IMG/VR virus record: IMGVR_UViG_3300030104_000068 | Location: 1 to 40,990 of that record | DNA length: 40,990 nucleotides | From: a virus | Strand: one strand, 5' to 3' | Shown: positions 1 to 40,990 of the stretch, piece by piece | Position numbering within the stretch: position 1 is the first letter of the stretch | How the letters are laid out: each line of letters starts with the position of its first letter | The notes under the pieces: model-generated | What the model was told of the DNA's origin: nothing | What the model saw: the letters and a program-made list of their open reading frames with translations, nothing else | Databases searched by the model: none | Program-made: the position numbers and the translations under genes

Positions 1-578
1 TGCTGAATATCTTTATCAGACATAGTTTTACCTGAGGTAGCTCTTCTTCCAAATTGAGTTAAAGGAGACATATCTTTATCAGACATAGTTTTACCTGAAT
101 TAGCTAAACTATCCATAATCATTTGACGTAATATATCTGTATCAGACATAGTTCCACCATTTTCACGATACAAAGGTCCGCCCTGATTCATCATTAAAGG
201 TCCTCCCATATTAGCCATCATAGGATCTTGACCACCGCCTGTAGCTTGCATCAACATAGCCTTAGAAGTGTCTAATAGGGTTATTGCTGCTTCTACATTA
301 CCACGTGTTTTATCTACAACAGCTTCTGCTAACATAGCTGCGTCTTGTTGTGGGTTTATTTCAGGTTCATCCATTGCCATCATCTCAGGTTCACCCATTG
401 GAGGGGACATAGGTGGTGGTGGAGTTGCAGGTCCCATAGGGGGTTTAATCATTGGAGGTGCCATTGGAGGTGCCATTGGAGGTGCCATTGGGGGTTTACC
501 TCTCATAGGAGGTCCGCTAGCCATTTGTTGTCCCATCGGCAACTGTTGTATTCCTGTTAATTTTGCATTTGCATCCAT
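1..578 (-). CDS. Partial Met/Pro/Gly-rich phage protein, cut by left edge
   Basis: The frame is open from an ATG at 578 to the left edge, at least 192 codons, so the C-terminus is missing. A strong ribosome site (AAGGAGAT) ends five bases before the ATG and overlaps the stop of the gene upstream. The N-terminal third is a Met/Pro repeat (MAPPMAPP, three tandem units, then PPPPM). The middle holds a short helical stretch and the motif GGPLYRENGG, also present as GGPLKRENGG in the protein at 8832-10007. The visible end is a 21-residue tandem repeat built on GKTMSDKD. No enzyme motif is seen. It closes the late cluster after large putative internal virion proteins, so a virion or assembly role is a guess. 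The reading frame itself is well supported. Confidence 0.75.
   Translation of the reverse strand, partial: MDANAKLTGIQQLPMGQQMASGPPMRGKPPMAPPMAPPMAPPMIKPPMGPATPPPPMSPPMGEPEMMAMDEPEINPQQDAAMLAEAVVDKTRGNVEAAITLLDTSKAMLMQATGGGQDPMMANMGGPLMMNQGGPLYRENGGTMSDTDILRQMIMDSLANSGKTMSDKDMSPLTQFGRRATSGKTMSDKDIQ
7..153 (-). repeat. 63-bp tandem repeat with borrowed 32-bp patch
   Basis: Three copies start at 7, 70 and 133, each beginning with the DNA for TMSD(K/T)D on the minus strand. The first two share 29 identical bases (7-35 and 70-98). Between them lies a 32-base stretch (36-67) identical to 2818-2849 in the gene for the 1,156-residue protein, in the same reading frame (PLTQFGRRAT in both). Confidence 0.8.
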
Positions 579-580
579 TT

Positions 581-2521
581 TTATCTCCTTGGTCGGAATC
601 CCGCTTGGAACACCTGTGTTGTTAGTGTATCACCTTGTCCTCCCATCGGCAACTGTGATATACCATTGTTTAAATATTGCCCTTGATTTGCGAAAATCGG
701 AAAAACTGGTTTAGTAATTGGATCAGGTTTTGGTCCTGGGTCTCCTGGAGGTAATTGTCCTGGAGGTATTCCTGGAGGATCAGGTTTTATCGGAGGCAGT
801 CCAGGGGGAGGACCTATTCGAAATTTTTGCGGTCCAAATCCTGGAGCATAACCAAAATCTACAGGGTTTATAACATTATCATACTCAGGGTATCCATATT
901 CAGGGTCAAAAGGTACTCCAGTATTTTGGTAAGGGTTCGGTCCAACATACGGATTTTGCACGTAATAACCCGTGTACGGATTTAACGGTCTTGGTCTAGG
1001 ATCAGGCGGTTGTATCGGATCTGGATCTGGATCTGGATCTGGATCTGGATCTGGTTTAGGTTTTGGATCTGGATCTGGATCTAATCCTGGAGGCGGTTGT
1101 AATAACTGACCTGAAAAACCTTCAATCTGTTCTTGGTTAGCTTCGATTAATGCTCTTAACTCATCCATCGTGCCCATAACGTTTGTGTCGTCATAAGGAG
1201 TATAGTTTTGGTACTGGTCTTGTAACGCTGCTATTTGATCTTGCATTCCTGTTGGATCAAACATATAATCTTCAGGATTAAAGTTCCCAAACTGGTCTTG
1301 TAACGCTGCTATTTGATCTTGTAGACCAGAAGGATCAAACATATAATCTTCAGGATTAAAATCAGGGTAAGGAGGAAAGTTTGCAAATTCTTGCTGTAAC
1401 GCCGCTAACCTGTCTTGCAATGAAGATATTATTTCTGGATCAAAATTACCTATTTTATCTTGTAATCCACTTATTAAACCCTGTATATTTGTGTCATCGT
1501 AAGGGGTAAACTCGTCTTGTCTTTTTTGTAATGCTGTTAATAAATCTTGAATTTCACTATCATCATAAGGTTCAAAATCATCAAATCTTTGTTGAAGTGT
1601 TGAAAGATCACCTCGGATAGCTGAATCATCGTACCCTTCTATTTGACTTATAGCGTTTTTATTACCTTCTATAAGTTCTCTTAAAGCAGAATCATCATAA
1701 TTTTCAAAATCACCTATTAATTTTCTTAGCTCACTATCATCATAGTTAGATAAAGCGTCTAAACGGCTTCTTATTTCTGTGTCGTCATAATTAGATAACC
1801 CATCAACAATATCTTTTAATCCTGAAAACTGACCTCTTAAATCTGTATCATCGTAAGGACTAAAATCACCTATCGCTTGTTGATTTTGTTTAATTAAATT
1901 TCTAAGGTCTGTATCATCGTATCCTTCTATTTGACTAATAGCGTTTTTATTACCTTCTATAAGTTCTCTTAAAGCAGAGTCGTCATAGTTTTCATAGTCT
2001 CCTATAAGTTTTCTTAATTCAGTATCGTCGTAGTTAGATAAACCCTCTATTAACCCTCTTAATTCAGTATCGTCGTAGTTAGATAAACTATCAACGATTT
2101 CTTTTAACCCTGAAAACTGACCTCTTAAATCTGTATCATCGTAAGGATTAAAATCATCTTGTCTTTGTTGTAACTTACTAATAAGATTTCTTAATTCACT
2201 ATCATCATAGTCAGAAGAAGGAGGAGGAGGAGGAACAGGTGCAGGAGGAGGAGGAGGAACAGGTACAGGTACGCCTCTTTGACTACCTATTCCAAATTTA
2301 GGTACGCCTCCATTAGCTAGATATTGAGGTAGCGAACCAATGCCTTGTTCTGCTTCAGTTGCTTGTGAATTTTTAAAAGCAGCAACATCAGCTTCATATT
2401 GATCAGTAGCGGCATTAGTTGCCATGTTGGCTTCTTTTCGCATAGCCATCGCTTGCGCTGCTGCAGGGTCCATAACCATTCTTTGTGGGTTAAGTGCTTG
2501 TTTAAAAGGATTGTTTGGCAT
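581..2521 (-). CDS. YDD-repeat, proline-rich fibre-like protein (646 aa)
   Basis: The centre, roughly residues 100-440, is a chain of about fourteen units starting with YDD followed by a short amphipathic helix (YDDTELRGLI, YDDSALRELIEG and similar). This pattern suggests a segmented coiled coil, as in phage fibres. Before it lies a Pro-rich linker (PVPVPPPPPAP), and after it an Asp-Pro run (DPDPDP) and a Pro/Tyr/Gly-rich tail ending in GISQLPMGGQ; a similar GIQQLPMG opens the next gene, with 16 identical bases. There is no signal peptide or membrane helix. The start overlaps the previous stop as TAATG, implying coupled translation. A structural or adhesive virion protein is inferred from composition and position; no family is recognised. 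Confidence 0.8.
   Translation of the reverse strand: MPNNPFKQALNPQRMVMDPAAAQAMAMRKEANMATNAATDQYEADVAAFKNSQATEAEQGIGSLPQYLANGGVPKFGIGSQRGVPVPVPPPPPAPVPPPPPSSDYDDSELRNLISKLQQRQDDFNPYDDTDLRGQFSGLKEIVDSLSNYDDTELRGLIEGLSNYDDTELRKLIGDYENYDDSALRELIEGNKNAISQIEGYDDTDLRNLIKQNQQAIGDFSPYDDTDLRGQFSGLKDIVDGLSNYDDTEIRSRLDALSNYDDSELRKLIGDFENYDDSALRELIEGNKNAISQIEGYDDSAIRGDLSTLQQRFDDFEPYDDSEIQDLLTALQKRQDEFTPYDDTNIQGLISGLQDKIGNFDPEIISSLQDRLAALQQEFANFPPYPDFNPEDYMFDPSGLQDQIAALQDQFGNFNPEDYMFDPTGMQDQIAALQDQYQNYTPYDDTNVMGTMDELRALIEANQEQIEGFSGQLLQPPPGLDPDPDPKPKPDPDPDPDPDPDPIQPPDPRPRPLNPYTGYYVQNPYVGPNPYQNTGVPFDPEYGYPEYDNVINPVDFGYAPGFGPQKFRIGPPPGLPPIKPDPPGIPPGQLPPGDPGPKPDPITKPVFPIFANQGQYLNNGISQLPMGGQGDTLTTQVFQAGFRPRR
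1017..1082 (-). repeat. GGATCT hexanucleotide repeat coding Asp-Pro run
   Basis: Six perfect copies of GGATCT at 1017-1052 and three more at 1065-1082, read on the minus strand as alternating Asp and Pro with a KPKP interruption. Such a run is prone to slippage; a change of one unit adds or removes two residues without a frameshift. Confidence 0.9.
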
Positions 2522-5500
2522 TAGTTTGTTGTTCCTAGATTATATAACCTGTTAAAAAGACTACTAGGATATCCTGAGGGGTATCCTTCCATAAACGTTT
2601 GTATTTCTTGTGGTATTTTTTCTTTTTCATTGTATCTTTGTAAAGTGTTTGCTATGTCAGTATACATTGTTATATCGTAACTATATAAAACTTTTATAAA
2701 CTGATTGAGTGCTTTCCTATCTTTTAAAGCATTTGCATAACTGCTAAGCAAATCGGGCTTTTGTAATAATTGTCCAACGAAAGCATTATTTCTCTGCGTT
2801 ATCAAATTTTCTGCTGCGGTAGCTCTTCTTCCAAATTGAGTTAAAGGAGGTATTAAAAATCTTCTTAAATATTCTGTCCCTGGATCAAACATACTTGCAC
2901 TAACTCGTGAACTAGCCCCACTGCCTAGATTAGCAGGGTCTTGTCTAAATCCTAAGTCCCGTAAAACGTTTAAGTTTTTGATAAAGTCATCAGCACCATC
3001 CCCTAGTAAAGGTTTATAAATACCTTCAAAACTTAAATCTTTTCCTACCACACTACTTGAAGCAAACCCCTCATTCATTAATTCGTCTAGTAATCTGTAA
3101 TCAAACACACCGTTATTAGAAGTTCTTTGATAAATATATTTTTTAGTAACGTCGCTTAATTGTTGTTCAAAAAGTCCAACAACTTTTTTCGCTTGCGGTT
3201 TAGTTAAACCGCTTGCAATATAGTTAGGGGACGCAGGATCAGTAAGTGATTCAAGATATTTTATATCACTCGTAAACTCTCCTGCTGCTTTAGCCCCGCC
3301 CTTGCTGTCTAATATTTTAGAAACGATATTAAAACCATCGCTGCTACCGTATTTAGCAGCTAAACTATTGTAAGTTTCGTCTAATGTTTTTAAAGGAATC
3401 AAAACATTATTTTCAAATTGTTTAATATTTTGTATAGTACCAAAATCTTTTTTAGGAAGTATTTCTTCTACAGTGCTTTTGTGATTAGACAACCACTGTT
3501 TATAAGCAACCGCTTTTTGAAAAGGTGTTGTAGTAGTATCAGCAACATCAAAAAACCTGTTTTGTATATAATCAAGTAATTCGTTTTGAATACCCTGTAT
3601 TTGTATTTCACTATCACCCATTTTTAAAAAAGACATTAAGTTATTTACTTGTGTATTTTGTTTAGCGAAAGGAGTGTTGCTATCTAGCATCCAAGTAAGA
3701 AGTTTTTCAGGGTCTTTGTTTGCTGCTGTTGTAATCGTTTTAGAATTAGCAAGTTCTATCGCTGTTTTTTGAGCATCAAAAACATTTTTAACATTAAGAG
3801 CTTCTTTTTTACCAACAAACTGTCGTACCCTTTTATAAATATCATCTTCCATAGATTTTTGCAGGTTTCTAAGAACTTCAACAGTCTTTATGCCTCCTTG
3901 TGAGGCTCCTTTAGGACTAGCTGCTAACAAACTTGTATAACTATTTAAATCTACTTTTAATGCGTTTAGTTCTCCAATAGTTATTTGACCATCAGTATAC
4001 TTTTGTAACCTAGCTACTTTTATAGGATCATTAAAAATTTCATAGTAAGCAGCACCTGCTTCTTTTTTACCTATCGTCGAAGATCCTGGAAAATTTCCGT
4101 CTGCCATGTTTTTTAACACTTTAACATTTTTTCTAGTACCTCTAGCAGAAAAAGGTATTTCTCCTAAAGGAGTTCCTTTAGGGTAGGTTTGTCCTCCTAA
4201 AGTAATATCTTTAAAAATAGGCGTGTTGTAAGTAGCAACTACGTCGTTATTTACTCGTTCTTTAATTTGATCTTTAATTAAATTTAAATTCTTTTTGCTT
4301 CTGTCATATAAAAGAGAAGACTGTTTTGGATCTGCTGTTTGATCAATTAAAGTATTTTTTCCAGCAGCTATGTTTTTTACATTATCTATATCTGTTTTAA
4401 AACCAGTAATTAAAGACTCCATTTCATCAACAAAAGCGTTAGGGTTGTTGTTAAAAGCGTCTGAAATAGTGGCTCCTAATGTAGAACCTGTAGAATCATT
4501 TTGTAAGTTTCTAAAAACTCCTTGATAAAATTTATCTATAACGTCTTGATTACCTGCAAGTAATTTATCGTAAAAAGTTTTATAAGTAGGATCAGACATA
4601 TTTGTTAATAAAATTTGTTCTAAATCATTCATGTAATTATCTTTACTCGCTTGACCTAGTGTCGGATTATATTTAGGAAGAGCTCCACCGCCTGTTTCTA
4701 CTTGTATTTTTTTACTTAATTCCTCAATAGCCGTATCAATATCTAAAATAGATACTTCTTCTAAAGTTCCTGCTTTTAAAGTTTCAACTTTTTCGCCTTC
4801 TTTACTCGCTTTACCTCGTGCAACAGAAGCTTGAATAGCATTTAAATCAGCAGCTGAAACATCTTTACCTGTTATTGTTCGGTACATTTTTGGAAAACCG
4901 TTCATAAAAATATCCATAGTTTGAGAACCACCGTAAGTAAGAATGCCTATCCATCCTGCTTCAGTTACCATTTCTAATGGAGTTCTATCATGCATATTTT
5001 GTGCTTTACCGATAAGTCTTTGAAATAATCGAGTACCCGCAGCACCACTTGCTAAAAACATATTATTAAAAACGCTTTCTGCCACAGGTTTTAAAAACCT
5101 TGTTACTGCTCCCATAGTTTCAGGATCTACTGGATTCTTTTTATAGTAATCATCAAAACGCTTTAATCCTTTAAACCCTGCAAAAAGTTCAGCACCTAGC
5201 ACAGGTCCTTCAGAAATAGCAACTTCAGCTAAATCAATGGGTTGAAAACCTCCTTTATCCCAAATTTTAGGTTCTTTACCTTCTTCGAAATAAGCTACTC
5301 CGTCACTAATGTTTTTTGGGTCTATATATTTAAATGTTCCAGGAAGCAGTCCCCTGTATTTTCCTTTATACATATTTTCTTTAGCATAATTTAAGTCTTT
5401 AGGAGTTGGGTTCATTCCTGTTCCAAAAGACAGTCCTCTTTTCATCTCGTTAAGAAAAGAAAAGTCTTCTTCGCTAACAACGTTGTTAGGGTTATAGCCA

Positions 5501-5991
5501 AGTTTGGCTATTCTATGATTGTATGTATAACCAATAGGAACTCTTGGTTTCATAAGCTCATCGTCTACAAGTCTTGAAGGCATGTTTCCTCTAAGAACCA
5601 TGTTTTCTCTCATCTGACGTTCTCGAACACTCAGTTCTGTTCTTTCATTTGATTTTTCTTGATAATCTATTTGTGCTTGAACATATTCTGGATAATTAAC
5701 AGCATCATCATAAACGAAAACAGGTTTGTCATAAGTTTTTAAATCTTTACGAGCTGATTCAATTCCTGATTCTATAAATACGTCGTAAACGTCTTCTTTT
5801 TGTTCACGATTAAAACCGCCATAAATAAAAGCATCTTCGTATAGGTTAGGAATAGCCGAAAAAGTAAGTGCCTCTAATTGACTGTATCCTAAAACATCTC
5901 CGTAAGTTTTTTCAGGATTATTTTGTAAAGGAGTGCTAGAATACTCTTGTATTTTACTATCTTTTAATGCTTGGTATTCTTCTTTAGTCAT
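2521..5991 (-). CDS. Large putative internal virion or ejection protein (1156 aa)
   Basis: Large, mostly helical and charged protein without a signal peptide. An early segment (about residues 290-380: MGAVTRFLKPVAESVFNN, then LFQRLIGKAQ and GWIGILTYGGSQTMDIF) is more hydrophobic and amphipathic, as expected of a part that could contact membrane. I see no lysozyme, transglycosylase or protease motif. Size, lack of motifs and position among other large low-complexity proteins late in the structural cluster fit the ejected proteins of podoviruses (compare T7 gp15/gp16 by role only). The stop and the next start share TAATG, and its own start shares TAATG with the gene upstream. It contains the 32-base segment duplicated at 36-67. 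Function is inferred from context. Confidence 0.75.
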   Translation of the reverse strand: MTKEEYQALKDSKIQEYSSTPLQNNPEKTYGDVLGYSQLEALTFSAIPNLYEDAFIYGGFNREQKEDVYDVFIESGIESARKDLKTYDKPVFVYDDAVNYPEYVQAQIDYQEKSNERTELSVRERQMRENMVLRGNMPSRLVDDELMKPRVPIGYTYNHRIAKLGYNPNNVVSEEDFSFLNEMKRGLSFGTGMNPTPKDLNYAKENMYKGKYRGLLPGTFKYIDPKNISDGVAYFEEGKEPKIWDKGGFQPIDLAEVAISEGPVLGAELFAGFKGLKRFDDYYKKNPVDPETMGAVTRFLKPVAESVFNNMFLASGAAGTRLFQRLIGKAQNMHDRTPLEMVTEAGWIGILTYGGSQTMDIFMNGFPKMYRTITGKDVSAADLNAIQASVARGKASKEGEKVETLKAGTLEEVSILDIDTAIEELSKKIQVETGGGALPKYNPTLGQASKDNYMNDLEQILLTNMSDPTYKTFYDKLLAGNQDVIDKFYQGVFRNLQNDSTGSTLGATISDAFNNNPNAFVDEMESLITGFKTDIDNVKNIAAGKNTLIDQTADPKQSSLLYDRSKKNLNLIKDQIKERVNNDVVATYNTPIFKDITLGGQTYPKGTPLGEIPFSARGTRKNVKVLKNMADGNFPGSSTIGKKEAGAAYYEIFNDPIKVARLQKYTDGQITIGELNALKVDLNSYTSLLAASPKGASQGGIKTVEVLRNLQKSMEDDIYKRVRQFVGKKEALNVKNVFDAQKTAIELANSKTITTAANKDPEKLLTWMLDSNTPFAKQNTQVNNLMSFLKMGDSEIQIQGIQNELLDYIQNRFFDVADTTTTPFQKAVAYKQWLSNHKSTVEEILPKKDFGTIQNIKQFENNVLIPLKTLDETYNSLAAKYGSSDGFNIVSKILDSKGGAKAAGEFTSDIKYLESLTDPASPNYIASGLTKPQAKKVVGLFEQQLSDVTKKYIYQRTSNNGVFDYRLLDELMNEGFASSSVVGKDLSFEGIYKPLLGDGADDFIKNLNVLRDLGFRQDPANLGSGASSRVSASMFDPGTEYLRRFLIPPLTQFGRRATAAENLITQRNNAFVGQLLQKPDLLSSYANALKDRKALNQFIKVLYSYDITMYTDIANTLQRYNEKEKIPQEIQTFMEGYPSGYPSSLFNRLYNLGTTN

Positions 5992-7733
5992 TACGTGTTA
6001 AATTGAATTGTTTTTAATTTGTATCTCTCATCCATATTAGTGTTAGTAGGAGCTACAGTAGATGTTGGAACCTTTCCTTTTTGCATTTCTTTTATTCTTT
6101 TTTGTAATGAGATTAAATCAGGTTGATCCGAATTTCTTGTATAAATATCTTTAAATTTGTATTCATCATAATTAGTCCAATCAAAACCTTGGGGATTTGT
6201 AGGAGTAATTAATGCTGGATCTTGTTTTATACTGTAATATTCACGTAGAAAAGGTTGTTGCATTGGATCACTAGTATCATAAAAACCAGAACGTATTCTG
6301 TTCATACTCATTCCTGATTTAATAGAAGCATCTGTTTGATTTATCGTAGTGTCGAAAAAAGATAAAAAAACATCGTGCAATGTATCTATATCTTGAGTTG
6401 CTCCAAAACCGACCATTTTTAAATGATAAGCTAAATCTTTATCTGATAACGTTCTACCTGTTTGTCCATTAGCCGCAGCTGCAGCATAAGCTGATTGTAA
6501 TAGTAAAGCGGTTACTCGTGCTTTTTGGAAAGCTACGTCTTTTAATAAATCTTTTTGACCAAAACCAAAACCGTTTTCTAATCCAATCTTTTTTAAAAAA
6601 TCCTGTCCTAAATCTGCAGTATTCTCCCACTCTGTTAAAATTTTCTGCATTTCTGCTGGATCGTCATTTTCTATCGCAACCGATAACTTTTCATAAAGTT
6701 GTTTAGAAGCTGTTCCATTTCCTTGGGTTCCTAATGTTAAGTTTTTACCACTAGTTGATGGGTCTCCTCCATCTGAAAAAAAGTTATCGGTTAACCCTGA
6801 TCTTTTTCTAACCTCTTGTGTAAGATCTTTAAATTGTTCAAAATTTGCTCCAATGTTGTTGAGTATATTTAATCCACCTGCTACAGCTGTTAAAGGACTA
6901 AGTGATTTATCAGCTCTTGATTCAGATAGTAACTCCATTAAATCTTCACCTGAAACTGCAAAATTAATTAAAGCAGTATTTCGTTGAGCGAATTCATTGT
7001 TTTGAGCAAACATCTTTTCTAATCGTGGATCAGGACTGCCGCCTAATTCTCTTAAAGTCATATTTGTAGGAGCAATAATCCATTGTCTGCCTTGTTGAGA
7101 AGGATCATTTATATCGACATATCCATCTTTATTATCATTTTGAACATAATAAGTACCGTTTACATAATTAGCTGATCTTGAATCAGTGGGTTGTCCTTTT
7201 TGCAAAGCATTTACATCAGTCATAAGTAATTTCTGACCTGTATCAGTTAATAATTTATTTATTAAAGATTGTTTATTAGTTTGTGTAGTTAGTCTACTTT
7301 TTTCTTGTGCAGTTTTTAAAGATGCTGCACTTTTTGCATAATCATCGCCACCCCTTCCTAAAGATGCTGCTATTATTAAATCTAATATATCATCACCGCC
7401 AAAAGTGTCTTGTGGTTGATCAGGTCCATAAATTTTATAAGCTTCTAATTTAGCCGTGTCTAGTTGTGAGGGTTTATTTGGATCAGCGTTTATTGATTCT
7501 AAAAAAGAAGCGTCATTCATTAATTCAGGAGAGTCTTTAAAAAGACTTTTTAACCCACTAAGAGCAAAAGGTAATAAAGGAGCTATCTTTTCATCTAAAT
7601 CAGGTTCTACTGCACGTCTTGGTGCAGGGCGTCTAGCAACTGGAAACCTCATTTGGCTAGCAGGTAACTTAACATTCATTATGCCACCGCCTTGTTGCGG
7701 TCCTCCGAAAGTTGGGAAAGGTAACATAGCCAT
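5991..7733 (-). CDS. Putative internal virion protein (580 aa)
   Basis: No domain recognised. The N-terminus is Gly/Pro-rich (FGGPQQGGGIMN, then a basic RRPAPRRAVEPD), and the remainder is a predicted helical, soluble protein rich in Asn, Gln, Asp and Lys. The C-terminal end is DERYKLKTIQFNT. There is no signal peptide or membrane segment. It is coupled by TAATG overlaps to both neighbours and lies in a run of proteins whose composition (Gly/Gln/Ala-rich ends, long helices) is typical of the large virion proteins near the end of podovirus-like late operons. An ejection or tail-associated role is inference only. Confidence 0.75.
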   Translation of the reverse strand: MAMLPFPTFGGPQQGGGIMNVKLPASQMRFPVARRPAPRRAVEPDLDEKIAPLLPFALSGLKSLFKDSPELMNDASFLESINADPNKPSQLDTAKLEAYKIYGPDQPQDTFGGDDILDLIIAASLGRGGDDYAKSAASLKTAQEKSRLTTQTNKQSLINKLLTDTGQKLLMTDVNALQKGQPTDSRSANYVNGTYYVQNDNKDGYVDINDPSQQGRQWIIAPTNMTLRELGGSPDPRLEKMFAQNNEFAQRNTALINFAVSGEDLMELLSESRADKSLSPLTAVAGGLNILNNIGANFEQFKDLTQEVRKRSGLTDNFFSDGGDPSTSGKNLTLGTQGNGTASKQLYEKLSVAIENDDPAEMQKILTEWENTADLGQDFLKKIGLENGFGFGQKDLLKDVAFQKARVTALLLQSAYAAAAANGQTGRTLSDKDLAYHLKMVGFGATQDIDTLHDVFLSFFDTTINQTDASIKSGMSMNRIRSGFYDTSDPMQQPFLREYYSIKQDPALITPTNPQGFDWTNYDEYKFKDIYTRNSDQPDLISLQKRIKEMQKGKVPTSTVAPTNTNMDERYKLKTIQFNT

Positions 7734-8839
7734 TAGAAGTAGCTTCCAAAGTTACCGCTAAAACCACCATAAATTCCAGGAAGCCCACCACCTGTGGCAC
7801 TAGCTCCACCCCCTGTTTGACTATCAGGTCCAGGAGCCGTTGCTCCTAGACCGCCCATACCTGTGTAATTTGGTTGAGAATAAGCTCCTGGCTTAGGTGA
7901 GTTATAAGGCACACCGTAATTAGTAGCAGTTGGACTACCCTGCATGTAATTCTCAGGAGTATAAACACCTGCTTGAATTGCAGGATCACCGCCAGCATAA
8001 CCATAGCCACCCGCCATAGGTCCAAGGGAAGCTGTAAGTGCTCCAACGTTTTGTAATGTTTGCATAGGTAAATTGTATTGACCTACGAAGTTTTGGTAAT
8101 TTAAATCCATTAAAGATTGTTGTCTACCTCTGCCCATACCGCCCATACCCATCATAGACGCAATATCTTGTTGTTGTAATTGAGGTAATAAACTAGCCAT
8201 ACCGCCGTATTGTCCACCAAATCCTGCTAAAGCTCCTGCTCCTGCTAATTGTCTTTGTTGTTGTGATTCAAATGCTTGTTGTGATCTATTTTGTGCATCT
8301 TGATAACCTTGACTACGGATAGCTCCTATTTGTTCTGCTGCTCCTCGTGCAGTATCTGCTCCTAATTCGCTACGTCTTAATCTTGATCTAGCACCACCAA
8401 ATGCCCCACCGCTTACTGCGTCGTCTCGCATAGCCATGTCACCCATAGCTAATCCTTCTCTAACGTCTTTCATTGTTTGGTCAACTACTTGATCTTCGTA
8501 AGGGTTGTAATATCTTTTTGCACTATTAGGGTCATAACGTTTAAAACTATCTCTAGTTTTTTGCGCTGCTTGATTTAATAAATTAGCTTGTTGTCCTAAA
8601 TAAGGTCTATAACTACCAATAGCTTGGTCTGCCATTTGCATACCATAACGTTCTCTTGGGTCGAACCCCGCAACTCTAGGACCTGTGTAAGTATAAGGGC
8701 TTGAATTTTCTGAACCATAGTTTTCAAACTGTTGGGTTAAAAACTGAGTTGCGTAAGGAAAAATTCCTCCAGATAAAAGCTGCCCTATATACGGTGCGGG
8801 AGCCTGACTTGAATATTCTTGATCTTCTCGTTTAGCCAT
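7733..8839 (-). CDS. Gln/Gly/Ala-rich putative virion protein (368 aa)
   Basis: The segment RYYNPYEDQVVDQTMKDV (about residues 107-124 from the chosen start) resembles a YxNPYxxxVVDxT motif that I have seen in uncharacterised marine phage structural proteins. It is followed by an Ala/Gly-rich stretch (SGGAFGGARSRLRRSE) and a Gln-rich helix, then a Gly/Tyr/Pro-rich C-terminus ending GFSGNFGSYF. An upstream in-frame ATG at 8860 would add MIWGIDD, but it has no ribosome site. The ATG at 8839 follows GGGGAATAGACGAT and gives an 8-base overlap with the gene before, so I prefer it. It is coupled by TAATG to the next gene. A tail or internal virion role is inferred. Confidence 0.75.
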   Translation of the reverse strand: MAKREDQEYSSQAPAPYIGQLLSGGIFPYATQFLTQQFENYGSENSSPYTYTGPRVAGFDPRERYGMQMADQAIGSYRPYLGQQANLLNQAAQKTRDSFKRYDPNSAKRYYNPYEDQVVDQTMKDVREGLAMGDMAMRDDAVSGGAFGGARSRLRRSELGADTARGAAEQIGAIRSQGYQDAQNRSQQAFESQQQRQLAGAGALAGFGGQYGGMASLLPQLQQQDIASMMGMGGMGRGRQQSLMDLNYQNFVGQYNLPMQTLQNVGALTASLGPMAGGYGYAGGDPAIQAGVYTPENYMQGSPTATNYGVPYNSPKPGAYSQPNYTGMGGLGATAPGPDSQTGGGASATGGGLPGIYGGFSGNFGSYF

Positions 8840-10007
8840 ATCGTCTATTCCCCATATCATTAAATTTTTCTAATCTAGCAATCCCCATAGCATGACTACC
8901 GTCACCTGCTGCGTCTACTGCTGCTTTTGAGAGCATGTACTCTCCGTTACTTGCCATTACTGGTATTAAATCATCCTTAGGACCGCCAGGACCGTGCATA
9001 GCACCGCCGTTAGGCATTTGATTATCCATAAACATTTTTCTATTTAAAGCAGAACCTTCTTTAGCAAAAGTAATTTCAGAACCGCTTAAAGGAGTTATTT
9101 TATCAAACTGGCTTCTTCTTCGAGCCGCGTTTCCTGGAAGAGTGTTTGTACTTACTATAGAACCTTTTTGTTCTTTTGGTTTATTCATTAAATTTTTACC
9201 TGTAATAAGTCCTGCATCTATTAATGCTTTAAACATTTCAGGATTTTCCTCTGCAAAAGATTCAAGACCTAATAAAGGAGACATTTCAGTTATTTCTGCA
9301 GCATCCATAATAGGTGAATCCATAAGTCCAAGAAGAGATTCAAGACCCATAGAAGTTGGACCGCCTAAAGCCAAACTACCTATCCCCTCACTATAATCTA
9401 CATCTTCTCCTCTTATTCTTTGTAAAGCACGACGCATACTCATATTATTTTCTATTGCATTTCTTGTCATACCCTGATTAAAATTGCCTGCTAATTCCAT
9501 ACTTATAGCTCTTAATTCTTCATTAAGTTTTTCCATCTTGCTTTTACTTATTCTTCCACCTTCTAAAGTATCCATTATTTCTTGTCTTCTTTCAAAAAGG
9601 CTTTGTTTAGTATCTGCCATGCTTGATTCAGGGTTGCCGTATGGATATAACTTAGTAGCAGTAGGGGTATAAATTACTTCACCGCCGTTTTCTCTTTTTA
9701 AAGGACCGCCGAAAGCTAGTCCCATAATACCGAAATCTTCAGGATTTATTCCTGCTTCCATTAACATTTGTAATAATTGTTCTTCTTCTGAACTACCTTC
9801 TGTGTTAGGTTTAGTTACATCTTCGTAAGAAAAATCTGCAAACTCTTTAACGTCGCTTCCTTGTACAGGAACAAAATCACTTGCGTCTCCTGGATTCATG
9901 CTTGGAGATGTTCCGCTGCCTATAGGACTTTTAGGATCGTTAGCTATATTGGATTGGTATTTCATACCAACTAAAGAAGCTAATGCAGGGATAAGAAGAT
10001 TCCACAT
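8832..10007 (-). CDS. Putative virion protein with DDLIPVMASNGEYMLS motif (391 aa)
   Basis: The N-terminus (MWNLLIPALASLVG) could be a short membrane or hydrophobic helix. The body is Met/Glu/Gly-rich with AFGGPLKRENGGEV and SLALGGPTSMG segments. The C-terminus carries GGPKDDLIPVMASNGEYMLS followed by KAAVDAAGDGSHAMGI. A D-x-IP-x-ML/A-S-x-GE-hydrophobic motif of this kind recurs at the C-termini of many phage minor virion proteins, from general knowledge of phage annotation. It begins in a TAATG overlap with the 35-residue gene. A structural role is likely, but the exact one is unknown. Confidence 0.75.
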   Translation of the reverse strand: MWNLLIPALASLVGMKYQSNIANDPKSPIGSGTSPSMNPGDASDFVPVQGSDVKEFADFSYEDVTKPNTEGSSEEEQLLQMLMEAGINPEDFGIMGLAFGGPLKRENGGEVIYTPTATKLYPYGNPESSMADTKQSLFERRQEIMDTLEGGRISKSKMEKLNEELRAISMELAGNFNQGMTRNAIENNMSMRRALQRIRGEDVDYSEGIGSLALGGPTSMGLESLLGLMDSPIMDAAEITEMSPLLGLESFAEENPEMFKALIDAGLITGKNLMNKPKEQKGSIVSTNTLPGNAARRRSQFDKITPLSGSEITFAKEGSALNRKMFMDNQMPNGGAMHGPGGPKDDLIPVMASNGEYMLSKAAVDAAGDGSHAMGIARLEKFNDMGNRRYG

Positions 10008-10114
10008 TAGAACCTACTCCTAGTTTTAGTTTTCTTGCCTTTAGATGAGTATACGACGAAGTCGGAACGGCGTCCCTTCTTCTTTAGATATGCTTTTTTA
10101 TCAACTCCAGTCAT
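10007..10114 (-). CDS. Tiny basic protein (35 aa)
   Basis: Reads MTGVDKKAYLKKKGRRSD and ends KKTKTRSRF, with about one third Lys or Arg. The ATG at 10114 follows GGAGAAAAG, a good ribosome site, and the stop overlaps the next start as TAATG, both in favour of a real gene. It is the first gene after the curli-type module and resembles in character the tiny basic proteins at 16728-17014. DNA binding or packaging with DNA is possible but not shown. Confidence 0.6.
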   Translation of the reverse strand: MTGVDKKAYLKKKGRRSDFVVYSSKGKKTKTRSRF

Positions 10115-10187
10115 CTTTTCTCCAGCGTATTTAAACGTATTTGCGAGTTAAAGCCCACCCCGTAAGCTGCAGCACAAGCTGATATAT

Positions 10188-10200
10188 TGATTATATATCA
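10188..10200 (-). promoter_or_regulatory. Repeated 13-nt motif TGATATATAATCA (copy 1)
   Basis: On the minus strand this reads TGATATATAATCA and contains a perfect TATAAT. It overlaps the stop of the cyclase gene and lies 74 bases before the 35-residue gene that starts the last cluster. The same 13 bases occur at 25389-25401, and with one change at 29575-29587. A promoter -10 region or operator (TGAT and ATCA are inverted) is inferred. Confidence 0.45.
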
Positions 10201-11934
10201 AAACGTGTATATTTTTAAAGGTTTTTCTTTACCTTTTACTTTTATAGGTTTTAATCGTTTTAAGGAAATACCACAATATTTCTTAGTTTCTTCTCCAATA
10301 AGTATGTTTACACCTGCTTCTTTAGTAGCAGACTCTAGCCTAGCCGCCGTATTAACCGCATCCCCAATAGCCGAATAATCGAATCTAGTGTCACTGCCCA
10401 TGTTGCCTATCACAGCTTCTCCAGTATTAACCCCAACCCCGATAGCTATTCCAATGTTTGCTTTATTTATATTTTCTTGTATTTCTTTAGCACATTGAAC
10501 CGCTAGTTCTTCATGTTGTTCTAAATCCATAGGTGCATTAAAGATAGCCATCATTGCGTCACCAATGAATTTATCTACCATGCCTCCTCTTTTTTGTACA
10601 CACTCAACTTGAACAGTTAATGCTTTATTCATTATTTCAGTAACTTCTTCAGGAGGTAACGTTTCAGAAAGAGCTGTAAATCCTCTAACGTCTGTGAACA
10701 AGAAAGTACATCTTCTTTTTTCTCCACCTAGTTTTAATAAATCAGGGTCTTTTTGTAAACGTTTTACCTGTTTAGGATCTAAGTAATGTTCAAACTGTTT
10801 TTTAATCTGTTGTCTTAATTTATATTGTTCTCTAAACCTTAAATAAAAAGCTATAGCTCCTGTTATAAATTGTGAGACTAACGACCAAGTTATATCTATA
10901 AGGATTCCTGTAGTTATTGTGTAATAACCGTAGAAGCCCGTTAAAGCCATCGTAATTAAAGCTAGAGAAATACCCCAAGTTATCCCTAAATAGCTTATGA
11001 AAGCCCATACGAGGCTTACAGAAACTAAATATATAAGAAGTTCTAAAGCTAAAGAATAATCAGGTATGTAAGGACTATCTTGTATTAGGATAGATTCTGC
11101 AAGAGCCGTTTGTATTTTATGCGGCTCAACAAGTCCAATAGGCGTGGCTATCTGTGGCATAACCCCATTAGCTGTTACACCTACTATAACAAATTTACCG
11201 TTTACTTCCATTTCTTGTAAATCTGTTTGTTGTGTGTTAACCCATGAAATCCATTTACGACCTAAACTATCTGTTTTAACAGGCGGTATTCCACGTATCG
11301 CTATTTCCTGTATACCGTTTTCGTTAGTTTTGATAATATATGTTTTTATACCAAACAAAGCTTTATATATTTGTGTACCAAAACTAGGTATCCATTCGTT
11401 ATTAGGAGTTTTTACTAACAAAGGCATTCTTCTTACAAGTAAATCTACGTCGGTGGGAGCTATAGCTAATCCCTGCAGAACATCATCATATGATGTGTGA
11501 TTAGCTTTCACTCCCGAACTGTTAATACCTCCTGTGTTTTCACCTAAAACTACTGTTCCTGGACTAGCAGGATAAATGCCTTTACCGTCTTCAAACATTG
11601 CAAGAACTGCAGGAGCGTAGCCCAGTGACCTAGCAAAATCTTTATCTCCATCTAACCTATCCGCTTGCGGAAAACTAATTACCCAACCAACACCTATAGC
11701 ACCTTTACTTAATAATTCTATTTGGATATCAGCTAATCTTGTTCTAGGTAAAGGATATCCACCTTCACGTTCTATATCTTCTTCTGTAATGTTAAGTATT
11801 ACAAAATTACCACTGGGCTCTTGTTGTTTAATTAAACTATCAAAAGTTTTTAATTTAAGTATTTCTGTTGGCGTGCTTTGAAACACCAAAGGTAAACTAA
11901 GTAATATTAATATAGGTAATAAAAGTTTATTCAC
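10198..11934 (-). CDS. CHASE2-domain membrane adenylate cyclase (class III)
   Basis: Predicted to make cAMP from ATP in the cytoplasm in response to an extracytoplasmic signal. Order: an N-terminal helix (3-19), a CHASE2 sensory domain outside the membrane (about 25-285), three membrane helices (about 296-366), a short linker (YKLRQQIKKQFEHYLDP) and a catalytic domain (about 400-575). Every class III catalytic residue is visible: metal Asp415 (FTDVRGFT) and Asp459 (FIGDAMMAIF), substrate Lys455, Ser521 at the Asp/Thr purine-recognition position, and Asn528 and Arg532 (GDAVNTAARLES). The Lys plus Ser/Thr pair favours ATP over GTP. Start is GTG at 11934, overlapping the FecR-protein stop by 8 bases. 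FecR and CHASE2-cyclase genes often neighbour each other in bacteria, as I recall. Such an intact sensor enzyme in a phage late region is unusual. Confidence 0.95.
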   Translation of the reverse strand: MNKLLLPILILLSLPLVFQSTPTEILKLKTFDSLIKQQEPSGNFVILNITEEDIEREGGYPLPRTRLADIQIELLSKGAIGVGWVISFPQADRLDGDKDFARSLGYAPAVLAMFEDGKGIYPASPGTVVLGENTGGINSSGVKANHTSYDDVLQGLAIAPTDVDLLVRRMPLLVKTPNNEWIPSFGTQIYKALFGIKTYIIKTNENGIQEIAIRGIPPVKTDSLGRKWISWVNTQQTDLQEMEVNGKFVIVGVTANGVMPQIATPIGLVEPHKIQTALAESILIQDSPYIPDYSLALELLIYLVSVSLVWAFISYLGITWGISLALITMALTGFYGYYTITTGILIDITWSLVSQFITGAIAFYLRFREQYKLRQQIKKQFEHYLDPKQVKRLQKDPDLLKLGGEKRRCTFLFTDVRGFTALSETLPPEEVTEIMNKALTVQVECVQKRGGMVDKFIGDAMMAIFNAPMDLEQHEELAVQCAKEIQENINKANIGIAIGVGVNTGEAVIGNMGSDTRFDYSAIGDAVNTAARLESATKEAGVNILIGEETKKYCGISLKRLKPIKVKGKEKPLKIYTF

Positions 11935-13045
11935 TTTGCGTTATGGTTATATTAGAATCTCCACCACCATTTATTTTTACTACATTACTAACTCCATCTT
12001 GAATAATAATAACTGTGTATGCTCCACCACTGTCTAAGTCTAATCTAACTGAATCATTTACTTTTCGTCTAAGACTAATCACATTACCTGTAACTAAGGT
12101 GGTTATTTGTGTGTCTGGGTCTTGTCCTATTTTAGTTCCGCTAAGAGTTATGCTGCCTGCATCTGCTAAAACGTCTTCATCTTCCGAAATCGCTAATGAG
12201 TCTAATATATTTAATAGATCTTCAAGAAAATTTACATCTAAATAATTTATATCTAATTCTGTAAACTCTAATTCATCTTCAGCAAAAAAGTCTTCATCTA
12301 AATAGTCTATATCAAGATCATTAAAATCTAATATGTTAGCTTTTGTATTACTCGCTACTTCTTCTGTTTGAGTGATTTCTTCTTTAGGAGGCGTAACAAT
12401 TAACATGTTGTCTATAATGTCTAAAGTTAAATCTAATACAACAGGTTTACTAGGTTTGGATTCAAAAACACTTACTGTTGTGGCTTGATAAGGTTTATTA
12501 AGTAATACGCTACCCATAGCAGTAACCACTTCTATTTCCCCGCTAGACAACCCAAAAGAATCGGGGAGTAAAATAATAAGTGAACGTCCTAGCTCGTCAA
12601 CGGTAGCCGTGAAATCTGTCCCACGAATCGCTATGTTTGCTGTAGGTGTTTTTAAAGATATATTTTGTTTATCTATTTTGTTTAAATTACCCGTAATAAA
12701 TCGAGCTGTACCGAGTCCAAACGTAAGTGCCATTTTAGCTTTAGAAGGATCGGGATCATAGATATATTCATCTATTAAAAGTTGTGAGTGTTCAGTTAGT
12801 TTAACTGTAGAATCATCAAGAAAAGTTATAGCCATTCTACCGTTAGTAGTAATAGCTTCATCATTGCTTTGAATAGCAAACTTTAAAGTAGCGTCTAAAG
12901 GCTCATCTCTTACTATTTGCGCTGAACCATTTAGTTCAGATATATCCCCAATATCAGCAGCTTGTGCTTGTACCTTGGTCGTTTTGAATAATACAAACAG
13001 TAGAAGCAGCGTTCCCGCCAACCGATATAACTTTAAGCCAGTCAT
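11927..13045 (-). CDS. Secreted FecR-domain protein with curlin-like C-terminus
   Basis: Residues 1-28 are a signal peptide (LAGTLLLLFVLF core, cut after VQAQA). A FecR-type domain spans about 31-190, with the hallmark TPTANIAIRGTDF ending near residue 145. It is followed by an acidic linker with two related segments (LDIDYLDEDFF, LDINYLDVNFLED) and a C-terminal end (about 340-372) of curlin-like strands: VIIIQDGVSNVVKINGGG then DSNITITQ. In bacteria this periplasmic domain binds or senses ligands or partners; here it sits between the curlin-like gene and the CHASE2 cyclase, so it may link the secreted fibre to the sensor. That is inference. The start lies 92 bases inside the curlin-like gene, and the signal peptide requires it. 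No strong ribosome site is seen. Confidence 0.9.
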   Translation of the reverse strand: MTGLKLYRLAGTLLLLFVLFKTTKVQAQAADIGDISELNGSAQIVRDEPLDATLKFAIQSNDEAITTNGRMAITFLDDSTVKLTEHSQLLIDEYIYDPDPSKAKMALTFGLGTARFITGNLNKIDKQNISLKTPTANIAIRGTDFTATVDELGRSLIILLPDSFGLSSGEIEVVTAMGSVLLNKPYQATTVSVFESKPSKPVVLDLTLDIIDNMLIVTPPKEEITQTEEVASNTKANILDFNDLDIDYLDEDFFAEDELEFTELDINYLDVNFLEDLLNILDSLAISEDEDVLADAGSITLSGTKIGQDPDTQITTLVTGNVISLRRKVNDSVRLDLDSGGAYTVIIIQDGVSNVVKINGGGDSNITITQSE

Positions 13046-13685
13046 TATCTTGTGTACTCAGTTGTTGAATATTAAATGTTCTTTGTCCACCTGTGTGATC
13101 TAGCCAAAAATATCCGCCTGCTGAAGCTGTTACTCCTGTTCCAGTATAATTAACTGTATTATCAGAACCATCTATATCCATATAGTTAGTTGCACCATCA
13201 ATATTAATATTAGATACAACTGTGTTATTAGATCCTTGAATAATCCAATCTAAATCTAAAGTTCCTGCTAATGCAGTAGTACCTTGATTTAAAGTAAATG
13301 TATTACTTGATCCAGTAACAGCTATATTTTGATTAGAACTGTCAGCACCAAAGGTGTTACTTGGGTCAACTTGTATTGTAAAAGTATTGCTATTACCAGT
13401 GAATTCATAAAAACCAGTAAAGCTATCTGCCCATATATCACCAAGAAACTTGTTAGTGTTTCCAATCATATTAATATCAATAGTCATACTTGTACCATCA
13501 ATATCAAAAGCTGTAAGACTGCCTGCTGTAGATTGCAAGCCACCTATAATGTTAGAGATACCTAGTTGTTCTATATCTAAATTAAGTGTAGTACCGCTTT
13601 GGTCTAAATATATTTCGTTATCAGCCGCGAATGTTGGCAATGCACTCAGCATCACAATCAGGCTCATTAATTTTAAGTTCTTCAT
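12954..13685 (-). CDS. Secreted curlin-like repeat protein
   Basis: A clear signal peptide (MKNLKLMSLIVMLSALPTFA) precedes about 220 residues of beta-strand repeats. Recurrent units are G-(S/N)-x-NT-(F/V) followed by alternating hydrophobic residues: TGNSNTFTIQ, TGSSNTFTLNQ, QGSNNTVVSN, DGSDNTVNYTG, with opening DQSGTTLNLDIEQLGISN. CsgA and CsgB show similar Gln/Asn ladder repeats of about 20-22 residues, though these are more irregular. Two Cys near the end (STVCIIQNDQGTSTSC) could form a disulfide. It directly follows CsgG, with a 65-base overlap, so it is the obvious candidate substrate of the channel. Identity as an amyloid subunit is inferred from repeats and neighbours; an accessory curli factor is the alternative. 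Confidence 0.8.
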   Translation of the reverse strand: MKNLKLMSLIVMLSALPTFAADNEIYLDQSGTTLNLDIEQLGISNIIGGLQSTAGSLTAFDIDGTSMTIDINMIGNTNKFLGDIWADSFTGFYEFTGNSNTFTIQVDPSNTFGADSSNQNIAVTGSSNTFTLNQGTTALAGTLDLDWIIQGSNNTVVSNINIDGATNYMDIDGSDNTVNYTGTGVTASAGGYFWLDHTGGQRTFNIQQLSTQDNDWLKVISVGGNAASTVCIIQNDQGTSTSC

Positions 13686-14493
13686 GTTTCCAAAATCCTC
13701 TATCGTAACCGATAGTAATAAGTTCTAAAACTGCCCCTTCGATAGCTTTCATTAGGGCTATCGTCGTAGACTCGTTACGCGAGTTTCCTAACTCGACTTC
13801 TACAAGTTCGGTTCCCATTTCAATGAATCTGAAAATGTCTTCTGACTTACCATAACTGAATATGGTTTTTTGGCTTAATACTTCTATAAGTATTTCACCA
13901 GTTGCTACAGATACCATCCTCAAACTTACTGTAATGTTATCCTCTCTGTATTGAATACTAGTACCTATACCGAGATACCGTGCACCGATGCCACCAGTGG
14001 TTAAGTTACTATCATAGCTTATAACTGCACCTTCAAGCAACACTCCTGCAAATAACAAAGGAGCAAGCTGTTTCTTTTTTTCCTCATCTGTGGCAAATTG
14101 CTCTCTAGCTGATCTTATAAGCTGACGTTCTTTAGTTAAATTATCTAAACCAATTCTTTCTACAACTCTAAAAAATTCACCATTACTTGCGTGTTTAAGT
14201 GCTCTAATTAATAAAGTATGGGGTGCTTGTGTGACTGCTGTAGAAAATAAAGCAAACTCACTATTACTTTTTCTTTGTCCTGTTTGATCTGTAAATGATG
14301 TAGGATATACAGCAACTATGGGCTGAATCATAGGTTTATTTACTAAAGCTAATTCTTTAGAATGTAGTTCTTCTATTTTAACTATATCGTGAGCTTTAAA
14401 TCTTTGTTCATAAGTATCTTCAAACTGGTCAAAGATAGAACAACTAGAAAGTGAAGCTACCAATAGGAATCGTAATATGAGTGATTGTTCCAT
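13621..14493 (-). CDS. csgG: CsgG-family curli secretion channel lipoprotein
   Basis: CsgG forms a nonameric outer-membrane pore that exports unfolded curli subunits. The signal peptide ends in a lipobox, LSSC, with lipidated Cys18. The mature protein matches E. coli CsgG along its length: IVAVYPTSFTDQTGQRK, FSTAVTQAPHTLLIRALK, FFRVVERIGLDNLTKERQ, GVLLEGAVISYDSN, then TTGGIGARYLGIGTS, VSLRMVSVATGEIL, SQKTIFSY, FRFIEMGTELVEVELGNSRNE and IGYDRGFW. Its 290 residues are close to the 277 of E. coli CsgG. The stretch TGGIGARYLG is the constriction and barrel-entry region of the family. It starts with ATG inside the CsgF gene (50-base overlap) after GAGG. It is highly conserved and intact, so very probably functional. 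Whether it exports curlin-like protein or acts as an exit pore for the phage is open. Confidence 0.96.
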   Translation of the reverse strand: MEQSLILRFLLVASLSSCSIFDQFEDTYEQRFKAHDIVKIEELHSKELALVNKPMIQPIVAVYPTSFTDQTGQRKSNSEFALFSTAVTQAPHTLLIRALKHASNGEFFRVVERIGLDNLTKERQLIRSAREQFATDEEKKKQLAPLLFAGVLLEGAVISYDSNLTTGGIGARYLGIGTSIQYREDNITVSLRMVSVATGEILIEVLSQKTIFSYGKSEDIFRFIEMGTELVEVELGNSRNESTTIALMKAIEGAVLELITIGYDRGFWKHEELKINEPDCDAECIANIRG

Positions 14494-14944
14494 CAGCCTC
14501 GGTTATTTTAAGGGTTAAATAAGTTCCATCTGAACTATATTCTATCGTATTACCTTCTAAGGTTATAGTTCCGCTATCTTGTGGAGTTTCTCCAAATAAG
14601 TTAGCTATAAGTTGTCTTGATAATTCAGCGTAGACTCTTGACTCAAAGTTACGAATAAATCTTTGTACTGTAGAATTTTCTTTATCTCTTTCTGCTTCTT
14701 CTATAGCAGCTTTAAGTTCATCTTTAATTGTTTGTCGTCTATTAAACTCTTGGTTTTCAATCGTAAGATAATGACTAGATGTATTAATGCCACTAAAAGA
14801 GGGTGATTTAAATTTATGCGTTATTTGATCAGCCCACAGATCTTGTCCAAAAATCCCTACTAATAAAATAACTCCAATAGTTACGGCTATACTAACCGTA
14901 GGTGATTTTTGAGAATTATTTAGTTTTTTCTTTTTTGTTGTCAT
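14444..14944 (-). CDS. csgF: CsgF-like curli assembly factor
   Basis: CsgF is an outer-membrane accessory factor that inserts its N-terminus into the CsgG pore and helps nucleate curli at the cell surface. Here a basic N-terminus and hydrophobic core (KKKKLNN, VSIAVTIGVILLVGIFG) form a signal peptide, probably cut near DLWA. The mature start THKFKSPSFSGINTSSHYL matches the conserved F-x-NPxFGGN-x2-NG-x2-LL region that occupies the channel. A middle helix (FIRNFESRVYAELSRQLIANLF) and a C-terminal beta part (NTIEYSSDGTYLTLKITEADG, HITIPIG) match the family layout. It lies directly before CsgG, overlapping it by 50 bases, the usual pairing. The canonical Asn-rich signature is degenerate, so identity rests on pattern plus neighbour. 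Confidence 0.88.
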   Translation of the reverse strand: MTTKKKKLNNSQKSPTVSIAVTIGVILLVGIFGQDLWADQITHKFKSPSFSGINTSSHYLTIENQEFNRRQTIKDELKAAIEEAERDKENSTVQRFIRNFESRVYAELSRQLIANLFGETPQDSGTITLEGNTIEYSSDGTYLTLKITEADGTITHITIPIGSFTF

Positions 14945-15185
14945 TATCTAATGCCTCCTGTTCTTTAAGTTCTAATACTGTGTTTACTTTTTGTTGTAGT
15001 CTTATCATGTCTTGGTCTAATAAACGTAATTGATCGGTTAGGCGTATTATAGTTTTCTTCATTTCACCTACAGCAGGATCTATGACTTTAGTTACCGTTT
15101 GCCAAACAAAATAAACGAAATAACCTAACCCAACTACCATTACTACAGGAAATCCAAACTCGGAAACTAGTTGGACTATGTCCAT
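14916..15185 (-). CDS. Small single-helix coiled-coil membrane protein (89 aa)
   Basis: One N-terminal membrane helix (about 12-31, FGFPVVMVVGLGYFVYFVW) is followed by a coiled coil (LTDQLRLLDQDMIRLQQKV) and a charged Lys-rich end. It is a visible paralogue of the protein before it: (E)(F/L)G(F/L)PV and then NxVLEL or SSALNL align. The layout resembles small holin-like or BhlA/UviB-type phage proteins. It overlaps csgF by 29 bases and is joined to its paralogue by TAATG. It could act in lysis or assist the neighbouring curli-type channel; the sequence does not decide. Confidence 0.75.
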   Translation of the reverse strand: MDIVQLVSEFGFPVVMVVGLGYFVYFVWQTVTKVIDPAVGEMKKTIIRLTDQLRLLDQDMIRLQQKVNTVLELKEQEALDNDNKKEKTK

Positions 15186-15481
15186 TAATCTCTCCTAGCG
15201 TCTATCTTTCCATCTTCTACAAAATTTTCTGCTCTAGCTATTCTATTTAAATCAGGTTTCAAATTTAAAGCACTTGAAACACTGGTATCTATTCGTATAA
15301 TATCGTTGTTCATTATAGAGGCTCTAGTAATTAACATTTTAGTAATGCCTTCAACGGTTTTTATATCATTAACTAATTGCCCCATAAGCTGTTTCATGAT
15401 TAAAAAGATGAAGTAAGCCATAATAAGTCCACCTGCCACAGGTAAACCAAGTTCAGCTATTAATGTAAAACTCTGTTCCAT
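15185..15481 (-). CDS. Small single-helix coiled-coil membrane protein, paralogue (98 aa)
   Basis: N-terminal membrane helix (about 10-31: LGLPVAGGLIMAYFIFLIM) and a helical C-terminal part (IKTVEGITKMLITRASIMNNDIIRI cut here into blocks VEGITKMLIT and NNDIIRIDTS) ending DGKIDARRD. It aligns over most of its length with the 89-residue protein that follows, so the pair arose by duplication. The start lies 22 bases inside the previous gene, and the stop forms TAATG with the next start. A holin or antiholin pair is one reading; no signature proves it. Confidence 0.75.
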   Translation of the reverse strand: MEQSFTLIAELGLPVAGGLIMAYFIFLIMKQLMGQLVNDIKTVEGITKMLITRASIMNNDIIRIDTSVSSALNLKPDLNRIARAENFVEDGKIDARRD

Positions 15482-15657
15482 TCTTCTTCGTTATTATCTT
15501 TTTTAACTATAGCGGCTTCTCCTACTATAACTACTCCGAAATCTACTGCTTCTATATCAGCTTCTTCAAACGAATTAGCATAAATATAAGGTCCCTCATA
15601 AACTACAGTGCCTACTTTAAATTCAGTTAAATAGATCTTTTTACCATCTATAGCCAT
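15460..15657 (-). CDS. Small acidic hypothetical protein (65 aa)
   Basis: The frame extends further upstream, but only the ATG at 15657 avoids a long overlap with the preceding membrane protein, whose stop is at 15659. The protein (MAIDGKKIYLTEFKVGTVVY, then AVDFGVVIVGEAAIV) is mostly short beta strands with an acidic end. No membrane helix and no known family. Its role is unknown; its position between membrane proteins suggests membership in the same unit. Confidence 0.65.
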   Translation of the reverse strand: MAIDGKKIYLTEFKVGTVVYEGPYIYANSFEEADIEAVDFGVVIVGEAAIVKKDNNEEEWNRVLH

Positions 15658-15658
15658 A

Positions 15659-16051
15659 CTATTCTTTATTAGCCTCACCTTTAAAAGACTTACTCGATCC
15701 AGAAGTGCCTGCGTATAAACCAAACCAAGCAGCACCTGCTCCTACTACTATTGATATTAATCCTGACTGTTCAAAAGTAGGTGACTCTAATGCCATAAAC
15801 CAAAATGTTGTGTAATACAAAAGATACATATAAATACTAAGAAAAGCTCTAGGAAATAATCTCCAAGAATCTACAGCTTGTGCTAAATGAATTACTTTTT
15901 GCCAAGGATTTACATTAGTTGTATCTTCTAAAGTTCTTATTTTATCTTTAAGTTCGCCAATTTCTTGAATCATAGCCATGAACTTATTAAGATCCATCTC
16001 TACTTCATTTCTATCCATATCGCCGCCAAATCTTCCGCTTCCATCATTCAT
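15659..16051 (-). CDS. Two-helix membrane protein, holin candidate (130 aa)
   Basis: A charged helical N-terminal third (MDLNKFMAMIQEIGELKDKI, likely coiled coil) precedes two membrane helices at about 66-88 (FPRAFLSIYMYLLYYTTFWF) and 97-114 (GLISIVVGAGAAWFGLYAG), then a small basic tail. Size and layout fit a class II-type phage holin, and it is near the lysozyme. An upstream ATG at 16066 exists, but the ATG at 16051 forms a TAATG overlap with the nuclease stop, the habit of this genome. Holin function is inferred; a structural membrane role is possible. Confidence 0.75.
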   Translation of the reverse strand: MNDGSGRFGGDMDRNEVEMDLNKFMAMIQEIGELKDKIRTLEDTTNVNPWQKVIHLAQAVDSWRLFPRAFLSIYMYLLYYTTFWFMALESPTFEQSGLISIVVGAGAAWFGLYAGTSGSSKSFKGEANKE

Positions 16052-16434
16052 TAGTATGCACCCCAAATTTTAGTTTTAGTCCCGCCATCATATTCAACTG
16101 CGTGACCTTCATCAATTAATATTTGACAAATATCTTTGCCATCTTTTGTGTACGGAATACCGAGAATACGACCGTACTTGCCTTTGCCTAAAGATTTTAT
16201 TTTAAGTTTACCTTCACAAAGTTCTTTTAATCGAGCCTTTGCAGCAAGACCAAGTTTCTTTTCTTCTAGGTCACGTGTTCTTGATTCTGGGGTATCTATT
16301 CCAGAAAGCCTTACTCGTTGTTTATGTAGTTTTACATCAAAACCTAAATCAAGACAACAATCAAAAGTGTCTCCATCTACTATTCTTTCTAATGTAGCGT
16401 TGTATACAAACGCATCTGGTGCTTTTTTAGCCAT
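16051..16434 (-). CDS. Staphylococcal-nuclease-like (thermonuclease) protein
   Basis: A single SNase domain fills all 127 residues. The key residues are present: metal-site Asp20 (RIVDGDTF) and Asp47, catalytic Arg42 and Glu50 (QRVRLSGIDTPES), and Arg89 (KGKYGRILG). The family cuts DNA and RNA with Ca2+. There is no signal peptide, so it would act inside the cell or in the virion unless released at lysis. It follows three tiny basic proteins and precedes the holin candidate. Possible jobs are host nucleic acid breakdown or DNA processing; which one is not evident. The start directly follows the previous stop. Confidence 0.93.
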   Translation of the reverse strand: MAKKAPDAFVYNATLERIVDGDTFDCCLDLGFDVKLHKQRVRLSGIDTPESRTRDLEEKKLGLAAKARLKELCEGKLKIKSLGKGKYGRILGIPYTKDGKDICQILIDEGHAVEYDGGTKTKIWGAY

Positions 16435-16728
16435 TTAACATTTCCACCTTTTACGTGCTTGACGTAATCTTGAGTTAGGGTTTTTAGCTGCTTTAGGAAA
16501 TTTCTTCATTTGTCCTGCACTTCTAGCACAGTAAGATTTTCTCCTTTTTGCAGCCTTACTACCTTTTTTAACTTTTCCCGTAACTGCTGTTTTTAATTTA
16601 CTTCCTGGATTTTTTCTTCTATAAGCCTTAACGCCTTTCTTAGTCATGCCTGCGCCAGATTTAGTTTTGCGATAATTACCGCCTTTACCTGTAGTACGTC
16701 TTATAGACTTTTCTTTTTTACGAGGCAT
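16435..16728 (-). CDS. DUF5872-like basic protein (97 aa)
   Basis: Highly basic protein with Gly-Lys-Gly and Lys-Lys-Gly turns: RRTTGKGGNYRKTKSGAGMT, KGVKAYRRKNPGSKLKTAVT, KKGSKAAKRRKSYCARSAGQ and RLRQARKRWKC. I recognise this pattern from a domain of unknown function (DUF5872, from memory) shared by marine phages and large eukaryotic viruses. The conserved Cys (SYCARSAGQM and terminal KWKC-like end) could bind metal or form disulfides. DNA compaction or capsid DNA association is a reasonable but untested idea. It is joined by TAATG to the tiny basic gene upstream. Confidence 0.85.
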   Translation of the reverse strand: MPRKKEKSIRRTTGKGGNYRKTKSGAGMTKKGVKAYRRKNPGSKLKTAVTGKVKKGSKAAKRRKSYCARSAGQMKKFPKAAKNPNSRLRQARKRWKC

Positions 16729-16916
16729 TATTTTTTCTTTTTAGGTTTTTTTGCTGTTTTAGCAGAACGTATAAAAGCCTCCCTTGTAGGGGCACCTTTA
16801 GCTCCTTTTTTACGAGGCTTTCTGCCTTCTTTTTTCTTTTTATTTATGTAGTAATAAAGACCTTTTTTAGCGGTTCTGCCGTCTTTAGTTTTATGTGTTT
16901 TCTTTTTTGCTGGCAT
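16728..16916 (-). CDS. Lys-rich histone-tail-like small protein (62 aa)
   Basis: More than a third is Lys or Arg (MPAKKKTHKTKDGRTAKKG, KKKKEGRKPRKKGAKGAP, and a KKPKKKK end). The core GRTAKKGLYYYINKKKKEGR contains a short aromatic-basic helix. No fold is recognised. It begins and ends in TAATG overlaps with other basic-protein genes, showing that the three are translated as a set. Nucleic acid binding is likely from charge alone; the specific job is unknown. Confidence 0.8.
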   Translation of the reverse strand: MPAKKKTHKTKDGRTAKKGLYYYINKKKKEGRKPRKKGAKGAPTREAFIRSAKTAKKPKKKK

Positions 16917-17014
16917 TATTTCTTTGTCTTTTTCTTCATTTTCTTTTTATACGCTGTAGCTGCGGCTTTACCTTTTTTAGTATAAGCAAATTTTTTATTT
17001 CCTACTTTTGGCAT
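16916..17014 (-). CDS. Tiny basic protein (32 aa)
   Basis: Reads MPKVGNKKFAYTKKGKAAAT and ends in a Lys-rich run. The ATG at 17014 follows AAGGAGACTAAA, a strong ribosome site that lies over the end of the lysozyme gene, and the stop overlaps the next start as TAATG. These two signals and the shared composition with the two downstream genes support a real gene despite the length. Its role is unknown; DNA binding is probable from its charge. Confidence 0.75.
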   Translation of the reverse strand: MPKVGNKKFAYTKKGKAAATAYKKKMKKKTKK

Positions 17015-17015
17015 T

Positions 17016-17462
17016 TTAGTCTCCTTGTTTTAATACTCTATCTTTCAATCTTATAGCTCTTGGACCTACTTGTATAGCCCAACGACTATCTAACATTTCA
17101 ACTGCGGCTTTATCCCATTTATGTTCTTCCATAGCACTTAAAAACTTTTTAAATTTTAATAACCTAGTTATACCTAAGTTAAAACACATATTAGCCATAA
17201 CTCTTTGTAAATCTTCTGGTAAATCTTTCCACCATGTCATATTTCTATCTAAATCATTTATAACATTTTGTATGTCTTTTTCGAAACATTCTTTTATTCT
17301 TTTTTCTGAAACAGGAGTTCCTATGTCTTTCCCATGTTCTGGATCAGATTTTAATACTAAATGACCTATTCCAAAAGTAGGGTAATCTAAATGATCAAGA
17401 TATATTTTATTAATACATCCTTCGTCAAATGTTAATTCTTCTCTAAGTTTATCTATGTTCAT
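17016..17462 (-). CDS. T4-type lysozyme (endolysin, GH24)
   Basis: Muramidase that cuts peptidoglycan for host lysis. The catalytic triad of T4 lysozyme is in place with the same spacing: Glu14 (TFDEGC), Asp23 (YLDHLDYP) and Thr29 (PTFGIGHLV). The C-terminal helical lobe is complete (NMTWWKDLPEDLQRVMANMC, FNLGITRLLKFKKF). At 148 residues it is near the T4 enzyme (164). The frame runs further upstream, but the ATG at 17462 follows AGGAGAGTAAGT and removes the overlap with the gene before. There is no signal or anchor helix, so it needs a holin; candidates lie at 14916-16051 and 19708-20045. Confidence 0.95.
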   Translation of the reverse strand: MNIDKLREELTFDEGCINKIYLDHLDYPTFGIGHLVLKSDPEHGKDIGTPVSEKRIKECFEKDIQNVINDLDRNMTWWKDLPEDLQRVMANMCFNLGITRLLKFKKFLSAMEEHKWDKAAVEMLDSRWAIQVGPRAIRLKDRVLKQGD

Positions 17463-17464
17463 AC

Positions 17465-17806
17465 TTACTCTCCTAATATTATTGTTGTTGAACCACCTGT
17501 AGAAATTGAGACATTTCCTAATGCTGTAACCCCCTCTACTCCTTTTTCGGAACCTTGATAGATATCTACCCATTGTTCTCCTGTCCATAATTGTAGCTGT
17601 TGTGTGGATAAATTCCAAATAACATCGCCTTTATTGAATTGGTTTATGTTTCTTTGTGTTTCATTAACATTTATTGTCGCTCCAATATCTACCCGACCTA
17701 GACTTAATTCTAAAATCCTTACTAAACGATTAAACAACAAAGCTGCAGTAACTGAAGTAACAGGCGAAACAGCGTAAGGCAGTTTCGTTTCTAATAGTTT
17801 AGCCAT
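17465..17806 (-). CDS. Putative tail-associated protein (113 aa)
   Basis: The N-terminal half is helical (LLFNRLVRILELSLGRVDIG). The second half contains GDVIWNLSTQQLQLWTGEQW, an aromatic beta motif typical of small phage tail or fibre-associated proteins that bind sugar or form knobs. It starts in a TAATG overlap with the gp10-like gene and precedes the lysozyme. Function is not established. Confidence 0.75.
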   Translation of the reverse strand: MAKLLETKLPYAVSPVTSVTAALLFNRLVRILELSLGRVDIGATINVNETQRNINQFNKGDVIWNLSTQQLQLWTGEQWVDIYQGSEKGVEGVTALGNVSISTGGSTTIILGE

Positions 17807-19698
17807 TATCTTTTTCCATCAGGCTTTACATCCATACGCATAGCTCCTATTCTGAACGATGTACCTATAACGTTGGTGTTATCATCGTTAGATTGAATAC
17901 GTAAAACTGCTTGTCTTCCCCTTACTCTTGTATCTATTTTAGTAGTAACTGAAGTACAAGAACTTGTTACTGCGGTAGTTAATTCCTCTCCAGGAAAATT
18001 TCTTCTTTTTAAAACTATGTCTACTTTTTGACCATCACTGCCTAAACTAGCGTCTCCTGTGAATTTAATGTCGGGGATTATTCTACTTATGGACTGGAAA
18101 TCTTCCCCTGCAGGATCAAGATCAAAATCACTAGACTCTATAAACACATTAGTCATCGCGGTGCCATCGTTATCGTCTCCTGTTTCATGATTATATAAAT
18201 AACCTACATCGTTTGTAGATGAGGTAGCTTTAGGATCAGGAAAAACTCCTTCATCTAACCAACAAGTTCTAGAAAGTTCTCCAATCATCCAAACATTTTC
18301 TTCGTAATTATAAGTAACATATTTATCAATAACGTTGTTTGTTCCTGAACAATAAAACCAACCTACCTCATCGAAAGCTTTATTTAGAAAAGCAAATATT
18401 TGATAACTTTGTGTTTGGTTTATATCAGTAAAAACATACTCATCAACGGTGCAAGGCATTTGTTGTATTTGACCTGTGTAAGAATAAAAACCTTTTTTAT
18501 CCATCCAAAACACTCCTTTAGGGGTGTTTATCATAGCATTAGGTCCAACTAACCCAACTCCTTCATTAACTAAATTAACTGCAAAAGTAAATGGTTGTCC
18601 TACAAAAGACATTGAATATAATGAAGTATCTGTCCAAACTAAAGTTTCTTGTCTTGCTCTAAGAGCTCCTATAATTGAAGATCCTGCTGAAAGTCTAAAA
18701 GATCCTGCCGTGTTAGTCGGTAAAGGTTCCCATTGTTCTGCATTTTCTTGGTCACTCCAAGCTATAAACATCGGATCAACTACGTTTGTTCTAGTCACTC
18801 CTGAAGTACTTATTGGATCTGCTCCAAAACAAATAACATGTCTATCTATATCAGAAACTAAAACTTGTAAGGCTACGGTAGGAGCTAAATTAGAATCAGT
18901 AAGTGCAGAAAGAGCCACTGCTCTATTAGAAACTCCTCCCCCTACGTCGTGATAATAAACACCTGCTCCGCGAACATTCATAATTAAATCTTCACCGAAG
19001 TTATCATGTGACCAAATACGTAATTGATTATTAGCTCCTAAAGCAGAAACACTGCCCCAAGTTCCTGAACCCCAATAATCAGAACCCCACCCTGTGGACG
19101 GCACGTAAACATCTAAACCCACATTTATTTGATATGCAGCATCTGCACTAGACCCGCCATTACCTGAATCGCTAGAATTAGCAGTAACTGTGTTATCACT
19201 AGTATCTTTAGCTGTAAAAGTAAAAGTATTTGCGGTGGGTACTGAAGTTACTTGATATTCTTGATTTAATACAGCAGCCGTAACAAGCCCGCCTAAACTA
19301 ACTGCTCCGCTTATTGTAACAAAGTCATTAAGAACAACTTGATGATTACTGTCAGTAGCTGTTATAGTTGAACTGCCGTCAGTAGCAGCAAAAGTAATTC
19401 CGTCAGTTGTCGTTGCTCGAATAGGTGTTACATCGTAATAAACTTGTCCTTCTACCGCATAGTATTTCCAAGTTGTACCTAAACCGATTAATCTAGTTCC
19501 ATCGTTATCTGTCCAAGCATGCATTGCTCGTCCTGTAGATTTAAAAGTAGTTCCAGTAGCTTTAGTCCAACCCCCTATTTTTTCAGGCAAACCTTTACGA
19601 AAACGCACTAAATTAGAATCAAACCAACCTCCTTCATTAGCGTAAGCTGTCGATTCTTTGTTTATTCCTGGTCTAAAAACAAATTTTTGTAAAGGCAC
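17806..19698 (-). CDS. P22 gp10-like tail hub or DNA-stabilisation protein (630 aa)
   Basis: The opening FVFRPGINKESTAYANEGG, then WFDSNLVRFRKGLPEKIGGW, is the hallmark of proteins annotated as packaged-DNA stabilisation protein gp10 in P22-like and many marine podoviruses. It forms part of the short tail that closes the portal channel. The remainder is beta-rich (propeller-like repeats with WTDTSLYSMSFVG, GVFWMDKKGFYSYTGQ) and ends RIGAMRMDVKPDGKR. The start is GTG at 19698, preceded by AGGAGAGAACA; no ATG is available nearby. It ends in a TAATG overlap. Assignment is from remembered family pattern; confidence in a tail role is high, and in exact equivalence to gp10 moderate. Confidence 0.85.
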   Translation of the reverse strand: MPLQKFVFRPGINKESTAYANEGGWFDSNLVRFRKGLPEKIGGWTKATGTTFKSTGRAMHAWTDNDGTRLIGLGTTWKYYAVEGQVYYDVTPIRATTTDGITFAATDGSSTITATDSNHQVVLNDFVTISGAVSLGGLVTAAVLNQEYQVTSVPTANTFTFTAKDTSDNTVTANSSDSGNGGSSADAAYQINVGLDVYVPSTGWGSDYWGSGTWGSVSALGANNQLRIWSHDNFGEDLIMNVRGAGVYYHDVGGGVSNRAVALSALTDSNLAPTVALQVLVSDIDRHVICFGADPISTSGVTRTNVVDPMFIAWSDQENAEQWEPLPTNTAGSFRLSAGSSIIGALRARQETLVWTDTSLYSMSFVGQPFTFAVNLVNEGVGLVGPNAMINTPKGVFWMDKKGFYSYTGQIQQMPCTVDEYVFTDINQTQSYQIFAFLNKAFDEVGWFYCSGTNNVIDKYVTYNYEENVWMIGELSRTCWLDEGVFPDPKATSSTNDVGYLYNHETGDDNDGTAMTNVFIESSDFDLDPAGEDFQSISRIIPDIKFTGDASLGSDGQKVDIVLKRRNFPGEELTTAVTSSCTSVTTKIDTRVRGRQAVLRIQSNDDNTNVIGTSFRIGAMRMDVKPDGKR

Positions 19699-19707
19699 TG
19701 TTCTCTC

Positions 19708-19890
19708 CTAGATAAAGGCAGCAAAAACTATAGAACCTAGTATAAATGGATAAACCCCCCATAACAACATTTCTAATCTTTTAAATTTAGCAGAACCCTC
19801 ATCGAGACGTTTTTCAATATATTCGTATCGAATAGCGCATTCTCTTTCATGTGCGTTAAGTTCTGCTAAAGCATCCTTTACCGTGACCAT
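19708..19890 (-). CDS. Small protein with C-terminal membrane helix (60 aa)
   Basis: An N-terminal coiled coil (LAELNAHERECAIRYEYIEK) is followed by one C-terminal membrane helix at about 40-58 (LEMLLWGVYPFILGSIVFAA). The layout is like XhlA-type haemolysin or holin-helper proteins of phages. It is joined by TAATG to the 51-residue membrane protein before it. Together they may be a holin pair, though other small membrane proteins nearby compete for that role. Confidence 0.75.
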   Translation of the reverse strand: MVTVKDALAELNAHERECAIRYEYIEKRLDEGSAKFKRLEMLLWGVYPFILGSIVFAAFI

Positions 19891-20045
19891 TACTTATCTT
19901 TGGCTTTACCTATGTTTAAGGCTAATAAATCAATAAATTTATAAAATTTACCAATCCATTTGTCATCTTTCGGTGTTGGTGTTGAAGCGGCTATTAGTGA
20001 AGCAACCGCGATTATTGTGGTAATCCACATTACTAATTCTATCAT
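19890..20045 (-). CDS. Small single-helix membrane protein (51 aa)
   Basis: Reads MIELVMWITTIIAVASLIAA as one membrane helix, then STPTPKDDKW and a short amphipathic helix ending LLALNIGKAKDK. The start overlaps the previous stop as ATGA, and the stop overlaps the next start as TAATG, so it sits exactly between two genes in a coupled unit. From memory, similar small proteins with a PTPKDD segment are common in marine phages, sometimes called holins. The function is uncertain. Confidence 0.75.
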   Translation of the reverse strand: MIELVMWITTIIAVASLIAASTPTPKDDKWIGKFYKFIDLLALNIGKAKDK

Positions 20046-20290
20046 TCTTTATCTCCCTTATCTTTTTCGGTTAATACTTCATCTGCAACTTCTTGCGTCG
20101 AAGCTATAAAGGTATTTTGAAAAACATTTAAAGCGGCTACTATTTGATCTAAATCAAATTTTAATTTAGCTTCTTTATTTCTTAAATCAGTTATTTGGTT
20201 AGCAAGATATTTTTGTTGTTCTGTCATTTCTGACTCTAAAATTTCTTTATCCCCGATTACTGCTTTATTATCTTCTTCTTTATTACTCAT
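20042..20290 (-). CDS. Coiled-coil hypothetical protein (82 aa)
   Basis: Acidic, almost wholly helical (ESEMTEQQKYLANQITDLRN, KEAKLKFDLDQIVAALNVFQ), with a charged C-terminus. No membrane helix. A very good ribosome site (GAGGAGGT) precedes the ATG. It leads a three-gene coupled cluster of small proteins. Its role is unknown; oligomeric assembly or an accessory role for the membrane proteins is plausible. Confidence 0.7.
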   Translation of the reverse strand: MSNKEEDNKAVIGDKEILESEMTEQQKYLANQITDLRNKEAKLKFDLDQIVAALNVFQNTFIASTQEVADEVLTEKDKGDKE

Positions 20291-20368
20291 TTAATTTACC
20301 TCCTCAGGTTTAGTTTGAGTTTGCACACCTCAACCCTTAGGTCAGCTGTGATTGTTACACTTATTAAA

Positions 20369-20641
20369 TTAATTTGCTGCGATGTAATCAGTACCAGTTG
20401 TAACTGCTGCAACGTGAGTAGTTTTTTTACTGCTTGCTGCACCTTTTACATCTGGAGTGTCATCATCAGAATCAACTGGTTCGTATAGTAAGATTGTAGA
20501 TAAGTGGTCTACGTTTCTTTGAACCATCTCGTTTATTTCAGCTTGTGTCATTCCTGTAACGTCCCAACTTCCAGCTTTTACACCGTCAATTAAAGTTACG
20601 CTATCAGTTCCTGCTGAAAGGACTTCTGTTACTGTTGCCAT
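20369..20641 (-). CDS. Hypothetical protein following the fibre gene (90 aa)
   Basis: Opens MATVTEVLSAGTDSVTLIDG, with the helix GMTQAEINEMVQRNVDHLST and an Asp-rich, then Ser/Thr/Ala-rich C-terminus. The start comes right after the fibre stop at 20643, with a GGAGAATAAA site inside the fibre end. No family is recognised. Its place right after the fibre suggests a small fibre-associated or assembly protein. Confidence 0.65.
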   Translation of the reverse strand: MATVTEVLSAGTDSVTLIDGVKAGSWDVTGMTQAEINEMVQRNVDHLSTILLYEPVDSDDDTPDVKGAASSKKTTHVAAVTTGTDYIAAN

Positions 20642-20642
20642 T

Positions 20643-23600
20643 TTATTCTCCTTTTAGAGTTTTTAACTCTTGTTTTAATTCATCTACTTGCGTAGACAGT
20701 TCTTTTACTGCATTTATTAGATACCATTTTAAGTTATCAGGGTTTACAGTTTTTACTCCTGTTGTTTCTTCTTTAACAACATCAGGTAAAATTTCTTCTA
20801 TTTCTTGTGCTATAACTCCAAGTTGTATTCCATCAATATTAACAACAGCAGCTTTTGGATTTTCAAAATCTACTATTTCATCTTCAGTTCTATATTCAAA
20901 GTTTCTAACTTGTATCTTATTAATAGCTTCAAGACCTGTATTGTTATCTGCTATGTTCTTTTTAATTCTTCTATCAGAAGTTGTTGACCAGTCTGCTGAA
21001 TTATTACCTTGATAAACACCACCACTATTTGGATTAATAAATCCTGTATTAGCACCTTTACCAGTAGATGACGCACCAATTACAATAGTATTACTATGAC
21101 CGCTATTTGCTGTTACAGCACTAGTACCTACAACAACATTACTAACACCAGCTGCTATGTTGTTTCCTGCTGCATAACCTATACATACATTATCACCACC
21201 TGTAGTTATTGCACTACCTGCTGCATCGCCTAAAGCTGCACAAGCTGCGGCTGTTGTTAAAGCTCCTAAAGCATTTACACCTACAGCTGAATTAGATGCT
21301 CCTGTTGTACAAGCGTCTAATGTCTGTAAACCTACAGCAGTATTATTACCTGCTGTGGTGTTTGATAATAAAGCAGCATACCCTAAAGCTGTATTACTAG
21401 CTCCTGTAGTATTATCAAATAAACTTCTAAAACCTACAGCTGTGTTATTGTCTGCTGTAGTATTGTCTTGTAAAGCACCATGTCCTATAGCTACATGATT
21501 ATCACCTGTAGTGTTAGAAGATAAACTATCTACACCCATTGCTACATTTAAAGTACCTGTAGTGTTAGCTGATGCGGCATTTCTTCCTACAGCAGTATTT
21601 TCTGCTCCTGTAGTATTAGAATCTAAAGCTAAAGCACCTACAGCAGTATTTTGACTAGCTGTAGTGTTTAAATTTAAAGCATTATAACCTATAGATGTAT
21701 TATCTGATGCAGTAGTATTGTTATATAAAGATTGATAACCCAATGAGGTATTGTTAGCACCTGTGGTGTTTAGATTTGAAGCTAAATAACCCATAGCGGT
21801 ATTATTAGCACCAGTAGTAGTTTGTGCTAAACAAGCATAACCTACTGCGGTGTTATTACTTGCTGTTGTACTATTTTCTAGTGAAGTTCTACCGACTGCT
21901 GTATTAGCAAGACCTGTGGTATTTGCACTCATAGAACCATACCCAATCGCTGTATTTGAGTTTCCTGTAGTATTTGCATCTAGAGCTATAGAACCTACAG
22001 CAGTGTTTTGCGTACCTGTAGTGTTTGACATTAAAGCTTGAAAACCAAAACCACTATTATTAGAGGCAGTTGTATTAGTACCTAAAGAATTATGTCCAAA
22101 TGCTGCATTTTGGTCTCCTGTGGTATTAGAACCTAAAGAGTTATACCCAAGTGCATTATTATTAGAAGCTGTAGTATTTGATGTTAAAGATTGATAGCCG
22201 ATTGCAGTATTATTAGCACCTGTAGTGTTTTGTAATAAAGCATCTTTACCAACTGCTGTGCTGTTAGATGCTGTGGTATTAGCATATAAAGCAAAATCAC
22301 CAATACCTGTATTATATTGACCTGTAGTGTTTTGTTGTAATGAAGAATGACCAAAAGCCGAGTTTTGAGCACCTGTTGTATTTGCAAATAAAGCTTCATC
22401 CCCAACTGCCGTATTGTTTGAAGCAGTTGTATTAGTTTGTAAAGCTCCTCTGCCTACTCCTACATTACTAGCACCAGTTGTGTTTGCTGCTAAAGCAGAT
22501 TTACCAACTCCTACATTACTAGCACCTGTTGTATTTGCTGTTAAAGAGTTATGACCCATAGCAGTATTGTTTGCTCCTGTAGTGTTAGCATCAAGAGATT
22601 GAGCTCCAACTGCTGTATTACTAGCTCCTGTAGTGTTTACTTGCATAGATTTTCTACCTATGGCAACATTATTACCTGCGGTAGTATTTGCACTTAGTGC
22701 TAGATAGCCTAAAGCAGTATTATCACTACCTGTTGTGTTGGCATCAAGTGCATAAGCACCCATTGCTGTGTTTTCATCGCCTGTAGTATTAGCTCCTAAA
22801 GAATCATGACCCACAGCTACATTGTTAGATGCTGTAGTGTTTGCATCTAAAGAACCATAACCCACAGCTACATTGTTAGCACCTGTGGTGTTTAATCCTA
22901 ACGCTGCTCTACCAATAGCAGTATTATTACTTGCAGTAGTATTAGCGTCTAGTGCTGCATATCCTAATACTGTGTTAGCAGAACCTGTAGTGTTCTCACC
23001 TAAAGATTTAAAACCAACTGCTGTGTTTTCACCACCAGTTGTATTAGCATCTAATGTTTCAGCACCAACAGCAGTATTTGCCGCACCTGTAGTGTTTGCT
23101 GTTAAAGCAGATTTACCAACTGCGGTATTATTACTTGCGGTAGTGTTTGCATCTAATGCTAAACCACCTATGGCAACATTATTAGTACCTGTAGTGTTTT
23201 GTAACAAAGCTTCATAACCAACAGCGACATTGTACATATCAACATTTGAATCAGGTATAGTATAGTACAAAGTTTGATGTCCAATAGCTACGTTTCTATC
23301 ACCTACTGTATTAGTAAATAAAGCACTTGTACCCACTGCTGTATTAGTATTTCCAGTAGTGTTTGAACCCATCGAGGCATATCCAATAGCTACGTTTGAA
23401 TTAGCTGTAGTGTTTGCATCTAGTGCTAAACCACCGATTGCGGTGTTATAAGCACCTGTTGTGTTTGATGTTAAAACACTTCTACCAACTCCTGTGTTAT
23501 ATCCTGCACCTGTAGTACATGAGGCTAAAGCACTTGTACCCATTGCTGTATTTGCATCAGCAGTTGTATTTGCTAGTAAAGCAAGAGTACCGACAGCAGT

Positions 23601-25373
23601 GTTTCCTGTACCTGTAGTGTTTGCTGTTAAAGCTTGTGAACCAATAGCTACGTTATTATCTGCGGTAGTATTATCATCTAAAGCATTATATCCAATAGCT
23701 GTATTTGCAGCACCTGTAGTGTTAGCTCCTAAAGCATTATAACCAATTCCAGTATTGTTTGAAGCTGTGGTATTAGCGTCTAGTGTTACAGAACCAACTG
23801 CGGTGTTAAAAGCACCTGTTGTATTTGCTGATAAAGAATTGTAACCAATACCAACATTATTACTAGCTGTAGTGTTAGCGTCTAAAGCATAGTTACCGAT
23901 TCCAACATTTAAAGCTCCAGTTGAATTAGCATTTAAAGTGTTATATCCGATTGCTATATTATTATCAGCTGTTGTATTGGATGTAAGAGCTACTCTACCT
24001 ATTGCAATATTATAACTACCAGTAGTGTTACCACCTAGAGCATCATTACCCATAGCTACATTACTAGTTCCTGTAGTATTAGCGTCTAAAGTATCTAAAC
24101 CAACAGCAGTATTTTCAGCACCTGTAGTATTTGCTGCTAAAGAATCTTTACCGACTGCTGTATTATTTGATGCAGTTGTATTAGCAGTTAACGCATTTTG
24201 TCCCACAGCAGTGTTACTACCACCTGTTGTAAGCACAGTTAATGCTTTTCTTCCAATACCAGTATTATTATCACCACTTGTTAAATCATCAAAAACTTCA
24301 AAACCTAAACCTGTATTAGAACCTGCACTAGATAAAGTACCTGTACCTGCGTCTTGGCTTATAAGTAGGCTTTCACTAAAATTAGTAGCGTTAGATAATA
24401 TACCTGCACCATTGATTGTGCCTGTTACGTCTATACCTGAACTTGTTGTGGCTAGTTTATTGCTGTTATTGTAAGCTATTTCAACAGCTCCACCATTAGC
24501 TGCTGATATATAAGTTGCAGAAGCATCTGAGTTTTTTATTCTTAAATCATTACCTTGCAGACTTAGGTTACCTGTTCCTGCATCTACAATTCTACTATGA
24601 CTACCATCATGGTAAATCTGTAAATCTGAACCAGCTCCAAAGATGGCTTTTACATCGTCAGCAAAGGTTGCATTACCTGCGTGAGCTGTTGTAGATGCAA
24701 AGTCTACAGCTCCATCTATATCTACTACATCTAGGTTAGTAGTTCCGTCTACGTCTATATCGCCTGAGATGTCTAGTGAAGCCGCAGTAATAGAACTACT
24801 AAAAGTAGCTGCTGCTGCAAAAGTAGTGCCACCGCCATCTGCGATTGTTATAGCATCATCACCGTCTGAAAATTCTATAAGAGGTGTTTGTACTGAAGTT
24901 GAGGCTTCTATTAAAGGAGCTGTTACTGAAGTAGAAGCAGTAATGTTTCCTGTTAACTCTAAATCTGTAAAAAGATCGTAAACAACTCCACCAGAACCAC
25001 CACCATCAGTAGCTATTGCTTTTACTTGACCTGCGGCTATTGCAACATTAGCTCCACTACCTGCGGTAAATGTAAGAGTATAAGAAGTAGCGTTTTCTAT
25101 TATCCATACTTTAGAAACCGTATTAGGTAATAAAGTTACTGTACAGGCTTGTCCGCCTCCAGTAAGTTTAAGATACATCGATCTATCTGCATCAGATGCT
25201 CCGTCTGCGATAGTTATATTATCAGTAGAAGCATTGGCTATAGCTCTTGTGCCGTATCCTAAAGCTTCTCCAATTAACTCTAAATTTGTATTAGTTGTGT
25301 TGCCCCAAGTACCACTGGCATCACCTGTGCCCATTTCGTTTAGTCTTAGGTTATTTACGTATGTACTTGCCAT
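20643..25373 (-). CDS. Giant repeat tail fibre with S74 endosialidase-type chaperone
   Basis: 1,576 residues. The N-terminus (MASTYVNNLRLNEMGTGDAS) is a virion-attachment part, followed by beta-helix-like segments (ISGDIDVDGTTNLDVVDIDG, LQIYHDGSHSRIVDAG). From about residue 345 to 1440 it consists of some sixty 17-residue units such as TTASNNTAVGYNALDAN, a trimeric head-repeat style seen in adhesins and phage fibres. The end, about 1463-1576, is an intramolecular chaperone: TTSDRRIKKNIADNN supplies the Ser and Lys for self-cleavage, then IQLGVIAQEIEEILPD and a final coiled coil (VKELSTQVDELKQELKTLKG). The chaperone trims itself off after trimer folding. Likely the receptor-binding or surface-reaching fibre. 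The repeat array may vary by recombination. Confidence 0.95.
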   Translation of the reverse strand: MASTYVNNLRLNEMGTGDASGTWGNTTNTNLELIGEALGYGTRAIANASTDNITIADGASDADRSMYLKLTGGGQACTVTLLPNTVSKVWIIENATSYTLTFTAGSGANVAIAAGQVKAIATDGGGSGGVVYDLFTDLELTGNITASTSVTAPLIEASTSVQTPLIEFSDGDDAITIADGGGTTFAAAATFSSSITAASLDISGDIDVDGTTNLDVVDIDGAVDFASTTAHAGNATFADDVKAIFGAGSDLQIYHDGSHSRIVDAGTGNLSLQGNDLRIKNSDASATYISAANGGAVEIAYNNSNKLATTSSGIDVTGTINGAGILSNATNFSESLLISQDAGTGTLSSAGSNTGLGFEVFDDLTSGDNNTGIGRKALTVLTTGGSNTAVGQNALTANTTASNNTAVGKDSLAANTTGAENTAVGLDTLDANTTGTSNVAMGNDALGGNTTGSYNIAIGRVALTSNTTADNNIAIGYNTLNANSTGALNVGIGNYALDANTTASNNVGIGYNSLSANTTGAFNTAVGSVTLDANTTASNNTGIGYNALGANTTGAANTAIGYNALDDNTTADNNVAIGSQALTANTTGTGNTAVGTLALLANTTADANTAMGTSALASCTTGAGYNTGVGRSVLTSNTTGAYNTAIGGLALDANTTANSNVAIGYASMGSNTTGNTNTAVGTSALFTNTVGDRNVAIGHQTLYYTIPDSNVDMYNVAVGYEALLQNTTGTNNVAIGGLALDANTTASNNTAVGKSALTANTTGAANTAVGAETLDANTTGGENTAVGFKSLGENTTGSANTVLGYAALDANTTASNNTAIGRAALGLNTTGANNVAVGYGSLDANTTASNNVAVGHDSLGANTTGDENTAMGAYALDANTTGSDNTALGYLALSANTTAGNNVAIGRKSMQVNTTGASNTAVGAQSLDANTTGANNTAMGHNSLTANTTGASNVGVGKSALAANTTGASNVGVGRGALQTNTTASNNTAVGDEALFANTTGAQNSAFGHSSLQQNTTGQYNTGIGDFALYANTTASNSTAVGKDALLQNTTGANNTAIGYQSLTSNTTASNNNALGYNSLGSNTTGDQNAAFGHNSLGTNTTASNNSGFGFQALMSNTTGTQNTAVGSIALDANTTGNSNTAIGYGSMSANTTGLANTAVGRTSLENSTTASNNTAVGYACLAQTTTGANNTAMGYLASNLNTTGANNTSLGYQSLYNNTTASDNTSIGYNALNLNTTASQNTAVGALALDSNTTGAENTAVGRNAASANTTGTLNVAMGVDSLSSNTTGDNHVAIGHGALQDNTTADNNTAVGFRSLFDNTTGASNTALGYAALLSNTTAGNNTAVGLQTLDACTTGASNSAVGVNALGALTTAAACAALGDAAGSAITTGGDNVCIGYAAGNNIAAGVSNVVVGTSAVTANSGHSNTIVIGASSTGKGANTGFINPNSGGVYQGNNSADWSTTSDRRIKKNIADNNTGLEAINKIQVRNFEYRTEDEIVDFENPKAAVVNIDGIQLGVIAQEIEEILPDVVKEETTGVKTVNPDNLKWYLINAVKELSTQVDELKQELKTLKGE
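21060..24310 (-). repeat. 51-bp coding repeat array in the fibre gene
   Basis: About sixty tandem 51-base units coding NTAVGxxxLxANTT-type 17-residue repeats. Units are degenerate at DNA level, but short blocks recur. The edges given are approximate. Variation in unit number between related phages is expected, and assembly errors in this stretch are possible. Confidence 0.85.
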
Positions 25374-25388
25374 TGTTATTCTCCAATT

Positions 25389-25401
25389 TGATTATATATC
25401 A
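25389..25401 (-). promoter_or_regulatory. Repeated 13-nt motif TGATATATAATCA (copy 2)
   Basis: Identical on the minus strand to copy 1 at 10188-10200. It sits in the 42-base gap before the fibre gene, 15 bases upstream of the ribosome site and start, with TATAAT inside. If it is a -10 region, transcripts would begin just before the fibre ribosome site (GGAGAATAACA). No convincing -35 is seen, so a phage-specific activator or polymerase could be involved. Confidence 0.45.
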
Positions 25402-25415
25402 TATTCTTTTAAAAA

Positions 25416-26111
25416 TTAAGCAACTTCTTTCCAATCAGGAGTTTGATTATCAGTAACATTAGTATAGCTAGGTGTTTGTGAAACACTTACTTCACTGTAA
25501 CTAGGTGTTTGACTATCGGGCACAAGACCCCAAACATTCACTCTAGCTGCTGTTCCTGTACCAAAAACTCCTTCAACAACTATTACATTATTTGCTAAAA
25601 CTGTTATAGAACCTAATGTTCCTGTGCTAGATACTCCTGTAACTGTAAGCACGTTAGCTGATGTAGTTGTAACACTTCCTAATCCTGAAGTAGCTGCATT
25701 TCCTGTTACAAGTACGGTAGCTCCTGCAGTAACCGACTCATCGCCTAGTTCTCCTGCTGAAGCCGAACCTGAAACTCCTGTGACTGCCGCACCTGCTGTA
25801 ATGGCGTTACCTAGTGCGGAAGTACCTGCGTTACCAGAAGCGGAAATGTTTGCTTCTGCGGCAACGGTTTCACTACCCAACGTAGAAGTACCTACGTTAC
25901 CTGTTACTGCTAGGGTAGCTGTAGCAACAACAGTTTCACTTCCTAGTGCGGAAGTACCTGCAACTCCTGTGACTGCAATAACAGCTGTAGCAACAACAGT
26001 TTCACTTCCTAGTGCGGAAGTACCTGCAACTCCTGTGACTACTGCGGGTATTGGTTCACCAAAGGTCAGTTGACCCCAAGTACCTCTACCCCAACCCGTT
26101 AAATTAGCCAT
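25416..26111 (-). CDS. Repeat-containing structural protein with WGRGTWG start (231 aa)
   Basis: Opens MANLTGWGRGTWGQLTFGEP, an N-terminus I know from marine phage structural proteins. It is followed by about seven 22-residue beta repeats (VTGVAGTSALGSETVVATAV) that look like stacked strands of a shaft or surface protein. The C-terminus has three short repeats: SQTPSYSEV, SQTPSYTNV, NQTPDWKEV. No signal peptide. It is located just before the fibre gene, so a fibre partner or decoration role is likely, not shown. Confidence 0.8.
   Translation of the reverse strand: MANLTGWGRGTWGQLTFGEPIPAVVTGVAGTSALGSETVVATAVIAVTGVAGTSALGSETVVATATLAVTGNVGTSTLGSETVAAEANISASGNAGTSALGNAITAGAAVTGVSGSASAGELGDESVTAGATVLVTGNAATSGLGSVTTTSANVLTVTGVSSTGTLGSITVLANNVIVVEGVFGTGTAARVNVWGLVPDSQTPSYSEVSVSQTPSYTNVTDNQTPDWKEVA
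25918..26040 (-). repeat. 57-bp perfect direct repeat, 66-bp period
   Basis: Bases 25918-25974 and 25984-26040 are identical, and encode the repeat AGTSALGSETVVATA twice. The exact identity points to a recent duplication in the coding array. Confidence 0.9.
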
Positions 26112-26117
26112 AGGCTA

Positions 26118-26549
26118 CTAAGCTATTCTTATAATAGCGTTAGAAGCATCTGCTGCAGGAAATTGAATAGTAAAATCGCCATTAGTTGAAGTTTTATCTC
26201 CACCGAATGCTAAAACACAAACAGCAGGATCTCCTGATGCAGTATCATTAAAAATCATAGCTCCGTTTGCAGTAATAGTTGCTGAACTAAAAGTTAAATC
26301 AGCAAAATCGGTTAAAGCAGTAGTACCTGAACTTGAAGGATCTACTCGCGTTAGCGAAGCTCCTTTTGCAGTGTAGTTCGTTCCACTTGCCTCATTACTT
26401 GTTGTGTATGCAGTAGTAGAAGCTCCTAAACTAGCTGAACTAGTGTATAGGGCTAATTTAAAATCGTTACCGCCTGAGTTTTTAAAATTATGTACTGCTT
26501 CCAAAAGTTCTTTTTTGAAAGACGTACACATTGCTTGGGTTATTGCCAT
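26118..26549 (-). CDS. Putative virion structural protein (143 aa)
   Basis: The opening MAITQAMCTSFKKELLEAVH and the following FKLALYTSSASLGASTTAYT are a pattern common in marine phage structural proteins of unknown role. The rest is beta-rich (FADLTFSSATITANGAMIFN, VCVLAFGGDKTS). It starts in a TAATG overlap with the gene before. From memory, such genes sit between neck and fibre genes. A small surface or neck-fibre protein is likely. Confidence 0.75.
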   Translation of the reverse strand: MAITQAMCTSFKKELLEAVHNFKNSGGNDFKLALYTSSASLGASTTAYTTSNEASGTNYTAKGASLTRVDPSSSGTTALTDFADLTFSSATITANGAMIFNDTASGDPAVCVLAFGGDKTSTNGDFTIQFPAADASNAIIRIA

Positions 26550-26839
26550 TACAGTCTCCTTATTATATCAGCCATATCACTATGACCTTGTTTATCTAAT
26601 AAACCTGCTACAGTAGCTCTGTCGCTAACAATAGCCTGTTTCATATACAATAAAACGACAGCATGTATATGATCTTTAAATGCTTCAGCTTGCGCCTTAA
26701 CCATAGGATCAGCGTTATCGCTTACAGCTATTAGTCGTTCCATTATTCTTTGAGCCCAGTATTCTGGACTTAATCCTTTATTATCCGTTGTTTGAACATT
26801 TACTTGTCCTATTGTTGTTTCAGTGTCTACACTAAACAT
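26549..26839 (-). CDS. Small helical hypothetical protein (96 aa)
   Basis: An N-terminal beta segment (MFSVDTETTIGQVNVQTTDN) and then helices (GLSPEYWAQRIMERLIAV, AQAEAFKDHIHAVVLLYMKQ) ending MADIIRRL. The ATG at 26839 is preceded by GGAGGTGCAA; a GTG two codons earlier overlaps that ribosome site, so the ATG is preferred. Ends in TAATG with the next gene. Role unknown; it belongs to the neck/tail group. Confidence 0.7.
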   Translation of the reverse strand: MFSVDTETTIGQVNVQTTDNKGLSPEYWAQRIMERLIAVSDNADPMVKAQAEAFKDHIHAVVLLYMKQAIVSDRATVAGLLDKQGHSDMADIIRRL

Positions 26840-27500
26840 TTGCACCTCCAGGAGCGATTATTTTTACTTGGTCATGTCTTGCTTCATCTCTAACATCTTT
26901 AAACTCACCTAATAGTTTTAACATCGCTAATGCTTCTTGAAATTTTTGTTCGTATAACATAATAACATCAGGAGCTGATTTCATAAACACTGCTCCTTCT
27001 ACTAAAGCACCGTATAACATAGCGTTCGGAGCATTTTCCGATAACCAACTTTGATTACTATCGCCTACTGTAGTTAAAGAATTAGGTCTGTAATTATAAT
27101 GTAATTCTACAGAATAATTGGCATCAGGGGTAGGAGCTATAATAAAACTATCTTCATCAAACTGTGCATAGTAAAGGGGTTTGCCTGTTGTGGCTACTGC
27201 TGGAGTGTAATCCCTAATCCAAGAAACGTGTTTTAATAATAAATAACTGTAATTACTAGATGAGTCGATTAAAGCTAAACTGTACGGAGATAAAAAATCA
27301 GTAGGCATAGCTAAATAAGTATTTCCTGTAGTAAGACTTCCAGTCACGTTTTTACGGAAAACAGGTAATTCAACTCCTTTTAAAATGCGCTCTTCTGCTG
27401 TTTGTATAAATGTATCTAAAGTGTTTACAAAAGTAGTTTCTGTATTATCTAAATAGTTTTGAACTGCTGTTTTTAACCCACTGTATGTAAATCCTGCCAT
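26832..27500 (-). CDS. Head-tail adaptor-like protein (222 aa)
   Basis: The N-terminal helices (FTYSGLKTAVQNYLDNTETT, LDTFIQTAEERILKGVELPV) and the beta segment FDEDSFIIAPTPDANYSVEL, then LHYNYRPN, followed by long helices fit the adaptor proteins that sit below the portal in short-tailed phages (a phage adaptor family I recall from podovirus annotation). Lies two genes after a P22 gp4-like protein. Starts in TAATG with the zinc-ribbon gene. Adaptor identity is inferred from fold pattern and position. Confidence 0.75.
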   Translation of the reverse strand: MAGFTYSGLKTAVQNYLDNTETTFVNTLDTFIQTAEERILKGVELPVFRKNVTGSLTTGNTYLAMPTDFLSPYSLALIDSSSNYSYLLLKHVSWIRDYTPAVATTGKPLYYAQFDEDSFIIAPTPDANYSVELHYNYRPNSLTTVGDSNQSWLSENAPNAMLYGALVEGAVFMKSAPDVIMLYEQKFQEALAMLKLLGEFKDVRDEARHDQVKIIAPGGANV

Positions 27501-27838
27501 TATGTAACCACCGTTATAGTACCTAAAGTTGTTGTAGCTTCATAACCTTCAAAAACAGTTCCTATAGGATCTGAGTGAAAAGTCATTCCACCTGCTGAAA
27601 GATTTGTTGTACTTACAATTCCGTTTGCACTTTTTGGTATAGTTGTTTCAGGACGAGGCTTCCATAAAGTTTCTGCGTCGACTGAAACAGGTGGAGGATC
27701 TAGTTGAGGATGTTTAGGCTCATAGCATTCTTCACATACTCTAAAATTATCCCATGAAATAGACGCAGTTTTATACGGGTATTTAAAACCGCAATTATCA
27801 CATATAAAGTAAGCGTATTTACCTGAAGCGTATGCCAT
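27500..27838 (-). CDS. Zinc-ribbon protein of the neck region (112 aa)
   Basis: Four Cys in two CxxC knuckles (FICDNCGFKYPY at 13 and 16; FRVCEECYEP at 35 and 38) form a probable zinc ribbon, followed by PKHPQLDPPPVS and a beta-rich C-terminal half (GTVFEGYEATTTLGTITVVT). It is flanked on both sides by TAATG overlaps with adaptor-like genes, so it is made with the neck. A structural zinc knot at the head-tail junction or a DNA-contacting role is possible. Confidence 0.8.
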   Translation of the reverse strand: MAYASGKYAYFICDNCGFKYPYKTASISWDNFRVCEECYEPKHPQLDPPPVSVDAETLWKPRPETTIPKSANGIVSTTNLSAGGMTFHSDPIGTVFEGYEATTTLGTITVVT

Positions 27839-28509
27839 TATATATACTCATGTTTAGGAACAAGTCTTAAAGGGGAACGGTCTTCATCGTATCTTAACGC
27901 ATTCGCTAAATCTTGTTCGTATTGTTCTTTCATTATACCTAGTTTTTGCACATTCTTTTTTAAACACAAATAGTAAGCTAACCCTGAAACTAAACAAGGC
28001 ATAAACCTACTAGGTATGTCTATATCGTTAGTTTGCGCTGTAGCGTCTTCTATTCTACGCCAAACATAGTAAATGAGTTTGTCAGTTGAGTTCTCTGGTG
28101 TTGGGTATAAATGAATAACAGGGGTTTTTAAACGTTCTAACCAATATTCAGTTGATCTTGCTTTAGTTGTTTTATTAGGAATTCCTACAAATTCATTACG
28201 GTCTATTCTGTCTAAAGGAAGATCAGTAACTGTGTCATTGACTGTTCTTTGAATGTATGCATCTAAAATATCAATATCAAAAGCATTTATAGTGTATTCA
28301 TTAGTTCCTTCAGTGAGACTAAGTTCTACCTTAGTTATTTCCCACATTTGAATACCTCTGTTTGACCAATCGGCAAACATAATATTTAAAGAACGTCTAG
28401 CTGTAACAGCATCATAAGAAGTACGAGCTTCCAGTCCTGCAAGCTCGTATGCTTCTTCTATTGCGGTCGCTACATCTAAACTAAATGTACGAGTTCCTGA
28501 GGTTGCCAT
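27838..28509 (-). CDS. P22 gp4-like head-tail adaptor or DNA-stabilisation protein (223 aa)
   Basis: The helical N-terminus (ATAIEEAYELAGLEARTSYD, then ARRSLNIMFADWSNRGIQMW) and beta strand pairs (KVELSLTEGTNEYTINA, WLERLKTPVIHLYPTPEN) with the C-terminal helix SGLAYYLCLKKNVQKLGIM match the pattern of P22 gp4-type adaptors that attach under the portal ring. Its place between head genes and tail genes agrees. It joins the zinc-ribbon gene by TAATG. Family name from memory; the adaptor role is well supported by pattern and context. Confidence 0.82.
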   Translation of the reverse strand: MATSGTRTFSLDVATAIEEAYELAGLEARTSYDAVTARRSLNIMFADWSNRGIQMWEITKVELSLTEGTNEYTINAFDIDILDAYIQRTVNDTVTDLPLDRIDRNEFVGIPNKTTKARSTEYWLERLKTPVIHLYPTPENSTDKLIYYVWRRIEDATAQTNDIDIPSRFMPCLVSGLAYYLCLKKNVQKLGIMKEQYEQDLANALRYDEDRSPLRLVPKHEYI

Positions 28510-28511
28510 TA

Positions 28512-28928
28512 TTAATAACTTTTAACAAATTCGGCTACTATCGTATAATGGTCATGGTTAGTGTGTCCATGAGTAGTTAAATCCAGATCACCTGTTATAC
28601 CACTACCTGCGTTATTCGGGAGACCGCCCCATTCTCTAAAGTCCATATGACCTGAGACTACTCCTGCTGCCGCACTACCTCCTAAAACCGTACATACAAC
28701 ATTAGAAGTCGCGTCCCATTCAAGAGTGACTCTTATACCGCCTATGTCGTACCATAGTTGCGATAAGGTTACTCTTGTACACGTTTCTCCTTCATTGTTA
28801 GTGTTTAGTCCTGAAACGTCTACTTTTTGAACAGAAGACTCTCCAGTACCGTCAGAGATATTAGTAAATTTATAAACTAGCTTCCTGTCATTATCAATAA
28901 TTTTTTGACTGGTGACTGCGTCTGCCAT
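28512..28928 (-). CDS. Putative virion structural protein (138 aa)
   Basis: Beta-rich protein with MADAVTSQKIIDNDRKLVYK, FTNISDGTGESSVQKVDVSG and a His/Asn-rich end (LTTHGHTNHDHYTIV). I know this pattern only as a hypothetical structural protein in marine phages with similar neighbours. It comes right after the 182-residue protein and before the gp4-like adaptor. Head-surface or head-completion protein is the best guess. Confidence 0.75.
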   Translation of the reverse strand: MADAVTSQKIIDNDRKLVYKFTNISDGTGESSVQKVDVSGLNTNNEGETCTRVTLSQLWYDIGGIRVTLEWDATSNVVCTVLGGSAAAGVVSGHMDFREWGGLPNNAGSGITGDLDLTTHGHTNHDHYTIVAEFVKSY

Positions 28929-28940
28929 AATTTACTCCTA

Positions 28941-29489
28941 TTAAGCGATTTGTACGTATTCAATAATAAATGTAAAAGAACCCGCAGTAGTTGCGTCAAC
29001 TGTATTAGTAATATTACAGTAGATAGTTCTTTCAGCAGATGTGTATTGAACTGAAGCTGGTGCAGTAGTTGCATCTTGAGTTTGAACAACAAGAGAAGTT
29101 AAAGTAACGTTACCCACCACTACAGTAGTACCGCCATCAAGAATTTCATCTGTTTGAGCTGCAACGATTTGTGCACCTGAACTTGAAGTACCAACTTCAT
29201 ATCCTATGTCTCCTGTTCCTATAACTGGTGCAGTAGCACAAAAGACTTTAATATCTGTAATAATAGTGTTTGCAGGCTGTGTAAACTCTCCTATAGCAGG
29301 TGAATCTCCCGCTGTAGTATTAACTGTTACTCCAGTTGCAAAACCTACGTGTTTTACGTATTTATCAGTAACAATACCTGTAGACGCAATAGTCGCTACA
29401 TCAGTTTCTGCGCCTGTAGTACTATTAATCGATATTACTTTAAAACCATTTTCAGACCTAACTGGTCCGTTAAATGTTGAATTTGCCAT
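28941..29489 (-). CDS. Putative capsid-associated protein (182 aa)
   Basis: Opening MANSTFNGPVRSENGFKVIS is shared with marine phage structural proteins I recall. The rest is a beta-sandwich-like sequence (GDIGYEVGTSSSGAQIVAAQ, SAERTIYCNITNTVDATTAG, SFTFIIEYVQIA). A strong ribosome site (AGGAGGAAATT) precedes the ATG. First gene after the capsid terminator, with a motif-bearing 154-base gap before it, so it likely starts its own transcript. A head decoration role is plausible. Confidence 0.75.
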   Translation of the reverse strand: MANSTFNGPVRSENGFKVISINSTTGAETDVATIASTGIVTDKYVKHVGFATGVTVNTTAGDSPAIGEFTQPANTIITDIKVFCATAPVIGTGDIGYEVGTSSSGAQIVAAQTDEILDGGTTVVVGNVTLTSLVVQTQDATTAPASVQYTSAERTIYCNITNTVDATTAGSFTFIIEYVQIA

Positions 29490-29574
29490 AATTTCCTCCT
29501 AAGGAAATAAGTTCTACCGTCTCGGCTTGTCTGCTAGGTCAGTCTGTAGAACAAGTTAATAAATCCTAGTCTTC

Positions 29575-29587
29575 TGATTGTATATCA
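29575..29587 (-). promoter_or_regulatory. Repeated 13-nt motif TGATATACAATCA (copy 3)
   Basis: Differs from the other two copies by one base. It lies between the terminator behind the capsid gene and the ribosome site of the 182-residue gene, exactly where a new promoter would be needed. Consistent with a late promoter -10 element; not proven. Confidence 0.5.
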
Positions 29588-29596
29588 TTCGCTTAC

Positions 29597-29624
29597 AAAA
29601 GAAAAGGGAGCCGAAGCTCCCTTT
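29597..29624 (-). terminator. Intrinsic terminator after the major capsid gene
   Basis: Stem AAGGGAGC/GCTCCCTT (29604-29611 with 29616-29623) around a TTCG loop on the minus strand, followed by TTTTCTTTT. It starts 20 bases after the capsid stop. Near-symmetric A/T flanks mean it could also work in the other direction, but no genes there need it. Confidence 0.88.
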
Positions 29625-29643
29625 AATTATTCAAATTAATGAA

Positions 29644-30552
29644 TTACGCTCCTGGTGAACCGAAGATTCCTCTCCAATCACTCCAACCAAAGCTATAACG
29701 TTCTCTAGCCTTATATCTTACATTACCAGTTTCGAAGTCGCCTTCCATACTAGTTGATACAGGCGTTCTAACAAAATGTTTCATTCCGTTAGGTACGTCA
29801 GTTTTGATGAAGAAAGCATCAGTATCTGTTAGATAATGATTTACAACATAGCCTTCAGAAATCATTCCCATGTTTCTAATTGCGTTGATGTCATTATCTG
29901 AAGTACCGACTCTTCCTGGAGTTTCCAGTAATCTATCAGCTACAAATTGCAAAGCAGGTGGAATAATTAATTTCTTTGCTTGTGCATTGACTTTTAAATT
30001 TCTTTCATCTTTAAAGTCAGCGATATCAATTAACGCTTGCTCTAATGAAGTTTCATTTAAGTCTGCTGCTGTAGAAAGCTCGTTTCTCAAGTCAACATTA
30101 GCAACCGTTGGATGGTCTGTAGCGCAAAGCTCTTTTCCATCTCCACCAACATATGAAGAACTAAACGCATTGTTTAATACGTTAGCAGCCTTCACTTGTT
30201 TAGTTTGTTGCATAGATCTAGCTAAAGCTCTTGTGTATCTTGAAGAAAGTGTATCGTAAAGATTATCTTCGATAGCTTCTTCAGTTAACGCAAACGCTAA
30301 TGCTATTGTTTCATGAGTAAAACGCGATGTCCAAGATTCTTGAGCTGTGTCATAAATAACCGCTGCTCCTTCTCCTTTAGTCGGTGCTTCACCAAACCCA
30401 CTTAACATTACTTCTTCCTCGAACGCTCTTTCAGAACTCTCGGTATCGAAGATGTCTTCGTGTTCATTATTATATCTCTCATACTCTAATCCAAAGAGAG
30501 CATGGAGTCCTGGTACTAGTTCTTTAACTAGTTGGGCTCTATTAATTGCCAT
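29644..30552 (-). CDS. Major capsid protein (HK97-fold, Mu gpT-like)
   Basis: 302 residues. N-terminal helix (MAINRAQLVKELVPGLHALF, then GLEYERYNNEHEDIF), a turn GFGEAPTKGEGAAVIYDTA, a long helix TALTEEAIEDN-type region (FALTEEAIEDNLYDTLSSRY), and a C-terminal strand (RYKARERYSFGWSDWRGIFG) match capsid proteins often annotated as Mu-like gpT in marine phages. It follows scaffold and minor head genes, has an excellent ribosome site (AAGGAGAATAA), and is followed by the strongest terminator of the region, all typical of the capsid gene. Fold assignment is by family resemblance, not calculation. Confidence 0.92.
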   Translation of the reverse strand: MAINRAQLVKELVPGLHALFGLEYERYNNEHEDIFDTESSERAFEEEVMLSGFGEAPTKGEGAAVIYDTAQESWTSRFTHETIALAFALTEEAIEDNLYDTLSSRYTRALARSMQQTKQVKAANVLNNAFSSSYVGGDGKELCATDHPTVANVDLRNELSTAADLNETSLEQALIDIADFKDERNLKVNAQAKKLIIPPALQFVADRLLETPGRVGTSDNDINAIRNMGMISEGYVVNHYLTDTDAFFIKTDVPNGMKHFVRTPVSTSMEGDFETGNVRYKARERYSFGWSDWRGIFGSPGA

Positions 30553-30569
30553 TATTTATTCTCCTTAGA

Positions 30570-31109
30570 TTATACAGCAAATGTGTTAGTCGGGAATGTG
30601 AACAATCCTCTCGCATAAGCACCTATTGAGTTGCTTGGTTGCGAAGCGAATCCTACACATAACGCTACACCACTTGATGTTGTTGCAGTCACACCCTCTT
30701 TAGACCTACCGTTGGTTGTTGAACCCGCTGTAGTTGAAAGAGTGTATTTAGAGCCGATAAAACTTACTGCAGGTGTACCTGCTGTAAATTGAGCTTCGTA
30801 AACGATCGCAGGATCATTATAAACGAGAGCTTCCGCATCGTCTCCGCCGAGTGTCGCAGTGTCAGCAGTCCAAACTTTAGAAAAAGTTGGAGTACCGTCA
30901 GTTGCGGTATAGTATACCCCGTAAAATACGCCGATAGGAGTACCAGTCGCCGTGCCTTGAATGACATATCCGCTAGATAAATTAACTACATCACCTGAAA
31001 AGATTGATGCGTTAGTTGCACTTGCGATTCTCATTTTAGCAGGACGAATAACACCACCGTACATATGATATGCTGGAGTAAAACCATCTGGTTTATTTGT
31101 ATTAGCCAT
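30570..31109 (-). CDS. Putative head decoration or minor capsid protein (179 aa)
   Basis: MANTNKPDGFTPAYHMYGGV is followed by a beta-rich body (GDVVNLSSGYVIQGTATGTP, IGVFYGVYYTATDGTPTFSK) and a compact end (ARGLFTFPTNTFAV). No signal or membrane helix. A clear ribosome site (AAGGAGACAATC) precedes the ATG. Directly before the capsid gene in transcription order, where many phages carry a decoration or head-stabilising protein. The exact role is inferred. Confidence 0.8.
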   Translation of the reverse strand: MANTNKPDGFTPAYHMYGGVIRPAKMRIASATNASIFSGDVVNLSSGYVIQGTATGTPIGVFYGVYYTATDGTPTFSKVWTADTATLGGDDAEALVYNDPAIVYEAQFTAGTPAVSFIGSKYTLSTTAGSTTNGRSKEGVTATTSSGVALCVGFASQPSNSIGAYARGLFTFPTNTFAV

Positions 31110-31142
31110 GATTGTCTCCTTTGGTTATATACATTGTTATTA

Positions 31143-31640
31143 TTATCCGTTTTTGGTAGGTTTACTACCAAACGCAACTTTAGAAGTCCTTTGGATATCA
31201 CTATCTTTTATAGGCATTCTAGCGTCGCTTTCTCGCATAAAGTTTTGATCTACACCTTGCATCGCCGAATCTGCTTGATCTTTAAAGTAAGCATTTCGTT
31301 CGTTAGCTGTTTCAACTGGAACTTTAGCAAGAATTAATCCTCCAACACCAATGACTCCAGAGTTACTACCACTATCAATAGTGGGGGCTTCAAATTCAGG
31401 GTAATCTTCTGCTCTCACAGGCTCATATCCTTCTCTAATACGTTTAGACATATTAGATTTATCCTCAATCCCTCTAGTAGCTTCTCTTATCCACCTGAAC
31501 TGGTATCCAGGAGGTGGTTCGGGTGCATCCAACATGGATGGGGGTGCCCAAGGCGTTCTGCGAGTTTGAGAGTCTCGTGTCTCTGCAGATCGTGAGTTAC
31601 GATCAGTACTGACCTCTGTTGTTTTATTATCTTCAGTCAT
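31143..31640 (-). CDS. Conserved marine-phage head-region protein (165 aa)
   Basis: Pattern RRTPWAPPSMLDAPEPPPGY, FRWIREATRGIEDKSNMSKR and IREGYEPVRAEDYPEF, then GVIGVGGLILAKVPVETANE and RNAYFKDQADSAMQG, recalls a conserved protein found between scaffold and capsid genes in many marine phages, always without known function. N-terminus is disordered and polar. Role may be head assembly or a minor virion component. Confidence 0.8.
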   Translation of the reverse strand: MTEDNKTTEVSTDRNSRSAETRDSQTRRTPWAPPSMLDAPEPPPGYQFRWIREATRGIEDKSNMSKRIREGYEPVRAEDYPEFEAPTIDSGSNSGVIGVGGLILAKVPVETANERNAYFKDQADSAMQGVDQNFMRESDARMPIKDSDIQRTSKVAFGSKPTKNG

Positions 31641-31642
31641 TT

Positions 31643-32548
31643 TTATACTCCTTCGATATGCTTAGCATATTCTTCTAATGGCACGTTTAGTCTTTTAGCT
31701 ATTGCTACTTGACTAGGTGTCAATTTTATTTTGCGTGATGATTTTTTACCACTAGCACCTCTGCTAGAAGCAGCAACCTGTTGCACGGGGGCAGATTGCT
31801 CGTTAGAAAACTTGTGTGGGAAATTTTCTTGCATTCTTTTATCAACTTCTGAGTAATACGTATCACTAGCAGGATCAATTCCTTCCTCTACTAACTGTTT
31901 ATGTATTCCAAAAGCTGCGAAAGTCATTGCTTGATCATCTCCAAACCATTTATTTTTAGCCGCCCATTCCTCTGCTTTAGGATCTGGTCCCGCCGCCTGA
32001 GGGTGTAAAGTCGGCTGATAAGGCTCAACAGGAACTTCTTCAGGCTGTTGTTTTTGCTTAACTTGCTGCTGAATAGCTAACCTTTTTAAATTAGTTGCTT
32101 CAGCACTCGCTCTAGAAAGCATTTCAGTTGCATTTGCAACAGCTTCTCCGTCTCCAGCATCCTGCGCCTCTTTTAAAAGAGCTTTTGCTCTTTTAATCTC
32201 TGATTGTACCCTGTTATCGTACTCTTTGAAAAGGGAAGAATCAGAATTCTTTAACTTTTCTTTTAAATCAGTAGCTGTTTGATTAACACTTTGAGCATAA
32301 GTAACAGCTTCATCTCGCTGTCTTTCTGCTTCTCGCATCTTATAAGTTAATTTATCAATACGTTTTTGTACTGACTCACTAATCTCATCTAATTCTTTAC
32401 TTGTTTCAGCTTTTGTTTCCTCAACAACTGTTTCTTCTTGTTGAATATTATCTGGAATCGATGTATCTACATCAGCTTCCCTAACATCTACTTCCCCTTC
32501 AGGAAGTTCTAATTCTAGTTCTATTTTTTCTGCTTCGTTATTTTGCAT
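31643..32548 (-). CDS. Putative scaffolding protein (301 aa)
   Basis: Acidic disordered start (LELELPEGEVDVREADVDTS), long coiled coil (about 55-170: KRIDKLTYKMREAERQRDEA, IKRAKALLKEAQDAGDGEAV), then EEWAAKNKWFGDDQAMTFAA and a basic C-terminal end with KIKLTPSQVAIAKRLNVPLE. The coiled coil plus basic C-terminal capsid-binding helix is the usual scaffold layout, and LTPxQxxIAKxLNVPLEEY is a motif I know from scaffold-like phage proteins. It precedes the capsid gene. The ribosome site is GAGGAGGACTC. Confidence 0.85.
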   Translation of the reverse strand: MQNNEAEKIELELELPEGEVDVREADVDTSIPDNIQQEETVVEETKAETSKELDEISESVQKRIDKLTYKMREAERQRDEAVTYAQSVNQTATDLKEKLKNSDSSLFKEYDNRVQSEIKRAKALLKEAQDAGDGEAVANATEMLSRASAEATNLKRLAIQQQVKQKQQPEEVPVEPYQPTLHPQAAGPDPKAEEWAAKNKWFGDDQAMTFAAFGIHKQLVEEGIDPASDTYYSEVDKRMQENFPHKFSNEQSAPVQQVAASSRGASGKKSSRKIKLTPSQVAIAKRLNVPLEEYAKHIEGV

Positions 32549-32566
32549 GAGTCCTCCTCAAGATTG

Positions 32567-33022
32567 TTATGATAAAATTGCTTCGGGATCGTCTATACAG
32601 GCTAGAATCTCATCATCATTTAAAAGACGCATGTCGCCACCTTCTATTTGAAAACGAGCTCCAGCATATCTGCCAAAGATTACCCAATCACCTTGTTTAC
32701 ACCAAGCTCCCGCAGGAAACTTATGTGGGTCACTATACGCATCTGGTCCTAACGCGACAACATAACCAACAACAGTTGCAATTCTTTCTTTGTCAACCGT
32801 TGCTTTAGATAAATGTATGCCACCTTTAGTTACACTAGATTGTGTAAAAGGTAATATTAAAATACGATACCCCGTTGGACGTGGTAGCGATTCTGCATGA
32901 GAGTCTAAGTTTTCAGGAGTGATTGTAGGTGCTGCTTCTTTTCTTAAAAGCGCAGCTTTATCACTTCCAAAATCCCTTAATACCCTATCTGGAACAGTTT
33001 TTCTTTCGACTTTAGTCGTCAT
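32567..33022 (-). CDS. GroES-like co-chaperonin (Cpn10 fold)
   Basis: Co-chaperonins cap GroEL during folding. After an N-terminal extension of about 45 residues, the Cpn10 barrel is visible: RPTGYRILILPF at the start, a mobile-loop region (TQSSVTKGGIHLSKATVDKE), VVGYVVALGPDAY, WCKQGDWVIFGRYAGARFQI and the closing MRLLNDDEILACI. Phage GroES proteins (such as T4 gp31) enlarge the folding chamber for capsid proteins, and this gene lies in the head cluster next to scaffold and portal. Two ATGs compete: 33028 directly touches GGAGG, so the ATG at 33022, six bases after it, is chosen. Confidence 0.92.
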   Translation of the reverse strand: MTTKVERKTVPDRVLRDFGSDKAALLRKEAAPTITPENLDSHAESLPRPTGYRILILPFTQSSVTKGGIHLSKATVDKERIATVVGYVVALGPDAYSDPHKFPAGAWCKQGDWVIFGRYAGARFQIEGGDMRLLNDDEILACIDDPEAILS

Positions 33023-33200
33023 ATGCATCCTCCATATTAGAATGTAAGGTTTGAATCTCCTGTTCGGCGATCCTCAAACCTGTTATTTCACCCACTATCC
33101 TTTGGTATTGTTGAAAATCTTCAATACTCCCAGAAGCAAGCGTTTGCGTGAGAGCTTCTATCCTCTCACGATATTTACGAAGCAAATGCTCCGTAGCCAT
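33012..33200 (-). CDS. Small helical hypothetical protein (62 aa)
   Basis: MATEHLLRKYRERIEALTQT, then QYQRIVGEITGLRIAEQEIQ; all helical, likely coiled coil. A GTG at 33212 is possible, but the ATG at 33200 is preferred. Overlaps the GroES-like gene by a few bases. No family is recognised; a head-assembly helper is possible from position. Confidence 0.65.
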   Translation of the reverse strand: MATEHLLRKYRERIEALTQTLASGSIEDFQQYQRIVGEITGLRIAEQEIQTLHSNMEDAYDD

Positions 33201-33212
33201 GATATAGTCCAC

Positions 33213-33407
33213 TTATTTAATTGACCTATACCAAAGAAGTCCTTTAGTTTGACCGTAAGCTGCTTTAACTTTAGCCTCTTCAGGTTTATCTAAACACTCA
33301 CCTGCTTTAACAGATTGTGTTTTAGTACTATCTACCATTTTTGGCTCACTAGGAGCCGCTTTGTTTACCTTTTTAGAAGGCGACGGGTAGTCTTTATTTC
33401 TATGCAT
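33213..33407 (-). CDS. Small basic hypothetical protein (64 aa)
   Basis: Polar, Lys/Pro-rich start (MHRNKDYPSPSKKVNKAAPS), then KTQSVKAGECLDKPEEAKVK and a short hydrophobic end (GQTKGLLWYRSIK). The start shares TAATG with the portal stop, so it is made with the portal. No known family. Confidence 0.7.
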   Translation of the reverse strand: MHRNKDYPSPSKKVNKAAPSEPKMVDSTKTQSVKAGECLDKPEEAKVKAAYGQTKGLLWYRSIK

Positions 33408-35842
33408 TATTTTTCTCCGTTTTGTTTTCTACTTTCCCTAACTGTTTTTACTAGCTCGGTGTAGTTCTTTTCTGCATCAGCTTTTGCTTTTTGCTCTAAT
33501 TCTTGTAATTCAACTGCTGTTTTAGTATCAGCAACTCTAAGATCTGCTTCTATCTTTTCACGTTTAATTTGCGCATCTAGTTGTGCTTTAGTCATAGCTA
33601 CTTCCGCGTCTCGCATATCATCTTCTGATTTTTGCATTAATTGTTCTTTTTCTAATTGCAGTTGTTGTTGGAACATTTCCATTTGTGGATTTTGTTGTGC
33701 TGCTGCTGCGGCTTCTGCCATGGCTTGTGCTTGACCTGTAACTTGTTGCGTTGCTTGTGCCGCCATGCCCGCAATCTCATTCATAACTTCTGGAGGCATT
33801 TGTCCTTCAGCTATTTGTGGAAGCGGTTGACCCATTGCTTGTTCTATTTGTTGTCTGTACAACATCGCCTGATGTTCTTGTATATTAGCTCCTATCGCTT
33901 GGGTAGCCACAGGATTAGATTGCACCATTGGATTTTGCATAAATGCACTATGGCTAGCGATATAAGCTTCATGGTTTTGAAACTCGTAAGCTTTTATAGG
34001 ATTACCTGTTAATACCGCTTGTTGTTCCGATATCGGATCTCTTGCAGGAACTTCTGCTTCTGGAGGTAATAATGAATCAATATCTTTAATATTTAACGCT
34101 AAATACATTTTTCGGTAAGATTCTCGTAAATCATGTAATTGAGGTGCAGCTTGCGCCATTTGTAGTTGTGTTTGTGCTAAAGTAATTCTTTGCGTCATAC
34201 TAAAAATATTTGGGTCGCTAACAGGTATAACATCTACAGAACTATCAAAATCCTCTTTAAATACATTTTCTGAAGCACCTTGTACTTGATAAGGGTATTC
34301 AGGCGGTAAAAATTCGCCAAACACTCTTTTTAAAATTTTAAACTCGCATCTTTGTGCATAATGCAATCTTTTATGGATAGCAGACATAACTCTTTGTCCT
34401 TTCTCCATAAGGGCTACTGTAGTACCCACAGGAGCTTCAGAATTACCGTCTCCTGTTGGATCTTCTACTGTTGCTGCAAATCTTTTACCAGAATCAACTA
34501 ATGAACCTAATAAACTAGCTAAAGTACCGCTAGGTTCTTTATAAGGTAACGGAAGGAAAGCATCTTGTAATCTGCCTCCTGGAGCATCGACATCTCGCCA
34601 TTCTCCTGGCTGTAATGGATCATCGTGCTTTTGAATATTTAATCCACGGGATTTAAATCCTGCGGGAAGGTTAGAAAGGGTCCCTGCGTCTATTAATTGA
34701 CGTAAAATCGCAGTAACTGACTTAGTTAATCCACCCATCATGTGAATTAACCCAAAACCATAGAATCCTAGTCCAGGAAGGAACTTATAATGCGTAAAAT
34801 ACTCAATTTTCTTACGCATGGGGTCATTTTCATCATAATTCGGTCTAATTGCAAGAATTTCGTTGTTATCTTTGCAAATAGTTACAATATACGGTAAACC
34901 TAGTCCTGTTTCTTCGCCATTTTCGTCTATATCTTGATAACCTTCTAAATCTAAGTCTACATGCATCTCTAAAAGGGTAAATTCTTCATCATTTATAGTT
35001 CTAGTTAGTCCTTGTAGCTCATCTATCTTGTCATCAACGTCTGTTCTTTCTAAATCTGTTCCTGGAGACGACATTTCAGTGTCTCTATAGAAGCCTGAAA
35101 GCTGTAATTTACGTAATTCGTTTTCTGTCATGTGAATTACGTGGGTAATTCTAGGCGAAGTTAGTAAATCTACGGCATAGTAAGGGACTACTAGGTCTTC
35201 TGCTTTAACAAAACGGGCTACTGCACGTCCAACTGCAGGATCATAGTAAACTTTTTTAAATGCAGAGCCTGATAAAGGTAAATAAAATAAAAGCTGATCC
35301 ATTTCAGGATCATATTCTTCCATTTTATACGTGATTTGATAATTCATGAAGTTTTTAACACGATTTGCTTTTTCCAGTTTAGCGTTATCGGTCATTCCTA
35401 AAACTTCTGTATCAACAGGTCCGCCTGCAGGTAACATTTCTTTATAAGCTTGTGCTTGAAACTGGGTTACGGCTTCTGCTAATATTGGATGGTGTACTCC
35501 TGAGGCTCCAACAAAAGGTTGAGATCTAGAATCAGCATTAATACCTAATAAATCTAATCCTTCAGTGTAAGTAGAAAACCAATCAGAACGAGAATCTAAA
35601 TCGTCTTCGTAAAGTCCTACTAATTCTGTTGCGATAGTAGCTAATTCTCGCTCATCTAAATCTTCGGCTAAATTTTCTCCAAACTTAGAAGGGGTTTGTT
35701 CTGGCATATCACTGCCTCGAATAACAGAGCCGTCAGGTTGAACAAAAAGTTCAGTTTCTTCTTCAGGTTGTTCCATGATTTCAAGCTCAACAGCTTCTTG
35801 AGAATTAGAAACGGCTTGCAATGGTTGTTTTTCAATAGCCAT
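33407..35842 (-). CDS. Portal protein (811 aa)
   Basis: The portal is the dodecameric ring at one head vertex through which DNA passes. Recognised from a helical N-terminal part (IATELVGLYEDDLDSRSDWF, STYTEGLDLLGI), portal body segments (FLPLSGSAFKKVYYDPAVGR, FTHYKFLPGLGFYGFGLIHM, LTKSVTAILRQLIDAGTLSN, then LPAGFKSRGLNI), VAATVEDPTGDGNSEAP-like loop, and a long Gln/Ala-rich coiled coil at the C-terminus (about 660-811). At over 800 residues it is of the long type seen in P22-like phages, where the C-terminal barrel reaches into the head. Follows the terminase by 26 bases. Confidence 0.93.
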   Translation of the reverse strand: MAIEKQPLQAVSNSQEAVELEIMEQPEEETELFVQPDGSVIRGSDMPEQTPSKFGENLAEDLDERELATIATELVGLYEDDLDSRSDWFSTYTEGLDLLGINADSRSQPFVGASGVHHPILAEAVTQFQAQAYKEMLPAGGPVDTEVLGMTDNAKLEKANRVKNFMNYQITYKMEEYDPEMDQLLFYLPLSGSAFKKVYYDPAVGRAVARFVKAEDLVVPYYAVDLLTSPRITHVIHMTENELRKLQLSGFYRDTEMSSPGTDLERTDVDDKIDELQGLTRTINDEEFTLLEMHVDLDLEGYQDIDENGEETGLGLPYIVTICKDNNEILAIRPNYDENDPMRKKIEYFTHYKFLPGLGFYGFGLIHMMGGLTKSVTAILRQLIDAGTLSNLPAGFKSRGLNIQKHDDPLQPGEWRDVDAPGGRLQDAFLPLPYKEPSGTLASLLGSLVDSGKRFAATVEDPTGDGNSEAPVGTTVALMEKGQRVMSAIHKRLHYAQRCEFKILKRVFGEFLPPEYPYQVQGASENVFKEDFDSSVDVIPVSDPNIFSMTQRITLAQTQLQMAQAAPQLHDLRESYRKMYLALNIKDIDSLLPPEAEVPARDPISEQQAVLTGNPIKAYEFQNHEAYIASHSAFMQNPMVQSNPVATQAIGANIQEHQAMLYRQQIEQAMGQPLPQIAEGQMPPEVMNEIAGMAAQATQQVTGQAQAMAEAAAAAQQNPQMEMFQQQLQLEKEQLMQKSEDDMRDAEVAMTKAQLDAQIKREKIEADLRVADTKTAVELQELEQKAKADAEKNYTELVKTVRESRKQNGEK

Positions 35843-35868
35843 AGTTATACATCATAGTATGATTTTAC

Positions 35869-37395
35869 TTAATAATAAACCCTTTGTCCATGAAAGGATT
35901 CTTCTTCTTCAAAATAATCACTTGTTAGTTGTAAAAATCCACCTTCCCTGAATCTAGCTAAAGCTAAAGTTGTAGCATCAACAAGGTCATCATTTTCACC
36001 CGCAGGAAAGTCAGAAACTTCTTCCATAAGTTCTTCACCGAATCTGTTGTCGGGTACCCAGACTCTACCATCTTGGAAAATAGGGGATACAGAATTTAAT
36101 CTAGCAATTTTATCTTGTCCTTTTCCTGGACTAAAAGTATTTACAGGAATACCTACTCTACGTAATTCTTGAACTAAAGGTATACCACTAGCTTTAGCTT
36201 CGATAATTACGGTATCGGGAGTCCAATACTCATACAGGCGTAAAGCTTCTGCTTTTAATTCAGGAAAATCAAAACGTTCTTTAATACAATCTATTAAAAT
36301 TAAATGCGCTTCGTTACCGTGATATATTTCTTCACCTATTTTACCTTCAGGATAAAAAACTCCCCATGTTGTAATAGCTGTAAAGTCGGCTCTTTCTGAT
36401 TTTAAAAATGCAGTATCGTAACTTTGTATTAAATAATCACATTTCGGAGGTTGATTTTCGTCCCAAATAGTAAACCATTCTTTAGGTATAATTGAAATAC
36501 CTTCACCTGTTGGTCTTTGCATATACTGCGCCGCCCATTTTGCTGGACTAACCGAAGCTTTAATACTTTCTAATTCTTCTAACTTCCAATAATTTTCCCA
36601 AAGCGGAGTACCGCTAGGTAATATTGCAGGAAATTCTATAATCTCCCATTGATCTGCACCTTCATCTTGCGCCATTTTCTTAGTTAATCTGCCTGTTAAA
36701 TCTTTTTTGTTCCAACGCGTCATAACTATAACGATTGCACCTCCAGGCTGTAACCTTTGACGAGGACCTGCCATAAACCATTCATAAGCTTCGTCCATAG
36801 CTTTATCTGACATAGCATCTTGTTCTGAATGAGGATCATCAATAATAAACAAATCAGCACCCCTTCCCGCTAACGCACCACCTATACCAGCAGCGTAGTA
36901 TTCACCGCCTTTATTTGTTAACCATTTACCTGCAGAACGGCTATCAGCTTTTAGCTCGGTATCGGGAAACAGTTCTCTATATTCTTCCCCGTCAATTAAA
37001 TCCCTAACTTTACGTCCAAAGTTAACCGCAAGGTCAGCGGTGTGGGTTGCTTCTATAATTTTTAATTTAGGGTTTTTACCTAATAAATAAGCAGGGAACA
37101 AATGCGATGCAAACTCAGACTTAGTATGTCTAGGCGGCATGTTGATAATAAGACGTTTTAATTTACCACTAGCTATATCGTCAAAAGCTTTTGCCATTTT
37201 TACGTGGTGGTCACCGTTAATGAACTCTGCCCAAATAGATTTTACAAAATCCATAAAAGTGCCTGTGGCTTTTTCTTGAAACTCACGTTTTTCTAATTCT
37301 TCTAAAAGAATAGTAAATTCTTTAGCTTCTGCTTTAGTTAAATGCGAAAGGTCTATGTTTTTTAAAGACTTTAGCTTGTCTGTTTTACTTACCAC
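35869..37395 (-). CDS. terL: Terminase large subunit
   Basis: Packages DNA into the capsid. ATPase: Walker A-like MPPRHTKSEF (86-95), Walker B LFIIDDPHSEQD (182-193), motif III region VMTRWNKKDLTGRL. Nuclease: Asp327 (QSYDTAF), Glu399 (TVIIEAKASGIPL) and the Asp cluster near 469-473 (ENDDLVDATTLAL). Length 508 is ordinary. The start appears to be GTG at 37395, ten bases inside the preceding gene; no strong ribosome site is visible, so coupling is likely. No small terminase is recognisable beside it. The neighbouring spanin pair upstream mirrors T7. Confidence 0.97.
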   Translation of the reverse strand: MVSKTDKLKSLKNIDLSHLTKAEAKEFTILLEELEKREFQEKATGTFMDFVKSIWAEFINGDHHVKMAKAFDDIASGKLKRLIINMPPRHTKSEFASHLFPAYLLGKNPKLKIIEATHTADLAVNFGRKVRDLIDGEEYRELFPDTELKADSRSAGKWLTNKGGEYYAAGIGGALAGRGADLFIIDDPHSEQDAMSDKAMDEAYEWFMAGPRQRLQPGGAIVIVMTRWNKKDLTGRLTKKMAQDEGADQWEIIEFPAILPSGTPLWENYWKLEELESIKASVSPAKWAAQYMQRPTGEGISIIPKEWFTIWDENQPPKCDYLIQSYDTAFLKSERADFTAITTWGVFYPEGKIGEEIYHGNEAHLILIDCIKERFDFPELKAEALRLYEYWTPDTVIIEAKASGIPLVQELRRVGIPVNTFSPGKGQDKIARLNSVSPIFQDGRVWVPDNRFGEELMEEVSDFPAGENDDLVDATTLALARFREGGFLQLTSDYFEEEESFHGQRVYY

Positions 37396-38392
37396 TAAGA
37401 TACGCTCTTATAAAATCATCTAAATCATCATACGGTATTTCATCGGTAATTTTTAAATTACTTGGGTCTAGTGAAACGAATGTACTTCCTTCTCCTCCCA
37501 TTTTTCTTCTAGGTGGAAAACGTAAAGCGTCGTAACCTCTTGTTTTAAAAATATCAGCAAACTCTTTATCTATTATTGAGGGAGCCTTGCCTCCCAACAT
37601 TCTATTTCCATGTAATATGGAGTTTATATCAAAATCTAATTTTGTATCTGCTCCTCTACTAGGACGTCCTCGGTATTGTTCCATATTTTTTAAAACGTCT
37701 AACATGTCATCAGGCATATCGTCCATATCTAATGGTTTTTTAAAATCAGCTTTTAAAACATAACCAGAGCCTTTGCCACCGCCACTTTTACTAGCAAACC
37801 CTTTAGAAAAAGATTTAAATCTAGGATCTGATGGATCAGCTACTGAATAAATTCCTCCTGTAGAATTTTTTGTGACTATTTCTTTTCCTGTTTTATCAAA
37901 AATTTGTTTAGGTATTTCTAAACTTTTAATACCTTTTTCACTACTACCGTGAAAAAGTGTTTGTCCTGTTTTACTTGTGGCATCTGCAACAGCGTTCTTT
38001 TTATCCGCAAGGGCTTGTTTATCTATTTTAAACTTTAATTGTTTTTCTATTGAAGCTAGTTTAGTGCTTGCTCCTTGTAGTTCGTTAGGATCGATTGATC
38101 TGTCTATAATTTCTCGTTGTCTTCGTGCAGCAGCTTGTAACTTTTTTATTTCTCTTATTGCTGCTTCTCTAGCTACAAGAAATCCTGAAGCTAATTTAGT
38201 TCCTCCACCCATAGCGAAATCATATTCACTAACATTTTGACTTAATCCGCTCACTAGATTTTGTAAAGGGTCTTCTGTGTTTAATGGTTGATTAATGTAA
38301 TTAGAAAACATTTCACCAAGCCCCCCTAAAAGACTTAAATCTTTTCGGTCGTATAACGGAATAGGTTCTATTGTTCCTGTAGGTTCAGCCAT
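37385..38392 (-). CDS. Probable ADP-ribosyltransferase-fold protein (335 aa)
   Basis: N-terminal half is helical (about 70-140). From residue 145 a pattern typical of ART domains in phage polyvalent or toxin-like proteins appears: LFHGSSEKGI (His148), TGGIYSVADPSDPRFKSF (179-196), YVLKADFKKPLDMDD, KTRGYDALRF (284-291) and FVSLDPSNLKI (305-315). In this family the His and Tyr hold NAD and the third motif carries the catalytic Gln/Glu or a variant; here the usual acidic residue is not evident, so activity is uncertain. Placed between spanins and terminase with its own predicted promoter, the -10 ending six bases before the ATG. Could modify a host protein or be a virion protein. Confidence 0.7.
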   Translation of the reverse strand: MAEPTGTIEPIPLYDRKDLSLLGGLGEMFSNYINQPLNTEDPLQNLVSGLSQNVSEYDFAMGGGTKLASGFLVAREAAIREIKKLQAAARRQREIIDRSIDPNELQGASTKLASIEKQLKFKIDKQALADKKNAVADATSKTGQTLFHGSSEKGIKSLEIPKQIFDKTGKEIVTKNSTGGIYSVADPSDPRFKSFSKGFASKSGGGKGSGYVLKADFKKPLDMDDMPDDMLDVLKNMEQYRGRPSRGADTKLDFDINSILHGNRMLGGKAPSIIDKEFADIFKTRGYDALRFPPRRKMGGEGSTFVSLDPSNLKITDEIPYDDLDDFIRAYLSGK

Positions 38393-38398
38393 CTTCGA

Positions 38399-38427
38399 AG
38401 TATAAGCTAAACATTAAGTGTTTGCAA
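38399..38427 (-). promoter_or_regulatory. Predicted sigma70-like promoter, leaderless type
   Basis: Minus strand -35 TTGCAA (38422-38427), 17-base spacer, -10 TATACT (38399-38404), then only six bases to the ATG at 38392. Transcription would start at about the ATG itself, and no ribosome site is present, so a leaderless message is predicted. The same design lies at 39470-39497. Confidence 0.6.
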
Positions 38428-38494
38428 AGCAAACCAGAAAAATAAAGTAAAGGAGAAGGGGGGAGGGGTGGTATCCTTGGTCCGCGGATTGCGT

Positions 38495-38869
38495 TTAGTT
38501 GTCTTCGGATTCTTCTTCGTTATCGTATTCTCGATAGTATTCGATAATATGTAAAGAGTCTTTTAGGTAACGTTTTAGTTCTGCCATGTTCATGGACAGG
38601 TTTTCGTATTCTTTAGTTGTAAGTGAATAATACGCGGATCGCGGAGCAGAACCTTCTTCCAAAGCTAACAAATATTCTTGCATCAGTTCGGGGGTTAATA
38701 CAGACCAATCTACATCTACTAACTGTACTTCCAAGGGGAGAGGAGGATGGTACATAGGAATTGATTCTGCTATCGTGATAACTTCCACAGGTTTAACCGA
38801 AGAAGGTAACATAGAACATCCTGTACAAAGGACACCTATAACACTAAGAATCGCTATCTTCTTCATCAT
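38495..38869 (-). CDS. Rz1-like outer-membrane lipoprotein (o-spanin candidate)
   Basis: MMKKIAILSVIGVLCTGC is a lipoprotein signal ending at a Cys. The mature start is Pro-rich (MLPSSVKPVEV, then SIPMYHPPLPLEV), as in Rz1 proteins, with an acidic C-terminus (YREYDNEEESEDN). It overlaps the i-spanin candidate's end in another frame (26-29 bases), the classical Rz/Rz1 arrangement. An in-frame TTG at 38872 is a less likely start. O-spanins bind i-spanins through the periplasm and fuse the two membranes in the last lysis step. Longer than typical Rz1. Confidence 0.75.
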   Translation of the reverse strand: MMKKIAILSVIGVLCTGCSMLPSSVKPVEVITIAESIPMYHPPLPLEVQLVDVDWSVLTPELMQEYLLALEEGSAPRSAYYSLTTKEYENLSMNMAELKRYLKDSLHIIEYYREYDNEEESEDN

Positions 38870-39227
38870 CAAATTGAGTTGGGTCGGTTATTTCCACTAG
38901 TTCGTCTTTTAGCCGTTTAACCGCTTTATTAACTTTAATTTCTACTAATCCTGGTTTGGCTAGTGCAAGAGCATCTAGATCATGGTTAGCAAAAGTACTT
39001 CTGAGTTTGTTGACCTCGCGTAACGAATCTTGGCTTTGCGAAGCTAATTTATTGTTTTTATCTTGTAGTTGTTTAGCGTTTTCGAGATGTTGTTTAATAG
39101 CCTCGTTTTGTTGGGCGATAGAACTTTCTAATAACTGATTGTTCGTAGCTAATGTTTTGTTTTGATTATAAAGGGTGTATGTAGAAAAGCCTAAAACTAA
39201 TATAATACCTATAAAAATTTGTTGCAT
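38844..39227 (-). CDS. Rz-like inner-membrane spanin (i-spanin candidate)
   Basis: N-terminal membrane helix (IFIGIILVLGFSTYTLY) anchors a periplasmic coiled coil (LLESSIAQQNEAIKQHLENA, then KQLQDKNNKLASQSQDSLRE), with an acidic end (DPTQFDDEEDSDS). Size, topology and the overlapping lipoprotein gene are those of Rz proteins. Start is in TAATG overlap with the 78-residue gene. The lysozyme lies over 20 kb away, so lysis genes are split, as in T7, where Rz/Rz1 also precede the large terminase. Confidence 0.8.
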   Translation of the reverse strand: MQQIFIGIILVLGFSTYTLYNQNKTLATNNQLLESSIAQQNEAIKQHLENAKQLQDKNNKLASQSQDSLREVNKLRSTFANHDLDALALAKPGLVEIKVNKAVKRLKDELVEITDPTQFDDEEDSDS

Positions 39228-39463
39228 TAAAGTTCCTCTATAATGTAATTAAGTCCACCAGAGCTGCGATATTCTATTTCTTTGCCTGCTTCGTTACGGA
39301 ACTTTAGGTGATTTTCTTTTTGCACAATAATCTTTTTAGTTATATGTGTTGTATCGTCTGAATCACCATATTCTTTGTTAAAGGATACTGTTACTTTATA
39401 CCGTTTTTTAAGCTGCTGTATGACCCATCTAAGGATTTTCTTTAACAAATTTATAAATCCCAT
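39227..39463 (-). CDS. Hypothetical basic protein, first gene of late cluster (78 aa)
   Basis: Amphipathic basic N-terminus (MGFINLLKKILRWVIQQLKK) followed by beta strands (RYKVTVSFNKEYGDSDDTTH, ITKKIIVQKEN). It could associate with membrane through the first helix. Only ATG available is at 39463, six bases after a predicted -10, so its message is probably leaderless. Joined to the i-spanin by TAATG, hinting at a lysis role (holin-like or regulator), but no family is recognised. Confidence 0.7.
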   Translation of the reverse strand: MGFINLLKKILRWVIQQLKKRYKVTVSFNKEYGDSDDTTHITKKIIVQKENHLKFRNEAGKEIEYRSSGGLNYIIEEL

Positions 39464-39469
39464 GGTAAA

Positions 39470-39497
39470 AGTATAATCGAAAAAAATTTTTTTGCAA
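39470..39497 (-). promoter_or_regulatory. Predicted strong sigma70-like promoter, leaderless type
   Basis: Minus strand -35 TTGCAA (39492-39497), 16-base spacer, -10 TATACT (39470-39475), six bases to the ATG at 39463. A/T tracts in the spacer and upstream could bend DNA and act as an UP element. It would drive the spanin and perhaps the head genes. Confidence 0.65.
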
Positions 39498-39644
39498 AAT
39501 TTTTAAATTTGTAAAGTAGTTGCAATTAAGGACGTGAACCTAAGGTGTGGCGAAGGGTAGGAGGGCACAATGTCAATAGGGGGGTATAGGGGTTCTAAGC
39601 GTGTGTATTGATATAGGTTAGTAGATAGGGCTAAACCTTAGGCA
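39498..39644. other. Non-coding gap between terminator and late promoter
   Basis: No gene is supported. On the minus strand it is C-rich and G-poor (complement of the GGGGGGTATAGGGG stretch near 39580), a composition that could help Rho-dependent termination behind the preceding intrinsic terminator. Nothing else is evident. Confidence 0.5.
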
Positions 39645-39672
39645 ATAAAAAAGGGCTACGTTAGTAGCCCTT
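39645..39672 (-). terminator. Intrinsic terminator after the 122-residue gene
   Basis: Stem AAGGGCTAC/GTAGCCCTT (39651-39659 with 39664-39672), four-base loop, followed on the minus strand by TTTTTTATT. Lies 20 bases after the stop at 39692. Confidence 0.92.
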
Positions 39673-39691
39673 AGATAAGCGTAGGTTAAGA

Positions 39692-40060
39692 CTAGCTAGT
39701 TAGTATTGCTTTAATACCTTTGCTAGGTGTCCATGCTACGGAGCCGTTACACTTGTTAAAGTAATGAGCCAATACACGTTGTGGTGATTGCTCATAAGGT
39801 GTACCGTCAGCTCTAGCCCATGCCTGAGCACCTTTAGCAATACTGCCTAGATCATTAATATCACGTACTGTAGTAGTACCACCTAACGCCTTGATGTAGT
39901 TAGCTATTAACTGTACCTGTTTAGGTAGGTTAGTAGTATCTACGCCGTCTATTAGTGTAACCTTTAGATCAACACTAATTGAGTTAGAGCTACCGCCTAC
40001 AGGTGCTTTGGCTTCTTCAAGTCTTTTTAAGACCGCTTTCATTTCTTCTGATTGTTTCAT
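39692..40060 (-). CDS. Small possible winged-helix protein, single-gene unit (122 aa)
   Basis: After a charged N-terminal helix, residues about 45-122 (LPKQVQLIANYIKALGGTTT, VRDINDLGSIAKGAQAW, then QSPQRVLAHYFNKCNG and a short strand) look like a winged helix-turn-helix. The same layout is seen in the 98-residue protein at 40406-40702 (KIIEALIAAKDHTLTVGELV, TPADIWTHYRARL), suggesting distant relatives. It has its own promoter, a 5' hairpin and a terminator, so it is made alone and probably in quantity. DNA binding or regulation is inference. Confidence 0.75.
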   Translation of the reverse strand: MKQSEEMKAVLKRLEEAKAPVGGSSNSISVDLKVTLIDGVDTTNLPKQVQLIANYIKALGGTTTVRDINDLGSIAKGAQAWARADGTPYEQSPQRVLAHYFNKCNGSVAWTPSKGIKAILTS

Positions 40061-40092
40061 AGTTTTATTTCCTTAGGGCTAGTTTTTAAAGT

Positions 40093-40122
40093 AAGTAATT
40101 AATGCCCTTTGTTTAATTACTT
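40093..40122 (-). promoter_or_regulatory. Perfect 10-bp inverted repeat in the 5' leader
   Basis: AAGTAATTAA and TTAATTACTT flank a ten-base loop. The predicted transcription start is about 40123, so the hairpin would form at the very 5' end of the message, where such structures often protect RNA. It could instead be a protein-binding operator. Confidence 0.5.
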
Positions 40123-40129
40123 AACTCTT

Positions 40130-40157
40130 ATTATAAGCATATTTAGTCTAATGTCTA
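40130..40157 (-). promoter_or_regulatory. Predicted sigma70-like promoter for the 122-residue gene
   Basis: Minus strand -35 TAGACA (40152-40157), 16-base spacer, -10 TATAAT (40130-40135). The leader is about 60 bases, and ends in AAGGAAATAAAACT before the ATG at 40060. Confidence 0.65.
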
Positions 40158-40361
40158 GGGTATATAGTCAATTAGTTAATTTAATTAGTTAGTTAGACTA
40201 GGTTAGCTTAGCTTAGGTTAATTAACAAGAGCGACGCGAACGACGGGAGTTAGAACGGGGGACGGAGGGACGGGAGTGAGGGAGCGAGGGATGGGATAGA
40301 GTAGAGCGATAGAGTGGATAGAGTAGAGCGAGCGAGCGATAGAGTAGAGTAGAGCGAGCAC
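40158..40361. repeat. Gene-free purine-rich repeat region
   Basis: Starts with TTAG/TTAATTAG-type repeats (40165-40225), then turns purine-rich and GC-richer (GACGGGAG-like blocks), and ends with three copies of GATAGAGTAGAG(TAGAG)CGA at 40295-40310, 40317-40331 and 40338-40357. The same unit recurs at 40882-40916, on the other side of the 98-residue gene. No gene is supported. A regulatory or replication-linked role is possible. Confidence 0.6.
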
Positions 40362-40385
40362 AAAAAAAAGGCGACCGAAGTCGCC
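40362..40385 (-). terminator. Intrinsic terminator after the 98-residue gene
   Basis: Minus strand stem GGCGAC/GTCGCC with a TTCG loop (40370-40385), followed by eight T (complement of 40362-40369). It starts 21 bases after the stop at 40406. Confidence 0.95.
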
Positions 40386-40405
40386 CTTTGGAACCAGTCA
40401 GCGGT

Positions 40406-40702
40406 CTAGCTAACTGTTACCAATCCTTCCTCGATAAGTCTGGCTCTGTAATGAGTCCAGATATCCGCAGGAGTCTGGACTGTTACCAATCCAGCTTTAT
40501 CTAAAGCACTCTCAGTCGAGCCATCAGTCCCAACCAACTCACCAACTGTAAGCGTGTGGTCCTTCGCAGCAATCAGAGCTTCGATAATCTTTCCAGCCTG
40601 TGCTGGAAACTTTCCTTTAGGCGTAGCAATCAGAGTGATCACTGCTCCATAGTTTGCAGAACCTCTTTGAGTTCCTGCTTTGTAGTTAGAATCTATCTTC
40701 AT
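40406..40702 (-). CDS. Small possible winged-helix protein, single-gene unit (98 aa)
   Basis: MKIDSNYKAGTQRGSANYGA, then VITLIATPKGKFPAQAGKII and a helix-turn-helix-like pattern (ALIAAKDHTLTVGELVGTDG, TPADIWTHYRARLIEEGLVT). Good ribosome site (AAGGAGAAAGACT). Flanked by its own promoter and terminator, and by purine-rich repeats on both sides. Resembles the 122-residue protein in layout. A DNA-binding regulator is possible; no known family is recognised. Confidence 0.75.
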   Translation of the reverse strand: MKIDSNYKAGTQRGSANYGAVITLIATPKGKFPAQAGKIIEALIAAKDHTLTVGELVGTDGSTESALDKAGLVTVQTPADIWTHYRARLIEEGLVTVS

Positions 40703-40752
40703 AGTCTTTCTCCTTTCTAATAAGTCGGCTTAATTACCTACTTAGTCCAACA

Positions 40753-40781
40753 AGTATACTAAGGATTGATACCAAAGTAAA
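40753..40781 (-). promoter_or_regulatory. Predicted sigma70-like promoter for the 98-residue gene
   Basis: Minus strand -35 TTTACT (40776-40781), 17-base spacer, -10 TATACT (40753-40758). The leader would be about 45 bases. Same -10 hexamer as the two leaderless promoters. Confidence 0.6.
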
Positions 40782-40881
40782 GCAGTATAAAGAAGCTGTA
40801 AAATCGGAGAGTAAACTATGAAACACAGCCAATGATAGACGGAAAGAAGGACGGGGACAGGGACGGGGACAGGGACTGACG

Positions 40882-40916
40882 GATAGAGTAGAGTGAGTAG
40901 AGTAGAGTAGAGCGAT
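40882..40916. repeat. Second locus of GATAGAGTAGAG repeat
   Basis: GATAGAGTAGAG, a GTGAGTAGAG spacer and AGTAGAGTAGAGCGAT match the units at 40295-40357. Just beside it (40850-40878) are tandem GGGGACAGGGAC blocks. Low complexity explains the apparent open frames here, which I do not support as genes. Confidence 0.7.
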
Positions 40917-40925
40917 TGCATCCAA

Positions 40926-40990
40926 TCAATCTTTGGGTGCAAACTCTCCCTCGATCACATTGGACTCAGTCGCTCGTTTTTTGATCAGCG
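40926..40990 (-). CDS. C-terminal end of a gene cut by the right edge
   Basis: An open frame enters from the right edge and stops with TGA at 40926-40928: LIKKRATESNVIEGEFAPKD. The acidic, hydrophobic VIEGEF ending resembles C-termini of phage DNA-handling proteins, but twenty residues do not identify it. The other two frames on this strand close sooner, and the promoter of the next unit follows, which supports a gene end here. Confidence 0.45.
   Translation of the reverse strand, partial: LIKKRATESNVIEGEFAPKD

Follow-up and report, generated by a model that had tools for sequence, protein, structure and literature searches.

Why would an ocean phage carry, among its late genes, what looks like a curli-type system for exporting surface fibres together with a sensor of its own? 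The question is raised by the window analysed here, an entire IMG/VR record of 40,990 bases, in which five open reading frames on the minus strand run head to tail across positions 10198-14944 with overlaps of 50, 65, 92 and 8 nt. Read along that strand, they encode a CsgF-like outer-membrane curli assembly factor of 166 aa (14444..14944; Pfam CsgF 3e-14, PHROG 35372 1.9e-43), the CsgG lipoprotein export pore of 290 aa (13621..14493; Pfam 2.8e-47), a secreted curlin-like repeat protein of 243 aa that is the presumed export substrate (12954..13685), a secreted FecR-domain protein of 372 aa (11927..13045; Pfam FecR 4.5e-10) and a CHASE2 transmembrane class III adenylate cyclase of 578 aa (10198..11934; Pfam CHASE2 3e-23, Guanylate_cyc 1.5e-20). 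Two small one-helix membrane proteins are encoded just before them on the same strand: tm1, which also has a coiled coil (14916..15185, 89 aa; PHROG 18771 4.2e-26), and its paralogue tm2 (15185..15481, 98 aa; PHROG 18771 7.3e-22). An earlier sequence-only reading had proposed the same five overlapping genes, and their coordinates and identities are borne out, as is the description of a complete, functional-looking export module that lies in a phage late region and comes with its own substrate and a putative FecR/CHASE2 sensor; all predicted families pass their Pfam models except the curlin-like protein, which is discussed below. PHROGs families, all of unknown function, exist for CsgF, CsgG, FecR and the cyclase, and relatives of these proteins are therefore already present in phage collections. 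Promoter scans gave results no better than chance, and terminator scans found no convincing terminator ending the module.

The phage and its published relatives

The core structural genes and their order match those of HTVC023P and HTVC027P and identify the window as a fragment of an HTVC023P-type podophage. The terminase is 51-57%, the portal 48-54% and the capsid 65-73% identical to those of HTVC023P-type phages, and the three genes are syntenic with HTVC023P, HTVC027P and 023Pt_psg01 (48-73% identity overall). Pelagibacter is the host of HTVC023P-type phages, and from this lineage the host of the window phage is presumably Pelagibacter/SAR11. A companion record of 57.9 kb matches the window at 99% identity across positions 9677-20719 and 24691-40988, including the curli module; ORFs in the rest of that record read as DNA polymerase A, an SF2 helicase and thymidylate synthase. 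The sequence-only reading had raised the concern that phage and bacterial pieces might have been joined. Both a chimera and an assembly artefact are ruled out by these two records, which differ in tail and ejection genes yet share the module, and by the unanimous gene order among related loci. Compared with an otherwise 99%-identical record, the tail protein of the window is 59% identical and the ejection-type genes 25-77%, the divergent stretches being 5991-10007 (against record L002) and 20643-25373 (against record L224). Such sharp divergence is a sign of modular exchange. Elsewhere in the window, positions 16435-16728 on the minus strand encode a very basic protein of 97 aa (PHROG 10346) that is unusually conserved, with 78-90% identity to pelagiphage homologues, compared to 26-73% for the phage core genes.

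A phage curli module with substrate and sensor is real and has been known since 2022, so the earlier impression that this combination was new to phages was wrong. The module was reported from myovirus pelagiphages and from nine genomes of the HTVC023P type, its order being HK (sometimes two), CsgF, CsgG, CsgA/B, FecR, in many cases a second curlin, and cyclase (PMC9599517), and csgGF had been described in pelagimyophages in 2020 (PMC7029224). The window shares gene set, order and phage lineage (terminase, portal, capsid) with this T8SS/curli module. It differs in having no optional second curlin gene, in small one-helix proteins without a kinase domain at the place named HK, and in a FecR protein that does not resemble an iron regulator. 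In Pelagibacter phage HTVC008M and Methylophilales phage Melnitz each of the seven genes has a homologue, and the gene order is unchanged. Annotations in the HTVC008M record cover CsgF, CsgG, a CsgB-like protein and the cyclase; those in the Melnitz record cover the full set. The two phages are, however, large T4-like myophages with 31-50% protein identity to the window (tblastn), and they have a second curlin gene, which in HTVC008M includes a PA14 domain.

Conservation, selection and bacterial counterparts

At least 581 relatives of CsgG are found in IMG/VR. We surveyed 116 distinct marine viral loci that are close relatives of the window CsgG, and the following counts describe that group rather than all phage CsgG. 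Every gene is found wherever the contig left room for it: tm in 72/72 loci, csgF in 104/104, curlin in 103/103, fecR in 94/94 and the cyclase in 50/50. The five-gene order noted in the window is unanimous where there is room, and its upstream extension consists of one or two genes per locus for small one-helix proteins of 80-116 aa. All seven genes are under purifying selection, with median dN/dS of 0.13-0.25 (Nei-Gojobori, gene overlaps left uncorrected, median dS near 1); omega is 0.19 for CsgF, 0.14 for CsgG, 0.13 for both curlin and FecR, and 0.25 for the cyclase. Purifying selection, intact ORFs and conserved cyclase residues rule out a decaying remnant, in agreement with the sequence-only reading.

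Aligning phage CsgG against bacterial genome contigs returned mostly phage contigs placed in bacterial bins, and bacterial curli loci were for this reason fetched via CsgF. Contigs with the phage curli module (L087, L088, L089, L092, L093) sit in bins named Maricaulis, Marinimicrobia, Flavobacteriaceae and Pelagibacter, so caution is called for with bacterial curli genes described from bins of this kind. With curli operons in E. coli and Alphaproteobacteria the phage module shares CsgF, CsgG, a curlin-type substrate and the adjoining positions of csgF and csgG, but it has no CsgE. Neither FecR nor a CHASE2 cyclase lies within ~9 kb of the curli genes at 15 sampled alphaproteobacterial loci, and the joining of FecR/CHASE2 to curli is therefore unseen outside phages in this small sample.

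Pore, presumed substrate and putative sensor proteins

CsgG matches the E. coli CsgG structures (5.5e-44), and its lipobox, LSSC, can be read from the sequence. Its pore loop, RKSNSEFALFST, is one residue longer than that of E. coli and keeps Phe56, but Tyr51 and Asn55 (E. coli CsgG numbering) are not conserved, as is also the case in alphaproteobacterial CsgG. The claim that CsgG and the cyclase keep all key residues thus holds for the catalytic set of the cyclase and fails for these two pore residues. Residues D415, K455, D459 and R532 of the cyclase are kept in 52/52 sequences and D525 and N528 in 51/52; together they are the two metal-binding Asp, the substrate-binding Lys and Asp, and the transition-state Asn and Arg. 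The CsgE periplasmic gate is found in none of six companion virus records, and it is reported to be absent from alphaproteobacterial and pelagiphage modules (PMC9599517). On two contigs in bacterial bins (L091, L092) the CsgG loop is about six residues shorter (RKQVGLSTAV), and the curlin partners there are larger, at 370-387 aa.

The curlin-like protein alone remains below a match to the Pfam curlin model (E=0.36). Its Melnitz homologue, 31% identical to it, passes the same model (8.6e-06), and the window protein has seven repeats of the form hydrophobic-x-G-x-x-N-x-hydrophobic, where shuffling predicts 0.47. An AlphaFold model built from 21 relatives, with rows from named phage records left out, shows stacked beta strands (pLDDT 75, pTM 0.71). 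Three viral structures match this model at E<0.001, two of them named "Curlin associated", among these the best match (E 4e-6, TM 0.70/0.76). A fold search of the PDB with the model gave no match below 0.001, and PDB sequence-profile searches with the curlin and FecR proteins returned nothing useful. On the combined evidence of homologues, repeats and predicted fold we regard the protein as a substrate of the curlin type. In HTVC008M the second curlin protein, annotated "hypothetical protein", combines a PA14 domain with curlin repeats (L082 6583-7908, equal to HTVC008M 10638-11963), a domain composition that suggests a surface-exposed adhesive fibre with a binding head.

The FecR domain is the only Pfam domain found in the 372-aa protein, at the N-terminus of which a signal peptide can be read. 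There is no cytoplasmic anti-sigma domain in this protein and no FecI-type sigma factor or TonB/FecA receptor in the module; judged by its domains and neighbours, the FecR protein is without the hallmarks of an iron-citrate regulator. Its C-terminus, described earlier as curlin-like, is suggestive: Y343, Q349, I368 and Q370 are invariant out to HTVC008M and Melnitz, but as a true curlin repeat the tail is not supported statistically (shuffle test 0.08-0.09; hhalign probability 5%). The structure model of the protein has a pLDDT of 33, too low to be informative. The closest alphaproteobacterial FecR relatives are mostly found in long open frames of up to thousands of residues; among them are examples with RTX, Calx-beta or weak LapA domains, some adhesin-like. 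A CHASE2 protein lies within ~10 kb in 4 of 20 such FecR loci, with a cyclase (two loci), HD or SpoIIE as output, and a GAF-type cyclase occurs at two further loci, one domain-scanned and the other of the same length and score. FecR and CHASE2 cyclase genes also cluster in Campylobacterota (PMC9239204). In these bacterial pairs, as in the phages, a secreted FecR protein stands beside a membrane sensor of the CHASE2 type, and in some pairs the output is a cyclase; the bacterial partners differ in being mostly large, some adhesin-like, and not curli, and in outputs that range over cyclase, HD and SpoIIE. In line with PMC9239204, FecR and CHASE2 look like an exchangeable envelope sensor pair. One SAR11-order genome (G495, locus L227) encodes a CHASE2-SpoIIE protein and, ~1.3 kb away, a FecR-domain protein of 898 aa; the two may be a cellular version of the sensor pair that lacks the cyclase.

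The gene or genes before csgF were called "histidine kinase" in PMC9599517, and judging by position the small one-helix genes are probably the same ones. No kinase domain (HisKA/HATPase) is found in 12 members of this family. tm1 has a weak match to the phage holin family PHROG 4898 (1.2e-3), and the best other hint for the family is YvrJ (0.04). Homologues of tm1 and tm2 hold the same place and order in HTVC008M and Melnitz.

Function of the module and its alternatives

We consider a phage-carried type VIII (curli) system for exporting surface fibres, equipped with an envelope sensor, to be the best reading of the module, with a probability of roughly two in three. CsgG and CsgF would form an outer-membrane pore during late infection, and the pore would export the phage's own curlin-like protein, so that the infected cell would come to bear a surface fibre assembled from it. 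Export or fibre state would be monitored at the envelope by a pair of proteins, secreted FecR and the CHASE2 cyclase of the inner membrane, with cAMP synthesis as the output. The most likely benefit would be an altered surface of the infected cell, through which either clumping brings new hosts to the virions or competing phages are blocked; the sequence cannot tell which of the two applies. Fibre export is favoured by the protein families and their integrity, the unanimous order, the selection on all seven genes, the retention of the curlin substrate with the pore in every locus with room, the PA14 domain of HTVC008M and the expression of the module seen in published metatranscriptomes (PMC9599517). 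The neighbourhoods of alphaproteobacterial FecR relatives and the Campylobacterota clusters argue for the sensor pair. The missing CsgE gate and the altered pore-loop residues speak against fibre export, and no clumping was seen in cultures infected by Melnitz, a carrier of the module (PMC9004378), which counts against fibres.

Sensor output is harder to place on the host side. One of 197 SAR11-order genomes has CsgF and one of 147 has a class III cyclase, and the two matches come from the same bin, where they lie on a phage contig; a class I cyclase is found in none of the 147. Domains that bind cNMP occur in 11 of the 147 genomes, always in open frames of 372-1002 aa, which are longer than CRP-type proteins; the one frame that was domain-scanned is an acyltransferase fusion. 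No stand-alone CRP-like cAMP receptor is found among the 147 genomes, and none of the six companion phage records has a cNMP-binding domain. If the host is SAR11, a cAMP signal would thus have no known reader, which is a point against the favoured reading. This gap also weighs on the idea, raised in the sequence-only reading, that the phage reprograms host cAMP, which becomes doubtful for a SAR11 host. In its strong form, with the cyclase and FecR as the point of the module and phage-made cAMP rewiring host transcription, we rate it the least probable of the readings: the catalytic residues are conserved and the cyclase is present wherever there is room, but its constraint is the loosest of the module, and the phage host is itself deduced from lineage.

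A different account makes CsgG/CsgF a lysis-timing device that perforates the outer membrane or depolarizes the envelope, with the tm proteins as holins and the curlin secondary. Upstream of csgF there are always one or two one-helix proteins weakly similar to holins, a lysozyme is encoded 2 kb upstream of the module in the window, and a lysis role was proposed on position for Melnitz (PMC9004378). Among 45 related loci with enough upstream sequence, however, only 6 have a lysozyme homologue there, a count that would miss unrelated endolysins, and the HTVC008M and Melnitz modules adjoin replication and baseplate/tail genes. A pure pore would also leave unexplained why curlin and FecR are as constrained as the pore. 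The lysis role suggested earlier is thus weakly supported, and we regard it as unlikely. Still less probable is a role in uptake, in which large nutrients or iron chelates would enter through the pore and FecR would sense iron, an idea stated in PMC7029224 and PMC9599517. With no CsgE gate found, the pore may indeed stay open; against this, FecR is missing an anti-sigma domain and is most closely related to large proteins of the secreted type, neither a sigma factor nor a TonB receptor is encoded in the module, and no locus with room has lost curlin or csgF. The odds are equally long for a closed phage circuit, in which the curlin-like tail of FecR would join or sense the fibre, the cyclase would turn this into cAMP, and cAMP would act on a phage or host reader, possibly the tm proteins, to time lysis in a host with no known cAMP system.

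Compared to the published description of the module, our analysis adds the lack of a kinase at the "HK" place, a FecR protein that is not of the iron type, 15 curli loci without FecR or cyclase, and the cAMP gap in SAR11. The presumed host seems to be without cAMP machinery, which makes the reader of the signal the missing part. The question of function is narrowed, as adjacency to lysis genes is not conserved and FecR/CHASE2 resembles envelope sensing beside bacterial adhesin-like proteins. Our results confirm the spread among ocean phages of a complete module for fibre export that brings its own putative sensor.

Follow-up and report, generated by a model that had tools for sequence, protein, structure and literature searches.

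A CHASE2 adenylate cyclase in the curli-FecR cassette of an HTVC023P-type phage, with relatives beside type I secretion genes

Curli secretion genes linked to a FecR-domain gene and an adenylate cyclase are already known from phages as a module: Wittmers et al. 2022 described it in HTVC023P-type phages and in myovirus pelagiphages, together with FecR, a "histidine kinase" and an adenylate cyclase, and assigned it an alphaproteobacterial origin (PMC9599517). SAR11 bacteria are reported there to be without curli, and since the cyclase is missing from some of the published modules, curli export does not depend on it (PMC9599517). CsgF and CsgG are also found in pelagimyophages, where a role in sibling capture was proposed (PMC7029224), and the paper on phage Melnitz interprets CsgGF as a lysis-timing pore and states that fibre genes are absent (PMC9004378); contrary to that paper, two curlin repeat proteins are annotated in the deposited Melnitz record. 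In HTVC008M, the cyclase is already annotated. Among bacteria, Campylobacterota have gene clusters in which a CHASE2 cyclase is accompanied by a FecR outer-membrane protein (PMC9239204), and in S. meliloti cyaD1 (SMc02176) is numbered adjacent to the FecR gene SMc02177 (PMC5498481). Removal of CHASE2 from S. meliloti CyaD1 leads to constitutive cAMP production, and since smc02177 is dispensable for the perception of the plant signal (PMC5498481), FecR need not be the ligand. Signalling to CHASE2 cyclases from an outer-membrane protein is known for NsrA (PMC13001267).

The window, by which we mean the whole stretch of DNA that was analysed, is the IMG/VR record IMGVR_UViG_3300030104_000068, with a length of 40,990 nucleotides. 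A sequence-only reading of this DNA had considered a phage with its own cAMP source unusual, a view that we cannot share: at least 585 IMG/VR stretches encode relatives of the cyclase, the cultured phages HTVC008M and Melnitz have one, and a description of the module has been available since 2022 (PMC9599517). The window terminase is 57% identical to that of 023Pt_psg01, 58% identical to that of phage DSL-LC04, but over a shorter span, and 53% and 51% identical to those of HTVC027P and HTVC023P, respectively. Because these are the closest terminases, this marine phage is, as judged from the gene, of the HTVC023P type, and its hosts are probably SAR11 bacteria. The cyclase is the final gene of a same-strand cassette in which most genes overlap each other, and which reads, in order, two small membrane proteins, CsgF, CsgG, a curlin-like protein, a FecR-domain protein and the cyclase, as in the pelagiphage T8SS-FecR-AC gene order of HTVC023P-type phages. 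Phage genes lie on the cassette flanks, and the terminase, portal and capsid genes are found further along the window. The features are as follows.

10198-11934, minus strand: CHASE2 class III adenylate cyclase, 578 aa (Pfam, catalytic residues, AlphaFold2 and Foldseek)
11927-13045, minus strand: FecR-domain protein, probably periplasmic, 372 aa (Pfam FecR, 4.5e-10)
12954-13685, minus strand: curlin-like secreted beta-repeat protein, probable fibre subunit, 243 aa
13621-14493, minus strand: CsgG outer-membrane secretion pore (Pfam CsgG, 2.8e-47)
14444-14944, minus strand: CsgF (Pfam CsgF, 3e-14)
14916-15185, minus strand: small membrane protein A, 89 aa (phrog_18771, 4e-26)
15185-15481, minus strand: small membrane protein B, 98 aa (phrog_18771, 7e-22)
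16051-16434: SNase, upstream of the cassette
17016-17618: lysozyme, upstream of the cassette

Elsewhere in the window, positions 20643-25373 encode a protein of 1576 aa with dozens of near-identical repeats of the form NNTAVGxxALxxNTT and a distinct C-terminal region, which is probably a tail fibre.

The reading frame of the cyclase is uninterrupted, as had been stated from the sequence, starts with GTG, and overlaps with its start the end of the FecR gene. Pfam places CHASE2 at residues 12-303 (3e-23) and Guanylate_cyc at residues 407-575 (1.5e-20). All of the catalytic residues that had been named beforehand, Asp415, Asp459, Lys455, Ser521, Asn528 and Arg532, are present and conserved in the alignment: D415, K455, D459 and R532 are invariant across 155 viral sequences (82 in set 1 and 73 in set 2, with the window, HTVC008M and Melnitz among them) and 71 sequences taken from contigs of bacterial genomes, N528 is replaced in a single case, and position 521 is Ser or Thr in every sequence but one. 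The protein thus has the metal-binding Asp pair, the adenine-binding Lys and Ser/Thr and the transition-state Asn/Arg of class III adenylate cyclases; the combination of Lys455 with Ser/Thr521 is typical of the adenylate, and not the guanylate, cyclases of this class. The AlphaFold2 model (mean pLDDT 87.9) finds its best Foldseek match among solved class III cyclases in 6fht (E 1.9e-18), and superimposes on CyaB (3r5g) with a TM of about 0.8 across the catalytic domain. Of the architecture originally proposed, a full sensor with three membrane helices, the CHASE2 sensor stands and the helix count needs a small correction, since an N-terminal hydrophobic anchor (1-23) precedes the region 294-381; there are probably four membrane segments in all, the anchor plus the helical segments within 294-381 after the sensor. 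This predicted topology gives the domain order of a CHASE2 receptor cyclase, with anchor, CHASE2, membrane helices and output domain, and we are close to certain that the ORF is an intact cyclase inside the known curli-FecR-cyclase module.

Since 89 of the 190 alphaproteobacterial genomes encode a CHASE2 domain, which is thus common in this group, the gene might be suspected to come from a host, as one that was captured recently or is decaying, or else to be an artefact of assembly. The tree, a quick one in which some branches are long, places every sampled viral CHASE2 cyclase in one fully supported clade nested among alphaproteobacterial cyclases, with the window cyclase well inside the viral part and its nearest relatives viral. 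The dN/dS of the gene against four viral relatives is 0.12-0.16 (about 0.13), and purifying selection thus acts on it. A second assembly, the contig IMGVR 3300029787_000044 (57,922 bp), is collinear by blastn with window positions 20719-9692 at 99.1% identity; because this match spans both cassette borders, and the alignment then goes on in shorter pieces, the cassette does not stem from a chimeric assembly. Of the findings that had been named in advance as fatal to the original proposal, one, that the gene is a fragment acquired very recently from a host and bordered by breakpoints of the assembly, is therefore excluded by the tree and the second assembly, which rule out a stray host fragment and a chimera alike, and together with the selection on the gene they leave an origin as host debris or artefact with a negligible probability.

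Of the T8SS, the pore CsgG and CsgF are both recognized by Pfam in the window. In the curlin-like protein, the Curlin_rpt match is sub-threshold (E 0.36), and 18 of 28 homologues reach E < 1, all likewise sub-threshold (best 0.006). Its model is an all-beta repeat (pLDDT 82.6), for which a Foldseek search of the PDB returned weak matches, none significant, that support a curlin fold neither way; the equivalent genes in HTVC008M and Melnitz are annotated as curlin. Small membrane protein A consists of one hydrophobic segment and a coiled-coil-like helix, and B, which aligns with A and belongs to the same PHROG, is its tandem relative. The published module is preceded by a histidine kinase, whereas Pfam and PHROG profiles identify no kinase domain in either of these small proteins. 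This discrepancy may be a matter of annotation in the published module (PMC9599517) instead of a real difference, and we found no prior report of small proteins without a kinase domain at the "histidine kinase" position.

The FecR domain is matched in all 28 homologues of the window's FecR-domain protein, which has an N-terminal signal-peptide-like segment and in which no 19-residue segment reaches the hydropathy cut-off for a membrane helix. Its gene overlaps both neighbours, and no sigma-factor or TonB-receptor gene was recognized among the neighbouring ORFs. With the FecR anti-sigma regulators, which are transmembrane proteins accompanied by FecI and FecA, it thus has the FecR domain alone in common. 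The pairing with the cyclase is consistent: FecR lies directly upstream of the cyclase in 73 of the 74 set-1 loci with a usable flank, and every set-1 viral locus whose upstream sequence extends over 6.5 kb or more (28 of 28) has CsgG, FecR and the small membrane proteins. Across 190 alphaproteobacterial genomes, at least 22 of the 150 CHASE2 matches listed have a FecR domain within 2 kb, compared to about 0.3 expected, and none of the CsgG matches listed is a neighbour of these. Because FecR and CHASE2 are often adjacent in Alphaproteobacteria without curli, gene neighbourhood makes the FecR protein more likely to be the periplasmic partner of the cyclase than an iron regulator. This interpretation is apparently new, in that we found no prior report of it.

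The same clade of cyclases also occurs in a second type of cassette. Among 80 kept loci, the upstream genes of 42 cyclases could be typed, 33 as type I secretion and 9 as curli, and a further 14 cyclases have other or untyped genes upstream.

L088:2213-12395 (MAG contig): type I secretion cassette with CHASE2 cyclase; also in marine phage contigs L188, L198, L214 and L216
L214:8185-8946 and L216:8504-9313: ABC component without ATPase domain

The L088 cyclase is 34% identical to that of the window and has 302 relatives in the viral collection. In the type I cassette, the curli genes are replaced by OEP, an ABC membrane domain, HlyD and a FecR-cadherin or RTX adhesin, and the viral-clade cyclase, the FecR domain and mostly both small membrane proteins are retained, such that proteins of the A/B type accompany the cyclase in both kinds of cassette. 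The protein ahead of the exporter carries FecR, cadherin and sometimes RTX or serralysin-type C-terminal domains. The ABC component, of about 255-300 aa, has no ATPase domain encoded with it at the locus; the one clear match to an ABC ATPase elsewhere on a contig is in L216 (G195:8096-8557). Profiles for the T4 portal, Terminase_6N and Gp23 have no match in the type I contigs, Gp23 being matched nowhere, so that the contigs are putatively viral without a proven hallmark. What speaks for a viral status is that they belong to IMG/VR and encode matches to a tail-fibre connector PHROG and to an oxygenase PHROG, an exonuclease, and a protein that is otherwise almost exclusive to cyanophages. We found no prior report of the viral cyclase clade with a type I secretion cassette, and the open-access literature yielded no such cassette with a cyclase in phages.

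Several further loci show related arrangements. L172 and L235 each seem to contain a pair of cyclase genes that enclose curli genes, and L172 has type I secretion genes as well, upstream of the first cyclase. Five MAG contigs (L084, L085, L086, L089 and L090), labelled as Neomarinimicrobiota, Maricaulis, Flavobacteriaceae and Saprospirales, bear cassettes of the phage type and probably represent phage DNA that was binned wrongly. In two alphaproteobacterial genomes (L282, L285), the CHASE2 cyclase gene belongs to a type I secretion operon that also encodes a FecR-RTX adhesin. On a MAG contig labelled as Rickettsiales (L281:10857-12581), an HlyD fused to a cyclic-nucleotide-binding domain (PF00027, 2.5e-18) is encoded with a C39-ABC exporter on one side and a CHASE2 cyclase on the other, a fusion which suggests that cAMP could act on the exporter itself.

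Taken together, we propose, with a probability of roughly 0.5-0.55, that the membrane adenylate cyclase is the signalling arm of a phage fibre-secretion cassette and couples export to cAMP. CsgG and CsgF would export the curlin-like fibre, export would alter the periplasmic FecR-domain protein, and this protein would in turn signal to the CHASE2 domain what state export, or the pore, is in, upon which the cyclase would shift cAMP in the infected cell. In the least certain step, cAMP would act on a receptor of the host, which we propose because no phage-encoded cyclic-nucleotide-binding protein was found (PF00027 is matched in none of eleven phage records, the window included). Among the roles offered in the sequence-only reading, the sensing of the envelope or of the secreted fibre fits the gene order best. 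The presence of related cyclases beside a second, unrelated adhesin-secretion system suggests that the cyclase reports on the export of surface fibres. One could also speculate, at somewhat less than even odds, that in marine phages the FecR reporter, the CHASE2 cyclase and the two small proteins constitute a portable export-sensing unit, which can be combined with either a curli or a type I exporter and which links fibre assembly at the surface of the infected cell to cAMP. Phages of abundant ocean bacteria appear to install both fibre secretion and a sensor-linked second messenger in their hosts. If the cyclase follows two kinds of secretion, cAMP would be tied to fibre export and not to curli itself, and a list of auxiliary genes would become a testable mechanism, with FecR as a sensor partner rather than an iron regulator.

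The intact active site and the absence of a phage-encoded receptor in the window and the ten phage records would also suit a general takeover of the host, in which cAMP reprogrammes transcription or metabolism through a Crp-type regulator and the curli neighbourhood is simply an inherited bacterial operon; the CHASE2 cyclases of S. meliloti indeed work through the Crp-family protein Clr (PMC5498481). Passive inheritance does not, however, predict that the linkage to secretion and FecR is kept in two cassette types and in varied gene orders, and we consider this explanation unlikely. Slightly less probable again is a role in the timing of lysis, in which CsgG/CsgF would serve as a pinholin or gated pore and the time would be set by the cyclase together with the two small holin-like proteins; for the CsgGF of Melnitz, such a pore has been proposed (PMC9004378). 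The lysozyme gene is nearby, and protein A has a weak match to the holin phrog_4898 (E 0.0012), but proteins of the A/B type are also found in the type I secretion cassette, and the presence of a curlin-like secreted substrate goes against the premise of that proposal (PMC9004378). That cAMP sets off or suppresses a cyclic-nucleotide response against phages, the abortive role once suggested for this gene, gained no supporting evidence; all that speaks for it is the cyclic-nucleotide synthesis expected of the domain, and with no cyclic-nucleotide receptor in the phage records searched and a membrane sensor within a secretion cassette not suggestive of such a role, it is very improbable.

Compared with known systems, the window is closest to the pelagiphage T8SS module (PMC9599517), with which it shares the small membrane genes, csgF, csgG, curlin, fecR and cyclase in equal order. 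It differs in having one curlin gene, where a second copy is frequent in the published module, and in the genes at the histidine kinase position, which have no kinase domain; the word CHASE is absent from the main text of that paper. HTVC008M and Melnitz, both T4-like myoviruses with cyclases 31-35% identical to that of the window, likewise have csgF, csgG, curlin, a FecR-type gene and then the cyclase, but with an extra gene between FecR and cyclase, which in Melnitz is a curlin. The clustering of a CHASE2 cyclase with a FecR-domain gene is shared with Campylobacterota and with S. meliloti cyaD1 (PMC9239204, PMC5498481), although these bacterial clusters are without curli genes, those of Campylobacterota add a phosphodiesterase and a TPR protein, and S. 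meliloti has in Clr a known Crp-type receptor. The type I cassettes (L188, L198, L214, L216 and L088), finally, differ from the window in their OEP, HlyD, ATPase-less ABC membrane domain and adhesin in place of curli, but have in common with it the cyclase clade, the FecR domain and mostly the small proteins.
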